Below, piece by piece: positions 1 through 64,000 of a stretch of DNA of 64,000 bases. The notes below the pieces were generated by a model, which was not told the DNA's origin, did not search any database, and saw only the letters and a list, made by a program, of their open reading frames with translations. Origin of the DNA: Prevotella sp. (GTDB taxonomy: Bacteria > Bacteroidota > Bacteroidia > Bacteroidales > Bacteroidaceae); contig JAFZIZ010000013.1 of assembly GCA_017554145.1 (NCBI GenBank), positions 62,001-126,000 of the forward strand. Reading direction: 5' to 3'. Within the stretch, counting starts at the first letter, position 1, and every line of letters starts with the position of its first letter. A program made the translations under genes and the position numbers.

Positions 1-2432
1 AACAGGAAACCTCGACAATCTTTTAGTCGGAAGGCGCTGTCTACAGACATAAAGGCACGGGCATTAAACATATTCCAGAATTGAAGCATTACAAAGATAG
101 TAAAGAACATGCTCTGCTCATAGATGGACCATCCCTGATGCTCATATTGGAAGAGTAATATCAACAACAAGATAAAGAACACACAGCCGACTCCTACTAT
201 CTGCCATGTCATTTGATGGTTGATGATGAATGCATGGCGAGGACGGGGGGGCTCCTTCATGACAGAGGAAGAAGGAGGCAGTGAGGCCAATGCCATTGCC
301 GCAAAGGTATCCATAATCAGATTAACCCACAACATCTGCGTAACCGTCAGCGGCACCTCTGTTCCCATAAAAGCGCCTGTCAAAACTATCAGGCATGCTG
401 CCACATTAACAGTCAACTGGAAGAGAATAAAACGCTGAATATTACGATAGAGAGAACGTCCCCACATGACAGCACGCCCGATACTACTGAAAGAATTATC
501 AATAATAGTAATATCGGATGCTTCCTTAGCCACTGCAGTTCCATCACCCATAGAGAGTCCCACATGAGCCGTTTTCAATGCTGGCGCATCATTCGTTCCA
601 TCACCAGTGACAGCAACGACCTGTCCTACTGATTGTAAAGCTTCCACCAACCGTTTCTTATCCATCGGACGGGCACGGGCTATAATCTTCAGATCCATGA
701 CACGGGCTTTCAGCTCCACATCGTCCAATGCTGCCAATTCAGGTCCTGTGATGATATTCCTATCAGTATCCTCAGAAGTCCAAAGTCCCACTTGTCGTCC
801 TATTTCACAAGCTGTCGCCAATGAGTCACCAGTAACAATCTTTACGGCAATACCTGCATTCAGACACTCACGAACTGCAGCTGGCACATCCGGACGAACA
901 GGATCAGAGATTGCCACAACACCCTGAAAAGTCATTCCACTGACTTTTAATTGACTATTTTGTATCGGCTGTTCATCATGACGAAGATACTGATATGCAA
1001 AACCCAATGTTCGCATACCTTTTTGCTGATAGGCCAAGAGTAGTTCCTGGACTTGCTGGCAAGCGATATCTGATAAGGATGACAGCCCATAGACAAATTC
1101 TGGAGCGCCCTTGACATATAAGATACGCTCTTCACCTGTCTTAACCACTACTGCCATCATCTTCCGTTCAGTGGAGAAAGGAAGCTCTGTTTCTACCTCT
1201 ACGTCCTCTTTTAACTGCTGGTAATTAATTCCTTGCTCATATAGCCATAATAACAATGCACCTTCCGTAGGGTTTCCCAACACAATTGGATGTGATTCAG
1301 AAGTCAAATCCAACATTGCGGTAGTATTCACGGCAATCCCTTGGAATATCTTTTTCCGATTCTCTTCCGTTGACAGATCCAATGTGGTCTCGTAGACATG
1401 CATCTGATTCTGAGTTAGCGTACCAGTCTTATCCGTACAGATAACAGTAGTGGCACCCATGGTCTCACAAGCATGCATCTTTCGCACAAGATTTTGTGTT
1501 TTCAACATCCGTCGCATACTATAGGCAAGACTCAACGTTACTGCCATTGGTAAGCCTTCTGGCACTGCCACGACAATCAATGTAACAGCTATCATCACGG
1601 TCTGTAACAGATAAGTCACAAAATGTAACCACTCAAAATCGTTATGATGGAAAAACATCAGGACACGACCAACAATAACCAATAAAGCAATCACATAACT
1701 GGCCTTCGCAATCAATTTCCCTAATCGGTCAAGTTGTTCATTAAGAGGGGTCTTCACGCTATCATCAATTTGCGCTGCCTCATATACCTTACCATTCTCT
1801 GTGGCATCACCCACAGCATTCACACGAAAGACACCATGTCCCTCCTGCACCTTTGTTCCACGAAGCACCTGATTTGTGGGGAAGGTCGCATCAGCATCAA
1901 AGTCCTTTTCGTCGACACTCTTATGGCAAATCGGTTCTCCCGTCAATGTGGACTCGTCAACATGCATCGCTGTTGCTTCCAGTAATGTACCATCTGCAGG
2001 AATCTCATCACCAGTTGAAACTTTCACGATGTCACCTACCACCACCTCACTCTTAGGTATCCGTTGGAGATGTCCATTACGGACCACCATAACCGGTTCT
2101 TCATCATTTACTTGATTCAAAATGGCAAACTCACGATCAGCCTTCATTTCGAACAGAAAAGCCATCCCTGTAGCCAAGATGATGGCCACAAAGATACCTA
2201 CCGGTTCAAAGAAAACTGCAGAAGACCTCTGCAAAGAAAAGTATTCATAAAAGGAAATACCTATAGACAGGATACCTGCTATCAGTAAAACAACTATCAA
2301 TGGGTCCGAGAATTTTTCTAAGAAACGTTTCCATAAAGGAATCTTTTCTGGTTCAGAGAAAATATTTGAACCATATTTTTGCCTGCTTTCAAGCACTTCG
2401 GCATCAGTTAATCCGACTACATGCTGTTTCAT
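1..2432 (-). CDS. Calcium-translocating P-type ATPase, PMCA type (3' end beyond window)
   Basis: P-type cation pump that would export Ca2+ across the inner membrane using ATP. About 810 residues are visible; the C-terminal end lies left of the window. The reading frame is open from the ATG at 2432 to base 1. Seen: the phosphorylation motif CTDKTGTLT with Asp334, the PMCA-type membrane motif VVAVPEGLP just before it, the actuator-domain TGEP motif, the hinge TGDGTNDAPAL, and the last membrane segments near the left edge. The PMCA assignment rests on VAVPEGLP and overall similarity as I recall it; Ca2+ specificity is inferred. The start codon sits only 5 nt after a TAnnTTTG promoter box, so the mRNA may be leaderless. 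Confidence 0.9.
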   Translation of the reverse strand, partial: MKQHVVGLTDAEVLESRQKYGSNIFSEPEKIPLWKRFLEKFSDPLIVVLLIAGILSIGISFYEYFSLQRSSAVFFEPVGIFVAIILATGMAFLFEMKADREFAILNQVNDEEPVMVVRNGHLQRIPKSEVVVGDIVKVSTGDEIPADGTLLEATAMHVDESTLTGEPICHKSVDEKDFDADATFPTNQVLRGTKVQEGHGVFRVNAVGDATENGKVYEAAQIDDSVKTPLNEQLDRLGKLIAKASYVIALLVIVGRVLMFFHHNDFEWLHFVTYLLQTVMIAVTLIVVAVPEGLPMAVTLSLAYSMRRMLKTQNLVRKMHACETMGATTVICTDKTGTLTQNQMHVYETTLDLSTEENRKKIFQGIAVNTTAMLDLTSESHPIVLGNPTEGALLLWLYEQGINYQQLKEDVEVETELPFSTERKMMAVVVKTGEERILYVKGAPEFVYGLSSLSDIACQQVQELLLAYQQKGMRTLGFAYQYLRHDEQPIQNSQLKVSGMTFQGVVAISDPVRPDVPAAVRECLNAGIAVKIVTGDSLATACEIGRQVGLWTSEDTDRNIITGPELAALDDVELKARVMDLKIIARARPMDKKRLVEALQSVGQVVAVTGDGTNDAPALKTAHVGLSMGDGTAVAKEASDITIIDNSFSSIGRAVMWGRSLYRNIQRFILFQLTVNVAACLIVLTGAFMGTEVPLTVTQMLWVNLIMDTFAAMALASLPPSSSVMKEPPRPRHAFIINHQMTWQIVGVGCVFFILLLILLFQYEHQGWSIYEQSMFFTIFVMLQFWNMFNARAFMSVDSAFRLKDCRGFL

Positions 2433-2437
2433 GGCTG

Positions 2438-2445
2438 CAAAGGTA
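2438..2445 (-). promoter_or_regulatory. Bacteroidota -7 promoter box (TACCTTTG) for the P-type ATPase
   Basis: Reads TACCTTTG on the minus strand, an exact match to TAnnTTTG. Only 5 nt separate it from the ATG at 2432, which leaves almost no 5' UTR. Confidence 0.7.
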
Positions 2446-2447
2446 CA

Positions 2448-2479
2448 CATAAAAAACAAAAAAGGGGCACGCTTGCCCC
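2448..2479 (-). terminator. Terminator-like hairpin upstream of the ATPase promoter
   Basis: GGGGCA (2464-2469) pairs with TGCCCC (2474-2479). On the minus strand the stem is followed by a run of T residues. No minus-strand gene lies directly upstream, so it may end an unseen small RNA or be a chance structure in the -33 region. Confidence 0.35.
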
Positions 2480-2681
2480 ATGAAAAACACTATGTTAACC
2501 TAAATTACTATGATACTCTTTCTGTAGATTTCGTTTTTGTCTATTGGTTGAGAGCGTTTACTTATTATTTCTATTGAATATTCATTGTCTGTTACTGTCT
2601 ATTTGACGCAAAAAGAGGAAAAAAGTTTAATCACACTGCAAAAAAAATAATAAGAATAATAACATATTGCCAAAATTTAAC

Positions 2682-2689
2682 TACCTTTG
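2682..2689 (+). promoter_or_regulatory. -7 promoter box (TACCTTTG) for the DUF4230 pair
   Basis: Exact TAnnTTTG match 19 nt before the ATG at 2709. The stretch 2480-2681 between it and the divergent ATPase promoter is A+T-rich and shows no gene. Confidence 0.65.
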
Positions 2690-2708
2690 TAACCTATTGC
2701 AAGACTAA

Positions 2709-3392
2709 ATGAAAAGACACTTATTGATTATATCTCTTTTTACTCTCACACTCTCTTCCTGTAACAGACAAGATGGAAACAGTGGGAAGAATGAAGTCGT
2801 TTCAACAGACTCCATTCCTTTTTTAGTCACGCAAATTCAGCAATGTTCCCGTATTTATACTACCGAATACAAGATTCACAAGATCGTCACCCATGACGAT
2901 GTTATTCGCTTGAAAGGAACCATTCTGGCCCAAGACTTCAATGTCAAAATGCCATTAGGTGATCGTAAGATAGCCATCCCAATGAATGCTACGTTAAAGG
3001 CATATATTGACATGAGGAAATTCTCGAAGAAGAATGTAGAACGGGATGGAGACAAGATTATCATTACTCTGCCCGATCCTCAGGTCATGATGACCAGTTC
3101 CAAAATCGACCAGAAGAATATTAAGGAATATGTAGGATTGGTACGTTCTCACTTTACAGATGCTGAGATGGCAGACTATGAACAACAAGGACGGGCTTCT
3201 ATTATTGAAAGCATTCCGCGGTTGGGTATCATCCCTACTGCCCGAGAGAATGCAGCACGTGTGTTAGTTCCTCTGGTTTCCCAGATGGGCTATCAGGAAC
3301 AAAATATCATCATCCGGTTCCGTAAAGAATACGGTTTACAAGATATGAAGTCACTCCTCAATATGAATATAGAAAATGGCAAAGATCAATAA
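2709..3392 (+). CDS. DUF4230-type lipoprotein
   Basis: A 227-residue protein. The N-terminus is a lipoprotein signal: charged start, hydrophobic stretch, then a lipobox ending in Leu-Ser-Ser-Cys near residue 18, so it should be anchored to a membrane on the periplasmic or outer face. The rest resembles the DUF4230 family (my recollection), with the typical ITLPDPQV strand. The biochemical role is not known. It overlaps the next gene by 17 bp, and that gene belongs to the same family, so the two are probably made together and may interact. Confidence 0.7.
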   Translation: MKRHLLIISLFTLTLSSCNRQDGNSGKNEVVSTDSIPFLVTQIQQCSRIYTTEYKIHKIVTHDDVIRLKGTILAQDFNVKMPLGDRKIAIPMNATLKAYIDMRKFSKKNVERDGDKIIITLPDPQVMMTSSKIDQKNIKEYVGLVRSHFTDAEMADYEQQGRASIIESIPRLGIIPTARENAARVLVPLVSQMGYQEQNIIIRFRKEYGLQDMKSLLNMNIENGKDQ

Positions 3393-3963
3393 GAATATCC
3401 TGCTGCTAACGATTGCCCTTGTCATGGCAGTTGTGCTCATCGGCTTCATTTATTGGCAGGTGAGAAAGAGTCATATTGAGATAGGTCCAGACCAAAAGAT
3501 TGACATCACTCCAGAACAGATTCAAAGTATCAAAGCTATCGGGGAATGGGAATTTATGTCTATCAGTGACGAGGAAATGATAGACACTATTCGCCGGGGT
3601 ATTTTCTCTGATGACCACTTGGTACGTATCTATTATGGTACACTACGACTGGGAGTTAATCTTAAACAGGTAGAGCCTGGATGGATTACCACAAGAAACG
3701 ACTCTATTGAAATGATATTACCCCCCATAGAACTACTGGACCGTGATTTCATTGACGAGTCACGTACCAAAAGTTTTTATGAGAGTGGAAAATGGAAATC
3801 CTACGACCGTGAAGCCATGCTCAAGCGTGCCTACCAGAGAATGCTCCAACGTAGCATGACCCCTCAAAACATGCAGATTGCCCGTGAGAATGGAGAAGCA
3901 CAGGTGCGTCAAGTACTTCAAGGGATGGGATTCAAACACATCAAAATACAATATAAAGACTGA
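3376..3963 (+). CDS. DUF4230-type membrane-anchored protein
   Basis: A 195-residue protein with one N-terminal membrane segment (about residues 7-27) and no lipobox. The body is similar in layout to the preceding gene (ITPEQIQSIKAIGEWEF, then MILPPIELLDRDF), consistent with DUF4230. The start overlaps the end of the upstream gene by 17 bp, and the symporter gene begins 3 bp after its stop. The three genes look co-transcribed. Function unknown. Confidence 0.7.
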   Translation: MAKINKNILLLTIALVMAVVLIGFIYWQVRKSHIEIGPDQKIDITPEQIQSIKAIGEWEFMSISDEEMIDTIRRGIFSDDHLVRIYYGTLRLGVNLKQVEPGWITTRNDSIEMILPPIELLDRDFIDESRTKSFYESGKWKSYDREAMLKRAYQRMLQRSMTPQNMQIARENGEAQVRQVLQGMGFKHIKIQYKD

Positions 3964-3966
3964 CAC

Positions 3967-5316
3967 ATGGACTTTCTGGATAGTTTCTTCTCTGAGGTAA
4001 GTTCTCTCCTATGGGGATGGCCCATGATTATCCTTTTGCTGGGAACTCATCTCTATTTGACCATCATCCTACGGTTTCCTCAGCGCCACATATTCAAGGC
4101 TATCCGCCTCTCTGTCAAAAAAGATCAAGAGGCAACAGGTGATGTCTCACAATTTGCCTCACTGGCCACGGCACTCGCCGCCACAATCGGCACAGGTAAT
4201 ATCATCGGTGTGGCTACAGCCATTGCCTTAGGTGGTCCTGGGGCAGTATTATGGTGCTGGTTGACGGGTGTTTTTGGCATCTCCACCAAATATGCCGAAG
4301 GACTGCTCGCCATTAAATACAGGAAAAAGAAGCCCGACGGAAAAATCATCGGTGGGCCAATGTTTGCTCTGGAGTATGGATTAGGCTGGCGTTGGCTTGC
4401 CATTCTCTTTGCCGTCTTTACGGCCTGTGCCTCCTTCGGCATTGGCAATACCGTACAAGCAAATGCCATTGCTACCCTCACCCATGAGACTTATGAATTA
4501 TCCCCGTATATCACAGGCATTATCGTCTGTCTGCTGACTGGTGCCGTCGTCTTGGGTGGTGTCAAGAGTATCGCACGTGTCTGTTCGATGCTTGTTCCAT
4601 TCATGGCTTTCTTCTATGTGATGGGGTGTATATACATCATATGTATGAACGCAGCCTATGTCTTGCCAGCCATCAAGCTTATCCTTGTCTCTGCCTTTAG
4701 TCCCCAAGCAGCAGGAGGTGGTTTTATAGGCACTACCGTGATGATGGCAGCGCGCTATGGTATTGCACGCGGCCTTTTCAGTAATGAGTCAGGACTTGGT
4801 TCTGCCCCGATTGTAGCAGCAGCCGCACAGACACGCAATCCTGTCCGTCAGGCTTTGGTATCCAGTAGCGGCACGTTCTGGGATACTGTTGTCATCTGCG
4901 CCATGACAGGTATCGTTATTGTCAGCAGTGTACTCGCCTATCCTGACATTACCTTCAACAATGGTGCTGTCTTAACGAAGGTCGCCTTCTCGAAGATTCC
5001 TGTCGTGGGGACGCCCCTACTCACCTTTGGACTGCTTACCTTTGCCTTTTCCACGATACTGGGATGGTGTTACTATGGTGAGCGGGCTGTAGAGTACCTT
5101 AAGGGAAAGAAATGGGTTCTCGGCTATCGCATTGCTTATATTGCTGCCGTCTTTATCGGTAGCGTGATGAACTTGAATATTGTCTGGCACCTTGCCGACT
5201 GTATGAATGCACTTATGGCGATACCAAACCTGATATCACTATTGGCATTGAGCGGCATCCTTATCCATGAGACACGAAAGTACCTCTGGAAAGGGCAGCT
5301 CGACAAGAAAGAATAA
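3967..5316 (+). CDS. Alanine/glycine:cation symporter family protein (AGCS)
   Basis: Multi-pass inner-membrane transporter of 449 residues, the usual AGCS length. It should take up alanine or glycine with Na+ or H+. Family motifs are plain: ATIGTGNIIGVATAIALGGP near residue 77, the GIARGLFSNESGLGSAPI segment, and the amphipathic C-terminal helices. It follows the DUF4230 pair by 3 bp. Its stop is 2 bp from the stop of the convergent histidine kinase gene, with no terminator visible between them. Substrate preference cannot be read from sequence. Confidence 0.9.
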   Translation: MDFLDSFFSEVSSLLWGWPMIILLLGTHLYLTIILRFPQRHIFKAIRLSVKKDQEATGDVSQFASLATALAATIGTGNIIGVATAIALGGPGAVLWCWLTGVFGISTKYAEGLLAIKYRKKKPDGKIIGGPMFALEYGLGWRWLAILFAVFTACASFGIGNTVQANAIATLTHETYELSPYITGIIVCLLTGAVVLGGVKSIARVCSMLVPFMAFFYVMGCIYIICMNAAYVLPAIKLILVSAFSPQAAGGGFIGTTVMMAARYGIARGLFSNESGLGSAPIVAAAAQTRNPVRQALVSSSGTFWDTVVICAMTGIVIVSSVLAYPDITFNNGAVLTKVAFSKIPVVGTPLLTFGLLTFAFSTILGWCYYGERAVEYLKGKKWVLGYRIAYIAAVFIGSVMNLNIVWHLADCMNALMAIPNLISLLALSGILIHETRKYLWKGQLDKKE

Positions 5317-5318
5317 GA

Positions 5319-6107
5319 TTAATGCTTCAAGGGGAGAATCAACATCATACGGGTACCACGACGGGCATATTTGTCGTCCAATAACAGCACTCCACCTAAC
5401 TTTTGGGCAACACGCTGACAGATACTCAGGTCAAGCTCTGCCTCGTCGTTCATATCCTCTGGATTATCAAACCACGTATACATATTCTTCTTACGGTTTT
5501 CTGGAATACCACCTCCAGTATCCGCAACATAGATAGTCAGGCTGTCAGTATGTTCACTGGTATTACATCCTACTAAGATTTCTCCTTCCTCTGTAAAGCG
5601 GCAGGACATCAGTATCAACTTATTTAGGATGAGTTCTATCAAGTGTCGGTCATTATTCACAAAGAACTCATCATTCAGTTCTCGTTTGAAATTCAGTTTC
5701 ACATCCTGACGATGATAGATACTATACATATTCGCTTCCAGACAACGACGGCACAGCTCATTGGGACTGAAAGACTCAATACGCAATTGCTGACCTCCTT
5801 CATTCACGTCAGTAAATATCATCACCTCGTTAATCAGAGTCCCAATTAAGTTGGCATTATAATTCATCTGGTCTGAGATATTGTGTTTTTCATTCTTCGA
5901 GAGATACAAATCTTCTTTGGAAATGATATTTGACAACCCCAACACGGCTTTGAGAGGAACACGGATTTCATGACTGATATTCGTCAGAAATACCTGTTTC
6001 ATGCGATCAGCCCTCAGAATCTCCTTCAAATCTCGCTTGAGAATCAAAATATAACACAAACAAGCGATCAAGGCTAAAACCAATATAACAACAATTACTA
6101 CCCACAT
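5319..6107 (-). CDS. Small membrane-bound sensor histidine kinase
   Basis: A 262-residue kinase with one N-terminal membrane segment (about residues 3-22), no recognisable sensor domain, then a HisKA dimerisation helix with His46 in the motif SHEIRVPL (the usual Thr is replaced by Val), and an ATPase domain with N-box-like ILNKLIL and G1 box VADTGGGIP. It should autophosphorylate His46, but no response regulator gene lies nearby, so its partner is unknown. The short input region suggests that it senses through a membrane partner. It is transcribed alone from a promoter box at 6144-6151. Confidence 0.85.
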   Translation of the reverse strand: MWVVIVVILVLALIACLCYILILKRDLKEILRADRMKQVFLTNISHEIRVPLKAVLGLSNIISKEDLYLSKNEKHNISDQMNYNANLIGTLINEVMIFTDVNEGGQQLRIESFSPNELCRRCLEANMYSIYHRQDVKLNFKRELNDEFFVNNDRHLIELILNKLILMSCRFTEEGEILVGCNTSEHTDSLTIYVADTGGGIPENRKKNMYTWFDNPEDMNDEAELDLSICQRVAQKLGGVLLLDDKYARRGTRMMLILPLKH

Positions 6108-6143
6108 ACTTTACTACTTTTTCTCCATTTCATTTTTCCTCTG

Positions 6144-6151
6144 CAAATATA
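6144..6151 (-). promoter_or_regulatory. -7 promoter box (TATATTTG) for the histidine kinase
   Basis: TATATTTG on the minus strand, 36 nt before the start codon at 6107; matches TAnnTTTG. Confidence 0.6.
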
Positions 6152-6172
6152 TGGATAATTCTACAACATACC

Positions 6173-6206
6173 AAAAAAAATGCCATTTTTTTATTTCAAA
6201 TGGCAT
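6173..6206 (-). terminator. Intrinsic terminator of the FHA/kinase operon
   Basis: ATGCCATTT (6180-6188) pairs perfectly with AAATGGCAT (6198-6206). On the minus strand the stem is followed by a run of T residues. It lies 38 bp after the stop of the last operon gene at 6244. Confidence 0.8.
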
Positions 6207-6243
6207 CTATCTTGATTTATGTTCTCCTCTTTAAGCAGAATAA

Positions 6244-7248
6244 TCACTGTACCTCACAGACATACACTTTCTTATTCTGTGGGAGGAAAAAAACATAGAA
6301 ACCTGGCACGACTTGATAATCTCTCCTCAGTATTTTCTTGAGAGTAAGAGTCTCCTTTGGTTGAATAGGTGATGTCACCATATCCATATAACTGAAAAGC
6401 AACGCCTCTTTCTTGCCAGACTTCTGGGAAGTAGCACGAACAAGAATACCCTGACGATTCTCTGGAGTATCTAATGTCTCCAATATCAAACGACCGCCTG
6501 TAATAACAGGAGGAGTTTGCATTTTCTCACGCGAAATGATGAAATTGGAATTCTTATCTGTTGTATAACTCGTATAATCTGTCAGTGTCCGATTGAAACT
6601 AACTTTATCTTCTCCTATCTGAAATTCTCTGATGGGGGCATAGCGTTCATTGTCTATACGCTGCATCTCTATAATATCTCCAATTTCAACTTTATTTTCC
6701 TTACCCTCTTCATCGAGTACACAAAGATAACTGGATTCCTGTTCTGAACCATAGTCCTGCAAGATAATTAATCCTTTATATGTCTTATCCGCAGTTGTCA
6801 CCACATCCAAAAAGGGAGTCTGTTCAAAGATATCCTGTTCCTGACTGAATTTTTCTTTCTTCTGACAGGCGATATCAGCATTATTGATAATCTGCGTAAC
6901 CTCATTGTCTTGGAACAGATAAACCGATTTACCAAGTAGTTGTTTGGTAATCTGTCCCTTATAGACCTTCCCTGCCTTCGTCTCTATGACATCATCAATA
7001 CCTGAGAGTTCATCGGCTGAACGTTTGATACGTTCTATCGCTAAAATATCACCCAACTGATAGGTAATTTCATTGTCTTCCTGTATAAATACCAAGTCTT
7101 CACCTGGATGCTGAATAGCAATACGTCCTTCCACGACACTGCCATCCATCAAGATTAGTCTATCATACACTTTCGACTGTCCAAAAGCAGAAAGAGAAAG
7201 GATTACTACCAAGAACAGGAGGATATACTTATTTTTTCTCATCATCAT
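6244..7248 (-). CDS. Secreted protein of unknown function, last gene of the FHA/kinase operon
   Basis: A 334-residue protein with a signal peptide ending around AFGQS, so periplasmic or surface-located. The N-terminal half holds repeated short beta motifs of the form 'I.LMDGSVVEGRI', 'VIETKAGKVYKGQI' and 'VTTADKTYKGLI', each followed by a segment ending in GDI or a similar turn. I read these as three or more copies of an SH3-like or small beta-barrel unit. I do not recognise the family. It begins 9 bp after the WG-repeat gene and is the last gene before the terminator at 6173-6206. Confidence 0.65.
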   Translation of the reverse strand: MMMRKNKYILLFLVVILSLSAFGQSKVYDRLILMDGSVVEGRIAIQHPGEDLVFIQEDNEITYQLGDILAIERIKRSADELSGIDDVIETKAGKVYKGQITKQLLGKSVYLFQDNEVTQIINNADIACQKKEKFSQEQDIFEQTPFLDVVTTADKTYKGLIILQDYGSEQESSYLCVLDEEGKENKVEIGDIIEMQRIDNERYAPIREFQIGEDKVSFNRTLTDYTSYTTDKNSNFIISREKMQTPPVITGGRLILETLDTPENRQGILVRATSQKSGKKEALLFSYMDMVTSPIQPKETLTLKKILRRDYQVVPGFYVFFLPQNKKVYVCEVQ

Positions 7249-7257
7249 TTCTATTAT

Positions 7258-8583
7258 TTACAATACAAAAGCTGGCTTCAATGTCGTAGAACAAGAACTT
7301 GATACACCTCCTCCACTAGCGGTAATCTTACATTTTGTTTCTTTTGTAACTGGTACGGTAACCGTAACAGAACCCGATTTACCAGCAGCAAGTTGGATAG
7401 AACTCTTCTGACCTGTACTGAGAGAGATGCTAATAGAGCGTGCTGTATTACCACGATTGACTACACGGATAGAAACGGAACAAACACCTTTTGCATTCGC
7501 TTTTACAGAAGCTGGTGCACTGACAGAGATACCTCCACTTGAAGAAGACTGTCCATGACCAGCATCTGGTTTCTTTGGAGTATCAACCTTCGTAAAGCTA
7601 CGCCAAAGAACAAGTTTTTCACATACTAAATCGTATACTTTCTTTCCTGTCTCATTAGAGACACTTGCTTCAAGAGTACGATGGGTTTCCGTTCCTGTCA
7701 TCTCAAAACTCTTCTTTGAAGCATCGTTGACAATTCGAATAATAGAAGCTGTCTTAGTATCCCATACTGAAGGAATATCCGCATTCGCCCTCAACTTTCC
7801 ACCAGACTCGCTGACAGAGCAATCAACCGTAGCGCTATTGAATTTGATAACTCCATACAAATGGTCTACCATGACAATGGCATAGTCTTCCTCCACATTC
7901 TCTGCCTCCTCAAACTGAGGTGGTAATACGGTAACACCATCTTTCTTGTATCCATAGAGTTTATTCTCCATAAACCGCAGGTATGATGGATCAGGAGTTA
8001 CTACATAAGGTGTACACATTTGCTTGTCTGTACCTGTATTGAAGTTACCACTATCGGCAACACGGTTACCACCCTTATCAATTGCGAAGAGTTCACCACC
8101 TCCCTTCGACTTGGAAACAGATGCAGTTCCACTTTGGAATGGATAGGCGGCAGTAAAATTACATGGAATCACCACCTTTCCCGACGGATCCATATAGCCA
8201 AGTTTCCCTTTCTTGTTGGCTACAAGACATCTGTCTTCCGAAAAGAAAGGAGATTCACTCGCATAGACTTCGTCTTTTACTGCCTCACGAACACCATTTT
8301 CCTTAATGACATACAAAATACGGTATTTCCCTTTATTCTTCGACATGGCGAGGGCATAGCCGTTGGTCAGATAGGTGATAGAGTCCATCGTCAACGGAAC
8401 AACCGTTTTTCCTTCTCCGTCCCAAATACCCATAGTGTTATAGGTTTTTACCCTAAACAAATTGGAAGAGAAACGGGTAATGGAAGTATAGTTGGGCTTG
8501 ATAGTCCAATGAGCAGATTGTGCCTGCCCTACGAGATGCAGGGCAAGGCACACTAATAGTAATATGCTTTTCTTAAACGTCAT
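7258..8583 (-). CDS. WG-repeat secreted protein
   Basis: A 441-residue protein with a signal peptide (hydrophobic residues 7-21). It contains several WG-type repeats: MGIWDGEGKTVVPL, KLGYMDPSGKVVIPCNF, LYGYKKDGVTVLPPQF and LYGVIKFNSATV. A C-terminal part of about 90 residues after a Gly/Ser-rich linker looks like an immunoglobulin-type beta domain. WG repeats are usually binding modules. Its ATG overlaps the stop of the FHA-protease gene by one base (TAATG), implying coupled translation, so it may act on the outer side with that protease. Confidence 0.8.
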   Translation of the reverse strand: MTFKKSILLLVCLALHLVGQAQSAHWTIKPNYTSITRFSSNLFRVKTYNTMGIWDGEGKTVVPLTMDSITYLTNGYALAMSKNKGKYRILYVIKENGVREAVKDEVYASESPFFSEDRCLVANKKGKLGYMDPSGKVVIPCNFTAAYPFQSGTASVSKSKGGGELFAIDKGGNRVADSGNFNTGTDKQMCTPYVVTPDPSYLRFMENKLYGYKKDGVTVLPPQFEEAENVEEDYAIVMVDHLYGVIKFNSATVDCSVSESGGKLRANADIPSVWDTKTASIIRIVNDASKKSFEMTGTETHRTLEASVSNETGKKVYDLVCEKLVLWRSFTKVDTPKKPDAGHGQSSSSGGISVSAPASVKANAKGVCSVSIRVVNRGNTARSISISLSTGQKSSIQLAAGKSGSVTVTVPVTKETKCKITASGGGVSSSCSTTLKPAFVL

Positions 8584-10238
8584 TATTGAACACCTTCTTC
8601 ATCACACAATTTCTTCAGGTACTTAGCCTGCATCACCTTAGTGAAGCCACCGGCTATACTCGTACCGCCCCATAATACGCCAACAAGCTGACCAGCCTCA
8701 TTGAAGACAGGAGAACCACTGCTACCGCCAACCGACTGCTCCTGGATTTCGAAGTCGTACTTACTGGGTTCCTTGCTACACTTGGTCTCCTTAATACTAG
8801 GCTCCAATGCCTTGGCCCTCTTGTCGAGTGCCCATGTCAAGCCTGCAGGATAACCGATAGTATAGAGTTTATCCTTCAAAGGAACCAGACGGTCGGTGTC
8901 AAACTGTGAAGGACTGAATACCAACTCTACCTCCTCTGGAGTTTTCTTATCATTGAGTTGTAAGAGGGCAACGTCAATCTCTTTATCCTTGGAATCAGTA
9001 ACGACATCACAACGTTGGAACTCATCCAAGTGCGTATAGTTGCGTCCAGCATAACCTACCATGATATAATCAATTGCACCAGTAATGCTATAACGAGAAC
9101 GATTCAGACGATCGATAATCTTATTCAGTTCACCTTGCCAGTTTGGATATTTACGAATGTGGTCGTTAATAGCCTTAAACAGAGCAGTCTGGGCAAAAGC
9201 CTGCATTGTAGGCATTGAGAAATCTCTACCCTTATTGCTTGTTGTCAAGCGCTCATCACCAGTCTGCATAAACATACAAGTACGACGCATCAATTCTATA
9301 CGATATTCTACCAGTTCACGAACACGGTTATCCTCTTCAGCAGAACGATACTCCCAAGGTACTGCCACATGACGATTGGTTCCCATATAACCCTTTTTGT
9401 CAAGGAAGAATGCGGTAGCACTATAAGGTTGCTGTGCTGCGATATCCTCTATCTTACCGTTCCATGTATCAGGAATCGGGTTGTCCTCAAACTCTGCAAT
9501 ATAATGATACTGTGCTCCTACATATACTACCGTATTACGATATTTCTCTGGCGATACACTAGAAGGAGTTGAAGGTGTAGAAACGACAGATGTAGAATCA
9601 TTAACTAAAGCAACAGGTTCTGTTGTTCCTCCCTTTGGCCAAAGGGCGAAAATAATGGCAATAAGAGCAAGAAGACCTACACCAGCGGCAATACCATAGA
9701 TAAGGCCCTTGTTGGTTTTCGGCATCACAGCTGCTATCTGGTCTGTTACATCCTCCGTACCACAAACGATATTGTCACCTTTCTTAATACGGAAGTCTTT
9801 ATTGGCAGCAATCTTCACACCATTCACCATCGTACCATTACGGCTTCCGTTGTCATGAATATACACCTTGCCATCATGACCGATTCTAACAGATGCATGG
9901 TAACGACTGACCGTTTGACTATTGAGAATAATCTCATTACGGTAGTTGGAACCAATATTATATACTGATTTATAGGCTGAGAGCCTTTCTGCTACAGGCA
10001 CCTTTGCCCAAACAAGTGGAGTATCAGCAAAAGAGATGCGGTCACCCCTCTGTACTGACACTTCTTTACCTGGCTCCAACTGCTTGTTGCCAACTGTAGT
10101 ACCGTTTTTACTGTTCTTGTCCTCCAGAATAATCTGTCCGTCGTCAAGAATTGTCATCTCTGCATGTAAACTGCTAACGTATTGGCTGTCCAATACGAGG
10201 TCGCATGATTGCGAACTTCCAATTTTAATAATTTTCAT
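8583..10238 (-). CDS. Double-FHA membrane protein with C-terminal trypsin-like protease
   Basis: A 551-residue protein in three parts. Two FHA domains (about residues 1-70 and 92-160) show the phosphothreonine-binding pattern GS...S..H...D..SKNGT and GS...S.YHA...D.GSRNGT. One membrane segment lies at about 179-200. A serine protease domain follows, with a readable triad: His290 in GTNRHVA, Asp422 in EIDVALLQL and Ser507 in GGSSGSP. With the FHA part in the cytoplasm the protease would be periplasmic, so a kinase signal inside could control proteolysis outside. This fusion is unusual. Substrate unknown. Confidence 0.88.
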   Translation of the reverse strand: MKIIKIGSSQSCDLVLDSQYVSSLHAEMTILDDGQIILEDKNSKNGTTVGNKQLEPGKEVSVQRGDRISFADTPLVWAKVPVAERLSAYKSVYNIGSNYRNEIILNSQTVSRYHASVRIGHDGKVYIHDNGSRNGTMVNGVKIAANKDFRIKKGDNIVCGTEDVTDQIAAVMPKTNKGLIYGIAAGVGLLALIAIIFALWPKGGTTEPVALVNDSTSVVSTPSTPSSVSPEKYRNTVVYVGAQYHYIAEFEDNPIPDTWNGKIEDIAAQQPYSATAFFLDKKGYMGTNRHVAVPWEYRSAEEDNRVRELVEYRIELMRRTCMFMQTGDERLTTSNKGRDFSMPTMQAFAQTALFKAINDHIRKYPNWQGELNKIIDRLNRSRYSITGAIDYIMVGYAGRNYTHLDEFQRCDVVTDSKDKEIDVALLQLNDKKTPEEVELVFSPSQFDTDRLVPLKDKLYTIGYPAGLTWALDKRAKALEPSIKETKCSKEPSKYDFEIQEQSVGGSSGSPVFNEAGQLVGVLWGGTSIAGGFTKVMQAKYLKKLCDEEGVQ

Positions 10239-10256
10239 AGTTATATCAGTTTTTAA

Positions 10257-10970
10257 TTATATGACTACCGTTTTATTCTTGTTACCAGAAGAATTGTCTT
10301 TAGAAGGAGCTGGTGTTTCCTTCTGCTTCTGACTATCTTGCTGTTTTTGTTTTTGTAACTCCTTGGCTTTCTGTTGACGAGCTCTTTCTTCTGCCTCACG
10401 CTTTTTCTTACTGGCTCTGGCAGCACCGTAGACATCTATCACTTCGTCATTAGGGGCAGCTGTAGATTCCTGAGGAGTCGATGGAGATGTCGTACTGGAT
10501 GCATCTGGATCTTGTTGCTGTCCTTCTCCTTCCTGTTGCTCTTGTTCCTGTATCGGTTCAGCCTGCTGCTCGATAGTCGTAGCGGGCTTCTGCACTTGCT
10601 CCGTAGCAGGTTGAGGAGCCGGCTCCTCAGATCCAGTGAACAGGCTTTTCACTAAACAAATAGCAAGAATCAGTACTACAAGTCCTGCCACGATAATAGC
10701 ACCTAACTTATAATACTTAAGGGGATCTGGAACTTTCGACCAGTCCAGTTGATATACATCTGCAAAGTTGACAACATCCTTGCGAGTGACAGGGAATGGT
10801 ACATTGGGACGTAGACGAACACCATTGACGAAGGTACCGTTCTTGCTCATATCAACCACCTCCATATTTCCAAAAGTGGGGATTTTGATAATAGCATGGC
10901 GACGACTCATCATCTCATCATCAATGGTGATTGTACAACCGTCACCTCGACCTATTGTAATTGTCTTCAT
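10257..10970 (-). CDS. FHA domain protein with one membrane segment and charged tail
   Basis: A 237-residue protein if the ATG at 10970 is used; a TTG two codons upstream is less likely. An N-terminal FHA domain (about residues 1-75) has GRGDGCTI, MSRRHAII and SKNGTFVNG, and a membrane helix follows at about 88-108. The rest is low-complexity, rich in Glu, Gln, Lys and Pro, and ends in a basic tail. With the FHA part inside, the tail would be periplasmic. It sits between the PP2C gene and the FHA-protease gene with gaps of 8 and 18 bp. It is probably a phosphothreonine reader for the operon's kinases. Confidence 0.82.
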   Translation of the reverse strand: MKTITIGRGDGCTITIDDEMMSRRHAIIKIPTFGNMEVVDMSKNGTFVNGVRLRPNVPFPVTRKDVVNFADVYQLDWSKVPDPLKYYKLGAIIVAGLVVLILAICLVKSLFTGSEEPAPQPATEQVQKPATTIEQQAEPIQEQEQQEGEGQQQDPDASSTTSPSTPQESTAAPNDEVIDVYGAARASKKKREAEERARQQKAKELQKQKQQDSQKQKETPAPSKDNSSGNKNKTVVI

Positions 10971-10978
10971 AGGCAATA

Positions 10979-12379
10979 TTATTTGATGGATTGAAGTTTC
11001 TTAATCAGGATGTTATAATGTCCAATACTCTGATCCGTATTATCAGCAGCAACCTTATTACCAAGTTTCTCTCTCACCTCATCATAGGTAACTTTATTCT
11101 TTGTATCCTTAGCGGCAAGTGTCTTCAACTGTTCAGCAACAGTGGAGCGCAACTGCTTACGCTGAGGACTCTCCTTCATTTCCTTGATTTTGGATAGCTG
11201 GGATATAATACCATTTCTTGATTTCTGAATAGCATCAGCGGCAGCCTGAGCTTGAGCAGCAGCGGCTTGAGCCTTATCAGCAGCAGCCTGTGCTTCCTTC
11301 GCTTTCTGTTCTGCCTCGTTTTTGGCTTTTTCTGCTGCATTTTCCTTTTCCTGAGCCACCTTCATGGTCGCATCGGCAGCCTCCTGTTTGGAGGTTGCCA
11401 CATCACCCAACAAGACGTTGATGCTATCCTCCAGAGCCCTGATACGTTTACCTCTTGTTTCCAGTTCCGTCAGCAGCGATTCCACTTCTCCGTCGCGGCT
11501 ACCCTCTGCAGGACGGGAGATTAATACAATATTAAAAATGATACTTAGCAGGCAGACAGCTGCTAGTCCTATCAATAAGCGTAATGTTTTCTTGCTCATT
11601 TTTTCTTTTAGTATAGAATTTTGTTTGGTTTCCAATAATGCGATAGTAAGATTATCGTGCTTGTTTCCGTTTTTTCGTCCTATCTGATCTACTTCTAATA
11701 CTGTAGAATCGACAGCACCCGATAAAGAATGAGTCTTTGCTACTCGTTTGATCAGATCATTTTCTGGCATGGAACCCCAGATACCGTCCGTACAGAGCAT
11801 AAAGCGGTCGCCTGCATCATAGGGGCGTTCTGTGACCTCGGCCAGATTCGTCAGTTTACTACCTAATGCCTTAGTAATGATATTCGACTGGGACGATAGC
11901 CTTGCCTGTTCTTCTGTCAACGTACCGTTACGTACCAGTTCACCCACCATCGAATGGTCAGAAGTACGGAATATCTTCTTGCCACGACGGAATTGGTAGA
12001 TACGGCTGTCACCGACATGTCCTAAAACGGCAGACTGTTCATTGATAAGTACCACTGTAGCCGTAGAGCCCATCCCTCGTAATGCCGGGGTCTCCGCTGT
12101 CTTGGCGAGGATTGCCTGATGAGCGTATTCTATCGCATTGGCAACCATCTCCGTACGCGGCATCTCTTGTGAAGCGTTGACTACATACTCAACAATCTTC
12201 TGAACAGCAATCGTTGAGGCGAGTTGTCCTCCAGGACCACCACCCATACCGTCACAGACTACGGCAATCAGTCCCTTCTCTGTATCCAGGAAGCCACAGG
12301 AGTCTTGGTTCTCCGGTCTGCCCCCCTGTCGGGTGTCCCAATAGCCTGCAAAAGGCATAGCTGTCTTAATTGCATTCAT
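10979..12379 (-). CDS. PP2C-type Ser/Thr phosphatase with membrane helix and coiled coil
   Basis: A 466-residue protein. Residues 1-250 are a PP2C phosphatase with its metal ligands visible: NQDS (Asp26), CDGMGG (Asp43), GHVGDSRIY, CTDGIWG (Asp198) and HDNLT (Asp242). A membrane segment at about 267-288 follows, then an Ala/Lys/Glu-rich coiled coil (about 300-420) outside the membrane and a C-terminal helical part. It would remove phosphate from targets of the two kinases encoded just upstream (gap of 4 bp). The long extracytoplasmic coiled coil could sense the envelope or bind a partner. Confidence 0.9.
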   Translation of the reverse strand: MNAIKTAMPFAGYWDTRQGGRPENQDSCGFLDTEKGLIAVVCDGMGGGPGGQLASTIAVQKIVEYVVNASQEMPRTEMVANAIEYAHQAILAKTAETPALRGMGSTATVVLINEQSAVLGHVGDSRIYQFRRGKKIFRTSDHSMVGELVRNGTLTEEQARLSSQSNIITKALGSKLTNLAEVTERPYDAGDRFMLCTDGIWGSMPENDLIKRVAKTHSLSGAVDSTVLEVDQIGRKNGNKHDNLTIALLETKQNSILKEKMSKKTLRLLIGLAAVCLLSIIFNIVLISRPAEGSRDGEVESLLTELETRGKRIRALEDSINVLLGDVATSKQEAADATMKVAQEKENAAEKAKNEAEQKAKEAQAAADKAQAAAAQAQAAADAIQKSRNGIISQLSKIKEMKESPQRKQLRSTVAEQLKTLAAKDTKNKVTYDEVREKLGNKVAADNTDQSIGHYNILIKKLQSIK

Positions 12380-12383
12380 ATAT

Positions 12384-13334
12384 TTATCTCTTAAATAAAT
12401 CTCCTATCACAGGCACCCCACTGTCTTGGACTTTCTTGAGGAACCTGTCAAACTTAGTATAATTACGGGGAGGTAATGCAGCCTTCAGCGCCATCTTCAT
12501 CGCATTCGCATTCTGGTAACGGTCTTCCGGACGAATGGCTGTCGCCTTACGAGTCACCTCAAAGACAGAATCTGAGATTCCCTGAACCTTAGGAAGTATC
12601 ATTCCATGATGGAGCGCTTTCGACTCTGCAACAGTAGTGGCTGAGAAAGGATTCTGTTTAGTAATCAATTCATATAAGGTAATACCTGCCTCATAGATAT
12701 CAGTTGCCGAAGTTAATTGTGATTTATTCTCTACATCCGAAAACTGTTCCGGCGCTGCATATTTGGGAGTTCCCATCATACCCGATGTCGAACTATTGAT
12801 TGTTTCCGATACATCGGCAATACCTAAGTCCATCAGTCTGACGTTACGTCCTTGTTCCATCATGATGTTCGATGGCTTGATATCCATGTGGATAATCCCT
12901 TTTGTATGGATATAGGCGAGGGCATCCAGTACTGGAAGGAACAACTCACAAATACGATGCTCCGCATTCGGAAGGGAACGGACATGTTCATTGATAAACT
13001 TATCGATGTTCTCACCCTTGACAAAACGACTGATAATGAATATCGGGCCATAATCAGGGGCAACTTCACAGCAACCCAGCATTTCCACCAGATTGGGATG
13101 ACTGAACATAAGGTCGGCTTCCTGATGAGCTCTCCTACGGATTTCAGGATTATTGGCATAATGGTCGACAACCCTTTTCACAGCAACAGGCTCGTTTGTC
13201 TGACAGTTTTTGCCAATATATACAACACCCATCGCCCCTGCACCAAGTGGAGCCTGAGTCTCATCATACTGATACCATCGGTCATAGGCATTCAGATAGA
13301 TGATGTTTCCTTCCTTCTTTACCTTCCCTGGCAT
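12384..13334 (-). CDS. Soluble Ser/Thr protein kinase (Hanks type)
   Basis: A 316-residue kinase without a membrane segment. Catalytic features are present: Gly-rich loop LGAGAMGVV, Lys53 in VAVKRV, catalytic loop HMDIKPSN (Asp151, Lys153, Asn156; HRD is changed to HMD), DLG in place of DFG (Asp169) and the APE motif. It should be active, phosphorylating Ser/Thr in the cytosol. The nearby FHA domains are likely readers and the PP2C a likely eraser. Gaps to its neighbours are 3-4 bp. The Met in HMD means it lacks the usual Arg that couples to activation-loop phosphorylation, so it may be constitutively active (inference). Confidence 0.9.
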   Translation of the reverse strand: MPGKVKKEGNIIYLNAYDRWYQYDETQAPLGAGAMGVVYIGKNCQTNEPVAVKRVVDHYANNPEIRRRAHQEADLMFSHPNLVEMLGCCEVAPDYGPIFIISRFVKGENIDKFINEHVRSLPNAEHRICELFLPVLDALAYIHTKGIIHMDIKPSNIMMEQGRNVRLMDLGIADVSETINSSTSGMMGTPKYAAPEQFSDVENKSQLTSATDIYEAGITLYELITKQNPFSATTVAESKALHHGMILPKVQGISDSVFEVTRKATAIRPEDRYQNANAMKMALKAALPPRNYTKFDRFLKKVQDSGVPVIGDLFKR

Positions 13335-13337
13335 AAA

Positions 13338-15038
13338 TTATTCTTCCGTTGGTTGAGCAGCAAGGGCACTCACCTGATCGATACGAGTCATATAGAGCTT
13401 CACATACTCAACATCATTTTTCTGACGAGCATATTCTATTCCGTCTTTGAATAGTTTCAATGACTTTTGTATGTCTTGTTCCCTGGCATCACCCGTACGT
13501 ATCTCACCGGCGACATAGTCTGTTGCGAGTTCGAACAACGCCTTATAGCTTTCTGAATTACTTTTGACAGCCTGCTCTGCATATTGATGAGCCTTCTTGG
13601 CATCTCTGGTAATATAAGGCTTTGTCATTTCTCGCAACTGCTTGATTTCATCAGCACTAATCTCCGCATCAACAGGTTGAGTCAGAGCGGCTAACAAGGC
13701 TACGGCATCAGCAGCATTTTTATAGTCACCGTATGAAGTGGCAATGTCGGTCAATTGTTTCACACCTTCCTTAATCTTTGTAGGATCCGAAAGGCTCTTC
13801 ATCGCTTCGGCCATCAACATTCCCACAGGAGTCTGCTTGGCATTGGTCTCCGGGTCTGTCACAACATCCAACGCATCTGAGTCGATAACTTTACCTTCAC
13901 GGTCTTGATACAGACTTTCCTTTTGAGCCTGTGCAACTTCCTCTTCAGAAGGTCCTGAACTCATCACAGCAATACCGATGATAACACCAAGAACCACTAC
14001 GGCAGCAGCAATCATGCCAATCAATTTGTTCTTGTTACCTTTCACGTCAGCGAGACTTGCCACCACCTGGCCAGTACTCGTTGCAGAAGGTACTGCATCC
14101 GCTTTCGACAGATGTTCCAAATCCACACGCATCTCTGTTGCCGACTGATAGCGGTCGCTTTGTTTCTTTGCCGTCGCCTTGGCAACGATATTACGCACAG
14201 CCTTATAAGGAATCAGTTTCAGAGGAATCTTTTCGTTCAACTGTTTCTTAATCAGTTCTGCCATCGTTCCTTCGAAAGGCATACTTCCTGTGATAAACTG
14301 GAAGAGCATAATACCCACAGCATAGATATCTGTTGTCTTGTCCTGATTATGTACGTCGCCCAGTACTAACTCCGGCGCAGCATAAGCCGCTTTACCGATA
14401 AACTGACCTGTACTCGTCAGTTGCTGATCTTGTGTATTCAGATTATCCAATTGCTTAGCAATACCGAAATCTATGATCTTCACTTTACGGTCGACCGTAA
14501 TCATGATATTACTCGGGTCAAGGTCACGATGAATGTACCCCTTGTCGTGGAGAGCCATCAAACCTGACAAAATATTCTTCACAATGAAGACGGCAAAGCC
14601 GAAACGATCGTTCTGGTATTTCGTATACAGTTCTTGGGCAAATGGCACATCATTACCATTCTTATCCGTCGTTTTTCCATTCAACAAGTCAAAGAGCATC
14701 ACACCTTGCAGCAGTTCACTGACTACATGGTAGCGCTTCACAGGGCGGGAACTCTGAGGATTCTCCACAATCTCTATGAAGCCAAACATCTCCACCAAAT
14801 TCTCATTATGGATTTGGATGGAAGCCTCACGTTTGGCTCGTTCAATAGCATGTGCAGGCAAGTCCTCAAACAGGAATTTAATGGCAACATCCATACGGAC
14901 ACCATTATCCTCATTCACGCGCACACCTTTTAACACCTGCCCCATGCCACCCTCACCGAGTGAAGGCAACTCTGGGTCTACCTCATAGTGTATGTGTTTC
15001 CGTTTTTCCTCTTCTCCTTGTATATATATTAAAGACAT
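13338..15038 (-). CDS. Membrane Ser/Thr protein kinase with extracytoplasmic helical domain
   Basis: A 566-residue protein. The kinase domain is at residues 20-310: Gly-rich loop LGEGGMGQV, Lys54 in VAIKF, catalytic loop HRDLDPSN and DFG (190-192). The catalytic-loop Lys is replaced by Asp174, while Asp172 and Asn177 remain. A membrane helix at about 338-360 is followed by some 200 residues that look alpha-helical and TPR-like, placed outside the cytoplasm. This resembles the PknB layout with a different sensor. It begins 18 bp after the upstream FHA gene. Confidence 0.9.
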   Translation of the reverse strand: MSLIYIQGEEEKRKHIHYEVDPELPSLGEGGMGQVLKGVRVNEDNGVRMDVAIKFLFEDLPAHAIERAKREASIQIHNENLVEMFGFIEIVENPQSSRPVKRYHVVSELLQGVMLFDLLNGKTTDKNGNDVPFAQELYTKYQNDRFGFAVFIVKNILSGLMALHDKGYIHRDLDPSNIMITVDRKVKIIDFGIAKQLDNLNTQDQQLTSTGQFIGKAAYAAPELVLGDVHNQDKTTDIYAVGIMLFQFITGSMPFEGTMAELIKKQLNEKIPLKLIPYKAVRNIVAKATAKKQSDRYQSATEMRVDLEHLSKADAVPSATSTGQVVASLADVKGNKNKLIGMIAAAVVVLGVIIGIAVMSSGPSEEEVAQAQKESLYQDREGKVIDSDALDVVTDPETNAKQTPVGMLMAEAMKSLSDPTKIKEGVKQLTDIATSYGDYKNAADAVALLAALTQPVDAEISADEIKQLREMTKPYITRDAKKAHQYAEQAVKSNSESYKALFELATDYVAGEIRTGDAREQDIQKSLKLFKDGIEYARQKNDVEYVKLYMTRIDQVSALAAQPTEE

Positions 15039-15056
15039 TTCTTGTTCGTTTTAGCT

Positions 15057-15776
15057 TTACATCATTTCTGTTCCACCTGGCTCATCAAAGCCGGCACCGC
15101 TCAGATCAACAGTTCCTGTATCGACATTACGATTGTCAGAACTATAAGGACGGAACTTACTCTGTGTAGCATCGTCGTTAAAGCCGCCACGGCCCTGAGC
15201 CTGGAATGAATAATCATCATTGGCAGCTTCCTTATCCTCTACAAACTCCTCTGCTACAGAAAGTCCATACTCCTCTGCGTCAATCAGAAGCAGCAACAAC
15301 TTATAGTTGGCGCCTATCGTGATGATGTCGTTTGCCTTACAAGTGTGGTTCTCATAATCCAGCTCTTCGTCATTCAGATACATACCTGTCTTTGACCCTG
15401 TATCACGGATACTGGCAATCAATTTATGAGTACTCTTCATCTGCTTAATACTCAAGGTAGCATGCTTACTCGATACAGACATTTCCTTCAGGCAAATGTC
15501 ACAGTCGTCAGCTCGACCAATTGTATTGGTACCCAGATGCAATGGCCAGTATTCACCAATTCCCTTACGGGAGATAGAATATAGGAATCCTACCACGGGG
15601 GTATTGGGTTTTTTCTGTGGACTAGCACTCACTGGTGCACTACCTGGTGTATAATCGTTCATACCAGGAATGTAAGTCTCATTACCTGTACGCTGACCTG
15701 CCCCTTGTGAACGGGCATAAGGATTGTTCTTGGAAGCATTGCCTCCACCTCTTACGAAAGTTTCATCTTGTTTCAT
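15057..15776 (-). CDS. Cytosolic FHA domain protein, first gene of the kinase operon
   Basis: A 239-residue protein. The first 60 or so residues are Gly/Asn/Pro-rich and probably disordered, with threonines that could be kinase targets (TFVRGG, ETYIPG). An FHA domain (about 75-165) carries IGRADDCDI, SSKHATL and DTGSKTGMYLND. The tail is acidic and Gly-rich. No membrane segment. Its position at the head of the operon, with a Thr-rich disordered arm and FHA fold, recalls small FHA adaptors that bind their kinase. The functional link is inferred. Confidence 0.82.
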   Translation of the reverse strand: MKQDETFVRGGGNASKNNPYARSQGAGQRTGNETYIPGMNDYTPGSAPVSASPQKKPNTPVVGFLYSISRKGIGEYWPLHLGTNTIGRADDCDICLKEMSVSSKHATLSIKQMKSTHKLIASIRDTGSKTGMYLNDEELDYENHTCKANDIITIGANYKLLLLLIDAEEYGLSVAEEFVEDKEAANDDYSFQAQGRGGFNDDATQSKFRPYSSDNRNVDTGTVDLSGAGFDEPGGTEMM

Positions 15777-15815
15777 ATCAATAGTTTTAGTGACGTTATT
15801 AATCTATACTTATTA

Positions 15816-15823
15816 CAAAGGTA
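15816..15823 (-). promoter_or_regulatory. -7 promoter box (TACCTTTG) of the FHA/kinase operon
   Basis: TACCTTTG on the minus strand, 39 nt before the ATG at 15776. It is the only clear box upstream of the eight closely spaced genes 15776-6244, so they are probably one transcript. Confidence 0.7.
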
Positions 15824-15952
15824 GCAAATAGAAAAGAATTATAGGTGGGTTTTCCATTTTATCTTTGCTTTTTACATGTTTTATAACTTTAGTTTGCATC
15901 TCTTAACGAATATTATTTCTTCATCTTTCAGATGATTCTCACAAATATTTCG

Positions 15953-15960
15953 TACTTTTG
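15953..15960 (+). promoter_or_regulatory. -7 promoter box (TACTTTTG) for the metallo-hydrolase gene
   Basis: Matches TAnnTTTG and is followed by CACCC; 29 nt before the ATG at 15990. Confidence 0.65.
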
Positions 15961-15989
15961 CACCCAATTATCATCAATAACAATAAAAA

Positions 15990-16721
15990 ATGAAAAGATT
16001 GAATCTTTTATTACTGACCCTTTGCATCACATTTGGATGCTCAGCGCAGCAGCATGAGACAGACGAGTTTAAGACTGCATCTGGCAAAACTGTAAAGATG
16101 ACGTGCATCAAGCATGCCAGTATCATGATGGAATACGACGGAAAAGTGTTTTACTTCGATCCCGTTATCAATATGCAGCCATATACCGACTATACAACAT
16201 GGCCAAAAGCTAACTTCATCTTCGTGACACACGAACACAAAGACCATTTCGACACAATGGCGCTGACGGAGTTGCGCAGAAACTATACAGTCATCTACGT
16301 CAACCACAATGTCTACACCCAATGGGGCAGCGGTTATGTAATGGCAAATGGTGATAAGGCGGAAGTCTGTGACAACGTCACCGTAGAGGCTGTACCCGCT
16401 TATAACAACACCCCTGGACACGAGCAGTTCCATCCGAAGGGACGTGACAATGGTTATATCCTGACTATCGAGAATCTGCGCATCTATGTAGCCGGTGATA
16501 CGGAGGATATTCCCGAGATGGCAGACATCAAGGACATCGACATCGCCTTCCTGCCCTGTAACCAACCTTACACGATGACGCCAGAGCAATTGGTAAAGGT
16601 AGCAAAGACGATCAGGCCGAAAGTGCTGTTCCCCTACCACTATTCCGATACGCCTATCCGCAAGGTGACGATGCTATTGGGAGGAAGTGGCATTGATGTG
16701 AGAATCAGACGATACCAATAA
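15990..16721 (+). CDS. MBL-fold metal-dependent hydrolase, lipoprotein
   Basis: A 243-residue protein. The signal sequence ends in Thr-Phe-Gly-Cys, a lipobox. The metallo-beta-lactamase motif HEHKDH (His81, His83, Asp85, His86) is complete; later ligands are visible in VAGDTED and FPYHYSD. It resembles the UlaG-like/UPF0173 branch, whose exact substrates are seldom known. It shares a direction with the porin and symporter downstream, with 39 bp to the porin gene and no promoter box seen between, so the three may form a uptake/processing operon. Confidence 0.85.
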   Translation: MKRLNLLLLTLCITFGCSAQQHETDEFKTASGKTVKMTCIKHASIMMEYDGKVFYFDPVINMQPYTDYTTWPKANFIFVTHEHKDHFDTMALTELRRNYTVIYVNHNVYTQWGSGYVMANGDKAEVCDNVTVEAVPAYNNTPGHEQFHPKGRDNGYILTIENLRIYVAGDTEDIPEMADIKDIDIAFLPCNQPYTMTPEQLVKVAKTIRPKVLFPYHYSDTPIRKVTMLLGGSGIDVRIRRYQ

Positions 16722-16760
16722 AGGTTATAGTTTATAAGTTTAAAGATAAAAGATTAGATT

Positions 16761-17870
16761 ATGAGAAAACAATTTTTTAAAGAGGCTTTATTAGCCGTAG
16801 CCCTTGCTGCGTTCAGCAGTACCGCAGCCATGGGACAATCTACACCCGCTGAATCTTCTTCAGAACAGGGTAAGAAAACAGAACTTGACTGGTTGAAGGA
16901 CGTCTCAGATCGTGTTGAACTTCACGGATACGCACAAGGCGGCTTCAACTACACACACCAAGGGGGAGAAGACAAAGGAACCTTCGAACTCAAGCGTATC
17001 CTCTTCTGGGCCAACGCCCAAATCACAGACAGATGGTCGTTCTTGTTCATGCACGATTTTTCCAGTGTCGTCCAAGAGTTCTATACCGACTATCGCTTTA
17101 CCAACAACAAGGCCTTGACCGTTCGCCTTGGACAATTTAAGAACGGCGTATCTCTCGAAAATCCCTTATCCCCTACTGCTATGGAGGCTATCGATGTCTA
17201 CTCAGAAGGTGTGACCTATCTGACCGGCTGTGGTAGTGACCCTTTGATGGGTGTACAGTATGGTCGTGACCTCGGACTTGCTATCTTCGGTGAGACCAAT
17301 GACGGAAAATTCCGCTACGAAGCACAGGTTATGAACGGACAGGGTATCAACAAAAAAGACGGCAACAAAGAAAAAGACTTCATCGGACGTCTGGAATATC
17401 GTCCCGTGAAGGGTCTCAATATCGTGGCTACTGGACAAATTGGACGTGGCCACGCCATCAAAGAGTCGCCTTATATCCCCGACATTGAAGAAGGCGAAGA
17501 CTATAAGCGCAACCGTTGGACAGTAGGTTTCGATTACAAATCAAAGGCATTCAATGTCCATGGTGAGTACGTGGAAGGTAAGGACAAGAATACTACCAGC
17601 CGTGGTGCCTATGTGACAGGTGCCGTTCCTCTCTATAAGGGTTTGGACTTCGTAGGTTCCTACGACTTCTTCAATTTCAATACCACACTGGGCTACGACC
17701 AACATAAGGTGATTGCAGGTCTGCAATACTGGTTCTTTAAGAAATGCCGCTTCCAAGTACAGTATGTCTATAAGAGTGCTGGAGTAAGTGCAGGTGCCTT
17801 TACCCACGACGCCAGTCATGCCGTAATGGCTCAGATGCAGATTCGCCTCGATTATGCGAAGAAGAAGTAA
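16761..17870 (+). CDS. Phosphate-selective porin O/P-like outer-membrane protein
   Basis: A 369-residue protein with a signal peptide cut near AMGQS and a short disordered linker. It then runs as alternating beta strands from VELHGYAQGGFNYTH onward, with the last strand ending in an amphipathic RLDYAKKK. Features such as TDRWSFLFMHDFSS, RLGQFKNGVS and the FIGRLEYRPVKGLN strand fit the porin O/P family. It should form an anion or polyanion channel in the outer membrane. The Na+ symporter gene follows after 34 bp containing a 9-bp triple repeat. Confidence 0.82.
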   Translation: MRKQFFKEALLAVALAAFSSTAAMGQSTPAESSSEQGKKTELDWLKDVSDRVELHGYAQGGFNYTHQGGEDKGTFELKRILFWANAQITDRWSFLFMHDFSSVVQEFYTDYRFTNNKALTVRLGQFKNGVSLENPLSPTAMEAIDVYSEGVTYLTGCGSDPLMGVQYGRDLGLAIFGETNDGKFRYEAQVMNGQGINKKDGNKEKDFIGRLEYRPVKGLNIVATGQIGRGHAIKESPYIPDIEEGEDYKRNRWTVGFDYKSKAFNVHGEYVEGKDKNTTSRGAYVTGAVPLYKGLDFVGSYDFFNFNTTLGYDQHKVIAGLQYWFFKKCRFQVQYVYKSAGVSAGAFTHDASHAVMAQMQIRLDYAKKK

Positions 17871-17876
17871 TAAATT

Positions 17877-17903
17877 ATCAGAGTAATCAGAATAATCAGA
17901 TAT
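17877..17903 (+). repeat. Three 9-bp tandem units between porin and symporter genes
   Basis: Units ATCAGAGTA, ATCAGAATA and ATCAGATAT directly before the ATG at 17905. They may act as a translation-initiation region or be a small expansion; no other function visible. Confidence 0.6.
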
Positions 17904-17904
17904 T

Positions 17905-19431
17905 ATGATCTTAAAAGTTCTTTTGACCATCATCTTTCTGGTCGTGATGGTAGGTGTGGGACTATACTCCCGTAAGCAGGCCAGCAGTGTGGATGGTTTC
18001 GTCTTGGGCGGTCGCGCCGTAGGCCCTTGGCTGACGGCTTTCGCTTTCGGAACAAGTTATTTCTCGGCAGTGGTCTTCGTGGGCTACGCCGGACAGTTTG
18101 GTTGGAAATACGGACTTTCCAGCGCATGGATTGGTATCGGCAATGCCGTCATCGGCTCGTTGCTTGCATGGCTTATCTTAGGTCGCAGGACGAAATTGAT
18201 GACCCAGCATATCGAGTCACGTACGATGCCTGATTTCTTCGGCACCCGTTTCAGTGACCAAGGTCTTCGTGTGGCAGCCTCTATCATCGCTTTCGTATTC
18301 CTGATTCCCTATACAGCAGGTGTCTATAGCGGTATCTCTCGTCTTTTCGAGATGGGCTTCGACATCCCCTATGAGTACTGCGTAGTGATTATGTCTATCC
18401 TCACCGCTGTCTATGTCATCATCGGTGGCTACAAGGCAACGGCGATGAACGACTTCATCCAGGGCATCATCATGCTCTTTGGTATTGTAGCCGTTATTCT
18501 TGCCGTGCTGAATGCACAAGGCGGACTCTCAGCAGCTGTGGATAAGCTGGCGTTGATCCCCTCCGATGCCGACCCGTCAGTGAACGGTGGCTTTGCCTCT
18601 TGGTTCGGTCCTGATCCTTGGGGACTGTTGGGTGTTGTGATCCTGACATCCTTGGGTACGATGGGACTGCCACAGATGGTAGGTAAGTTCTATTCCATCA
18701 CCGACGAGAGTGCCATCAAGCGTGGTACTATCATCTCTACCATCTTCGCCTTCATTGTGGCAGGCGGCTGCTACTTCCTCGGCGGTTTTGGTCGTCTCTA
18801 CGACCCCGTTATCAATGAGGCAACAGGCAAGATAGCCTTCGACTCCATCGTTCCTGCCATGCTGGTAACACTGCCTGATGTGCTGATAGCCCTGGTAGTA
18901 CTGTTGGTACTGAGTGCTTCAATGTCGACCTTGGCATCACTGGTACTTACCTCTTCCAGCACGATGACCCTCGACCTTATCTATCGTGATAAGAAGTCTG
19001 AGCCAGGCGAGGTAGAAGAAGGAACTATCGATGATATCGTTGCAGAGAAGATTGAGCGCCGCAAAGTGGTTGTGATGCGCGTACTGATCATGTTCTTCAT
19101 CGTCATCTCCCTGCTCATAGCCTTGAATCCCCCGACGTTCATCGCCCAGTTGATGGGTATCTCTTGGGGTGCCTTGGCAGGTGCTTTCCTCGCTCCGTTC
19201 ATGCTGGGACTCTACTGGCGTGGTGTCACTACCTGCTCTGTATGGGCTTGCTTCATCTGGGGTGTCGGACTTACCGTCGTCAATATGCTGGCAGGCAATC
19301 CTATCAATCCCATCAACTGCGGAGCCATCGCCATGGTCGGCGGTTTCCCAGTAGTATGGATCATCAGTATGATTTCTCCCAAGATGAACCGCGATACAGT
19401 CAACAGTATCTTCGAGTGCTATAAGAAGTAA
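17905..19431 (+). CDS. Sodium:solute symporter family (SSS) protein
   Basis: A 508-residue multi-pass inner-membrane protein, typical SSS length. Motifs include GRAVGPWLTAFAFGTSYFSA at the first helices, GGYKATAMNDFIQGIIM in the middle (the family's GG.KA...TD-like signature) and LVLSASMSTLASLVLTSSS, which carries Na+-site serines. It should import a solute, such as proline, a vitamin or a sugar acid, with Na+; the substrate cannot be set from sequence. It ends just before a bidirectional terminator shared with the convergent esterase gene. Confidence 0.88.
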   Translation: MILKVLLTIIFLVVMVGVGLYSRKQASSVDGFVLGGRAVGPWLTAFAFGTSYFSAVVFVGYAGQFGWKYGLSSAWIGIGNAVIGSLLAWLILGRRTKLMTQHIESRTMPDFFGTRFSDQGLRVAASIIAFVFLIPYTAGVYSGISRLFEMGFDIPYEYCVVIMSILTAVYVIIGGYKATAMNDFIQGIIMLFGIVAVILAVLNAQGGLSAAVDKLALIPSDADPSVNGGFASWFGPDPWGLLGVVILTSLGTMGLPQMVGKFYSITDESAIKRGTIISTIFAFIVAGGCYFLGGFGRLYDPVINEATGKIAFDSIVPAMLVTLPDVLIALVVLLVLSASMSTLASLVLTSSSTMTLDLIYRDKKSEPGEVEEGTIDDIVAEKIERRKVVVMRVLIMFFIVISLLIALNPPTFIAQLMGISWGALAGAFLAPFMLGLYWRGVTTCSVWACFIWGVGLTVVNMLAGNPINPINCGAIAMVGGFPVVWIISMISPKMNRDTVNSIFECYKK

Positions 19432-19454
19432 TCTCTAAAATGATGATGATAATA

Positions 19455-19487
19455 AAAGAGTCTCTGTACAGGGACTCTTTTTGTTTT
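19455..19487. terminator. Bidirectional intrinsic terminator
   Basis: Near-perfect palindrome from AAAGAGTC (19455-19462) to GACTCTTT (19473-19480), with a T-rich run downstream on the plus strand and an A-rich flank for the minus strand. It serves the symporter gene and probably the convergent esterase gene, whose stop codon it touches. Confidence 0.8.
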
Positions 19488-21045
19488 ATTGTTTCTGACG
19501 TTTGCGGAACTCGTCGAGTTGTTTGAAGCAATGCTTGTCGATAATTTCTGCCAATTTGCGATCGAGGTTGTAATGGAACTGTAGTTTGTCGCCTAACTCG
19601 AACAGTTCACCATTCTCTTTGGTATAGGGATGCCATACGTCAGGCAGCCAAGAGGTATTCGGGTCGCCCACTGTGGCGAAGCGTGCCCAGATATGGCTCA
19701 TGGCATCTGCCAAGCCGACAGAGGGATGTTCTGGGGTGGACACATCAATATTGTCGAAACAGTACTTCAACTCAGCACCATGAACGCTACCCTTATTGGC
19801 ATCTGAACGCTTGGTAAACATATACATCCAGGTCTTTGCCTGACGGCTTTCGCCAATCTCATCGGCAGTGATAATCGTTTTCGGACGGAACAGCCAGTCA
19901 ATACTCAGCAAGTCTTGTGGCGTATAGTCAGGATAAGCCTCTGCAAAGGCTTTGATATAGTCGTCGGTATCATCGCCAAAGGTCTTGGTGAGTTCCTGAC
20001 GGGCTTCTTCCATCGTCATCGGCTGGTCGTAACGGAGACGCTGGAGTTCATTGAATGTCGTTCCTATCAGGATGGGGATATTCGTAGAGATATCGGCAAA
20101 TCCATTTTGGAAGGGCTGTTGTAACAAGGTCTCACCATCAGGAGTAGGTCCGAAGCCCCACATCATCGGTGTACCAGGCTGGCGAGTGCCGATGCTGGCA
20201 GCCATGGCACGTTGACCAGCGGCATAGAGATCTTCGTAGGACACCTTCTTGATATCGTCAATATGTGCTGCATCGATGTTCAGTTCTTTCAGTACTGCTT
20301 GACCCAGTTCCTCTGTCATCGCCTTCGTGTTGACATTGAGGATGGTACCACTCATAATGATTGCCTTATGGAACAGTCCTTTGGCAGGAGGCATACAGAG
20401 CAGTGTACCTACCTTACCGCCACCACCTGACTCACCGAAGATGGTTACATTATTAGGGTCGCCGCCAAACTGACGGATGTTCTTCTGTACCCACTTCAAT
20501 GCCTGTACGACATCAAGCATTCCCACATTGCCGGAATACTTGTATTTCTCAGACACCGTCGAGAGGTCGAGGAAACCGAGGATATTCAGACGATGGTTGA
20601 CGCTGACGACTACAACATCATGCTGGGCCAGCTTCATACCAGGATCCCATGCGGAGGTACCAGAATCGAAACCGCCACCATGCAACCAAACCATGACGGG
20701 TTTTAGTGGTGAGTGGTGAGTGGTGAATGGAATATTTGTTGTCCATACATTCAGCACGCAGCATTGTTCCGACATCTCATCCTCGCTGAGTTTCTTCCCC
20801 CAGGTGTTCTGCATTGCTTGTGGTCCCCAATGGTCACAGACACGTATGTCGTCCCATTTCTTGACGGGCTGTGGTGGCATGAAGCGTTCCACCTTTGCAT
20901 AGGGAATACCCAGGAATCCTATCGATCCCTCATGGTCGAAACCTTTTACCAGACCAGACTCGGTGCGAACCACCATGTTGTCTTTCTGCGCGAACCCTGC
21001 CGTTACTATTAGCAGTGCGATGGATAACAGAATGATTTTCTTCAT
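19486..21045 (-). CDS. Type-B carboxylesterase/lipase family protein, secreted
   Basis: A 519-residue alpha/beta hydrolase with a signal peptide cut near GFAQ. The oxyanion-hole motif VMVWLHGGGF and the nucleophile motif FGESGGGGKVG are clear; a likely catalytic His lies in GSVHGAELKY near the C-terminus. It should hydrolyse carboxylic esters in the periplasm or outside the cell. Between NVWT and the oxyanion loop there is an unusual TTHHSP stretch encoded by three perfect 7-bp repeats (20706-20726), which could make the gene prone to frameshift. Promoter box at 21068-21075. Confidence 0.88.
   Translation of the reverse strand: MKKIILLSIALLIVTAGFAQKDNMVVRTESGLVKGFDHEGSIGFLGIPYAKVERFMPPQPVKKWDDIRVCDHWGPQAMQNTWGKKLSEDEMSEQCCVLNVWTTNIPFTTHHSPLKPVMVWLHGGGFDSGTSAWDPGMKLAQHDVVVVSVNHRLNILGFLDLSTVSEKYKYSGNVGMLDVVQALKWVQKNIRQFGGDPNNVTIFGESGGGGKVGTLLCMPPAKGLFHKAIIMSGTILNVNTKAMTEELGQAVLKELNIDAAHIDDIKKVSYEDLYAAGQRAMAASIGTRQPGTPMMWGFGPTPDGETLLQQPFQNGFADISTNIPILIGTTFNELQRLRYDQPMTMEEARQELTKTFGDDTDDYIKAFAEAYPDYTPQDLLSIDWLFRPKTIITADEIGESRQAKTWMYMFTKRSDANKGSVHGAELKYCFDNIDVSTPEHPSVGLADAMSHIWARFATVGDPNTSWLPDVWHPYTKENGELFELGDKLQFHYNLDRKLAEIIDKHCFKQLDEFRKRQKQ
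20706..20726. repeat. Three perfect 7-bp tandem repeats inside the esterase gene
   Basis: GTGGTGA three times on the plus strand. The unit length is not a multiple of three, so gain or loss of one unit would shift the esterase frame. The frame is intact here. Confidence 0.85.
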
Positions 21046-21067
21046 AGGTAGTATATTTTATATCATA

Positions 21068-21075
21068 CAAAGGTA
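21068..21075 (-). promoter_or_regulatory. -7 promoter box (TACCTTTG) for the esterase gene
   Basis: TACCTTTG on the minus strand, 22 nt before the ATG at 21045; divergent from the mnmA promoter box 54 bp away. Confidence 0.65.
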
Positions 21076-21129
21076 GATGCTGTTTTTGAATTAGCAACGG
21101 GTTTCTTCGTAGATTTAAGTTTTTTTAAT

Positions 21130-21137
21130 TACCTTTG
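21130..21137 (+). promoter_or_regulatory. -7 promoter box (TACCTTTG) of mnmA, almost touching the start codon
   Basis: Exact TAnnTTTG match with only 5 nt to the ATG at 21143, which predicts a leaderless or near-leaderless transcript. Confidence 0.7.
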
Positions 21138-21142
21138 CACCC

Positions 21143-22216
21143 ATGGAGAAACTGAACGACCAAAAAATAGCGGTATTGTTATCGGGTGGTGTTGACAGTT
21201 CTGTGGCACTTTATGAGTTGGTGCGACAGGGCTTGCATCCTGATTGCTTCTATATCAAGATTGGTCCTGACCAAGATGAGGAATGGGACTGTTCTTCCGA
21301 GGAGGACATGGAGATGGCGACGGCAGTATCGCATAAGTATCAGTGTTGTTTGGAGGTAGTAGACTGTCATCAGGAATATTGGAATCAGGTGACGTCTTAT
21401 ACGATGGAGAAGGTAAAGGCTGGTCTGACACCGAATCCCGATGTGATGTGCAACAGGCTCATTAAGTTCGGTGCCTTCCATGAGAAGCGTGGTCATGAGT
21501 ATGACCTTATCGTTACAGGTCATTATGCCCAGACTGAGATTGACGATATTGGGAGAAAATGGCTATGTACCAGCCCGGACCCCGTGAAGGACCAGACCGA
21601 CTTCCTTGCCCAGATATACGACTGGCAACTGAAGAAGGCGTTGTTTCCCATCGGACACATGATGAAGGAGGAAGTACGTGAGATTGCGGAGCGTGAACAT
21701 CTGGTGAATGCCAAACGCAAGGACTCACAGGGTATCTGCTTCTTGGGAAAAATCAATTATAACGACTATATCCGTCGCTATCTGGGAGAGCAACCTGGTG
21801 ATGTACTGGAACTGGAGACGGGCAAGCGTATCGGACAACATAAGGGTCTTTGGTTCCATACCATCGGGCAGCGTCATGGATTGGGCTTTGGCGGTGGTCC
21901 TTGGTTTGTGGTTAAGAAGGATATGGTGCAGAATATCCTGTATGTCAGCAAGGGCTATGACCCACAAACGGCCTATAAAAAGGACTTCAAGATACGCGAC
22001 CTGCATTTGTTGACTGCCCCGATAGATACAAAGGACGTCTGCTTCAAGATTCGACATACACCAGAGTTCCATCATGCCAAGTTAGAGGCTCAGGAAGACG
22101 GTATGTATATGGTTCATTCCGATGTTCCGATTCATGGAGTAGCACCAGGACAGTTCTGTGTGCTCTATGATGAGGTACACCATCGCTGCTTCGGTTCTGG
22201 GGAAATAACAGTTTAA
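21143..22216 (+). CDS. mnmA: tRNA-specific 2-thiouridylase MnmA
   Basis: A 357-residue enzyme that thiolates U34 of the tRNAs for Lys, Glu and Gln, using ATP and a sulfur relay. Seen: the PP-loop SGGVDSS (14-20), the tRNA-binding/catalytic segment TPNPDVMCN with the first catalytic Cys, and DSQGICFLGK with the second. Length is normal for the family. The cytosolic enzyme is expressed from its own promoter box; the DUF6621-like gene follows at once but has its own box. Confidence 0.96.
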   Translation: MEKLNDQKIAVLLSGGVDSSVALYELVRQGLHPDCFYIKIGPDQDEEWDCSSEEDMEMATAVSHKYQCCLEVVDCHQEYWNQVTSYTMEKVKAGLTPNPDVMCNRLIKFGAFHEKRGHEYDLIVTGHYAQTEIDDIGRKWLCTSPDPVKDQTDFLAQIYDWQLKKALFPIGHMMKEEVREIAEREHLVNAKRKDSQGICFLGKINYNDYIRRYLGEQPGDVLELETGKRIGQHKGLWFHTIGQRHGLGFGGGPWFVVKKDMVQNILYVSKGYDPQTAYKKDFKIRDLHLLTAPIDTKDVCFKIRHTPEFHHAKLEAQEDGMYMVHSDVPIHGVAPGQFCVLYDEVHHRCFGSGEITV

Positions 22217-22259
22217 CACTTTTTGATGTTAAATTCTCGTCGTTTCGTTTGTTTTTTAG

Positions 22260-22267
22260 TACTTTTG
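22260..22267 (+). promoter_or_regulatory. -7 promoter box (TACTTTTG) for the DUF6621-like gene
   Basis: Lies between two candidate start codons and decides for the ATG at 22274, 6 nt downstream. Confidence 0.6.
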
Positions 22268-22273
22268 TACCGT

Positions 22274-22867
22274 ATGAACGAAAGCATACTGAATAAGACG
22301 GAATGGAAGGAAAACGTGATACTTGTCGACGCTGACTACGTCGACAAAGTTGCGTTTGACTTGATTGTCAACTTTGAACGTATGATAGGTAGACGCATCC
22401 CCCCTGCAGACCTGGCAAAGTGGATTGACTGTGTGGCATTGGACGGTGGACTACGCGAAGGGAAGCATGAGACGCAAGTCGTCCTGTTGCATTCGAAACA
22501 GAAACAACAGATGGACAATTTCACACCCTCTTCCTTTGCAGAAGAACTCGACGGCAAGGCTTTCAGCGACCATCTCGGAGAGTTCCAGATCAGTTGTGTG
22601 CCTGTGGAAGAGATGGTCACTGCCGAGGACTTGTTTGTTGATTCCATGCAGGTCATCTGTAATAGTGGCGATGTGAAACGAGTGATGGTGGTGCCGGATG
22701 CCGAGCATATATATAATAAGGTACGCGAGGGGCTTCGCCATGTGGATGACGATAAGCGTATCACGGTGTTCAGCATGCAGCCGATGGAAGGCGGTAACTA
22801 TCGTCAGGAGATATTAGGTTATTCACTGATGGCGGCATTGGGTATCCGTGCCGACGAAATAAAATAA
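22274..22867 (+). CDS. Conserved protein resembling DUF6621
   Basis: A 197-residue soluble protein if translated from 22274. The longer frame from 22223 would add a hydrophobic N-terminus, but it overlaps the promoter box at 22260-22267 and is unlikely. From memory it resembles the Bacteroidales family DUF6621. The order VILVDADYVDKVAFDLIVNFE ... VMVVPDAEHIYNKV suggests an alpha/beta (Rossmann or NYN-like) fold with acidic residues at strand ends, but I cannot name an activity. Thirteen bp separate it from the carboxynorspermidine synthase gene, so the two are probably co-transcribed. Confidence 0.65.
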   Translation: MNESILNKTEWKENVILVDADYVDKVAFDLIVNFERMIGRRIPPADLAKWIDCVALDGGLREGKHETQVVLLHSKQKQQMDNFTPSSFAEELDGKAFSDHLGEFQISCVPVEEMVTAEDLFVDSMQVICNSGDVKRVMVVPDAEHIYNKVREGLRHVDDDKRITVFSMQPMEGGNYRQEILGYSLMAALGIRADEIK

Positions 22868-22880
22868 AAGAGAAAAAACA

Positions 22881-24116
22881 ATGGGAAAAGTATTGATGAT
22901 TGGTGCTGGTGGCGTTGCCACCGTTGCTGCGTTCAAGATTGCTCAGAACGCAGACGTGTTTACTGATTTCATGATTGCCTCACGTCGTAAGGCCAAGTGC
23001 GATGCTATTGTAGAGGCTATTCACAAGAAAGGTTATCATATGCCTATTAAGACAGCACAGGTGGATGCCGATGACGTGGAGCAGTTGAAGGCACTGTTCA
23101 ATGACTATCAGCCTGAACTGGTTATCAATCTTGCCCTACCCTATCAGGACCTGACTATCATGGAGGCGTGTCTGGCTTGCAGATGCAGTTATCTCGATAC
23201 AGCTAACTACGAACCCAAGGATGAGGCTCATTTTGAGTATTCTTGGCAGTGGGCTTATCGTGAGCGTTTTGAACAGGCAGGACTGACAGCCATTCTCGGT
23301 TGCGGCTTTGACCCAGGTGTGACGAGTATCTATACAGCTTATGCCGCCAAGCATCACTTCGATGAGATTCAGTATTTGGATATTGTCGACTGTAATGCAG
23401 GTGACCACCATAAGGCTTTCGCTACGAACTTCAACCCTGAGATCAATATCCGTGAGATTACCCAAAAGGGACTCTACTGGGAAGATGGGAAATGGGTAGA
23501 GACAGAGCCTTTGGAAATTCATAAGGACTTGACCTATCCGAATATCGGCCCACGCGACAGTTATCTGCTCCATCATGAGGAGATAGAATCGCTGGTCATC
23601 AATTATCCGACTATTAAGCGTGCTCGTTTCTGGATGACTTTCGGACAGCAGTATCTGAAGCATCTGGAAGTGATACAGAATATCGGCATGAGTCGCATCG
23701 ACGAGGTAGAATACGAAGCACCGTTGGCTGACGGGACAGGTACGGCAAAAGTAAAGATCGTGCCCCTACAGTTCCTGAAGGCCGTATTGCCTAACCCACA
23801 GGATTTGGGTGAGAACTACGAGGGCGAAACCTCTATCGGTTGCCGCATCCGTGGCTTAAAGGATGGTAAGGAACGTACTTATTATGTTTATAACAACTGC
23901 TCACACCGTGCTGCCTATGAGGAAACAGGTATGCAGGGAGTCAGTTACACCACAGGTGTTCCTGCTATGATTGGTGCCATGATGTTCTGCAAAGGTCTGT
24001 GGAAGAAACCTGGTGTCTTCAATGTCGAGGAGTTCGATCCCGATCCTTTCATGGAACAACTCAACAAGCAAGGACTGCCTTGGAATGAACAGTTCGATAT
24101 TGATCTCGAATTATAA
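22881..24116 (+). CDS. Carboxynorspermidine synthase (saccharopine dehydrogenase family)
   Basis: A 411-residue NAD(P)-dependent enzyme. The N-terminus holds the nucleotide-binding GAGGVA motif (about 8-13) of the saccharopine dehydrogenase fold, and the C-terminal half matches the catalytic domain of carboxynorspermidine dehydrogenase, which condenses aspartate semialdehyde with a diamine in the alternative spermidine pathway used by Bacteroidota. The decarboxylase partner is not in the window. A lysine-pathway saccharopine dehydrogenase is the alternative but less likely in this group. recA follows after 38 bp. Confidence 0.82.
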   Translation: MGKVLMIGAGGVATVAAFKIAQNADVFTDFMIASRRKAKCDAIVEAIHKKGYHMPIKTAQVDADDVEQLKALFNDYQPELVINLALPYQDLTIMEACLACRCSYLDTANYEPKDEAHFEYSWQWAYRERFEQAGLTAILGCGFDPGVTSIYTAYAAKHHFDEIQYLDIVDCNAGDHHKAFATNFNPEINIREITQKGLYWEDGKWVETEPLEIHKDLTYPNIGPRDSYLLHHEEIESLVINYPTIKRARFWMTFGQQYLKHLEVIQNIGMSRIDEVEYEAPLADGTGTAKVKIVPLQFLKAVLPNPQDLGENYEGETSIGCRIRGLKDGKERTYYVYNNCSHRAAYEETGMQGVSYTTGVPAMIGAMMFCKGLWKKPGVFNVEEFDPDPFMEQLNKQGLPWNEQFDIDLEL

Positions 24117-24154
24117 TTATCAGAATACTTAAAATAATCATAATAAATTAAACT

Positions 24155-25183
24155 ATGGCAAAAAAAGAAATGGAAGAGGGTTCGACATTGAATCCTCAAC
24201 AAGAGAAACTAAAAGCTCTACAGGCTGCGATGTCCAAGATTGAGAAGGACTTTGGCAAGGGCAGTATTATGAAGATGGGCGACGAGAAGATTGAGAACGT
24301 CGAAGTGATTCCTACGGGTAGCATCGGCCTGAATGCCGCATTAGGCGTTGGCGGTTATCCCAAAGGACGCATCATCGAGATATATGGTCCAGAGTCTTCT
24401 GGTAAGACCACCCTTGCCATTCATGCTATCGCTGAGTGTCAGAAAAAAGGTGGTATTGCTGCATTCATCGATGCAGAGCATGCCTTCGACCGTTTCTATG
24501 CTCAGAAATTAGGTGTTGATGTTGACAACTTGTATATCTCTCAGCCCGACAACGGAGAACAGGCATTGGAGATTGCCGATCAACTGATTCGCTCTTCTGC
24601 GATTGATATTCTGGTAGTTGACTCTGTAGCCGCCCTGACTCCAAAGAAAGAGATTGAGGGCGATATGGGTGATTCGGCAGTCGGTCTGCATGCCCGTCTG
24701 ATGAGTCAGGCATTGCGTAAGTTGACAGCAACGATTGCGAAGACAAATACCACTTGTATCTTCATCAACCAGTTGCGTGAGAAGATTGGTGTGATGTTCG
24801 GCAATCCTGAGACGACAACGGGTGGTAATGCCCTGAAGTTCTATGCCTCTGTCCGTCTGGATATCCGTAAGGTGACAGGTATCAAGGACGGCGATCAAGT
24901 GATTGGTAATCAGGTTCGCGTAAAGGTAGTGAAGAACAAGGTGGCACCTCCTTTCCGCAAGGCTGAATTTGAAATAACGTTCGGTGAGGGTATCTCCAAG
25001 ATTGGCGAGATTGTAGACTTGGGCGTAGAACATGGTATCATTACCAAGAGCGGCTCTTGGTTCAGCTATGAAGGTTCGAAGTTAGCACAGGGTCGTGATG
25101 CCGTAAAGGCGTTGCTGAAGGACAACCCAGAACTTTGTGAAGAGTTAGAGGCTAAGATTATGCAGGCAATAGCCGATAAGTAA
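24155..25183 (+). CDS. recA: Recombinase RecA
   Basis: A 342-residue protein that forms filaments on single-stranded DNA for recombination, repair and co-protease activation of S24-type proteins. Seen: Walker [10 protein letters not shown] (78-86), Walker [10 protein letters not shown], the L2 loop with [23 protein letters not shown] and the usual MAW region. The C-terminus is shorter and less acidic than in E. coli. No separate promoter box is visible in the 38 bp upstream; it may share the transcript of the two preceding genes. A perfect terminator follows. Relevant to the S24 fusion at 35097. Confidence 0.98.
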
Positions 25184-25189
25184 AAAGTA

Positions 25190-25217
25190 AGAGAGGCTGC
25201 GTACGCAGCCTCTCTTT
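25190..25217. terminator. recA terminator, perfect palindrome
   Basis: AGAGAGGCTGCGT (25190-25202) pairs with ACGCAGCCTCTCT (25203-25215) with no mismatch, followed by TT. It lies between recA and the convergent repeat-tailed gene and can serve both. Confidence 0.85.
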
Positions 25218-25237
25218 GTATAGTTATAATATTATCC

Positions 25238-26689
25238 TTAGCGACTGGTACTGGAACTCATTGTTGAATGGGCACCCGCAGCACGAGCAGTTGCAGGACG
25301 GCTTTCTGCGGCACGCATATCTGCGGCACGCGTACTTGTGGCACGGACACCTGCACCTACGTTGGTTCTGCGTGGTGTTCTAATACCAATCACCTTACCG
25401 CTCTTACCAAACTGAACGATCAGCCAAGCATTGGTGCGCTTGTAAGTCCACTCATATTTTCCATCGGGGAGATCAGCCTTACTCTCTGGCTCTCCGACTG
25501 CCATTTCCACTTCTTCCTCAGTCATGCCAATACCAACACGTCCCTCACGAATCATCGTACGAGTAGCGGCAGAAGTATTTCTCAGTCTTCCTTCACCGAA
25601 ACCAAACAGATAGCCAAAATAATCTTCCTTCTGTCCGTCGATGTCCCCAGCGACATTCTCGTTCGTAAAGGTGACATCCTTAGAGTAAATACGTCCAGTC
25701 TCAGTCTCTGTCAGTGTCAAAGTGACATAATTACTATTACGTATAGGTGCCATACCGTCGATACGGAACTCCATCAACTTTGGAACCTTCACGACACGGT
25801 TGTCCCTACCACCACCCTTAGTAGTCATGCTGGTAGCATATTTCGTGTAGACAGTTCTACCCATATACTGGGCATAGTCGGTAGACACTCTCGTCTCTGC
25901 CGTCATCACATCGAAAGAACCATAAAAAGCATATTTCTCGTTGTCGAGTTCAAACTCATCTTCACGCATGCCGCTATTGGTCTTACTGATGGCGACATTC
26001 TGATAGAACTCGTTGCCTTTTTTATCTTCCACAATAATCTTCACAGGGAAGGAACGAGTACCTACACCAACGGCAACCACTTTCACCTCCATATTCTTCT
26101 CTACCTTGACAGGCTCGTAACCGTCACCGTCAACCTCTGTATCTATGCGATATTCCGAGGCACGAGTAACGAGAGTCTGACCGATCAGCTTCTGACGAGC
26201 AATATCCACATCACCCAGATAGGCCAATGTGGGAACACCCGTTTTAGCAAAGCAGTAATCCTCAAACTCGCCATTAGGTAACTCGAAATAGTATTTCTTG
26301 TTGTCTTCCTGACAAGTGAAATTCATTCTGGCACGGCCATTGGGACCAACGGAGTGATTGTTGTAAATCATAATCTTATGGCGTAACTTGCCACTGCTCA
26401 CTTCCTTGCCTGTACCTGCATCATGGAAGGTGTTGACAACAAGGTCGTACTTCTCCGGTATGACCATGAATTTCATACCATCTTGCCAGTCGCATAGACT
26501 GTAATAGCGGAAGTTCTGACTGACAAAGTCAGTACCTGTAGCTTCCTCTTTCTGAGCTTCCTTGATGGCAGAAGCCTTAGTAGCAGTCTTTTTTGCTCCT
26601 TTCGTCTTAACGATATAGGAATCCGCGCTTTGGGCTATCGCTGCCGTTGTAGCAAGGACAAAACCCGCCAAAACTATTAATTTCTTCAT
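25238..26689 (-). CDS. Secreted protein with Arg/Ala pentapeptide-repeat tail
   Basis: A 483-residue protein read from the ATG at 26689; a longer frame to 26770 covers the promoter box and is rejected. It has a signal peptide cut near AIAQS. The middle shows beta-rich segments without a family I can name. Residues near the C-terminus (GMTEEEVEMAVGEPESK ... YEWTYKR) resemble the SmpA/OmlA (BamE-like) motif. The last 40 residues contain five Arg-starting pentapeptides encoded by 15-bp repeats. Probably an envelope protein. Promoter box at 26724-26731. Confidence 0.7.
   Translation of the reverse strand: MKKLIVLAGFVLATTAAIAQSADSYIVKTKGAKKTATKASAIKEAQKEEATGTDFVSQNFRYYSLCDWQDGMKFMVIPEKYDLVVNTFHDAGTGKEVSSGKLRHKIMIYNNHSVGPNGRARMNFTCQEDNKKYYFELPNGEFEDYCFAKTGVPTLAYLGDVDIARQKLIGQTLVTRASEYRIDTEVDGDGYEPVKVEKNMEVKVVAVGVGTRSFPVKIIVEDKKGNEFYQNVAISKTNSGMREDEFELDNEKYAFYGSFDVMTAETRVSTDYAQYMGRTVYTKYATSMTTKGGGRDNRVVKVPKLMEFRIDGMAPIRNSNYVTLTLTETETGRIYSKDVTFTNENVAGDIDGQKEDYFGYLFGFGEGRLRNTSAATRTMIREGRVGIGMTEEEVEMAVGEPESKADLPDGKYEWTYKRTNAWLIVQFGKSGKVIGIRTPRRTNVGAGVRATSTRAADMRAAESRPATARAAGAHSTMSSSTSR
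25271..25345 (-). repeat. Five 15-bp repeats encoding an R-x-x-x-x tail
   Basis: Units encode RATST, RAADM, RAAES, RPATA and RAAGA. The unit is in frame, so copy-number change would alter tail length but not the frame. Confidence 0.75.
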
Positions 26690-26723
26690 GAAGTGTTTTG
26701 TTTTGTTATTACGTAATATGGTG

Positions 26724-26731
26724 CAAAGATA
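26724..26731 (-). promoter_or_regulatory. -7 promoter box (TATCTTTG) for the repeat-tailed protein
   Basis: TATCTTTG on the minus strand, 34 nt before the ATG at 26689; it fixes that start. Confidence 0.65.
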
Positions 26732-26865
26732 TATATTTTTTTTGATACTTGTGCCAAAATGACGTGACAATCAGTCATTTTTCTTTATTTTTTTTGTTTT
26801 TGGCACATGCTTTGCTATAAAATCGTTGACATTTCATGCATAAACAATAAAAAAAGTATATAATT

Positions 26866-28779
26866 ATGGGAAAGATTATTGGAATCGATTTAGGAACAAC
26901 TAACAGCTGTGTTGCCGTATTCGAAGGTAACGAGCCCGTTGTGATTGCCAACAGTGAAGGTAAGCGTACAACTCCTTCCGTCGTTGGTTTTGTGGAGAAT
27001 GGTGAGCGAAAGATTGGCGACCCCGCCAAGCGTCAGGCTATCACCAACCCCAAGAACACTGTTTACTCTATCAAGCGTTTCATGGGTGAGAACTGGCAGC
27101 AGACGGAGAAAGAAATCTCTCGCGTGCCTTATACCGTAGTCAATGAGGGTGGTTATCCTCGTGTTGACATCGACGGTCGTAAGTACACCCCACAGGAAAT
27201 CAGCGCTATGGTGCTGCAGAAGATGAAGAAGACAGCCGAGGACTATCTCGGACAGGAAGTAACGGATGCTGTCATCACCGTTCCTGCTTACTTCTCTGAC
27301 TCTCAGCGTCAGGCTACCAAGGAGGCTGGACAGATTGCAGGCCTGAATGTTCGCCGTATCGTCAATGAGCCTACTGCTGCTGCTCTGGCTTATGGTGTTG
27401 ATAAGGCCAACAAGGATATGAAGATTGCCGTCTTCGACCTCGGTGGTGGTACGTTCGATATCTCTATCCTCGAGTTTGGCGGTGGTGTGTTTGAGGTTCT
27501 TTCTACCAATGGTGATACCCACCTTGGTGGTGACGACTTCGACCAGGTCATCATCGACTGGCTCGTTCAGGAGTTCAAGAATGACGAGGGTGCTAACCTG
27601 AAGGACGATCCAATGGCTATGCAGCGTCTGAAGGAGGCTGCCGAGAAGGCCAAGATTGAGCTGTCAAGTTCTACTTCTACGGAAATCAACTTGCCGTATA
27701 TCATGCCAGTAGCCGGTGTGCCCAAGCACTTGGTAAAGACTTTGACTCGTGCAAAGTTCGAGCAGTTGGCTCACGACCTCATCCAGGCTTGTCTGGCTCC
27801 TTGTCAGAAGGCTATCGCTGATGCCAAACTGAGCACTGCCGATATCGACGAGGTCATCCTCGTAGGTGGTTCAAGCCGTATTCCTGCCGTTCAGGAACTC
27901 GTGAAGAACTACTTCGGTAAGGAGCCTTCAAAGGGTGTGAACCCCGATGAGGTAGTTGCCGTTGGTGCTTCTATCCAGGGTGCTATCCTGAACAAAGAAG
28001 GTGGTGTAGGCGACATCGTACTGCTCGACGTTACTCCGTTGACACTGGGTATCGAGACCATGGGTGGTGTAATGACCAAACTGATTGAGGCCAACACAAC
28101 CATTCCTTGCAAGAAGAGCGAGACATTCTCTACCGCTGCAGACAACCAGACAGAGGTAACCATCCACGTGCTGCAGGGTGAGCGCCCGATGGCTGCACAG
28201 AACAAGTCTATCGGTCAGTTCAACCTCACAGGTATCGCTCCCGCCCGTCGTGGTATTCCTCAGATTGAGGTTACTTTCGATATCGACGCTAATGGTATCT
28301 TGAAGGTTTCTGCCAAGGATAAGGCTACCGGTAAGGAGCAGGCTATCCGCATCGAGGCTTCGTCTGGTCTCTCTCAGGATGAGATCAACCGCATGAAGGC
28401 TGAGGCTGAGCAGAATGCCGAGAACGATAAGAAGGAGCGCGAGCGTGTTGACAAGCTGAATCAGGCTGACTCTATGATTTTCCAGACGGAGAATCAGTTG
28501 AAGGAGATTGGCGACAAGATTCCTGCAGAGCACAAGCCCGCTATCGAGAACGCCCTCCAGCAGTTGAAGGATGCCCACAAGGCTGGCGACATCGCTGCTA
28601 TCGACACTGCCATTGCTGCCCTTAACAATGCTTGGCAGACCGCTTCACAGCAGATGTACCAGGGTGCACAGGCAGGTCCTCAGCCCGGTCAGGACAATCC
28701 TTTCAACGGACAGCAGACTCAGCAGGAGGCTCCAAAAGATGAGAACATCCAGGATGCTGACTTCGAGGAGGTAAAATAA
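26866..28779 (+). CDS. dnaK: Chaperone DnaK (Hsp70)
   Basis: A 637-residue ATP-driven chaperone that binds unfolded segments with DnaJ and GrpE (not in the window). Seen: N-terminal [13 protein letters not shown], the second phosphate loop [14 protein letters not shown], the adenosine motif [13 protein letters not shown], the interdomain linker [13 protein letters not shown] and a Gln/Gly-rich disordered tail ending in DADFEEVK. Length is normal. No perfect TAnnTTTG box is found in the 90 bp upstream, so heat-shock or other control may differ from its neighbours. Codon choice is biased as in highly expressed genes. Confidence 0.98.
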
Positions 28780-28793
28780 TAAACCCTTATTGA

Positions 28794-28832
28794 TAAAAAA
28801 AGCGTGTAGCTCATATGAGTTACACGCTTTTT
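28794..28832. terminator. Terminator between dnaK and the convergent subtilase gene
   Basis: AAAAAAGCGTGTA and TACACGCTTTTTT pair around a CTCATATGAGT centre. A and T runs on both sides make it usable in both directions. Confidence 0.85.
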
Positions 28833-28849
28833 TGTATATCTATATACAG

Positions 28850-31081
28850 TTAACGATGACGATAGATAACGGCACGTTTGTCGGCTGAGATATAAAGTCC
28901 CTGAGTCGATGGGATGACACGCTGTCCCTGAAGGTTGTAGTAAACACCCTCTTCGCGCTTTGACGGAAGGATTCTGATGCCCGTTGCCTTCTGGATATAG
29001 TCCACACCCTTCTTGGCGTTGATTTTACCATAGCCCCAGCGGATAGGATTCTTTGCGGTAAAGTCGTCGTTGTCGCACGAATTTGCCAGAACATCCTTTA
29101 TGTCGGCCAGCGTGAGTTTCGGATTAGCCTGCAGCCACAGGGCGATGATGCCCGCAACTGCGGGACACGCCATCGACGTACCGGACAGGCTTCCGTAGGG
29201 ATAGCCCTCCCACGTCATATCGTCGATGTAGGTTGGGCTTGGGTCGCCACAGTAGTGATTCAATGATGATACCACGTTGACACCGGGAGCACAGACGACG
29301 GGCTGGGTGACGTCGTTGAACATCTGGCCATAGCTGCTGAACGTGGCGATGTCGCCCAAGGTCTCTGTCGCCGTTGACTCTTCCTCGCTGTCTGCGGTGT
29401 TGGGGCGGGCAGTAGTGTTGGCGCACCATGCTCCCACGCTGATGACATCGGGCGTACTTGTCCAGTCGCTGGCCGAAATAAGGTCGTCGCCAACGATATA
29501 GCCCTCCCCGATGTATGGGACGAACCTGTAGTTCTTCTGCCACAGGTCAACGGTAGTTCCGGGTGCTCCTGTCACGGTGATAGTCAGGGCGTAGTGTTTT
29601 GTCCGCCCTTCTGCCGCTTTGCAGAAGGCGCTGGGCATGACTGTCATTTCCATCTTGCCGTTTCCCATCGTGCGGACGCTGAGCAGCACCTTGCCTCTGA
29701 AATATTTCTCCAATTCAGGATAGTCGGCCGTGTTGATGGTGACCATCTGGTCGGGGTCGCCAGGAGTTACTTTGATGACTGGTGATGACCAGGTGTTTTC
29801 TACGATATTCATATCATTGTCGCGAGCCACCAGATTGAGACGCAATCCGATTTCGCCGTTCTGACTTCCACGCGTATAGCCTCTTACCCATTCTGAGAAA
29901 TTATATACGAAGGAAGGCATAACGGGATCGTCGTCTTCAAATCCAGCCATGCCGGGAAAGACCGCCAGACCTACGCTAAACGATGGCTTGTCGTCAGCAA
30001 ACTGATATTGGGCGTGGTATTGGCTGCCGCCTTCGTTGCCACTGGAAAATACGGGTATGGCATATTTGGAAAGGGCTGAGATGGCCTCGGGCATAGCACC
30101 TGTACCGTCGTGAGGCCCCATGTGGCTACCGATGCTGGCACTCAGCACCATGGGCTGGTCGCTCTGCTGGGCGTAGGCACTGGCAAAGGCTATGTATAGC
30201 TCTACAATCTGGCTGACCTCGGATATATCGTTATAGTTGGGATCCTTCTGTCCGCCACCTCCAGCACCCGGGTCGGTCTCTGCAGCCGCTGCCTCCTCTT
30301 CGGTAAAGAGAGAGGCCATAGGCAGATAGACAATATCTGCCTCGGGAGCCATTCCGCCAAACCCCTGTGGCGACCTCGAACCAGCGGCAATACCCGTGGT
30401 ATGGCTGCCGTGCTCCAACGCCTTGGTGTCATAGACAAGCTTCGCGATGAGTTCAGGCGTGTCGAACACGCTGCCCGGAAACTCTATCTCACCAGCCACG
30501 GGATCGTTGAAGACAAACTTACGACCTTTGTCCGATAGCATATTATAGACGCACTTGATACGCGAACGCCCCTGGTCATCCTTGAAGGCAGGGTGATTGA
30601 AGTCCATGCCCATATCTATCACGCACACCGTTACGCCCTTGCCTGTAAGAGGTGTGGACACCTGAGAGGCGCTTCCGTCCACGAGGTCCACGCCAGTCGC
30701 CTGACGCGTCACATCGGTATTCAGTTCACCCTTATGGCCTACGTCTATGCGGAGTATGCCGTCCATCTGAGCGATGGTTTCCACCTTGTCGAGCGGCACC
30801 TGTATGATAGCCTGCTGTCCGATGCGCCCTCTGATGCTTGCGCCCTGCTTCCGCAGACGGGCATAGGTATCGGCAGCCCCTTCGTCAGCTACTTTCACGA
30901 CGAGCATAAGCATGGGTTGCTGTGCTGGCGCAGCTTTCTTTCCGTCTACCGTTGTGCGCTCCAGTTTTGCTTTCTGTTCAGCTATACGAATCATGGCGTC
31001 GGTAGTCAGCACGCTCTGTGCCTCCATTCCCAGGGCCAATGTCAGAAAGATAGTCAGAATAACGATTGCTTTTATCTTCAT
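28850..31081 (-). CDS. S8 family serine peptidase (subtilase), secreted
   Basis: A 743-residue protein from the ATG at 31081; a start eight codons upstream would spoil the signal peptide. Signal peptide cut near GMEAQ, then an inhibitor-like N-terminal region and the subtilase domain with a complete triad: Asp156 in VCVIDMGMD, His224 in EHGSHTTG and Ser636 in SGTSMACP. A non-catalytic insert separates His and Ser. The C-terminus carries the short VYYNLQGQRV ... GLYI tail common on exported Bacteroidales proteins. It probably degrades proteins outside the cell or on its surface. Confidence 0.9.
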   Translation of the reverse strand: MKIKAIVILTIFLTLALGMEAQSVLTTDAMIRIAEQKAKLERTTVDGKKAAPAQQPMLMLVVKVADEGAADTYARLRKQGASIRGRIGQQAIIQVPLDKVETIAQMDGILRIDVGHKGELNTDVTRQATGVDLVDGSASQVSTPLTGKGVTVCVIDMGMDFNHPAFKDDQGRSRIKCVYNMLSDKGRKFVFNDPVAGEIEFPGSVFDTPELIAKLVYDTKALEHGSHTTGIAAGSRSPQGFGGMAPEADIVYLPMASLFTEEEAAAAETDPGAGGGGQKDPNYNDISEVSQIVELYIAFASAYAQQSDQPMVLSASIGSHMGPHDGTGAMPEAISALSKYAIPVFSSGNEGGSQYHAQYQFADDKPSFSVGLAVFPGMAGFEDDDPVMPSFVYNFSEWVRGYTRGSQNGEIGLRLNLVARDNDMNIVENTWSSPVIKVTPGDPDQMVTINTADYPELEKYFRGKVLLSVRTMGNGKMEMTVMPSAFCKAAEGRTKHYALTITVTGAPGTTVDLWQKNYRFVPYIGEGYIVGDDLISASDWTSTPDVISVGAWCANTTARPNTADSEEESTATETLGDIATFSSYGQMFNDVTQPVVCAPGVNVVSSLNHYCGDPSPTYIDDMTWEGYPYGSLSGTSMACPAVAGIIALWLQANPKLTLADIKDVLANSCDNDDFTAKNPIRWGYGKINAKKGVDYIQKATGIRILPSKREEGVYYNLQGQRVIPSTQGLYISADKRAVIYRHR

Positions 31082-31271
31082 AAGTAATATTTTAGTGAAA
31101 CACATATTTAGATGATACGAAATAATTCCTTGAAATGCTGTCCGAAATTAGTTGTTTTTTTCGGCACAAACAAGAAAAAGCACCAATAATTAATCTTTTT
31201 GTCCCAAAACCGATGTTTTTTAAGACATATTAATAATTATAGAACTTTCCCCACATCATATTCCATTTTGC

Positions 31272-31715
31272 TTACCAGTCGTAGTCATCGACATAATTGT
31301 CAAAGGTCACCTCTCCCGTCCACCCATTTTCTCGGAACAGGTCGCGGATATCCTCCTGCAAGGCAGGTGGAATAAGACGCGAACCATTACGATACTCAAA
31401 ATAGTATGTGCGATTGGTTAGTCCAATCACACCATGACGGACAGCGGGTTCCACACGTCTAGGCATATCACTCGTAAAGATGTTCATCATACCCTTGGCA
31501 AAGCGTACCTTCTGGTCGTTGCGAAACATCGGGCAATTGATAGTCGCTACACCTTCGAAATGTGGATTGACACACATATAGGAACTATAGGTATGTGGTA
31601 CATACTGCCCTGCAAGCCATCGCAGACACTGGGAGCGCAACGGGCACTCATCGACATAACATACAGTGTAGCCATTCTTGGCTTTCTCCATCAATAATTC
31701 TTTCTTGACGCTCAT
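31272..31715 (-). CDS. Small cysteine-containing protein resembling DUF6078
   Basis: A 147-residue soluble protein. The first half has a Cys pattern CYVDECPLRSQC ... CVN ... CP that could bind a metal or Fe-S cluster; the second half holds an Arg-rich segment (MPRRVEPAVRHG) and an acidic end. I recall this as DUF6078 of Bacteroidales, a family without known function. A promoter box (31819-31826) with a perfect 9-bp-arm palindrome at the expected start of transcription gives a leader of roughly 95 nt. It lies next to the accessory region. Confidence 0.65.
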   Translation of the reverse strand: MSVKKELLMEKAKNGYTVCYVDECPLRSQCLRWLAGQYVPHTYSSYMCVNPHFEGVATINCPMFRNDQKVRFAKGMMNIFTSDMPRRVEPAVRHGVIGLTNRTYYFEYRNGSRLIPPALQEDIRDLFRENGWTGEVTFDNYVDDYDW

Positions 31716-31799
31716 AATTTCTATGTTTATAAAATTGTTTTTTGTTGGTTCTTCATGGTGTGTTTCCAGTGTTTTCCATGAATCCAGTTTCCATTCTCA

Positions 31800-31818
31800 C
31801 AGTGTTCATTGAACACTG
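31800..31818. promoter_or_regulatory. Palindrome at the transcription start of the DUF6078-like gene
   Basis: CAGTGTTCA and TGAACACTG flank a single T. It abuts the -7 box, so a bound repressor would block the promoter; it could equally form a 5' hairpin in the mRNA. Confidence 0.55.
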
Positions 31819-31826
31819 CAAAGGTA
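31819..31826 (-). promoter_or_regulatory. -7 promoter box (TACCTTTG) for the DUF6078-like gene
   Basis: TACCTTTG on the minus strand, about 100 nt before the ATG at 31715. Confidence 0.6.
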
Positions 31827-32205
31827 CAAAATTTAACATGCGGTTTGCAAGTCTTTTCAATTAAAATATGTAAAAATATCACCAAGTGAGGGACTGTCCT
31901 CAAAAATGTGAGGGACTTTTCGAGTCAACGTGAAATAAAATTAAGTTTAACCCAAGTCAACCCTTATCGCAAGTAGGACTCCTAGTAGTCAACTAAAATC
32001 GTTAAACTACAGGCTATCGTATAGTTCGATTACTTCAAACGATGAGTCCGTAGGCTTCGGACTCTCAGTCCGTAACTAACGGACTGGCAGTCCGACGGGA
32101 CGTACTAAAAGATACTATTCAAGTATTCCACATAAATACTAATGCCAATATTTAGCCTTTATAATAAAAAAGGGCAAAGGCTCGCAAGTTTCCAGTATTA
32201 TTTAG
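31827..32205. other. Gene-free stretch with repeated short inverted motifs
   Basis: No convincing gene in about 380 bp. It holds two copies of GAGGGACT (around 31886 and 31911), several AGTCAAC copies, an ATCGTT/AACGAT inverted pair around 31997-32042 and the AGTCCG/CGGACT array at 32044-32094. It may be an RNA leader, a remnant of a mobile element or a protein-binding region. Confidence 0.5.
32044..32094. repeat. Five alternating inverted copies of AGTCCG
   Basis: In order: GAGTCCG (32044-32050), CGGACTC (32058-32064), CAGTCCG (32066-32072), CGGACTG (32080-32086) and CAGTCCG (32088-32094). Any neighbouring pair can form a hairpin, so the array can switch between pairings. Confidence 0.85.
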
Positions 32206-32213
32206 TATATTTG
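32206..32213 (+). promoter_or_regulatory. -7 promoter box (TATATTTG) for the DUF4298 gene
   Basis: Matches TAnnTTTG; about 47 nt before the preferred ATG at 32261. Confidence 0.6.
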
Positions 32214-32260
32214 CATCGAAATGTTGGATGAGATTAGGAAAGAAAAAGAACTATATTTCC

Positions 32261-32551
32261 ATGAAACAGATAGAAAGAATCAAGACGATGGAGCAACATC
32301 TGGATCGAGTTTCGCAGGCAGTGATGAAACTGTCGTCAGCACTCGATGAGTATACTGAGGCGCAGGAGGCACTTCGTGAATTGGAGTCTTATTATAGTAG
32401 TGATGAATGGAAACAGGACTTTGCTGATGACGAGGCAGGGCTGTTACCAAAGGACTTGAAGCGTGGTGTCCTCAGCGAAGATGCTATCTGGAATGTGTTG
32501 GAAGATAGCCGTAATATCAATACACGTATGGAAGAAGTGCTAAACATTTAG
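32261..32551 (+). CDS. DUF4298 family small protein
   Basis: A 96-residue protein from the ATG at 32261 (MKQIERIKTMEQ); an ATG at 32228 in the same frame would add a basic stretch not seen in the family as I recall it. The N-terminal half is a predicted coiled coil, followed by the family hallmark YYSSDEWKQDFADDEAG and then LPKDLKRGVLSEDAI. Soluble, function unknown. Transcribed alone. The structured RNA starts about 100 bp downstream. Confidence 0.82.
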   Translation: MKQIERIKTMEQHLDRVSQAVMKLSSALDEYTEAQEALRELESYYSSDEWKQDFADDEAGLLPKDLKRGVLSEDAIWNVLEDSRNINTRMEEVLNI

Positions 32552-32641
32552 TTTTTTCAATGAAATCCACTTTCGGTGTGAATTCAACATTTATCCGAAT
32601 AAAAAAATATTGAATTCCTTGCGACTTTCAAATTAATTCTT

Positions 32642-32649
32642 TATTTTTG
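32642..32649 (+). promoter_or_regulatory. -7 promoter box (TATTTTTG) of the structured RNA
   Basis: Exact TAnnTTTG match; transcription should begin around 32655, just before the first hairpin. Confidence 0.7.
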
Positions 32650-32654
32650 CACTT

Positions 32655-32880
32655 GAACACTGGCGCGAAGCCTCAGTGGAGGTGCCAGTGTAACTTTCGT
32701 GGAATATTAACATAGCGTTAGTGCTATATTCGGTGATGTCCCTGAACCTAGGAAATTCATAAGACACTCACAGAACGAATAAGTACCAGCGTCTACGCGA
32801 TAGCGTGGACGGGACTTATCTCTGTGATGGGTTTTCCTAGGACCTTGGGGCATCGATAAGCGCCTTTCCGCGCTTCTTTG
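32655..32880 (+). ncRNA. Structured non-coding RNA (6S-like / Bacteroidales-1-like candidate)
   Basis: About 225 nt with a promoter box in front and a terminator hairpin at the end. Hairpin 1: CACTGGC (32658-32664) with GCCAGTG (32684-32690). Hairpin 2: ATAGC (32712-32716) with GCTAT (32723-32727). Then a long rod: GATGTCCC (32735-32742) with GGGGCATC (32847-32854), CCTAGGAAA (32747-32755) with TTTTCCTAGG (32832-32841), an uneven bubble, TCACAGA (32768-32774) with TCTGTGA (32821-32827), AAGT with ACTT, CGTC (32790-32793) with GACG. The rod with a bubble recalls 6S RNA, and the promoter-to-terminator unit recalls the Bacteroidales-1 motif. Either name is inference. A leader of the downstream operon is the alternative. 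Confidence 0.75.
32858..32880 (+). terminator. Terminator of the structured RNA
   Basis: AAGCGC (32858-32863) pairs with GCGCTT (32870-32875), followed by CTTTG. The T run is weak, so read-through into the operon at 32960 is possible; no TAnnTTTG box is seen between. Confidence 0.55.
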
Positions 32881-32959
32881 TGTCCTAAGGTTCTATGTTT
32901 TGAACCCATTATCATCCGAACAGATAGTCCTTTCGCCTAAAACAATTAATGATAAACTT

Positions 32960-34774
32960 ATGGCAGAAGAGTTACAGAAGGCGTTAGACTTATGTAATAA
33001 GAATGAGTTTGACAAGGCTCTACCTCTACTTGAAGAGATAGTAAAAACTAATCCTCAGGAATCTGAGGCTTGGCGTGTATTGGCTCAAATTCACTGGAAC
33101 TATATGCATGAACCAGACAAGGCATATGATGAATTGATAGAGGCTCTTCGGTGTGAGCCAAAAAACATATGGGCTCTTGTGTTAATGGGGAATCTGTTAA
33201 CAAAAGAGATGAATGATCCCGAGCATGCCAAGGAGTATTATGATAAAGTTTTGGAATATCATCCAGACAATGCTATAGCCCTAAACAATATTGGTGCAAC
33301 ATATATGGAGCGCAAAGACTATGAGGGGGCATTACCTTATTTGGAGAAAGCAATGTCAATTGATGATTCATATGCCAATTCTTATTATGGTTTAGGTCTT
33401 TGCTATTATAAACTCGGTAGGTTGGAAGATGCTTTTGAGATTTGTCATAAAGGATCTTTAAGGTCATCAGACCGCCCAGAAAATCCTGCTGTACGTGAAG
33501 AATTGGTTAAACTTTACGTCACTGTGGCAAAAGACTATGCAGATAAAACCAATTATATTAATGTATGGAAAGGCATCAAGGATGAACTCGAAGCAGTTGA
33601 CCATATCAACATTCGTTTTGCCGAAGATAAAGATATCAATGTATTAGCCAAGTTGGAGTATGCTCCTCTACATGCAGCAAAGGAACATGTAATAAGGTAT
33701 AACCCCTATAAAGACTTTGTAGAGCACCTGTTTATTCATGAAATGATGCACTTGAAGATGAGTCAACAAGCAACAAAAGCAAATAGGGGAAAGGCTGTTG
33801 TCAGTTCGGAGAATACAAGGAATGCATTTAAAAGGCGTTATCAGAGATTCATGCAGAACACACATAGCCATATTCCCGCCTCTGAAATGAACAAGGTAAT
33901 ATCTGGACTTGCTGATGGATTAGGTCTTCAGTTGATGAACTGCCCACTTGATTTGTTTGTTGAGCATAGTATCTATACAGACTACAAGATTGTACGACCT
34001 ATCCAACTGCTGTCTCTTTTCCATATGGAACAGGATAATATCAACGCCGTTAAGCAAACTGCCGCTAATGGGTTCTTTCCTAAAGAGATAGTTTATGCCA
34101 ATAAGGTTATGAATATCGTTACAAGCATGCACTTTAAGGACATGTATGGTATTAATCTTATAGGTCAATATCGTCCAACGAAACAAGAATTAGATCATGC
34201 AAAAGATCTCTATGAAGAGTTCAAGGCATATCTGAATACATACAAAGCAGGAGATGAATATGAGATGCTTGAATATTTCGTGCAGTCTTTCAAGATGGAT
34301 GAGCTTGTAGAGATTGTAGACGAGAATCAGGTAACAGCAAGTATGAAAGCAAATCTCTCAATGAAAAGTGATTTGAAAGATTTGGCAGAAGGTGCCTTGT
34401 CTGAAGAAGATGCAGATGTTGCAAACGCTCAATTTGCCTTGAATCACCAAGACGGAGCAGACCCAACAGAGACGATGATGATGTCAATGTATATGTTGGG
34501 AGCAATGGAATACTTTGACACCCTTGATTCCAGTGATGTACATCGCATTGCTTTAGAAATAGCAATGGTAGGTGTAAAAGGAATCAACCCGAAAGGGAAA
34601 TATTCGATAAAGTCAATTCCAGATAAGGAGTTTGGCGGATATGAGTTTTTAGCCTATTATTATGTTAGTTGGGCTCGTGCTATCCCCGAGAAACTCAATC
34701 ATCTTGGTTTACCTTTCTCAAAGGCATATGATTCAGCATTGCAGATGTATAATACAAAGAAAGGAAAGAAATGA
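32960..34774 (+). CDS. TPR protein with zinc-protease-like HExxH motif, first gene of candidate defence operon
   Basis: A 604-residue protein from the ATG at 32960; the frame extends 20 codons up to a TTG at 32900 but that segment looks like leader. Residues 1-170 hold at least four TPR units (EFDKALPLLEEIVKTNP, YDELIEALRCEPKN, AKEYYDKVLEYHPDN, YEGALPYLEKAMSID). A HEMMH motif follows (His260, Glu261, His264), typical of zinc peptidases, with a later conserved-looking NCPLDLFVEH that could give a third ligand. No signal peptide, so cytosolic. Its stop overlaps the next ATG by 4 bp. The gene is more A+T-rich than the housekeeping genes. I do not recognise the exact family; protease activity is inferred. 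Confidence 0.75.
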   Translation: MAEELQKALDLCNKNEFDKALPLLEEIVKTNPQESEAWRVLAQIHWNYMHEPDKAYDELIEALRCEPKNIWALVLMGNLLTKEMNDPEHAKEYYDKVLEYHPDNAIALNNIGATYMERKDYEGALPYLEKAMSIDDSYANSYYGLGLCYYKLGRLEDAFEICHKGSLRSSDRPENPAVREELVKLYVTVAKDYADKTNYINVWKGIKDELEAVDHINIRFAEDKDINVLAKLEYAPLHAAKEHVIRYNPYKDFVEHLFIHEMMHLKMSQQATKANRGKAVVSSENTRNAFKRRYQRFMQNTHSHIPASEMNKVISGLADGLGLQLMNCPLDLFVEHSIYTDYKIVRPIQLLSLFHMEQDNINAVKQTAANGFFPKEIVYANKVMNIVTSMHFKDMYGINLIGQYRPTKQELDHAKDLYEEFKAYLNTYKAGDEYEMLEYFVQSFKMDELVEIVDENQVTASMKANLSMKSDLKDLAEGALSEEDADVANAQFALNHQDGADPTETMMMSMYMLGAMEYFDTLDSSDVHRIALEIAMVGVKGINPKGKYSIKSIPDKEFGGYEFLAYYYVSWARAIPEKLNHLGLPFSKAYDSALQMYNTKKGKK

Positions 34775-35100
34775 GCGACTTAGAAGAACTTCGTCAGGCT
34801 ATCGTTAAGTTCACACAAGAACGAGATTGGGATCAATTTCATAATGGAAAGGATTTAGCTCTTGCACTATCTATTGAAGCAGCAGAACTGAATGAGGCTT
34901 TCTTATGGAAAGAAGCAAAAGACGTAAATGTGGAAAAAGTTAAGGAAGAGCTTGCTGATATCATTAATTACTCCATTTTGATAGCAGACAAGTATAACCT
35001 TGATATCAAGCAAATAGTCCTCGATAAAATAAGGAGAAATGCCGAAAAGTATCCTGTAGATAAAGCCTACGGGAGCGCAAAGAAATATAATGAGTTATGA
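34771..35100 (+). CDS. MazG/dCTPase-like nucleotide pyrophosphohydrolase
   Basis: A 109-residue all-helical protein of the RS21-C6/DCTPP1 branch of the MazG superfamily, which hydrolyses (d)NTPs to (d)NMP and pyrophosphate. Seen: RDWDQFHNGKDLALALSIEAAEL with the metal ligands Glu36 and Glu39, EELADI with Glu60 and Asp63, and the KIRRNAEKYPVDKAYG end typical of the branch. It overlaps both neighbours by 4 bp (ATGA), so it is made in step with the TPR/HExxH and nuclease-helicase proteins. In this setting it may lower or guard nucleotide pools during attack (inference). Confidence 0.88.
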   Translation: MSDLEELRQAIVKFTQERDWDQFHNGKDLALALSIEAAELNEAFLWKEAKDVNVEKVKEELADIINYSILIADKYNLDIKQIVLDKIRRNAEKYPVDKAYGSAKKYNEL

Positions 35101-37574
35101 ATAACAGACGAGTCGTTTATAACGAAACCCAACAACAATTTTTCCAAGATGTAGATTCGAAGAACTTTCTTGGAAAGATGGTGAGTAAGGCTCAAGAGTT
35201 AGAACTTCGGGTATCCTCTCAAGAGCAAGTCTCATGGGCGAATAATGCACCAAAAATAAAAGAATTACTTGAGGTTAGTGGTATTAACGACTCATACGTA
35301 ACTTTTGAATATCTTGTTCCTTATCGTAGAAGCCGAATTGATTGCATGATTTATGGAAGCGACAATCAAGACTATGGTAATGTTGTACATATTGAGCTGA
35401 AGCAATGGAGCAATCAAACCGTTAAGTCCGATGAGATAGATGCAAATTTCCAAGTGAAAAACGAAAACGATGAAGACGATGCAGATTATAATATTGTAGC
35501 ACTAACTGGCGGCTCTTACAAATTAGAATCACACCCTTCTCAACAAGTTCGTGGTTACGACAACTACCTGACAGGCTTTATTGAGGTGTTAAGTACCAAA
35601 CAAATAGGTCTCAAAGGCATAGCTTATTGCTACAATTATTCACGTTATCCTAAGAAGAAAGGAACTCCAACCGTATTATATGATGCTAAGTATGATGCCC
35701 TACAACGTGAATACAGAACATATTCGAAAGATGAACTAAATGAAATTGCCGCAGAGATCAGAGAAAAGCTTTGTCACGGAAACGGATTCAACATTTTCAA
35801 TAAAATGATGAACTCGAAAATCAGAAGTTCAAAAAAACTCCTTGAAGCCGCTTCAAAGATGATAGAGGAAGGCAACTACGACTATTTTTCACTCATTGAG
35901 GAACAAATAACTGCGAAGAATGCCATTATGGATGCAATCCGTAAAATGGAGAAACACGATAAGAGCGTGATTATAGTAAAAGGTGGCCCAGGCACAGGTA
36001 AGACTGTAATTGCACTTAGTATCTTGGCAGAATTAGCTGGAAATAAGAGAAAACAATATAATCTTCATTATGCCACAAAGTCAAAACCTCTGCTTGAAGG
36101 TGTTCGTCACCAGTTAAAACCAGTTGCAAGGCCTTTGTTTTCAAATGTACTACAATTCATTCCTGCCAACTTTAATTCTAATGATTTAGATGTGCTTTTA
36201 GTTGACGAGGCGCACCGAATTACATTGAGTCCGAATCATCAATATACAAAACCAGAGAAAAGAACGGATATGACGATGGTTGACACTCTTATCAACTGCG
36301 CAAAGGTTGTAGTCTTTTTCATTGATGATAAGCAGGCTATTCGTTCCCAAGAAATTGGATCGACGGAAATGATTCGAAATGCAGCTAATAGATTTTCAGC
36401 AAACATCTATGAAACAGAGTTATATTCTCAATTCCGTTGTAATGGTTCTGATAATTATCTAGATTGGCTGGATCAGATTATGTATAATCAAAAAATTACT
36501 TCCCACTTCAAGAGTAATGAATTTGACTTTAAGATTTTCGATGATCCACAAAAGCTTTACGATGCTATCAAGGAGCAAGACAATAAAGAAGGGCAATCAG
36601 CCCGTATATGTGCTGGTTTCTGTTGGCCCTGGTCAGACAAGACCGATGAAAATGGCGATTTGAGAAAGGAAGTAGAGATAGGTTCCTTTGCTATGCCTTG
36701 GGAAACAAAAGAGTCTATAAAGCCAAGACCTAAGGGATATGTTCAGTGGTATGAATGGGCTTATAAACCTGAAGGTATTAAACAGGTGGGGTGTATATAT
36801 ACTGCCCAAGGATTTGAATTCGACTATATTGGTGTCATTGTTGGCAATGATTTAAGATACGACAAATCTTCTGGTAATTTATATACCGATATTACTGCAA
36901 CGAAGGATCCCATGCTTAAGAGGTCAAAAGAGGGTTTTGACGATTATGTACGTAACATCTATCGTGTTTTAATGTCAAGAGGTATGAAGGGATGTTATGT
37001 CTATTTCTGTGACCCAGAAGTTGCTACATATTTCCAACAGATGATGTTGCCTGCTCCAAAAGAGGAAGAAAAAGTGCAAATGGCAGAGATTGTTCCAATG
37101 GTATCTCAAAGCGAGCAATACACAACATATTTGCCAGTATTCTCTATGAAAGCAGCTTGTGGATACTTTGGTGAAGGTGAATTGGTAGAAGAAGACGGCT
37201 GGATGAAAGTAGATGGAATGGGAAAATTGAATCGCAATATGTTTGTTGTTCAAGCATCAGGGCGTTCTATGGAACCGCGCATTCATGATGGAGATTATTG
37301 TGTATTTCGCGCTATTCCTGCAGGAAGCAGACAAGGCAAGATTGTATTAGTTCAACATCGAAATTTTTATGATGATGATTCTGGTGGCGCCTACTCTATC
37401 AAGAAATACTCTAGCTCTTGGAGTGGCAATGAATCGGATGGCTACCAGCATGAAAAAATCGAGTTGATTCCTCTAAATAATGACTATAAAACTATTGTCA
37501 TTAACAGAGAAGATATAGAAGATGATGAAGAACCATTTATCGTAATTGGCGAGTTTGTTGGAGTAATCAATTGA
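35097..37574 (+). CDS. PD-(D/E)xK nuclease + Schlafen-type (DUF2075) helicase + S24 peptidase fusion
   Basis: An 825-residue protein in three parts. N-terminal nuclease: Asp82 in SRIDCMIYG with Glu100 and Lys102 in IELKQW, a PD-(D/E)xK core. Central DUF2075/Schlafen-group-3 helicase: Walker A GGPGTGKT (296-303), Walker B LLVDEAH (Asp370), SQFRCNG, and the late motif YTAQGFEFDYIGVI. C-terminal S24 (LexA/UmuD) domain from about 680: a Cys688-Gly689 site, Ser724 in GRSMEP and Lys769/770. Cys-Gly lies 36 residues before the serine, as in UmuD. Cytosolic. It starts inside the MazG-like gene and ends before a strong terminator. Role in defence and self-cleavage are inference. Confidence 0.85.
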   Translation: MNNRRVVYNETQQQFFQDVDSKNFLGKMVSKAQELELRVSSQEQVSWANNAPKIKELLEVSGINDSYVTFEYLVPYRRSRIDCMIYGSDNQDYGNVVHIELKQWSNQTVKSDEIDANFQVKNENDEDDADYNIVALTGGSYKLESHPSQQVRGYDNYLTGFIEVLSTKQIGLKGIAYCYNYSRYPKKKGTPTVLYDAKYDALQREYRTYSKDELNEIAAEIREKLCHGNGFNIFNKMMNSKIRSSKKLLEAASKMIEEGNYDYFSLIEEQITAKNAIMDAIRKMEKHDKSVIIVKGGPGTGKTVIALSILAELAGNKRKQYNLHYATKSKPLLEGVRHQLKPVARPLFSNVLQFIPANFNSNDLDVLLVDEAHRITLSPNHQYTKPEKRTDMTMVDTLINCAKVVVFFIDDKQAIRSQEIGSTEMIRNAANRFSANIYETELYSQFRCNGSDNYLDWLDQIMYNQKITSHFKSNEFDFKIFDDPQKLYDAIKEQDNKEGQSARICAGFCWPWSDKTDENGDLRKEVEIGSFAMPWETKESIKPRPKGYVQWYEWAYKPEGIKQVGCIYTAQGFEFDYIGVIVGNDLRYDKSSGNLYTDITATKDPMLKRSKEGFDDYVRNIYRVLMSRGMKGCYVYFCDPEVATYFQQMMLPAPKEEEKVQMAEIVPMVSQSEQYTTYLPVFSMKAACGYFGEGELVEEDGWMKVDGMGKLNRNMFVVQASGRSMEPRIHDGDYCVFRAIPAGSRQGKIVLVQHRNFYDDDSGGAYSIKKYSSSWSGNESDGYQHEKIELIPLNNDYKTIVINREDIEDDEEPFIVIGEFVGVIN

Positions 37575-37594
37575 AATCTCAAATAACAATATAT

Positions 37595-37625
37595 AAGAAT
37601 CAAGTGACATGTACTTGATTCTTTT
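37595..37625 (+). terminator. Terminator of the three-gene operon
   Basis: AAGAATCAAGT (37595-37605) pairs with ACTTGATTCTT (37613-37623), then TT. It lies 20 bp after the stop at 37574. Confidence 0.8.
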
Positions 37626-37642
37626 GTATTTTACTTTCTTAT

Positions 37643-37700
37643 GTGTATCTTTACAAATAGAAATATGGTTGGAAGATGTCGGATGTATGAGGTCTGATGG
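37643..37700 (+). repeat. Copy 1 of a repeat that recurs around the Fic gene
   Basis: Begins with a promoter-like TATCTTTA (37646-37653), then GAAATATGG and GGAAGATGTCGGATG. Close to copies at 38290-38384 and 39598-39674. Confidence 0.65.
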
Positions 37701-37746
37701 CTGATGTAAAATAAAATTATAATCCCAAAGAAATGATATTAGGATG

Positions 37747-37781
37747 TGCCATAGCGATGAGAATCGCTATGGCATTTTTTT
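37747..37781 (+). terminator. Second strong terminator, possible end of a small RNA
   Basis: TGCCATAGCGAT (37747-37758) pairs perfectly with ATCGCTATGGCA (37763-37774), followed by seven T. With the promoter-like box at 37646 it would bound an RNA of roughly 120 nt. Confidence 0.8.
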
Positions 37782-37877
37782 CAAAAAGTACCATTTAATA
37801 CATAATAGTATGTAACGAAATGTTACATATAGATACAGAAGATAATTAACTATCATACCAATATGTTATATAAAATA

Positions 37878-37946
37878 TGGCCAAACAGGTGAACGAATCT
37901 TGGTCAAACGGGTGAATAAAATGTGTCCAAATGACGGAACTTAAAT
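37878..37946 (+). repeat. Three 23-bp direct repeats in front of the RhuM promoter
   Basis: Units start at 37878, 37901 and 37924 with the shared pattern TGGyCAAACrGGTGAA; the third is degenerate (TGTCCAAATGACGGAA). They end 10 bp before the -7 box at 37956 and so cover the -33 region. Likely operator. Confidence 0.7.
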
Positions 37947-37955
37947 TATTCTTTG

Positions 37956-37963
37956 TATCTTTG
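37956..37963 (+). promoter_or_regulatory. -7 promoter box (TATCTTTG) of the truncated RhuM gene
   Basis: Exact TAnnTTTG match 20 nt before the ATG at 37983. Confidence 0.65.
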
Positions 37964-37982
37964 CAAAAGAAAGATGATAAAA

Positions 37983-38204
37983 ATGAAACAGGATCAAATT
38001 GTAATATATCAAGACGAAAACAACGCCATACAACTTGAGGTTAGAATGGATGGTGAAATGATATGGCTGACACGACAGCAGTTGGCAACGTTGTTTGGCA
38101 GAGACTATAAGACTATCAGTAAACATATCAATAATGCACTCAAGGAGGAATTGGCTGATGAAGTGGTAGTCGCAAAATTTGCGAATACCACTTCATCATG
38201 GTGA
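37983..38204 (+). pseudogene. Truncated RhuM-family gene (N-terminal fragment)
   Basis: Codes for 73 residues that match the start of RhuM-like proteins: IVIYQDENNAIQLEVRMDGE, WLTRQQLATLFG and TISKHINNALKEEL, ending at FANTTSSW and a stop. The family normally goes on for 200 or more residues after 'KFxxTT', with a GYRVNSKRG segment. I found no continuation in any frame of the next 200 bp, so it is a remnant, perhaps cut during insertion of the repeat at 38290. The intact helix-turn-helix-like part may still bind DNA. An upstream start at 37953 overlaps the promoter and is rejected. Confidence 0.75.
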
Positions 38205-38289
38205 AAGTGGTGGTGAATCTGATTAATCAGAAGAATTGATAAGATCTGATGATACTGGTATTCAAGTAATATGGGTATGAAATATAATT

Positions 38290-38384
38290 TGTACCTTTGC
38301 AAACGAAATATGGCTGAAAGATGTCGGATGGCATTTATGGTTCATGGTGAAGGGTGAAAGGTTCATGATTGAAGAATAAAACGA
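38290..38384 (+). repeat. Copy 2 of the repeat, upstream of the Fic gene
   Basis: Contains a -7 box TACCTTTG (38292-38299), AAAGATGTCGGATG (38317-38330) and a block from GCATTTATGG (38331) to about 38384 that is nearly identical to 39620-39674. Its box probably drives the Fic gene. Confidence 0.8.
38292..38299 (+). promoter_or_regulatory. -7 promoter box (TACCTTTG) for the Fic gene, within repeat copy 2
   Basis: Matches TAnnTTTG; about 108 nt before the ATG at 38408, giving a leader that contains the repeat. Confidence 0.55.
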
Positions 38385-38407
38385 GATAAAGATATGAATA
38401 ACGAGAT

Positions 38408-39574
38408 ATGAGTGAGAACAAGGAACTGTATTTAGACTTTGACGAGTATATCCGTCAGGGGGAGCCAGAACAACGGGTAAAGGCAGGCTACTGGCAGACG
38501 GCTATAGGACTTCAGGCAGTGGACGGGCTGAAGACTTCGAAGTATCTGCAACAGACGGCTCGCAGGAACATCGAGGGTGAGATAACCATCGACGAAGCAC
38601 GCGAGTTAGTGAACCAGTACTACGTCACTAAGACGGCTCATGATGCCAACGATGAGGACAAGGAAGAGGCTGACCGCGTGTCATCGAACATCGTGAAAGT
38701 TCTGTCCAGTCCTACTTTTGACTTCAGTACGGGTGGCTACCAGTCGGTGCATCGCCGTGTTTTTGAAGGCGTGATGAAGCATGCTGGAGAGTTGCGGAAA
38801 TATGACATTACCAAAAAGGAATGGGTGCTGGAAGGCGACACGGTGCTTTACCTGAACTGGGAGGATCTGCGCAGGGCTATGGACTATGACCTGAAGCTGG
38901 AACGCGCTTACAGTTACAAAGGGAAAACTCAGGACGAGATGATTAGCCATCTGGCACATTTTGTGTCAAAGCTGTGGCAGATTCACGCTTTCGGTGAGGG
39001 TAATACTCGTACTACAGCCGTTTTTACCATACAATATCTGCGCTCGCTTGGGTTTAACGTAAACAATGAGCAGTTTGCACGTCACTCATGGTATTTCCGT
39101 AATGCGCTGGTCAGGGCCAACTACCGCAATGTGGCAAAGGGAATTGAATATACTCCTATCTATTTGGAGCGTTTCTTCCGCAATCTGCTATTGGGAGAGC
39201 AGTGGGATTTGCGTAATCGCTACCTGCATATCCACCCCACAGAAGCGTGGAGCGTTCAACCCAATTTGGCATCACCAGAAAGCACCCGACAAGCTGGTAG
39301 CAAGTTACCCGACAAGCTACCCGACAAGTTCAATACCAAGAGTCAATATATCAAGAACTTAGTGAAACTTGTCGGTAACAAGGAAATGTCTATAAAAGAA
39401 ATGCTTGCAGGCTTAGATCTGAAGGACAGAGAGAGTTTTATGAACGTCTATCTCAACCCTGCAATAAAAGAGAAGTTCATCTGTTTGCTGTATCCAAAAT
39501 CACCCCGTCATCCACGTCAGAAGTACCTGTTGACGGTGAAAGGATTGGCACTTTATAACGAATTGACAAAGTAA
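38408..39574 (+). CDS. Fic/DOC family protein
   Basis: A 388-residue protein. The Fic active site reads HAFGEGNTR (His193-Arg201), a variant of HPFxxGNGR with Ala for Pro and Thr for Gly; the catalytic His, Phe, Gly, Asn and Arg are kept, so AMP or UMP transfer to a protein target is possible. A helix near residues 47-72 (RRNIEGEITIDEARELVNQYY) resembles the VbhA-type antitoxin segment and could be an internal brake. The C-terminal 80 residues look like a winged helix. Cytosolic. Bracketed by the direct repeat copies 2 and 3 and preceded by a truncated RhuM gene. Confidence 0.88.
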   Translation: MSENKELYLDFDEYIRQGEPEQRVKAGYWQTAIGLQAVDGLKTSKYLQQTARRNIEGEITIDEARELVNQYYVTKTAHDANDEDKEEADRVSSNIVKVLSSPTFDFSTGGYQSVHRRVFEGVMKHAGELRKYDITKKEWVLEGDTVLYLNWEDLRRAMDYDLKLERAYSYKGKTQDEMISHLAHFVSKLWQIHAFGEGNTRTTAVFTIQYLRSLGFNVNNEQFARHSWYFRNALVRANYRNVAKGIEYTPIYLERFFRNLLLGEQWDLRNRYLHIHPTEAWSVQPNLASPESTRQAGSKLPDKLPDKFNTKSQYIKNLVKLVGNKEMSIKEMLAGLDLKDRESFMNVYLNPAIKEKFICLLYPKSPRHPRQKYLLTVKGLALYNELTK

Positions 39575-39597
39575 TATTTTCGAGTTTTCCATACTAT

Positions 39598-39674
39598 AAA
39601 AGATGTCGGATGTATGAAGGCATTTATGGTTCATGGTGAAGGGTGAAAGGTTCATGATTGAAGAAATAAAACGA
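39598..39674 (+). repeat. Copy 3 of the repeat, downstream of the Fic gene
   Basis: AAAGATGTCGGATG (39598-39611), 8 extra bases, then a block (39620-39674) nearly identical to 38331-38384. It completes a direct repeat around the Fic gene. Confidence 0.8.
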
Positions 39675-39732
39675 CCCGCCGATTTAAGCATTGTAAAGAG
39701 GCTTGGCGGGTTCTCGTGATGCAAAAGTACGA
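39674..39732 (-). other. Promoter-plus-hairpin element antisense to the Fic end
   Basis: On the minus strand a TACTTTTG box (39722-39729) is followed by a hairpin ACCCGCC ... GGCGGGT (arms 39705-39711 and 39674-39680). It could start a short RNA running toward the 3' end of the Fic gene. I have an impression that this ACCCGCC element recurs in Prevotella intergenic DNA, but cannot check it. Confidence 0.45.
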
Positions 39733-39809
39733 ATATTTTTGAATATATAATGATTTTGCTTAGAAATCTTTTGTATTTCAGATTTTATTAACTTTTATAC
39801 ACTGCATTA

Positions 39810-40868
39810 TTACAATGCGGGAAGGATGTGTTTCCAGACGAGGTTAAGTTCACCTTGCAGGTCCTCAACGTTGGAGGTGATAGCGATGACGGTGTTTTTG
39901 TCGGGAACGACGATGATGTATTGACCTCTGGCACCATCAGCACGGAAACAGCCAGGACGACAGCGCCACATCTGATAGCCGTAGCCTTGCATCCAGTCGC
40001 TGGTCTCCTTGGTCATACCTTTTGCTGTGGCATCCTCCATACGAGTGCCTGGGTTGATGCTCTCTACTTGCTTCTTCGACATCTCGGCAACCCAATCGGC
40101 AGGAATCAGTTGCTTGCCGTTCCACTCTCCTTTCTGCAAAAGCAGTTGACCCATCTTCGCCAGATCTTCTGTCTTGAGATAAAGTCCCCAACCACCACAG
40201 TTGATACCTTGTGGACTCTCATCCCATTGAGGCTTGTCAATATGCAGGGGTTCAAAGAGGCGGGTATTCAGATAGTCAACTACCTTTTCGCCCGTTACCT
40301 TTTGGACGATGGCAGAGAGCATATAGGTGCCAAGGCTGTTATAAAGGTAGAACGTGCCAGGCTCATGCTTGACGGGTTGAGCAAGAAAGACGGTTGCCCA
40401 GTCTTGATCAGGTGCGCCACGGAAGGATGGCTCTTCATCGTGTCCGCACGACATCGTCAGCAGGTCACGAACAGTCATTGCCTTCAGATTATCGCTTACC
40501 TCAGCAGGCAGTTTGTCAGGGAAGTAGTCGATGACTTTGTCTGTCAATTTCATCTTACCATCAGCAATGGCAAGTCCTACAGCTGTAGCTGTGAAGGTCT
40601 TGCTGACGGAGTGAAGCACATGGGGTATGGTGTCTACTCCCTCACTCTGCCATTTGCTATAGATGACATTGCCGTCCTTGACAATCATCACACTATGGAT
40701 GTCCATCGAGTCGTTAGCCGCTTCTTGGAAGAAAGTATCCATAGCGGATGCTACGCTATCAGGAGTTTCTGCACGTGGCAGGTCAATGACTTCCGCTGTT
40801 TGCGGATTGTTCTTACATGCCGTCAATGCTATCAGCATCAAAGCAGCGAAAAGGGTCTTTTTCCTCAT
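39810..40868 (-). CDS. Serine hydrolase (class C beta-lactamase/esterase fold), lipoprotein
   Basis: A 352-residue protein with a lipobox Leu-Thr-Ala-Cys at about residue 18. The nucleophile motif SVSK lies in HSVSKTFTATAV; the second motif reads YNS (YLYNSLGTY) instead of YxN; a C-terminal WMQGYGYQMWRC segment fits the family. It probably cleaves an ester or D-amino acid peptide in the periplasm rather than giving drug resistance. Last gene of a probable operon after nhaD (38 bp gap). Confidence 0.85.
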   Translation of the reverse strand: MRKKTLFAALMLIALTACKNNPQTAEVIDLPRAETPDSVASAMDTFFQEAANDSMDIHSVMIVKDGNVIYSKWQSEGVDTIPHVLHSVSKTFTATAVGLAIADGKMKLTDKVIDYFPDKLPAEVSDNLKAMTVRDLLTMSCGHDEEPSFRGAPDQDWATVFLAQPVKHEPGTFYLYNSLGTYMLSAIVQKVTGEKVVDYLNTRLFEPLHIDKPQWDESPQGINCGGWGLYLKTEDLAKMGQLLLQKGEWNGKQLIPADWVAEMSKKQVESINPGTRMEDATAKGMTKETSDWMQGYGYQMWRCRPGCFRADGARGQYIIVVPDKNTVIAITSNVEDLQGELNLVWKHILPAL

Positions 40869-40906
40869 GTTAGTCTAATTGTTTTATGTTAGTTTGTTGT
40901 TTTGTG

Positions 40907-42238
40907 TTAGAAGAACAGCAGACGCTGTACCCAATAGACGAGGATACCACTGAGATAGCCAACGAAGGCTATCCATGTGATACGCTTCATGTACCAGCCG
41001 AAGGTAATCTTCTCCAAGCCCATAACGACAACACCAGCGGCAGAACCTATGATGAGCATCGAACCTCCGACACCCGCGCAGTAAGCCAACAACTGCCAGA
41101 AGATACCGTCAACAGCCATCGCACCATCAGCAGCCACAGGATACATTCCCATACAGCCTGCTACCAAAGGTACATTGTCAACAATTGACGAGAGTACACC
41201 GATGATACCGTTGATGAGGTAGTAGTTGCCAGAGAAGGCTTCGTTGAGTCCCTCACCCATTGCTGTGAGGACGCCAATCTCCTGAAGAACGCCGACAGCC
41301 ATGAGGATACCAAGGAAGAACATAATGGTAGAGAGGTCGATCTTCGACATGATATCGCTGACGCGCTTCGCCATTGTATCATCCTCATCGGTATTGTAAT
41401 GGAATATCTCTGTCGTAGTCCACAAGATACCGAGTACGAGCAGGATACCCATGAACGGTGGCAGGTGGGTAATGGTCTTGAAGATAGGTACGAATACCAG
41501 ACCGCCAACACCCAACCAGAAGATGATATCGCGCTGAACTTTCGTAAACTGGCTGACATCGGCTTTAGGCAGATTCTGTTCTTTGTCGAACTTTCCCTTC
41601 AGCGAGAGACTGAGGATGAGTGCAGGGATAATCATTGATACCAATGAAGGGATAAATATCTCAGTAAGTACACCCTGTGTCGTGATGACACCTTTGATCC
41701 ACAACATGATGGTGGTAACATCACCAATCGGTGAGAAGGCTCCACCAGAGTTAGCCGAGATAATGATAAGGGCGGCATAGATCAGACGCTCTTCGCGCGA
41801 CTGCACGAGTTTACGCAACACCATAATCATCACGATAGACGTGGTAAGGTTGTCGAGGATAGCCGACAGGAAGAATGTCATAAAGGCAACACGCCACATC
41901 AATTTACGCTTTGAGCGCGTCTTCAACGTATCACGGACGAAGTTGAAACCACCGTTGCTATCGACAATCTCCACAATCGTCATCGCACCCATCAGGAAGA
42001 ACAGTGTGCCAGCGGCATCACCCAGATGGTGCTCAATGACTTCCGCAATATGATGTACCACACCATCGCCTGCAAACTCTGGATAATACATGCCAGGATT
42101 TACCATCAGCAAGGTCCAGCAGACTACACACATCAGCAGGGCGATGGCTGCTTTGTTGATTTTCGTCACGCTCTCCAAAGCAATACAGAGATAGCCAATT
42201 ACGAAAGCGATGACAATAAGTAATGTTAATGTTGCCAT
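40907..42238 (-). CDS. nhaD: Na+/H+ antiporter NhaD family
   Basis: A 443-residue multi-pass inner-membrane protein of the ArsB/NhaD ion-transporter superfamily that exchanges Na+ or Li+ for H+. Motifs as recalled for NhaD: FLMGAMTIVEIVDSNGGF, FLSAILDNLTTSIVMI, ISANSGGAFSPIGDVTTIMLW, and late NVPLVAGCMGMYP. The ArsB arsenite pump is an alternative but the length and NSGGAFSPIGD segment favour NhaD. It lies 12 bp after the deacetylase gene. Confidence 0.88.
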   Translation of the reverse strand: MATLTLLIVIAFVIGYLCIALESVTKINKAAIALLMCVVCWTLLMVNPGMYYPEFAGDGVVHHIAEVIEHHLGDAAGTLFFLMGAMTIVEIVDSNGGFNFVRDTLKTRSKRKLMWRVAFMTFFLSAILDNLTTSIVMIMVLRKLVQSREERLIYAALIIISANSGGAFSPIGDVTTIMLWIKGVITTQGVLTEIFIPSLVSMIIPALILSLSLKGKFDKEQNLPKADVSQFTKVQRDIIFWLGVGGLVFVPIFKTITHLPPFMGILLVLGILWTTTEIFHYNTDEDDTMAKRVSDIMSKIDLSTIMFFLGILMAVGVLQEIGVLTAMGEGLNEAFSGNYYLINGIIGVLSSIVDNVPLVAGCMGMYPVAADGAMAVDGIFWQLLAYCAGVGGSMLIIGSAAGVVVMGLEKITFGWYMKRITWIAFVGYLSGILVYWVQRLLFF

Positions 42239-42250
42239 TGTATGTCTTTT

Positions 42251-42862
42251 TTAATCAAATATCTTGAATGCGTAGCCTTGTTCCTTCAACCACTCGATGG
42301 CTTTGGGCAAGGCGGTCCTTAACTTGTCTATCGATTTGAGGGAATCGTGGAAGGTGATGATGCTGCCGTTACGCGCATATCGCTTCACATTATTATATAT
42401 ATCCTCGGCTGTCATCCATTTGGAATAGTCGCGTGTCACCAAGTCCCACATCACGATGCGGTATTTCCTGCCCAACCAAGCATATTGGGCAAGACGCATC
42501 CAACCATGAGGCGGGCGCACCAGATTGGTATGCAGATAGGCATTTGCCTTCTCGACATTATAACTGTATTCGTGGATGCTATGACGGAAGCCGCTGATAT
42601 GGTTGTGGGTATGATTACCGATACGGTGCCCCTCGTCAACTACACGTTGATGCAGTTCGGGATATTTACGGGCATTGTCACCTACCATGAAGAAGGTTGC
42701 CTTGATGCCGTAATGCTTGAGGGTATCGAGGATAAACGGCGTGGCCTCGGGGATAGGACCGTCGTCGAAAGTCAGATAGACTGCTTTCTCCTGACGATCC
42801 ATACGCCACGTTGCCCTGGGGTAAAGCCAGCGCAACCACATTGCCGGTTGCTCGATAAACAT
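42251..42862 (-). CDS. Polysaccharide deacetylase family protein (NodB fold)
   Basis: A 203-residue protein of the carbohydrate esterase 4 type. Motif 1 is TFDDGP, motif 2 is HTHNH within GHRIGNHTHNHISGF, motif 3 RPPHGWMR and motif 4 ITFHDS; together they give the metal site and catalytic acid/base pair. It would remove N-acetyl groups from peptidoglycan or an envelope glycan. No clear signal peptide, though the N-terminus is hydrophobic. Between the GT117 gene (13 bp) and nhaD (12 bp) in one operon. Confidence 0.88.
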   Translation of the reverse strand: MFIEQPAMWLRWLYPRATWRMDRQEKAVYLTFDDGPIPEATPFILDTLKHYGIKATFFMVGDNARKYPELHQRVVDEGHRIGNHTHNHISGFRHSIHEYSYNVEKANAYLHTNLVRPPHGWMRLAQYAWLGRKYRIVMWDLVTRDYSKWMTAEDIYNNVKRYARNGSIITFHDSLKSIDKLRTALPKAIEWLKEQGYAFKIFD

Positions 42863-42875
42863 ATTCTTCTATCTA

Positions 42876-45800
42876 TTAGATACCCAGATTACCACCACGC
42901 TCCTGGAATGTCTTTAGGACATTGTTCAGTACGGGCTCTTGCTTCTGTCCCCACTGCTCGTCAACGCCCTCGCCCAATTGCAAGAGTTGGTTGAGGATAT
43001 AGATGTGCATATAGCAACTGTCTTCCGACAGGCTGAACTGCTGATTGTCGAGGTTCAGATACCAGGTGACATACTGCATGGAGTTCTTCCAGAGTTGATT
43101 GACAAGTTGCATGGCTTTCTGCTTGTTGCCTATTGCTGCCCATGCACGAGCCATATCCAATGAACCTGAACTATAGCCATGAGGAATATTATAGCCAGGC
43201 AGTTCTTTCTCGCAGAGGTTAAGTACCTCTTCTGCCTGCTTGTTCTTTCCTTCACTGACAAGTTGAACAGCGAGTCTTGAGATGATACGACGATGCGTGT
43301 AGCACATACGCATCACAGTCTCATCCAGATAGACGCCCTTCGTTTTGGCACCACCAAACTTAAAGCGATGCATCACATTGTCGTAGGTACGTTTCGTATC
43401 GAAGTTCTTTACGCCTTCGATGTTCTTACCATCAATGCTGGTCGTAAACGGAGTGATGCGGTAGGCAAGACCCTCGGTAATGGTATTGTCACCCAAGTTG
43501 ATGTAGTTCTCATCACCTACAGATACTGCCACATAGATAGGACGCGTCCAGTTACACTCTGCCAACATCTCCAGAATCATCAGGTCACCCTTGTAGAGTG
43601 CTGTCTTACCCTTGAGAGAGATAATCATCTTATCAGGGATAGAGTCGGAAGCCATCATCATACCACTCTTACGCACGGCCTCTTTGTCAATTGTCATATA
43701 GAGCGTGTCGGTAGGAATGACGTGGAACTCCGATGTCTTAGAACGTACCCAGTACTTGAGGATATTCTTCAATTCGAAAGGATCCTCGCCAAACTGTGCT
43801 TTTGCCTCTTCAGGATTCTGCTTGTAGAAATCCAGTATCGCCTGCTTCATGCTCGGCTCAATGGCGACATACTCATTCGTACCTGCACAGTATTCCAGAC
43901 GGCTCCACGTAATGGGAACAGATGGGGAATCGTAGGCTGGACGACACATCTGGTCGATATACCAGTCGGTCTGCAGATAAGAGAGGTTGCAGACACGGGC
44001 ATCGGTACGGAAGCCTTCTACATCCTGATTATACCACAAGGGGAAGGTATCGTTATCACCGTTGGTGAAGATAATCGGATTACCTTCATCTTGCAAGGAC
44101 ATCAGATAGTTCTGTCCGAAGTCACGGCAGCAATAGCGACCAGAGCGATCGTGGTCGTCCCATGTCTGGGATGCCATCTGAATAGGAACGAGCAGACAGG
44201 CTAACGATATCACAGAGGCAACGATGAGTTGTCCGTTCTTCAGTTTACGATTAATCAGATCGATAATAGCAGCAACACCAATACCACACCAGATAGCGAA
44301 AGCATAGAACGAACCTGCGTATGCATAGTCACGTTCACGAGGCTGCATCGGTGTCTGGTTGAGGTAGATAACGATAGCGAGACCTGTCATGAAGAACAGG
44401 AAGAAGACGATCCAGAACTGACGAATACCAGCAGGCTCTATCTCTGTCTTTTCCTTGCCATCCACGACGATGCGGTTCTTACGGGTGTACCATGACTGCC
44501 AGAATAGTCCGATAAGACCTAACAACAGAGGCAAACAGTAGAATACGTTATGTCCCTTGTTCTCTTTCAACTCATCAGGCAGCGTATTCTGGTCCCCCAA
44601 GCGCCAAGAGTCAAACCAGTCGAAACCGGTAATCCAGTTGCCATGTTCCAGTTCTCCATTACCCTGTAGGTCGTTCTGACGACCAGCGAAGTTCCACATG
44701 AAGTAACGCCAGTACATGAAGTTACATTGGTAAGAGAGGAAGAAGCGCATGTTCTCCAACTGATTGGGAACCTTCACGCTCAACATCTCGCCACAACGGT
44801 CATACATCTCCTCATGACCATCGATCGATCCGCCCATCCAACTCTCGTAGGCAGCACGATGTGCCGAACTGTACATACGAGGGAAGAACATATTTTGGGC
44901 ATACTGGTACTCGTCTTTATTGCGTACTACGAAGTATTCGTCCTTCTCGTCGGCAGAAGCCTTTTCCTTACGTTGCCATACAGGTGCACCCTTCTTCATG
45001 ACAGGTTTACAGTATTCACCGTCTTTCTCCAAGGCAACCTGTGAGGTATAGGCCTGTCCGTAGAACAGCGGACGCTGTCCATATTGCTCACGACCAAGGT
45101 ATTCGCCCAGAGTGAAGATATCCTCTGGGGAATTCTGGTCCATCGGAGGATTTGCCGATGAACGAATGACGATGAGGGCGTAGGATGAATAGCCAATCAT
45201 CAGCATCAGCATACAAAGCAATGATGTGTTCTTGATGCGCGCCGTCACTAGCCACTGGCCTTTCTGCTTGTATTGCAGGACGAGCCATAAGACGATGAGT
45301 ACCACGATACCAATCAGGACAGCACTCCAGCCATGTCCGTAGAAAGGAATACCCAACATGGCAACAGCCAATAGGAAAGCGATATTCTGGCGACTCTGAC
45401 TGACATCACGATGCGTCTCATAAATCGCCCATATCATAATACCGATCAACAGGAAGATATAAACAATCTCACCGGTATTGAACGGACAACCAAGGACGTT
45501 GACAAACAATAGTTCGAACCATCCACCTACCTGTACGATGCCAGGCACGACACCATAGAGTACGGCAGCCAAGATGACGAAGGATATTCCCAATGCTATC
45601 AGTGAGCCGTAGAGGTCTTTTCTGGGCAGGCTCTGTGGGAACTTACGATAGTAATATACCAATACGATGGCTGGCAGACATAGCAGGTTGAGCAGGTGGA
45701 CACCGATACTCAAGCCCGTCATATACATAATCAGGATTAGCCAACGGTCACTATGAGGCTCGTCGGCATGGTCTTCCCATTTCAGTATCAACCAGAAAAC

Positions 45801-46268
45801 TACTGCCGTAAAGGCGGAAGAGTAAGCATATACCTCACCCTCGACAGCCGAAAACCAGAATGTGTCGCTGAATGTATAGATCAATGCACCTACCATTGCC
45901 GAACCTTCGATAGCGATAGTCTTGGCAAGTGTCAATTCGCTCCAGTCCTTAATCAGCAGACGGCGCACCAAGTGCGAGATCGTCCAAAACAAGAACAGAA
46001 TAGTGGCGGCAGACAACAAAGCACTCATGATATTCACCATCCGAGCCACTTGTGTGGGGTCACTGGTAAACTGTGAGAACAGATTGGCTGTCAGCATGAA
46101 GAACGGGGCACCGGGTGGGTGACCTATTTCCAGTTTATAGCCTGTGGAGATAAATTCCGGACAGTCCCAGAAAGAGGCTGTCGGTTCGATTGTAGAGCAA
46201 TATACGAAGGCAGCAATAAGAAAGCTGACCCAACCAAGGATATTGTCTACCAGTCTGAATTGTTTCAT
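42876..46268 (-). CDS. DUF2723 / GT117 family membrane glycosyltransferase-like protein
   Basis: A 1130-residue protein. The N-terminal 400 residues have many membrane segments and resemble the DUF2723 (GT117) family, whose layout parallels protein O-mannosyltransferases; the early WDCPEFI motif contains the acidic residue typical of that fold. More membrane segments follow in the middle (about 570-700), then a soluble C-terminal region with TPR-like helices near the end. It should act on the periplasmic side, transferring sugar from a lipid carrier, possibly in protein O-glycosylation. First gene of the operon 46268-39810; promoter box at 46301-46308. Confidence 0.88.
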   Translation of the reverse strand: MKQFRLVDNILGWVSFLIAAFVYCSTIEPTASFWDCPEFISTGYKLEIGHPPGAPFFMLTANLFSQFTSDPTQVARMVNIMSALLSAATILFLFWTISHLVRRLLIKDWSELTLAKTIAIEGSAMVGALIYTFSDTFWFSAVEGEVYAYSSAFTAVVFWLILKWEDHADEPHSDRWLILIMYMTGLSIGVHLLNLLCLPAIVLVYYYRKFPQSLPRKDLYGSLIALGISFVILAAVLYGVVPGIVQVGGWFELLFVNVLGCPFNTGEIVYIFLLIGIMIWAIYETHRDVSQSRQNIAFLLAVAMLGIPFYGHGWSAVLIGIVVLIVLWLVLQYKQKGQWLVTARIKNTSLLCMLMLMIGYSSYALIVIRSSANPPMDQNSPEDIFTLGEYLGREQYGQRPLFYGQAYTSQVALEKDGEYCKPVMKKGAPVWQRKEKASADEKDEYFVVRNKDEYQYAQNMFFPRMYSSAHRAAYESWMGGSIDGHEEMYDRCGEMLSVKVPNQLENMRFFLSYQCNFMYWRYFMWNFAGRQNDLQGNGELEHGNWITGFDWFDSWRLGDQNTLPDELKENKGHNVFYCLPLLLGLIGLFWQSWYTRKNRIVVDGKEKTEIEPAGIRQFWIVFFLFFMTGLAIVIYLNQTPMQPRERDYAYAGSFYAFAIWCGIGVAAIIDLINRKLKNGQLIVASVISLACLLVPIQMASQTWDDHDRSGRYCCRDFGQNYLMSLQDEGNPIIFTNGDNDTFPLWYNQDVEGFRTDARVCNLSYLQTDWYIDQMCRPAYDSPSVPITWSRLEYCAGTNEYVAIEPSMKQAILDFYKQNPEEAKAQFGEDPFELKNILKYWVRSKTSEFHVIPTDTLYMTIDKEAVRKSGMMMASDSIPDKMIISLKGKTALYKGDLMILEMLAECNWTRPIYVAVSVGDENYINLGDNTITEGLAYRITPFTTSIDGKNIEGVKNFDTKRTYDNVMHRFKFGGAKTKGVYLDETVMRMCYTHRRIISRLAVQLVSEGKNKQAEEVLNLCEKELPGYNIPHGYSSGSLDMARAWAAIGNKQKAMQLVNQLWKNSMQYVTWYLNLDNQQFSLSEDSCYMHIYILNQLLQLGEGVDEQWGQKQEPVLNNVLKTFQERGGNLGI

Positions 46269-46300
46269 GATTTATATTGTCAATGTTTGATTCTAAGCTG

Positions 46301-46308
46301 CAAAGGTA
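46301..46308 (-). promoter_or_regulatory. -7 promoter box (TACCTTTG) of the GT117 operon
   Basis: TACCTTTG on the minus strand, 32 nt before the ATG at 46268. Confidence 0.65.
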
Positions 46309-46352
46309 ACATATTTAATTGACAATTGGCGATTGGCAATTGATAATTTATA

Positions 46353-46805
46353 CTAAAAAAACAATTGGGCACCATAAATCAGCACCACATAACGCAGGAA
46401 TTTGCCGATGGTGATACTGGTAATTGAGATGGGAATGTTAGCGCGCATCAGTCCTAAGACGATGGTGATGGCACTGCCGAGGATAGGTACGAAGGCGAAG
46501 AATCCCATCCAAGCACCACGTCCTCCCATGAAGCGTGTCGCCTTGTCGAGTTGCTCCTTGCTGACGTGCAGGTATTTCTCTATCCATTCGAGTTTACCCA
46601 AGCGACCGACGGTGAAGTTGAACATGCCGCCTGCCACATTGCCGATAGTACCATAGATAATCAGTCCCCAAGGGTCAAGACCTGCTGCCAATAGCCCCAT
46701 CATCACCGCCTCACTGGAAAACGGGAAGAATGAGCCCGCCACGAAAGCCGTGATGAGCATACCCCAGTAGCCGTAACTGATTAGAAGAGCGATGATGACA
46801 TCCAT
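46353..46805 (-). CDS. YqaA-type small membrane protein (VTT/DedA-related)
   Basis: A 150-residue membrane protein with the SNARE-associated/VTT motif pattern: FVAGSFFPFSSEAVMMGLL near the N-terminus and FNFTVGRLG then FFAFVPILGSAITIVLGL. DedA relatives move lipid carriers or phospholipids between membrane leaflets; the role of the short YqaA branch is not settled. It overlaps the preceding gene by 25 bp and is the last gene of the purD operon. Confidence 0.82.
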   Translation of the reverse strand: MDVIIALLISYGYWGMLITAFVAGSFFPFSSEAVMMGLLAAGLDPWGLIIYGTIGNVAGGMFNFTVGRLGKLEWIEKYLHVSKEQLDKATRFMGGRGAWMGFFAFVPILGSAITIVLGLMRANIPISITSITIGKFLRYVVLIYGAQLFF

Positions 46806-47719
46806 AGGTTATAACCTGTGAGTACAAGAGCGATGATGCTGATAATACAGAACGTGATATTGGTCACCTTCGTATGCGTCAGTGCGATATAATGCCCGAT
46901 TAGTGGTGCCGTATTGATAATCATAATGCGTATCAGCATATCAAAGTGTTGTGGTTGCAGACAGATAAATACTGTTGTCAGGAAATCTATCCAGATGAAG
47001 ATGCTGAAGAGTTGACGGATACGAATCTTGTCATAAGTACTGGTACGCCAGAAATGTACCGTACCGATAACGGCAAGGACGATCAGAAAGGCGAAGGTGG
47101 CTATCTGTCCCGTGTTGAGGACGCTGAAGTCAAACGGGAGTTGGAAGTCTGTCAACAAGGCGAAATGGTCGATGAGCCATGTGAAGTCCTCCTGATAAAT
47201 CAGCCAACAAGAGCCCAACCAATAGGGCGTGATGATACCCAAGAGGGATGCTAGGAACGTTCTCCAAGAGAGTGTCTGTAGTCTGGTCAGCATCAATGCC
47301 CATAGAACGGGTACATAAAAGAGGATATGTATAAAGGTGAGACTTGCCAGTCCTACGCATAAAAAACCATAATAGGTCCATCCTGTGGAGGCTTTGTCCT
47401 GATAAGAGCGAAACAGTATCAGACAAGCAGCCACGACACATAGTTGAGTGAAGTTACCTGGCAGCGAAGGAAACAGGAAGCACGCCATACAGGAGAGCAC
47501 CAAGAAGGTTGCCGACACGATGCGTGAGTAGATGCGGATAAGGGCGTTGCTGTTGTTTAATTCCACCATCAGATAGGTCGTCAACAGAAAACATGCAAAC
47601 TGTAGCCACCACTGCTCCTTCACGAGTCCGCCCAAAAGCCACATGCCTATCGCATAACATAGAGCGATAGGCAATGCTATTCTACTTTCCGATACCTTAT
47701 TCTGTAATCGCTTTACCAA
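46781..47719 (-). CDS. Polytopic membrane protein of unknown function
   Basis: A 312-residue protein with about eight to ten hydrophobic segments over its full length and short loops. No ATG lies near the 5' end; the frame offers TTG at 47719, with the first internal ATG 25 codons later, so the start is uncertain. It may belong to a DUF6427-like Bacteroidales family (weak recollection). It follows purD by 38 bp that hold a TTTAACC-rich tract and overlaps the YqaA gene. Confidence 0.6.
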   Translation of the reverse strand: MVKRLQNKVSESRIALPIALCYAIGMWLLGGLVKEQWWLQFACFLLTTYLMVELNNSNALIRIYSRIVSATFLVLSCMACFLFPSLPGNFTQLCVVAACLILFRSYQDKASTGWTYYGFLCVGLASLTFIHILFYVPVLWALMLTRLQTLSWRTFLASLLGIITPYWLGSCWLIYQEDFTWLIDHFALLTDFQLPFDFSVLNTGQIATFAFLIVLAVIGTVHFWRTSTYDKIRIRQLFSIFIWIDFLTTVFICLQPQHFDMLIRIMIINTAPLIGHYIALTHTKVTNITFCIISIIALVLTGYNLWMSSSLF

Positions 47720-47721
47720 CT

Positions 47722-47757
47722 TTACCTCTTTAACCTTTAACCTATAACCGTTAACCT
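47722..47757. repeat. TTTAACC-like tract between purD and the membrane protein gene
   Basis: About four imperfect copies of TTTAACC/TATAACC in 36 bp on the plus strand. No function seen; it may influence coupling between the two genes. Confidence 0.5.
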
Positions 47758-49026
47758 TTACAGGTCTGCTCCGATATCACGACGGAAATACTTGTCTGTG
47801 AACTGAATTTTCTGAGCCTCTTCGAACGACTTCTGCAAGGCTTCTGCCTTGTCCTTTCCATAGGAAGAGACAGCAATGACACGACCACCGTTGGTGACTA
47901 CCTGTCCGTCTTTCAGTGCCGTACCGCTATGGAAGACGATAGAACCTTCCACGTTCTCAATACCGCTGATGGGATAGCCCTTCTTGTATTCCTGAGGATA
48001 ACCGCCACTGACGAGCATCACGCAGACGGCAGCACGGGGGTCGAACTCAATGGCGTGCTGGTCGAGATTACCTGCTGCCACTCCTTCAAAGAGGTCTACG
48101 ATGTCGCTCTTCAGGCGCAGCATCACACTCTCTGTCTCTGGGTCGCCCATACGACAGTTGTATTCAATCACCATCGGCTCACCTTTCACATTGATGAGTC
48201 CGAAGAAGATAAAGCCTTTGTAGTCGATATTCTCGGCAGCCAAGCCCTCAACGGTAGGACGGATGATACGGTCTTCTACCTTCTGCATCCACTCTTTCGT
48301 AGCGAAGGGAACAGGCGTTACACTACCCATGCCGCCCGTATTCAGACCTGTATCGTGCTCGCCAATGCGCTTATAGTCTTTTGCCTCAGGCAGGATCTTG
48401 TAGTGCTGACCGTCTGTCAAAACGAAGACACTGCACTCGATACCACTCAGGAACTCCTCGATAACCACTCTGGAAGAGGCATTGCCGAACATACCGCCCA
48501 GCATCTCCTTCAGTTCCTTCTTCGCTTCGTCGAGGGTGGGGAGAATCAGTACGCCCTTACCGGCACAGAGTCCGTCGGCCTTCAAGACGTAGGGAGCCTC
48601 GAGTGTTTCCAAGAAAGCTAAACCTTCCTGCAGGTGTTCACCATCGAACGTCTCGTATTTGGCTGTCGGGATATTGTGACGCTGCATGAAAGCCTTGGCG
48701 AAGTCCTTTGAGCCTTCGAGCACGGCACCTGCCTTTGAAGGACCGATGACGGGGATGTCCTTCGTGCGAGCATCCTCTTTCAGGTTGTCGTAGATACCCT
48801 TTACCAGCGGGTCTTCAGGACCTACCACCACCATATCTATCTGTTTCTCCACACAGAAAGCCTTCACTGCCTCGAAATCATCAGCCTTCATGCTGACGTT
48901 TTCACCACAGTTACTCGTACCAGCATTACCTGGTGCAATATACAGTTTCTCACACTTCTCACTCTGAGCGATTTTCCAAGCCAGTGCATGCTCACGACCG
49001 CCACTGCCTAACAATAATATCTTCAT
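47758..49026 (-). CDS. purD: Phosphoribosylamine-glycine ligase (GAR synthetase)
   Basis: A 422-residue ATP-grasp enzyme joining phosphoribosylamine and glycine in the second step of purine synthesis. Seen: N-terminal [19 protein letters not shown], the ATP-grasp lid [12 protein letters not shown] and the metal-binding [12 protein letters not shown]. The ATG at 49026 gives the normal N-terminus [10 protein letters not shown]; a frame from 49068 runs through the promoter box and is rejected. First gene of an operon with two membrane proteins. Confidence 0.97.
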
Positions 49027-49055
49027 TCTTCCGTCGATTTTTAAAAATAATGTTG

Positions 49056-49063
49056 CAAAGTTA
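49056..49063 (-). promoter_or_regulatory. -7 promoter box (TAACTTTG) of purD
   Basis: TAACTTTG on the minus strand, 29 nt before the ATG at 49026; divergent from the greA box 32 bp away. Confidence 0.65.
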
Positions 49064-49095
49064 GGCATTTTAATTGAAATCTGAGAAATATTCCG

Positions 49096-49103
49096 TAATT
49101 TTG
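49096..49103 (+). promoter_or_regulatory. -7 promoter box (TAATTTTG) of greA
   Basis: Matches TAnnTTTG and excludes the longer greA frame beginning at 49103. Confidence 0.65.
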
Positions 49104-49138
49104 TGCGCAGTTTTGAGATACTTTATGAATTAAGGACT

Positions 49139-49603
49139 ATGGAATATATGTCTCAGGAAGGCTACGACAAACTCGTTGCCGAACTTCGTCACATGGAGAG
49201 TGTAGAACTGCCTCAGGTTCGCGAGGCTATTGCCGAGGCGCGTGATAAGGGCGATCTCAGCGAGAACTTCGAGTATCATGCCGCCAAGCGTGAGCAGTCG
49301 CGCCTATTGGGTCGCATCCGCTTCAAGCAGCGCATACTCGAGAATGCCCGTGTCATTGATACCTCGCTATTGGGCAGCGACAGCGTCGGCTTGCTCAGCC
49401 GTGTCGAGATGACCAATCTCGCCAATAACAGTCGTATGAGTTATACCATTGTCAGTCCCCACGAGGCGAATCTCCGCGAAGGCAAGATATCCATCAAGTC
49501 GCCCATTGCCCAAGCCTTATTAAACAAAAAGGCGGGCGATACCGTCGAAGTGCGCGTCCCAGCCGGCACCCTCCGCCTCCGTATCGAGAGCATTCAGTTA
49601 TAA
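49139..49603 (+). CDS. greA: Transcription elongation factor GreA
   Basis: A 154-residue factor that binds the secondary channel of RNA polymerase and stimulates cleavage of backtracked RNA. The N-terminal coiled coil with the acidic tip DKGDLSENFEYHAAK carries the functional Asp/Glu pair; the C-terminal FKBP-like domain ends in LRLRIESIQL. The ATG at 49139 gives the family's usual length. The BASS transporter gene starts 1 bp after its stop, so they are co-transcribed. Confidence 0.96.
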   Translation: MEYMSQEGYDKLVAELRHMESVELPQVREAIAEARDKGDLSENFEYHAAKREQSRLLGRIRFKQRILENARVIDTSLLGSDSVGLLSRVEMTNLANNSRMSYTIVSPHEANLREGKISIKSPIAQALLNKKAGDTVEVRVPAGTLRLRIESIQL

Positions 49604-49604
49604 G

Positions 49605-50528
49605 ATGTTCAAGAAGATCTGTGATTTCATTGCCCGATGGATGGGATTGATGGTCCTCTTAGTGGCTGTCGTATCCCTATGTCTGCCCGCCTCATTCCAA
49701 TGGGTCGATACGTGGGCTATCAATCCGATGCTGGGTGTGATCATGTTCGGTATGGGGTTGACGCTCTCGCCGCATGACTTCCGTATCGTACTCAGTCGCC
49801 CAAAGGATATCCTTATCGGCTGTCTGGCTCAGTTTACGGTGATGCCGTTGTTGGCATGGGGGTTGACGTGGATATTCTCTCTTCCCAAAGAACTCGCCCT
49901 TGGTGTCATCCTCGTAGGTTGTTGCCCTGGTGGAACGGCATCCAATGTCATCACCTATCTGGCAAAGGGTGACTTAGCCCTTTCTGTCGGCATGACGGCT
50001 ACCTCAACACTACTTGCCCCCGTCTTGACACCCCTGTTGGTATGGCTGATGGCTGGAACGATGGTCGATGTCGATACCCTCGGCATGCTTCAGAGTATCG
50101 TCTATGTCGTAATAGCCCCTATCATCATCGGTTTGCTGTGTCAGCGTTATCTGCCTCAGGCGACGAAGAGCGTGGTGCCCTATCTGCCAGCATTCTCTTC
50201 CATCGTTATCGCCTTGGTCGTAGGCATCATCGTTTCCCATAATGCAGACAGGCTGTTGGTAGGTGGATTGATTGTTATTCTGGTCGTCATGGCTCACAAT
50301 CTGTTGGGACTCTCCATCGGTTTCCTGCTCGGTCGTCTCATACGCTTGCCGAAACCAAAATGCGTCGCCGTCAGCATCGAGGTAGGTATGCAGAACTCTG
50401 GTCTTGCCTCCTCGTTGGCAGTCTTACATTTTGCCGCCTATCCCCTTGCCACGATACCAGGTGCCATCTTCAGTGTCTGGCATAATATCAGCGGTGCATT
50501 AGCCGCAAAATGGTATCAGCAGATATAA
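49605..50528 (+). CDS. Bile acid:sodium symporter (BASS) family protein
   Basis: A 307-residue inner-membrane transporter with about nine to ten helices. Typical segments: MLGVIMFGMGLTLSPHDF, VGCCPGGTASNVITYLAKGD (the crossover region with Na+ ligands) and SIEVGMQNSGLASSLA (the second crossover). It should import an organic anion with Na+; relatives take up bile acids, pantoate or other acids. Substrate undefined. Directly follows greA. Confidence 0.9.
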   Translation: MFKKICDFIARWMGLMVLLVAVVSLCLPASFQWVDTWAINPMLGVIMFGMGLTLSPHDFRIVLSRPKDILIGCLAQFTVMPLLAWGLTWIFSLPKELALGVILVGCCPGGTASNVITYLAKGDLALSVGMTATSTLLAPVLTPLLVWLMAGTMVDVDTLGMLQSIVYVVIAPIIIGLLCQRYLPQATKSVVPYLPAFSSIVIALVVGIIVSHNADRLLVGGLIVILVVMAHNLLGLSIGFLLGRLIRLPKPKCVAVSIEVGMQNSGLASSLAVLHFAAYPLATIPGAIFSVWHNISGALAAKWYQQI

Positions 50529-50544
50529 TTTAGGAGTGTCAGAC

Positions 50545-51138
50545 TTATTTAATTTTGATGCCGATAACGTAGAAATGGGGGATAGACTTCAGGATGTCTG
50601 ACGTGAGGTCGGGCTTGATGAAATTATCACCGCAGAAACGGCAGGCGCCATGTTCGGGCTCATACCAATAAGAACCATAGAGGACGAGAGGGATGAACTT
50701 ATTTTTCTCGAATGGCGCAACGAGTTCGAAGGGGCGTGACTCATACATGTACCACTTTTCGGAGGGATTGGCGGGATCAAATATCGGCATCAAAGGAAGG
50801 CGGCTGTTGAAACCTCTACTCTCGGAGAAGTTGACAACATAGCAACCCGTGGAATCGTTGTCGGTAGGGATGATTCCAATGATGAGTTTCTCTCCCATAC
50901 TCATAGTAATGCTGAAGCCTGCGACTTCCCTCGGTTCTTGACCTTTCTTGTATTCCATGACAATGGGCTCGACTTGTGCGTCCTTAAAATCCTTCGTGTC
51001 AAAACTATGGACCTTATAGCCTTGTGCTTTGAGCAGTGGCAGGTAGTCATTGATTGACGCCTCATTCATTTTAATCTCTTGTGCCTGTCCTGTCAATGCG
51101 ACGAGGGCGAGCAATGTGCTAATGATAGTTTTCTTCAT
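50545..51138 (-). CDS. Exported protein of unknown function
   Basis: A 197-residue protein with a signal peptide cut near TGQAQ. The mature part is beta-rich, with a single CRFC pair near residue 167 that could form a disulfide or bind metal. I do not recognise a family. It lies 26 bp after the XRE regulator gene in a likely three-gene operon with DUF2975. Its stop is 17 bp from the stop of the convergent BASS gene. Confidence 0.6.
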   Translation of the reverse strand: MKKTIISTLLALVALTGQAQEIKMNEASINDYLPLLKAQGYKVHSFDTKDFKDAQVEPIVMEYKKGQEPREVAGFSITMSMGEKLIIGIIPTDNDSTGCYVVNFSESRGFNSRLPLMPIFDPANPSEKWYMYESRPFELVAPFEKNKFIPLVLYGSYWYEPEHGACRFCGDNFIKPDLTSDILKSIPHFYVIGIKIK

Positions 51139-51164
51139 ATTTTGAATTGGTTCTATAGGATCTT

Positions 51165-51371
51165 TTATTCATCTCTATACTCGAGAATGTCGCCAGGCTG
51201 ACAGTCGAGTGCCTGACAGATGGCTTCCAAGGTAGAGAAGCGGATAGCCTTTGCCTTGCCGGTCTTCAGGATGGAGAGATTGGCCTGGGTAATGCCAATC
51301 TTCTCCGCCAGTTCTTGTGATGATATCTTTCGTTTGGCCATCATCACGTCTACATTTACGATGATACTCAT
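51165..51371 (-). CDS. Small XRE-type transcriptional regulator
   Basis: A 68-residue helix-turn-helix protein, little more than the DNA-binding domain: ISSQELAEKIGITQANLSILKTG with recognition helix, then a C-terminal QPGDILEYR end typical of the YozG-like group. It often pairs with DUF2975 membrane proteins, as here (12 bp gap), and probably controls this operon in response to a signal sensed by the membrane partner. Confidence 0.88.
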   Translation of the reverse strand: MSIIVNVDVMMAKRKISSQELAEKIGITQANLSILKTGKAKAIRFSTLEAICQALDCQPGDILEYRDE

Positions 51372-51383
51372 AATACCCGATGT

Positions 51384-52082
51384 TTAGATAGTTAATTCCT
51401 GTTCCTCCTTCAGGTCCTTACCCATAAGGATAATCTGCGAAATCATCATCAGCGCCAAACCTGTAAGGATATACATGCCGTTGCACTCATTCTTGAACAC
51501 GATATAATAGTCGGCCATCTGGATGTGACTGATGAAATATTGTGTCGTGATGTATGATGTGGCAAGTGTGAATAGATACAGACCTGAGAGCAGAATGCCC
51601 GCCGTCTCCAGATATTTTGACACCTTCGTCACAAAGATTTCTCCTTTTCGGATTTTGAAGATGAGTTTGAAGACCAAGACGAGAATCCAGATAGCTACAA
51701 TGATGACAACAACGGCTGTCGAGAGAATGAGAATGGAAGGGATGTGCGACTGCACTTTGTTCATGGGAACGCCGAGGTCCACCTTTTTCATATTAACCTG
51801 ATAAGTCTGATCCTTGGTCTTGGATAGCAGCACCTTTCGGTCTGGCGTGTCCTTGGGCACCACGTTCACTTCATACGACATTGTGAGGTGCCTGTTGGTG
51901 ATGACGGTGCCACTGGGCAGCGTGTCGCGACTCATGAATTCTGGTGGACAATCCGCAAATTCCAACTTTTCCTCAGACGTTCCCGTCCAAGTATAGTTGT
52001 TGTAATGGAAGGTACTTGTGACTGCCAGAATGATGAATGTTACGATAAACAGCGTACTGTAAATCTTTAGTTTTTTGTTCAT
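51384..52082 (-). CDS. DUF2975 membrane protein
   Basis: A 232-residue protein with four membrane segments (about 10-28, 113-137, 157-176 and 201-222) and an extracytoplasmic loop of roughly 80 residues after the first. Matches the DUF2975 pattern, including the FKLIFKIRKGEIF motif after the second helix. Function unknown; gene order with an XRE regulator suggests a sensor-regulator pair. Promoter box at 52125-52132. Confidence 0.82.
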   Translation of the reverse strand: MNKKLKIYSTLFIVTFIILAVTSTFHYNNYTWTGTSEEKLEFADCPPEFMSRDTLPSGTVITNRHLTMSYEVNVVPKDTPDRKVLLSKTKDQTYQVNMKKVDLGVPMNKVQSHIPSILILSTAVVVIIVAIWILVLVFKLIFKIRKGEIFVTKVSKYLETAGILLSGLYLFTLATSYITTQYFISHIQMADYYIVFKNECNGMYILTGLALMMISQIILMGKDLKEEQELTI

Positions 52083-52124
52083 AATTGATATAAATTTATT
52101 GTTAAACGATAATTATTTTCGGTG

Positions 52125-52132
52125 CAAAGATA
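52125..52132 (-). promoter_or_regulatory. -7 promoter box (TATCTTTG) of the DUF2975-XRE operon
   Basis: TATCTTTG on the minus strand, 42 nt before the ATG at 52082. Confidence 0.65.
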
Positions 52133-52218
52133 AACTTTATTTCTTAATCTCCAAAGAAAAATGTAACTTTTTTATCGAAAAACAATAAAATTTTATCAAA
52201 ATACCCTATTTGAGAGGT

Positions 52219-53448
52219 TTAGAACTTCCCTTGTTCTCCTAAATAAGAGTCTTTGAAACCGAGGAAGTAGAGGACACCATCAAGTCCGATGGTGTTGATG
52301 CTCTGCTTGGCATTAGCAACGACACGGGGCTTGGCGTGGAAAGCAATACCGAGGCCTGCCTCAGAGATCATCGGAAGGTCGTTGGCACCATCGCCTACGG
52401 CAATCGTCTGGGCGAGGTTCACTTTCTCCACCTGTGCGATGAGTTTCAAGAGTTCAGCCTTACGATGCCCGTCGACTATCTCGCCAACATAGTTGCCAGT
52501 GAGTTTACCATCGTCACCAATCTCCAGTTCGTTGGCATAGACATAGTCGATGCCGTATTTGCGCTGCAGGTGTTCTCCGAAATACGTGAAACCTCCGCTA
52601 AGAATTGCAATCTTATAGCCACAGGTCTTGAGGATATTCATAAGACGATCGACACCCTCTGTGATGGGCAAATGCTCAGCAATATCCTGCATGACACTGA
52701 CATCGAGACCTTTCAGCAGTTTGACGCGACGAGTAAAACTCTCCTTGAAATCAATCTCACCACGCATAGCACTCTCGGTGATGGCACGCACCTCTGCACC
52801 AACGCCATTGCGCTCTGCCAACTCGTCGATACACTCCGTCTGGATAAGGGTAGAGTCCATATCGAAACAGATCAGGCGACGCATACGGCGGAACATATCA
52901 TCCTTCTGGAACGAGAAGTCGATACCCATCTCGGCAGAGAGTTTCATGAGTTTCGACTGCATCTCCTGACGGTCGATAGGCTCACCACGCAACGAGAACT
53001 GGATGCAGGCACGGGTGTGCTTGTCGAGTTGTTTGATGCTCTTACGACCAGTCAGTCGCAGGATGGAATCGATGTTCAGTCCCTGATCGGCAATGATACG
53101 CGTGGCAGCCTCTATCTGACGTGCCTCCAATTGACGTCCCATGACCATGAGGATATAACGGTTCTTGCCTTGATGACCTACCCAGTCCTCATACTCATCA
53201 TCGCTGATGGGCGAGAATCCGATGTTCACACCCAACTCAGTAGTCTTAAACAGCAGTTCCTTCATCGCCAAACCGGAGTTCATCTCGTCCATACGGATGA
53301 GAATACCCAACGACAGTGTAGAGTGGATATCAGCCTGACCGATATCCAAAACCTGTGCGTCATACTTGGCTAAGATGCCCATAATAGAGGCGGTGAGACC
53401 TGGTCGGTCTTGTCCGGTGATGCGGACGAGGATTTGCTCTTCTTTCAT
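52219..53448 (-). CDS. serB: Phosphoserine phosphatase SerB with N-terminal ACT domains
   Basis: A 409-residue enzyme for the last step of serine synthesis. Residues 1-80 and about 90-170 are ACT-type regulatory domains (LVRITGQDRPGLTASIMGIL at the start). The HAD phosphatase domain follows: nucleophile motif DMDSTLIQTE, motif II ILSGGF, and GDGANDLPMI for Mg2+ binding. It may be inhibited by serine through the ACT domains. It starts 9 bp after the S9 peptidase gene as the third gene of an operon. Confidence 0.95.
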   Translation of the reverse strand: MKEEQILVRITGQDRPGLTASIMGILAKYDAQVLDIGQADIHSTLSLGILIRMDEMNSGLAMKELLFKTTELGVNIGFSPISDDEYEDWVGHQGKNRYILMVMGRQLEARQIEAATRIIADQGLNIDSILRLTGRKSIKQLDKHTRACIQFSLRGEPIDRQEMQSKLMKLSAEMGIDFSFQKDDMFRRMRRLICFDMDSTLIQTECIDELAERNGVGAEVRAITESAMRGEIDFKESFTRRVKLLKGLDVSVMQDIAEHLPITEGVDRLMNILKTCGYKIAILSGGFTYFGEHLQRKYGIDYVYANELEIGDDGKLTGNYVGEIVDGHRKAELLKLIAQVEKVNLAQTIAVGDGANDLPMISEAGLGIAFHAKPRVVANAKQSINTIGLDGVLYFLGFKDSYLGEQGKF

Positions 53449-53457
53449 AACGATGAA

Positions 53458-55581
53458 CTATTTCAGGTAATCTTCAAAATACTGGGTGATACGCTCATGC
53501 AGATGCACGCTGGCATGTCCCCGCATATTGTGGGGCTCGCCAGGATAAACGAAGAAGTCGGGCTGAGTGCCTGCCTCGATACAGGCTTTCAGGAACGACA
53601 GACAGTGATGCGGTACGACGGTAACGTCGTTATAGCCTGTGATAATCTGGAGTTTGCCCTTCAGATGCTTCGCCATCGGGATGAGTGAGGTCTTCTCATA
53701 TCCCTCGGGATTGGTTTGCGGGGTATCCATATAACGCTCGCCATACATCACCTCATACCATTTCCAATCGATGACAGGACCACCAGCCACACCGACTTTG
53801 AATACATCGGGATAGTTGGTCATCAGCGAGATTGTCATGAATCCACCAAAACTCCAGCCATGAACGCCTAAACGCTCCATATCAATATATGGCAGACTCT
53901 TCAGGAAGTCCACACCCTTCATCTGGTCTTGCATCTCTATCTGTCCGAGTTGACGGAAGGTAGCCTGCTCGAAGTCACGTCCGCGGTTCTCGCTGCCTCG
54001 GTTGTCAAGGATGAAAAGAACATAGCCTTTCTGTGCCATATACGTCTCCCACGTACGACTATACCAATGCCATGAGGCTTCCACATTATGGGCATGGGGA
54101 CCTCCATAGACATAAATCACGGTGGGATATTTCTTCGTGGCATCGAAATCGTGGGGTTTCACCATACGATAATACAAGTCGGTCACACCATCGGCAGCCT
54201 TGATGCTACCACACTCGAAGATAGGTTGCTGATAGTCTTTCCAAGGATCTTCTGCCGTCAACAGACGTTGTGCCTTACCAGTCTTCACCTGAACGAGGTC
54301 GATATTACGAGGCACATCAGGTTCAGAATACGTATCCAAGAACCACTGTCCACTCTCTGAAGGAACAGCACGATGTGACCCACGACCATTATCCAACAAC
54401 GTACGCTTGCCATTGGCAACACTGACGGAATAGGTGTTGTGCTGCAAAGGATGCGCCTCGTTGGAAATGATGAGGATGCTCTTCTGTTTAGCATTAAAGC
54501 CTAACACTTCCTGAACGACAAACTGTCCGCTGGTGAGTTGACGAATGAGTTTCCCCTCCTTATTATATATATAAAGATGGTTGAACCCATCGCGTTGACT
54601 CTGAAGGATGAACAGGTCGCTATCCCAAGGCAGAAACTGGATAGGATGCATCGGTTCTACGTATTTATCACTGGTCTCGCGATAGAGTTCTGCTATCTTC
54701 GCGCCAGTGGTAGCGTCATAACTTACTAAACGACAGTCATTCTGGTCGCGATTGAGTTCAAACATATAAACTGTCTGATTGTCAGGACTCCAAGCGATAT
54801 TCGTGAAGTAGCGGTCGGTGGGATCGCCGGCTTGCAGATAGATGGTCTTCTTCGTCTGAAGGTCATAGATGCCAACGGTCACCTTGTGACTGGTCTCTCC
54901 TGCCATCGGATATTTATCTGGCTCATAAGCAGCAATACGTGGGTCGATATCCACCTGCGGATAATCGGCTACCATACCCTGATCCATCCGATAGAAAGCG
55001 AGGCGCTGTCCATTAGGACTCCAGAACGTACCTTTCTCAATACCGAACTCTTCGCGATGAACAGATTGTCCGTAAACAATCTCACGACTACCATCTGTGG
55101 TCAGTTGGTATTCCTTATCCTCGGCATCGCGAACGAAGAGTTGATTGTCTTTGACATAGGCGACAGCCTTGGAAACCTTGTTCCAATCTTCGTTCGTCCC
55201 TCCCTCACGTGTCTGCGTCCAAACAGTCTGTTTCTTCGTCCAATCGTAAAGAACGCGCTGCTTACCATTTTCCAGCAAGACAAGCGTCTCTTCCGGATAA
55301 GGGTATTTGGCATAATAAGCAGAATGGAACTCCTTTCCTGCATCTTTCAGTCGGAACACTGTCTTCCTTTCTCCCTTGCCGTCAATCGTTCCACCCTCTT
55401 CTGCATCCAGATACATCAGTTGGTCACCCCACCATGTAGTCCAAAGGTTTTGGGGTTGCAGATTACGGTAGTTAGTACCACCATAATTCAAATCCTCTAA
55501 AGAGAAGAGTTTATCTTGGGCTATCATAGGAAGAGAGAATAGGAAAAGAACCGAAAAAATCAGGGATTTAATCTTCATCAT
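53458..55581 (-). CDS. S9 family dipeptidyl-peptidase (DPP IV-like), exported
   Basis: A 707-residue protein from the ATG at 55581; the longer frame to 55710 lies inside the upstream methyltransferase gene and has no signal. Signal peptide cut near MIAQ. N-terminal beta-propeller with DPP IV-type repeats (NQLFVRDAEDKEYQLT, NGQRLAFYRMD, SPDNQTVYMFEL), then the hydrolase domain with LDNRGSENRGRDFE and the nucleophile GWSFGGFM; Asp and His follow near GYNDVTV and GEPHNMRG. It removes dipeptides in the periplasm. Its start overlaps the methyltransferase end by 14 bp. Confidence 0.9.
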   Translation of the reverse strand: MMKIKSLIFSVLFLFSLPMIAQDKLFSLEDLNYGGTNYRNLQPQNLWTTWWGDQLMYLDAEEGGTIDGKGERKTVFRLKDAGKEFHSAYYAKYPYPEETLVLLENGKQRVLYDWTKKQTVWTQTREGGTNEDWNKVSKAVAYVKDNQLFVRDAEDKEYQLTTDGSREIVYGQSVHREEFGIEKGTFWSPNGQRLAFYRMDQGMVADYPQVDIDPRIAAYEPDKYPMAGETSHKVTVGIYDLQTKKTIYLQAGDPTDRYFTNIAWSPDNQTVYMFELNRDQNDCRLVSYDATTGAKIAELYRETSDKYVEPMHPIQFLPWDSDLFILQSQRDGFNHLYIYNKEGKLIRQLTSGQFVVQEVLGFNAKQKSILIISNEAHPLQHNTYSVSVANGKRTLLDNGRGSHRAVPSESGQWFLDTYSEPDVPRNIDLVQVKTGKAQRLLTAEDPWKDYQQPIFECGSIKAADGVTDLYYRMVKPHDFDATKKYPTVIYVYGGPHAHNVEASWHWYSRTWETYMAQKGYVLFILDNRGSENRGRDFEQATFRQLGQIEMQDQMKGVDFLKSLPYIDMERLGVHGWSFGGFMTISLMTNYPDVFKVGVAGGPVIDWKWYEVMYGERYMDTPQTNPEGYEKTSLIPMAKHLKGKLQIITGYNDVTVVPHHCLSFLKACIEAGTQPDFFVYPGEPHNMRGHASVHLHERITQYFEDYLK

Positions 55582-57070
55582 CGTCAAACCTTCTGTCGTT
55601 ATTGTCAAATTTGCGATTGCCCTTAAAGGGTTTCTTGTCTCCTCTGCGCTCGAAGCGGTCACGTCCACCTCTACCCTTGAAATCTCTGGGCTTATCGAAG
55701 CGCTTACCATTTCTTGGGGGTCTGGAATCTTCGTTGTCCCTTGGCGGTCTTGGTTTCTGGGGAGCCTTGGGTTCTAAAGAACGGAACTTAAAGTTTCGAA
55801 TGTCAGCCTCTTCGTTCTCTTCCTGCTGCTCCAAGCGTTTCTTGAATTCACGATTCTGTTTGAAACGATGTTTCTCCGCCATCTTCTGCTTCTCTTCCTC
55901 TGTCTTCACAACACCACCCTCGGAGCGGAACTCTTTCATCTTTCCGTCAAAGAGTTGGTATTTACGGAACTCACACTCCAAAGAACCGTTGAAGAGAGGT
56001 ATCTTGATAGAAGGCTTCAAACCAATCTGGTCGAAACATTCCTCCCGATAACTGAGAATCCATGCGTCGTTATTGGTAAACTGATGCTTCAGTCGCTCAC
56101 CAATCATCTTATAGGTACCCAGCAGGTCAGGAGTTGAGATTCGTTCACCATAAGGCGGATTCGTCACAATGATACTCTTCTCCTTCGGCTGTGTGAAGTC
56201 CTTGAAATCGGCTTCCGCTATCGTAATATCACTGGTCAGTCCTGCCGCCTTGACATTAAGACGAGCAGTATTCACTGCCTTGATATCGATGTCATAGCCG
56301 TAGATATGATGCTTGAACTCGCGTTCCTGAGAGTCGTCATTGTAGATCTCGTCAAACAAATCGCGATCGAAGTCCTTCCATTTCTCAAAGGCAAACTCTT
56401 TACGGAAAAGTCCTGGCGCCATATTACGGGCAATCAGGGCCGCCTCTATCAATAAAGTACCACTTCCGCACATCGGGTCGATAAAGTCTGTATCTCCTTT
56501 CCAATCCGTCATAAGAATCATACCTGCTGCCAAAACCTCATTCAGAGGAGCCTCAACAGATTCCTGACGATAACCACGACGATGCAGTGACTCTCCGCTG
56601 GAATCCAACGAGAGCGTACACTGATCTTCAGCAATATGGATGTTCAAACGGATATCAGGATTAGCCACAGAGATATTCGGACGATTACCTGTCTTCTCAC
56701 GGAACTGGTCGACAATGGCATCCTTCACTTTATATGCCACAAACTTAGAGTGGCGGAACTCCTCAGAGAAGACGACCGAGTCGACAGCGAAGGTCGTATT
56801 ATTGTCTAAAAACTCCGTCCAGTCAACAGCCTTCACGCCCTCATAGACATCATCAGCCGACAATGCTTTGAAATGCTTGATAGGTTTCAAAATACGGATG
56901 GCAGTATGCAACTGGAAGTTAGCACGATACATCATTTCCTTATCACCTGTGAAGGAAACCATGCGGCGTCCTATCTGTACATTCTTTGCGCCCAGTTGCG
57001 TTAATTCTTTCGCCAAAACAGGCTCAAGCCCCATAAAGGTCTTGGCGATGAGTTCAAATTCTTGTGTCAT
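55568..57070 (-). CDS. THUMP-domain rRNA methyltransferase (RlmL-type)
   Basis: A 500-residue protein from the ATG at 57070, which gives the family N-terminus FELIAKTFMGLEPVLAKEL; a frame up to 57337 crosses the promoter box. THUMP RNA-binding domain (about 45-160), SAM-binding motif DPMCGSGTLLIEAALIA and the catalytic NPPYGER of N2-guanine methyltransferases. A C-terminal tail of about 100 residues is rich in Arg, Lys, Asp and Pro and probably adds RNA contact. The substrate is likely a guanine in 23S rRNA. First gene of an operon with the S9 peptidase and serB. Confidence 0.9.
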   Translation of the reverse strand: MTQEFELIAKTFMGLEPVLAKELTQLGAKNVQIGRRMVSFTGDKEMMYRANFQLHTAIRILKPIKHFKALSADDVYEGVKAVDWTEFLDNNTTFAVDSVVFSEEFRHSKFVAYKVKDAIVDQFREKTGNRPNISVANPDIRLNIHIAEDQCTLSLDSSGESLHRRGYRQESVEAPLNEVLAAGMILMTDWKGDTDFIDPMCGSGTLLIEAALIARNMAPGLFRKEFAFEKWKDFDRDLFDEIYNDDSQEREFKHHIYGYDIDIKAVNTARLNVKAAGLTSDITIAEADFKDFTQPKEKSIIVTNPPYGERISTPDLLGTYKMIGERLKHQFTNNDAWILSYREECFDQIGLKPSIKIPLFNGSLECEFRKYQLFDGKMKEFRSEGGVVKTEEEKQKMAEKHRFKQNREFKKRLEQQEENEEADIRNFKFRSLEPKAPQKPRPPRDNEDSRPPRNGKRFDKPRDFKGRGGRDRFERRGDKKPFKGNRKFDNNDRRFDDDED

Positions 57071-57093
57071 GATGTATTTCAATAAATATGCTG

Positions 57094-57101
57094 CAAAGAT
57101 A
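57094..57101 (-). promoter_or_regulatory. -7 promoter box (TATCTTTG) of the methyltransferase operon
   Basis: TATCTTTG on the minus strand, 23 nt before the ATG at 57070; it fixes that start. Confidence 0.65.
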
Positions 57102-57163
57102 CGAAGAAGTAAGGGAAATTCAAAATAAATCACATTTTTTTTCATTATTCTAAAACTTTTATG

Positions 57164-57171
57164 TAATTTTG
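57164..57171 (+). promoter_or_regulatory. -7 promoter box (TAATTTTG) of the PAS kinase gene
   Basis: Matches TAnnTTTG; 28 nt before the ATG at 57200. Confidence 0.65.
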
Positions 57172-57199
57172 CACCAACTGTAAATTTAAACCAAACACT

Positions 57200-58459
57200 A
57201 TGGTGAATATAGCATATCTGCTCCTGTTGAATATGGGTTCGCTGATGCGACTGGATATTCTGGTGTGGCTGATAGGTATTCCTATTGTCTTTGCGTTTAT
57301 AGTTTATCTCATCTTCCAGGTAAGAGAACACCGTCAATTGAAATCAGAATTGGTTCAATTGGCAAAGATCAAGAAACATGACATAGAACACGAACTGGTG
57401 CTGAAAGCCATGTGTCTGTCGACTTGGAGGTATGACGTGTCTACGGCTACATTTACGATGGAAAACGACTACCGAAAAGAAACGGACAGCCTTCCTTTTG
57501 ATAAAAGCACCTCAATGGATGTTCTATACAAGAACATGAAGCCTCAGTATTTGCAGGAATTTAAAGGTCTTTTGGCAGATATAATGGAGGGACGTAAAGA
57601 TGAGGTACATATACAATACGAGATGGTGTCCCCGAGTAGTGAGAAGGTCTATTGGTCCGAAATCTTTGCTACTGTGGATAAACGTAACTTGGATGGAAAA
57701 CCGTTAACGATAATTGGGACAACCCGTCGTATTGACGAACAAAAGCATCTGGAAGAAGAATTGATAGAAGCCCGAAACCATGCTGAGGAAAGCGACCGTC
57801 TGAAGTCTGCTTTTCTGGCCAATATCACGCATGAGGTTCGCACTCCATTGAATGCCATCGTTGGTTTTAGCGATGTTCTACCAATGGCTCAGAGTGAAGA
57901 AGAACGAAACGAACTGGTCAAACTCATCAAGCAGAACAATGCTCACCTCTTACGTTTATTTGACGACATGATGACGATCTCTAAACTGGAGGCAGGAGGC
58001 AATAGTCATGTGGAGAATACCGACTTTGAGATACTTCCTTTATTACGGGAATTAGTCGATAAGTATATGACGATATGCATGGAAAAAGGTCTTGATTTGT
58101 TCTTAGAGGAGTCTGCCAAGAATGATGTCGTACATACAGACCATGATCGATTGAAAGAGATTTTGAATCAATATCTGAATAATGCAGTGAAATTTACTAC
58201 AGAAGGAAGTATCAGTATTGGATACGACAAACTTCCTAACAGTATACGCTTATGGGTAAGTGACACAGGAAAGGGTATTCCGGAGGATATGTGTAACGAT
58301 CATCTGTTTGAACGCTTTGTCAAGGTGGATGAGTTTATCCCTGGCACAGGCTTAGGATTGAGCATCTGTCGCAGCCTTGCCCTAAGTATCAACGGTAAAG
58401 TCGGAGTGGAATCCGTTTTAGGAAAAGGTTCCACATTCTGGGTTGAATTACCGACATAA
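57200..58459 (+). CDS. Membrane sensor histidine kinase with PAS-like domain
   Basis: A 419-residue kinase. A hydrophobic N-terminus (about 1-40) anchors it, followed by a PAS-like domain (about 65-180) ending in IIGTTRRIDEQK, a HisKA helix with His211 in THEVRTPLNAIVGFSD, and an ATPase domain with N-box LNQYLNNAVKFT and G-boxes VSDTGKGIP and GTGLGLSI. All catalytic elements are present. No response regulator adjoins it. The DUF5686 gene starts at the base after its stop. Confidence 0.92.
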   Translation: MVNIAYLLLLNMGSLMRLDILVWLIGIPIVFAFIVYLIFQVREHRQLKSELVQLAKIKKHDIEHELVLKAMCLSTWRYDVSTATFTMENDYRKETDSLPFDKSTSMDVLYKNMKPQYLQEFKGLLADIMEGRKDEVHIQYEMVSPSSEKVYWSEIFATVDKRNLDGKPLTIIGTTRRIDEQKHLEEELIEARNHAEESDRLKSAFLANITHEVRTPLNAIVGFSDVLPMAQSEEERNELVKLIKQNNAHLLRLFDDMMTISKLEAGGNSHVENTDFEILPLLRELVDKYMTICMEKGLDLFLEESAKNDVVHTDHDRLKEILNQYLNNAVKFTTEGSISIGYDKLPNSIRLWVSDTGKGIPEDMCNDHLFERFVKVDEFIPGTGLGLSICRSLALSINGKVGVESVLGKGSTFWVELPT

Positions 58460-61090
58460 ATGGTGAAGTACATGAAAAGTTTGATGAAAACATATTTTTT
58501 GTTGGTTTTATTATTCTGGTGCTTGCCATCGCAAGCGCAAGTCTTGTTGTCTGGGTATATCACAGATGCGGAAACCAAGGATGCTATTCAGGCTGTTACA
58601 GTATCTTATAAGGGACATCGTGTTGCTGTTGCCTCAGGTCTTGATGGTCGTTACACTATCCAAAAAATGGTCGGGTGGAATTTGACTTTCAGTGCTGTTG
58701 GCTATGTGTCTCAGACAATTACCATAGACGATAGGACTCCTGCAAGGATTGATATTCAGTTAGTGCAGGATACGAAAATGCTGCAAAATGTTGTTGTGAA
58801 GTCTAAACGTCAGCGATATAGCCGAAAGAATAATCCCGCCGTAGAACTGATGCGTAAGGTGATAGAACACAAACGGCTGACGGATCTCTCAAATAAAGAT
58901 TATTATCAATATAATAAGTATCAGAAACTGACGCTGGCAGGTAATGATATTACACCAGAGAAATTGCAGAACTCAATCTTCCGTAAAAAGAAATGGATAT
59001 TGGACCAATTGGAGATATGTCCGTATAACAATAAGTTAATACTCCCTATATCTGTTGACGAGACGGTTACTAAAAAACTCTATCGTCGTCATCCGCATGA
59101 TGAAAAGAATATTATCACGGGACAAAATTCCACAGGTGTGGGAGATTTGTTTCAGACAGGTGACATCATGAACACAATGATGAAGGACATCTTCACTGAT
59201 GTGAATATCTATGACGATCAGGTTAGACTGCTGCAACGTCCTTTCACATCACCTATTGGAAGAGGTGCTATCGGCTTCTACCGTTTTTATATTGAAGATA
59301 CATTACAAGTTGACAAGGACAGTTGTATTCACTTGCATTTCTTGCCTAACAATATGCAGGACTTCGGCTTCCGTGGTGATATCTATATTCTAAAAGATTC
59401 CAGTTATCAGGTAAAACGATGTGACTTGACCATTCCTCGACAGAGCGATGTCAACTTCGTGGAGAGTATGCGTGTCTCTCAGGAATTTACTCAACTCCCG
59501 ACGGGTGAATGGGTATTGACAGCAGATGATATGGTGGTAGAGATTGAAGTACTCAGTTTCATACAGAAAGCCATTGTTGTGAGGAATACCCGATTGACAG
59601 ACTATGCATTTGATGAGTTGGAGGATCATCTTTTCAAAGGGAAAAGAGATGTTCGGGAAGCCGATGCGATGAATCATAGTGACCTCTTCTGGGCGCAATA
59701 TCGTCAAGTGGAACTGACCAAGGGCGAAAGTGGTATGAAAGATTTCGTAGAAGGCTTTAAGACCATGAAAGGCTTCAAATACATCATGTTTGGTTTGAAA
59801 GCTTTGATAGAGAATTATGTCGAGACGGGTAATCCCTCTAAAGTGGACATTGGACCTATTAATACGATGATCTCTTCAAACCATGTTGATGGAATACGTA
59901 CCCGTTTCAGCGCACAGACAACGGCAAACCTGAATAAGCACTGGTTCTTGTCTGGTTACGTGGCACGAGGATGGAAATCCAAGAAGAATTATTATAAAGG
60001 TGAACTGACCTATTCATTTAATGAGAAGGAATATCTGCCTCGTGAGTTCCCTATGCGAACGTTGACCTTCACTTCCACCTATGATGTCTGCTCTCCTTCT
60101 GATAAGTTTATGCAGACAGATAAGGATAATGTCTTTACTGCTTTTAAGTGGAGTAAAGTGAATGCCATGATGTTCTACAATCGTCAGAAACTGGCTTTTG
60201 TGCGTGAAGAAATTTATGGATTAAAGACGACTATCAGTCTGAAAACGGAAGAGAATGAGGCATGTGGCAATCTCTATTTCACTCCGATGGTAGATTATTC
60301 CCAATGGAAGGCTCTTACAACAATTCCAGAAGGCGAGTTTGTGAATAATGCCATTCCTGAGGTAGACATACCTCGCCCTTCAACCAAAATTAGAACGACA
60401 GAACTACGGGCAGAATTTGAATATAGTCCAGGAACCACATATATTAATACAAAACAACGCAGAAGAAAGGTGAATCGTGATGCCCCGATTTTTAATTTAA
60501 GTCATACGCTTGGCATTAAAGGATTCTTGGGCGGTGATTACAATTACAATTATAGCGAGTTAAGTGTGACTCAGCGTATCTGGTTGAACAGTTGGGGAAA
60601 GATTGATCTTTATGTAAAAGGAGGTATTCAGTGGGATAAAGTTCCATTCCCCTTGCTCTGTATGCCAGAGACAAACCTTTCTTATATCCTTCAGAAATAT
60701 ACTTTCTGTCTGGTGAATAATATGGAATTCTTGAATGACCGCTTTGTCTCTGCTATTTTTACATGGGACTTGAATGGAAAGTTATTCAACCGAGTTCCCC
60801 TGTTGAAAAAATTGAAATGGCGTGAGTATATCGGTTTTAAGATGCTATGGGGCGGATTGTCTGATAAAAACAATCCCTTCTTAGCAGAAAATGCAGATAG
60901 TCCATTATTGATGGCGTTCCCAGAGGGCTCTCATGTAATGGATCCCAAACGACCCTATTGGGAACTCTCCGTAGGAATCCATAATATTTTCAAGTTCCTT
61001 CATGTGGAATATGTACGGCGTTTGAACTATAACGATTATTCCACTGCTCATAAACGTGGAGTCCGAATGACGCTTCATTTTACATTCTGA
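58460..61090 (+). CDS. DUF5686 outer-membrane protein with carboxypeptidase-regulatory-like domain
   Basis: An 876-residue protein. Signal peptide cut near PSQAQ, then a CarboxypepD_reg-like beta domain (about 30-110: LSGYITDAETKDAIQAVTVSY) as in TonB-dependent proteins, then the DUF5686 region, predicted to end in an outer-membrane beta-barrel with a terminal aromatic TLHFTF strand. It lacks an obvious TonB plug. Function unknown. Its ATG follows the histidine kinase stop codon directly (TAAATG), so the two are translated from one message. Confidence 0.82.
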   Translation: MVKYMKSLMKTYFLLVLLFWCLPSQAQVLLSGYITDAETKDAIQAVTVSYKGHRVAVASGLDGRYTIQKMVGWNLTFSAVGYVSQTITIDDRTPARIDIQLVQDTKMLQNVVVKSKRQRYSRKNNPAVELMRKVIEHKRLTDLSNKDYYQYNKYQKLTLAGNDITPEKLQNSIFRKKKWILDQLEICPYNNKLILPISVDETVTKKLYRRHPHDEKNIITGQNSTGVGDLFQTGDIMNTMMKDIFTDVNIYDDQVRLLQRPFTSPIGRGAIGFYRFYIEDTLQVDKDSCIHLHFLPNNMQDFGFRGDIYILKDSSYQVKRCDLTIPRQSDVNFVESMRVSQEFTQLPTGEWVLTADDMVVEIEVLSFIQKAIVVRNTRLTDYAFDELEDHLFKGKRDVREADAMNHSDLFWAQYRQVELTKGESGMKDFVEGFKTMKGFKYIMFGLKALIENYVETGNPSKVDIGPINTMISSNHVDGIRTRFSAQTTANLNKHWFLSGYVARGWKSKKNYYKGELTYSFNEKEYLPREFPMRTLTFTSTYDVCSPSDKFMQTDKDNVFTAFKWSKVNAMMFYNRQKLAFVREEIYGLKTTISLKTEENEACGNLYFTPMVDYSQWKALTTIPEGEFVNNAIPEVDIPRPSTKIRTTELRAEFEYSPGTTYINTKQRRRKVNRDAPIFNLSHTLGIKGFLGGDYNYNYSELSVTQRIWLNSWGKIDLYVKGGIQWDKVPFPLLCMPETNLSYILQKYTFCLVNNMEFLNDRFVSAIFTWDLNGKLFNRVPLLKKLKWREYIGFKMLWGGLSDKNNPFLAENADSPLLMAFPEGSHVMDPKRPYWELSVGIHNIFKFLHVEYVRRLNYNDYSTAHKRGVRMTLHFTF

Positions 61091-61160
61091 TTTTTTCAGT
61101 TCCTTGCAACTTTTTCATATTTCATTTCGTCTATAAGATAAAAACTAATTAAAATTGGAA

Positions 61161-61916
61161 ATGAATATGAAAAAGTTGATTATTTGTCTTGTAGCAATTT
61201 TTGCTATTGTATTTGGGGTACAAGTTTATGCTGCCGAGTTGAATAACCTAGCAGAAGAACAACGACCCACAAAGAGTTTTGAGCGTATTCGTTTGCAAGG
61301 ATCACCTGATATCAAATATACTCAGGGGAAGACCTGCTCTGTCCGCGTGAAAGCTCCCAAAAACATGATCAAAAACATAGAAACACGAGTAGAAGGCAAC
61401 TGCCTTATTGTCAGCATGAAGAATAACAGGTTCTTCTCCTTTGGCTCAATTAAAAGCGGTGAAGTTACAGTGTATGTGACATCTCCTGACTTGATTGGTG
61501 TAGAAGTACAGGGTTCTGGCGACTTTGAATGTAAGAGTCTCTTAGATACTGACAATATGGAGATAAGCCTGCGTGGTTCTGGAGATGTCAATTTCACTGA
61601 TATTATTTGTGACCACATCAAAACCTCATTGGTAGGATCTGGCGATATTGAAATCAAGAATGTTACAGCCCAGCAGTCGTCAGTGGAGTTAGTAGGCTCT
61701 GGCGATGTAAAGGTTAAGCAAAACAAGGTAAAACAGACACAATTGGAACTGAAAGGTTCTGGTGATATTAAAATAGCATGTAACAACTGTGATGTTGTCA
61801 ATTGTCGCCTTGTAGGAAGCGGAGATATCACCCTCTCTGGAACAGTCAAAAAACTCAATCGTTCCACAAGAGGCTCTGGTGATATAGAAACCGGTGGACT
61901 TCGAATCATCAAGTAG
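61161..61916 (+). CDS. Head-GIN domain protein (DUF2807), exported
   Basis: A 251-residue protein from the ATG at 61161. Signal peptide cut near VYAAEL. The mature part is a repetitive beta-helix with seven Gly-Ser-Gly-Asp turns (QGSGDF, RGSGDV, VGSGDI, VGSGDV, KGSGDI, VGSGDI and RGSGDI), the hallmark of the head-GIN/auto-transporter adhesin family. Exported, probably periplasmic or surface-attached; a binding role is assumed for the family. Ends before a strong terminator. Confidence 0.88.
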   Translation: MNMKKLIICLVAIFAIVFGVQVYAAELNNLAEEQRPTKSFERIRLQGSPDIKYTQGKTCSVRVKAPKNMIKNIETRVEGNCLIVSMKNNRFFSFGSIKSGEVTVYVTSPDLIGVEVQGSGDFECKSLLDTDNMEISLRGSGDVNFTDIICDHIKTSLVGSGDIEIKNVTAQQSSVELVGSGDVKVKQNKVKQTQLELKGSGDIKIACNNCDVVNCRLVGSGDITLSGTVKKLNRSTRGSGDIETGGLRIIK

Positions 61917-61939
61917 TAAAACCTTTTTTTCTTGTAATT

Positions 61940-61974
61940 AATGCTTGTTTCAGAAAAAACAAGCATTTTTTTTT
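61940..61974 (+). terminator. Terminator of the head-GIN gene
   Basis: AATGCTTGTTT and AAACAAGCATT pair around CAGAAA, followed by eight or more T. Confidence 0.85.
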
Positions 61975-61994
61975 GTTATGTTGTAAAAAAAGTG

Positions 61995-62002
61995 TATTTT
62001 TG
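61995..62002 (+). promoter_or_regulatory. -7 promoter box (TATTTTTG) of the propeller sensor gene
   Basis: Matches TAnnTTTG; 27 nt before the ATG at 62030. Confidence 0.65.
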
Positions 62003-62029
62003 CAACTAACTATAATATAATACTTACCG

Positions 62030-64000
62030 ATGACGAGAAAGTCTTTGTTAATATTGTTTTTTCTCGCACTACCATTTGTCGCAATGGCAGTGATACCTGA
62101 TGTGAAATTCCGCCGTTTGGATACCCGTGACGGTTTGTCAAATTCACAAGTAAATAGTATCCTCCGGGATTCACATGGTAATGTCTGGTTGGCTACGCAA
62201 TTCGGTTTGTGCCGTTATGACGGTTATCGCTTTAAGATATTTTCTTCTTTTGAGCGTGATACAATGACGTTGCGTAGTAACCGTATAGATAAGATACAGG
62301 AAGACTATGAAGGAAGACTATGGCTGGATCATGGCATGAATTTTTCTATGTACGACCCTATCACGGAGAAGGTTGATCGTACCCCCTCTCGTTGGTTGGC
62401 AAAACAAGGTATCCGCGGTGGTGTCGAAAGTATGTATATAGACTCAAAAAAGAACTATTGGATTAAGACATACGACAATGGCTTCTTTTTCTACGATCCT
62501 CATCGGAAGTATATCAAAAAGATACCTTTCGGCTATGGACCTATGGAGTTCTCCAAGGATTTTGCAATTTCCGCCTATACAGAAACAAAGGAGGGTATGG
62601 TAATGGTGTCATCGATGGGTGAATTGATGTGTATTGACGGTGAACATGGAAAAGTGCTTTGGAAAAACGATTATGTCAAGAAAAGCCTGAATGCCTATAA
62701 TGACTATTGGGTGTATGTAGATAAAGACGGTGTTACTTGGGTCATTACCCACTCAGTAGGAACTTATATCTATGTACCACAGGAAAAACGATGGTATACC
62801 AACCTGACCGATTTGATGCAGGCACGCGGTTTTACGAATGTTCCTGATGATATCGTTGTATGGGAGGTACGCTACGATCAAAAAGGATTGCTATGGGTAG
62901 CAACAGACCATATGGGTATTTTGTTACTAGACTTCAAGAACAAAGAGTGGCGGCAGTTTAACAATGTCAAGGGCGACGAGACATCCCTTCCAGATATCAC
63001 GGCAAAGCATCTTTATCAAGACCAATTGGGTCGCATGTGGGTGGCAACCTATAAGAATGGTGTCGCTATGAGTGCTGATGCTATGACTAATTTCAATAGT
63101 CTTGCCTTTGGTGATATTAATGGCATTTGTGAAGATAAGGAAGGCTATTATTGGTTGGGATTGAATACTGGTGGTATCTTGAAGGTCGATCCTATTACGT
63201 TGGAAATTGTTGAACGACACACTAAACATGAGATAGGTTCTGCTAGCGACGTCGTTGTTGGAAACTATGCAGCAAGTGATGGCAGTCTATGGTTCGGCAC
63301 ATGGGAAGGAGGCTTGCTGAAATATAAGGATGGACAATGGAAGACTTACACTGTAACAACTCCAGGAAGTGCTTTTATGACCAATAATATTTGGGGTATC
63401 ACAGAAGACTATTGGGGGAATATCTGGATTGGTGTCCTTGGTGGTGGCGTGGTCCGCATGGATAAACAAACAGGTCGTCAGCGTGCTTTTACAGAAGAAA
63501 ATTCTAGAATCAAGACGGTATGGACGAACAGTATTTCCCGTGCTTCTAATGGTTGGATTCTGGCTGGTAACTCAGAATACTGTTCTGTCATCAATCCAAA
63601 GACGATGAAGGTTATAAACCTTGCCAAACCCCATGATGATAACACTTTTACTATCTCTTCTGCAACAACACAAGCTTTGATGGACCGTCATGGCTTACTA
63701 TGGCAAGCATCCCCGTCAGGCGTGAGTGTCTATGACCGTAAGTTGGGACAGATGAAATTGCTGGATATGAAGGCAGGTTTCTATGGTTCTAATGTTGTAG
63801 CGTTGGCAGAGGACAGTAATCATTCAATGTGGGTAGTAACAGATCATGGTATTTCCAATGTTACTGCCCAGAAAGATGAGGATGATGGTCGTTGGACATT
63901 TGCTGTACGCAGTTATAATGACCGTGACGGTTTACAGCCAGGACCGTTTAATCAGCGAGCGATCTGCTTTACCCGTACAGGATATTTATTGGTTGGTGGA
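62030..64000 (+). CDS. Two-component sensor with Reg_prop beta-propeller (5' part; runs off the window)
   Basis: The frame is open for 657 codons to the right edge. Signal peptide or N-terminal membrane helix (about 5-22), then repeated two-component-regulator propeller units: GLSNSQVNSILRDSHGNVWLAT, IDKIQEDYEGRLWL, GLLWVATDHMGILL, LGRMWVATYKNGVA, NIWGITEDYWGNIWIGVLGGG and others. This periplasmic sensor resembles that of hybrid two-component systems that respond to glycan fragments; the kinase, receiver and AraC-type parts would lie beyond the window, so whether it is a full hybrid sensor cannot be seen. Confidence 0.88.
   Translation, partial: MTRKSLLILFFLALPFVAMAVIPDVKFRRLDTRDGLSNSQVNSILRDSHGNVWLATQFGLCRYDGYRFKIFSSFERDTMTLRSNRIDKIQEDYEGRLWLDHGMNFSMYDPITEKVDRTPSRWLAKQGIRGGVESMYIDSKKNYWIKTYDNGFFFYDPHRKYIKKIPFGYGPMEFSKDFAISAYTETKEGMVMVSSMGELMCIDGEHGKVLWKNDYVKKSLNAYNDYWVYVDKDGVTWVITHSVGTYIYVPQEKRWYTNLTDLMQARGFTNVPDDIVVWEVRYDQKGLLWVATDHMGILLLDFKNKEWRQFNNVKGDETSLPDITAKHLYQDQLGRMWVATYKNGVAMSADAMTNFNSLAFGDINGICEDKEGYYWLGLNTGGILKVDPITLEIVERHTKHEIGSASDVVVGNYAASDGSLWFGTWEGGLLKYKDGQWKTYTVTTPGSAFMTNNIWGITEDYWGNIWIGVLGGGVVRMDKQTGRQRAFTEENSRIKTVWTNSISRASNGWILAGNSEYCSVINPKTMKVINLAKPHDDNTFTISSATTQALMDRHGLLWQASPSGVSVYDRKLGQMKLLDMKAGFYGSNVVALAEDSNHSMWVVTDHGISNVTAQKDEDDGRWTFAVRSYNDRDGLQPGPFNQRAICFTRTGYLLVGG

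Follow-up and report, generated by a model that had tools for sequence, protein, structure and literature searches.

Transcription attenuators and the leaders served by NusG paralogues (LoaP/UpxY) place a leader hairpin and a terminator ahead of an operon, and the locus analysed here has the same arrangement, but for its leader we found no ligand, leader peptide or antiterminator of a known kind. The abiF RNA (RF03085) is likewise a conserved RNA tied to a phage-defence gene; it is only 37 nt long, whereas our leader is much longer and does not match the abiF model. Among proteins, the DUF2075/SLFN-g3 helicases Nhi, AbiO and the PADLOC candidate PDC-S41 share a related helicase core with the third gene product, which differs in that a nuclease precedes its helicase at the N-terminus, in its S24 domain, and in being encoded behind TPR and MazG genes. 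Human dCTP pyrophosphatase 1 (DCTPP1) resembles the second product in fold family, in acidic residues and in the strings RDWxQFH and FxWK, although our enzyme is encoded within a restriction-type operon. Finally, McrBC-like AAA + DUF2357/PDDEXK_7, BREX, type I RM and PLD/SNF2-helicase systems take up the effector position behind the TPR gene in the genomes of other bacteria, but are unrelated to the third gene found here beyond general helicase folds.

The window, i.e. the whole stretch of 64,000 nt that was analysed, comprises positions 62,001-126,000 (forward strand) of contig JAFZIZ010000013.1 from Prevotella sp. (GCA_017554145.1). The features of the locus, numbered within the window, are:

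32642-32649, + strand: TATTTTTG, Bacteroidetes-type -7 promoter box, with TAnnTTTG taken by us to be the consensus
32652-32900 (ends approximate), + strand: structured leader RNA of about 240 nt, MFE -103 kcal/mol
32713-32857, + strand: core long hairpin of the leader, RNA family model R1, 155.6 bits
32840-32893, + strand: alternative hairpin P1', which takes the 3' strand of the basal stem P1; predicted in the full-length fold
32858-32879, + strand: terminator-like hairpin with the arms AAGCGC/GCGCTT and a T-rich tract behind it, scan score 15
32960-34774, + strand: TPR protein (several Pfam TPR models) with a HExxH, gluzincin-like peptidase region (string HLFIHEMMHL)
34771-35100, + strand: MazG-like/DCTPP1-like nucleotide pyrophosphohydrolase of 109 aa, PF12643 E-value 2.4e-16
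35097-37574, + strand: fusion of a nuclease, an SLFN-g3 helicase (about 35961-37013) and an S24 peptidase (about 37191-37517)
37596-37626, + strand: closing terminator-like hairpin, 10-bp stem AGAATCAAGT/ACTTGATTCT, then TTTTG, read off the sequence by eye

The three ORFs follow one another in series with a 4-bp ATGA overlap at each joint, and both these overlaps and the closing terminator-like hairpin agree with the initial annotation of the locus; the fixed proportion of the three products, also proposed there, is conjectural. An anti-phage defence role is probable, given the gene content, the restriction-operon company of the relatives and a leader common to restriction operons. With moderate confidence we read the locus as an anti-phage operon of the restriction type, modular in its make-up and controlled in cis by a conserved leader RNA that would act as a transcription attenuator.

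The presence of a structured RNA ahead of the operon, proposed in the initial annotation, is borne out by the predicted folding energy, which is far below the mean of shuffled sequences (-69.4 kcal/mol; z -7.0). The R1 model was built from 11 RNAs that had been retrieved for their resemblance to the window, and a high R1 score therefore also expresses likeness to these seeds. Covariation in R1 reaches 0.631 among 100 distinct relatives vs 0.219 after shuffling, and 0.681 vs 0.230 among relatives outside the taxonomic family. A known Rfam family was discarded as the identity of the leader, as no curated model's score was reached: Rfam gave no gathering-level match for it, and none that was convincing in 32500-33000 at E-values up to 5. 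The sole Rfam match in the window is a copy of the abiF RNA, located elsewhere. PMC8040213 lists thousands of RNA candidates. Our search of the open-licence literature, at the level of article listings, found no account of this leader RNA, nor of a TPR-HExxH partner of restriction systems. The leader is a structured RNA class without an Rfam match, undescribed in the literature searched, and it is more unusual than the gene trio.

Its proposed regulatory character is suggested by the elements that surround the core. The promoter box lies 40-130 nt upstream of the core in 95 of 108 leaders vs 289 of 5500 random windows, and a terminator-like score of at least 14, a sequence criterion only, is attained by 84/110 leaders vs 6% of mononucleotide shuffles. 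The leader's own downstream segment is the best-pairing of 16 in 51 of the 110 leaders (6.9 expected), with a mean P1' pairing energy of -25.2 kcal/mol vs -16.5 kcal/mol for segments taken from other leaders. The leader is predicted to form mutually exclusive pairings, P1' connecting the base of the hairpin with the segment beyond the terminator. The antiterminator geometry is not uniform, because roughly one in two of the top-scoring terminator candidates (judged by start positions) does not overlap P1.

Within the genus, 216 of 299 genomes carry the RNA family. Among high-scoring leaders, 100/110 precede restriction or other defence genes and 10/110 precede non-defence or unclassified ones, with downstream genes classed by BLAST cluster and by Pfam/PADLOC analysis of representatives; the 100 defence-classed leaders include two followed by helicase fragments (L171 and L179) and one whose first intact gene is 1.1 kb away (L152). 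The fetched leaders (n=100) were the top of about 150 listed, and seven in the same score range were omitted, mostly near contig ends. The operons behind the leader include type I, IIG, III, EcoRI-like, PLD-helicase and SLFN-helicase types, and the defence label clusters on the RNA tree (14 changes vs 30.7 when shuffled). In wider relatives the association is different: about 5/28 low-scoring relatives within the genus and 7/31 relatives outside the taxonomic family are restriction-linked (both by eye from ORF starts), and most of them lie upstream of secreted, surface or unknown genes. We thus rejected the view that the RNA family, broadly taken, serves defence alone, and the RNA would sense something more general than restriction.

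These wider relatives, together with the 23 RNA copies in one genome, agree with a possible if doubtful alternative, namely that the RNA is a general stabilizing or insulating 5' leader of Bacteroidales accessory genes, without signal-dependent switching; the terminator-like hairpin found in most leaders and the conserved alternative pairing speak against it. Less likely still, the element could be a small RNA in its own right, ending at the terminator and acting in trans, in which case its position upstream of defence genes would reflect joint transfer only. It does have its own promoter box, a terminator-like end and a suitable size, but 85 of 109 cores sit 72-116 nt upstream of the first ORF, one RNA class stands ahead of many unrelated operons, and P1' ties the base of the hairpin to the post-terminator segment, all of which speaks against this reading.

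In the first protein, H260, E261, H264 and E335 are invariant in 32/32 relatives, i.e. HExxH plus a later Glu, and E335 may be the later Glu ligand of a gluzincin-type site. The initial annotation called it a likely zinc peptidase with TPRs; the TPRs and the invariant HExxH stand, but Pfam and a PDB profile search of the peptidase region yielded no peptidase match. PADLOC (2023) has no model for it, only a weak Csx1 match, and none for the MazG-like protein. The latter, correctly annotated as a nucleotide pyrophosphohydrolase, has DCTPP1 as its best PDB relative (E-value 8.5e-18) and would hydrolyse dCTP; E36 (49/50 relatives), E39 (50/50), E60 (51/51) and D63 (51/51) are presumably the metal-binding acidic residues of the DCTPP1/MazG family. 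In the third protein Pfam confirmed the Schlafen-type helicase (PF09848, E-value 7.7e-89) and the LexA/UmuD-like domain (Peptidase_S24, PF00717, E-value 7.3e-9). The PD-(D/E)xK nuclease also proposed there finds support in R-[IV]-D ... E-L-K-Q-W, which we take to be the motif of these nucleases and which is kept in all seven S24-bearing proteins of the same N-terminal class, but not in Pfam nuclease models, none of which matched the N-terminal region. PADLOC (2023) gave partial matches only (PDC-S41 4.8e-20, AbiO 1e-14, Nhi 1.6e-14); for Nhi, just residues 265-498 align to positions 182-377 of 470.

Around the best 80 of 123 TPR relatives (the 80 named loci, four of which coincide with unnamed ones: L011=L275, L013=L267, L016=L319, L024=L261), a MazG gene is present in 52 loci and an S24 match in 17. 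MazG is accompanied by a related helicase in 40 loci, so the three genes are not rarely found together; 12 loci have MazG without such a helicase and 28 have neither, although 12 of these 28 have less than 3.5 kb of downstream sequence. Other TPR loci carry McrBC-like AAA + DUF2357/PDDEXK_7, BrxC, HsdR, SNF2 helicase, Eco57I, T5orf172 or AAA_21 genes and, as one further type, PLD/SNF2 helicase; the TPR relatives adjoin or lie inside BREX, McrBC-like and restriction operons, i.e. they do cluster with defence genes. In the nearest relative (L251), leader, TPR gene and MazG gene form one 90% identical DNA block with the window, which begins at 32642 and runs up to where the helicase gene starts, whereas the helicases are only 35% identical. 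Judged by these comparisons, the third gene is exchangeable and the operon modular rather than a fixed trio. The initial proposal of a new defence operon of three genes thus keeps its defence role, by gene company and leader, but not its fixed set: a fixed new three-gene system would explain the 40 complete loci and is quite unlikely in view of the incomplete ones, the swap in L251 and the other restriction types that take the third place elsewhere. Among the predicted systems of a 2026 DefensePredictor paper, MazG and TPR domains are mentioned.

That the operon serves DNA repair or an SOS-type response instead of defence, combining S24, a helicase and a nucleotide-sanitizing enzyme, is improbable: the S24 Ser-Lys dyad is retained in 16/16 S24-bearing relatives and two TPR loci (L320 and L328) adjoin umuC/umuD-like genes (by eye), but the distribution is patchy (8/393 genomes of the order, 3/301 of the family), the gene company is that of restriction systems and the leader is common to restriction operons.

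Two further candidates were rejected: an XRE repressor as general controller, since a small HTH ORF precedes the TPR gene in just 9/73 loci, and a shared descent of the TPR gene from phages, as 36 pattern matches in viral contigs included no true relatives. All three operon genes are present in a phage-labelled record, Microcystis phage Mwe-JY31. R1 leaders precede just 5/80 TPR loci.

The G+C content of the operon is 35-41% and that of the near flanks 40-56% (1-kb steps), so the earlier remark that it is A+T-richer than its neighbours holds for the near flanks; other parts of the window (e.g. 2001-3000, 6001-7000 and 61001-62000) are equally A+T-rich. In an empty-site comparison the right-hand flank gene is retained in 2/20 near genomes, the window's own being one of the two. 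The adjoining Fic gene is supported by PF02661 and PF21247, whereas Pfam gives no support to a broken RhuM gene at 37953-38204.

The sequence shows a promoter box, a covarying hairpin leader, an alternative 3' pairing, a terminator-like hairpin and then co-directional genes. In the attenuator model, transcripts would end before the genes until a factor that recognizes the sequence-conserved near-apex stems changes the balance between the basal stem P1 and the terminator. Since the same leader class would control them, the restriction operons of the genus would form a regulon. The TPR-HExxH protein, found as it is upstream of many kinds of restriction machinery, would have been recruited as a sensor or as a regulatory zinc peptidase and would not do the killing itself. 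The DCTPP1-like enzyme may remove dCTP or modified dCTP and the nuclease-helicase may attack foreign DNA, while the S24 domain probably self-cleaves, altering the activity of the nuclease-helicase upon DNA damage. More tentatively, and with distinct doubt, we suggest that a single-signal RNA switch class (infection or DNA entry) coordinates restriction and defence operons, and that, across Bacteroidota, unrelated restriction machines use the TPR zinc peptidase as a licensing subunit that can be exchanged among them.

How costly, self-dangerous restriction systems stay quiet yet ready has mostly been answered system by system. If the model is true, one leader class before many restriction types would make this question testable in one step, and the leader would serve as a sequence tag for finding unrecognized defence operons. 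The TPR-HExxH gene would be a second such tag, because it heads otherwise unrelated restriction operons across Bacteroidota.

The initial annotation described three ORFs with 4-bp overlaps, a claim borne out by reading the sequence; the A+T-rich composition of the operon, the structured RNA upstream and the closing hairpin were likewise found as described. The features of the region are:

32713-32857, core hairpin of the RNA leader (model R1)
32960-34774, TPR-HExxH gene
34771-35100, MazG gene (DCTPP1-like protein, 109 aa)
35097-37574, nuclease-helicase-S24 gene
38408-39574, + strand, Fic gene adjoining the operon; its protein matches the PADLOC candidate PDC-S72 (E 3.4e-126)

The component parts are of known kinds: Pfam identified TPRs, a MazG-like domain, a complete SLFN-g3 helicase and an S24 peptidase, and human dCTP pyrophosphatase 1 is the closest relative of the 109-aa protein among solved structures. 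PADLOC returned only a weak match to Csx1 for the first protein, no match for the second, and partial matches to PDC-S41, AbiO and Nhi for the third. A copy of the abiF RNA (RF03085, 58.4 bits; 39674-39710, - strand) adjoins the Fic gene; no Abi_2 gene was noticed next to it, and it is perhaps a remnant.

The TPR protein is rare: counting the window's own genome, 8 of the 393 order genomes and 3 of the 301 from the family have a match, one family match being a fragment. Scanning named genomes with alignment A8 confirmed 123 homologs, of which the best 80 were retained. These best 80 of 123 come nearly all from Bacteroidota, with a few from Chlorobiaceae, Ignavibacteriales and other bins. Among them, 52 loci carry a MazG gene on the same strand within 8 kb of the TPR gene, 40 possess a related helicase besides, 17 have an S24 match, and 28 have none of the three partners, 12 of these with less than 3.5 kb of sequence available downstream. 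The HExxH residues and E335 are unchanged in all 32 TPR proteins compared. The trio also occurs in the same order far outside Bacteroidota, in a record labelled Microcystis phage Mwe-JY31 (PP438423.1, L023, 2626-6860). In L025 a 182-aa ORF (8615-9160), perhaps an operon remnant and sharing 35% identity with TPR-protein residues 527-597, lies directly 5' of a dnaK-like gene; the window's operon is also close to dnaK. In L320 and L328, umuC- and umuD-like genes (by eye) lie on the opposite strand, ~1.8-3.6 kb after the TPR start.

The leader, the TPR gene and the MazG gene form one block, behind which the nuclease-helicase body is exchanged. In the nearest relative, Prevotella sp. tf2-5 (L251), DNA identity is 90.1% over 32642-35103, a stretch running from the -7 box to 7 nt into the helicase gene; beyond that point it breaks off, to return at 69% in the S24 end (37132-37586). 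At the protein level, identity is 96% for TPR and 91% for MazG, vs. 35% for the helicase. Conversely, five relatives that lack an S24 match share 43-61% identity with the nuclease and helicase parts of the window's protein. Across the loci the third-gene N-terminus is PD-(D/E)xK-like or GIY-YIG, and S24 is present or absent. The TPR gene may also be followed by an McrBC-like AAA and DUF2357/PDDEXK_7 pair (tested in L298; L283, L296 and L305 alike by eye), BrxC (L285), HsdR (L314), an SNF2 helicase (L280), Eco57I (L297), T5orf172 (L295), an AAA_21 gene (L270) or a PLD/SNF2 helicase (L287), and BREX genes adjoin L272 and L275 (by eye). MazG varies too: in L014 (8321-8935) and L022 (6166-6780) it carries an additional domain joined to its N-terminus (ELYGGW string), in place of which L016 has a separate small ORF (4622-4975).

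A similarity search revealed that the leader RNA recurs in the genus, mostly upstream of restriction-type operons. Eleven sequences, folded singly, gave one long hairpin of ~120 nt with differing stem sequences. Counting the window's genome each time, R1 matched 216 of 299 genus, 167 of 251 family and 92 of 295 order genomes; under a tighter cut-off it matched 8 of the 198 in a phylum sample. Across 100 distinct rows, 92.4% of the cells are paired, compared with 70.5% after shuffling; two-sided change is seen in 34 of 41 pairs, and the covariation score reaches 0.631 (0.219 when shuffled, 0.077-0.131 when slid). For 33 rows that lie outside the family sample it is 0.681 (0.230 when shuffled). 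Sequence is kept in the stems near the apex and in the basal internal loop, the remaining stems being kept mainly in pairing. R1 itself matches just three of 14 close trio loci; a two-stem motif around a GAA/RCC loop precedes ten of the 14, and in each of these none of 100 shuffles did as well.

We examined 110 leaders (the window, nine found early and 100 from the upper end of the score ranking), with first downstream ORFs clustered and classed by Pfam and PADLOC on cluster representatives. So classed, a restriction or other defence gene follows 100 of the 110: EcoRI-type methylase group 31, PLD/SNF2 helicase 26, MmeI-like IIG 10, HsdM 8, Eco57I/ResIII 6, this operon 3, type III-like 2, C5 methylase pair 2, and single cases 12. 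The ten exceptions (L048, L127, L135, L140, L142, L147, L151, L155, L157, L162) precede PAP2, GDPD, ion-channel, acyltransferase, TupA, ABC-transporter or unclassified genes. PADLOC (E 1e-10, 25 families listed) found at most 15 members per family in 61 first genes vs. at most 3 in 58 upstream neighbours. Placed on a tree of 141 RNAs, the defence label requires 14 changes against a shuffled mean of 30.7, a value that none of 500 shuffles matched; the window falls within supported sets of 24 and 26 rows, every one defence.

A reading of the wide RNA family as devoted to defence alone is contradicted by the low-scoring genus loci, of which about 5 of 28 look restriction-linked, and by the order-sample loci outside the family, with 7 of 31 (both by eye); in most of the others the RNA precedes secreted, surface or unknown proteins. 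One genus genome (G843) holds 23 copies, several upstream of paralogous lipoprotein genes (L231, L237, L245; by eye), and in two small, copy-rich genomes from other families (L199, L200) the RNA precedes secreted proteins, BspA-like by eye. Given the mostly non-restriction genes and the 23 copies in a single genome, the wide family is a general Bacteroidales leader type, one part of which is tied to restriction.

A TAnnTTTG box precedes 95 of 108 leaders, as against 289 of 5500 windows chosen at random. A terminator-like hairpin follows the RNA in 84 of 110 (6% of shuffles), and the RNA core lies 72-116 nt upstream of the first ORF in 85 of 109. The 3' strand of P1, the basal stem, pairs more strongly with the downstream segment of the same leader than with the corresponding segments of others (mean -25.2 vs. 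-16.5 kcal/mol), the own segment being the best of 16 partners in 51 of 110. This arrangement suggests that the leader is a transcription attenuator.

Among the open-licence papers listed by our literature searches, we found no account of the RNA family, of its link to restriction operons or of a TPR-HExxH gene that commonly stands first in such operons. We propose that the leader would attenuate transcription of the operon and that the TPR peptidase may be a shared sensor or licensing part; the DCTPP1-like enzyme would remove nucleotides, while the nuclease-helicase would attack DNA, accompanied by S24 self-cleavage.
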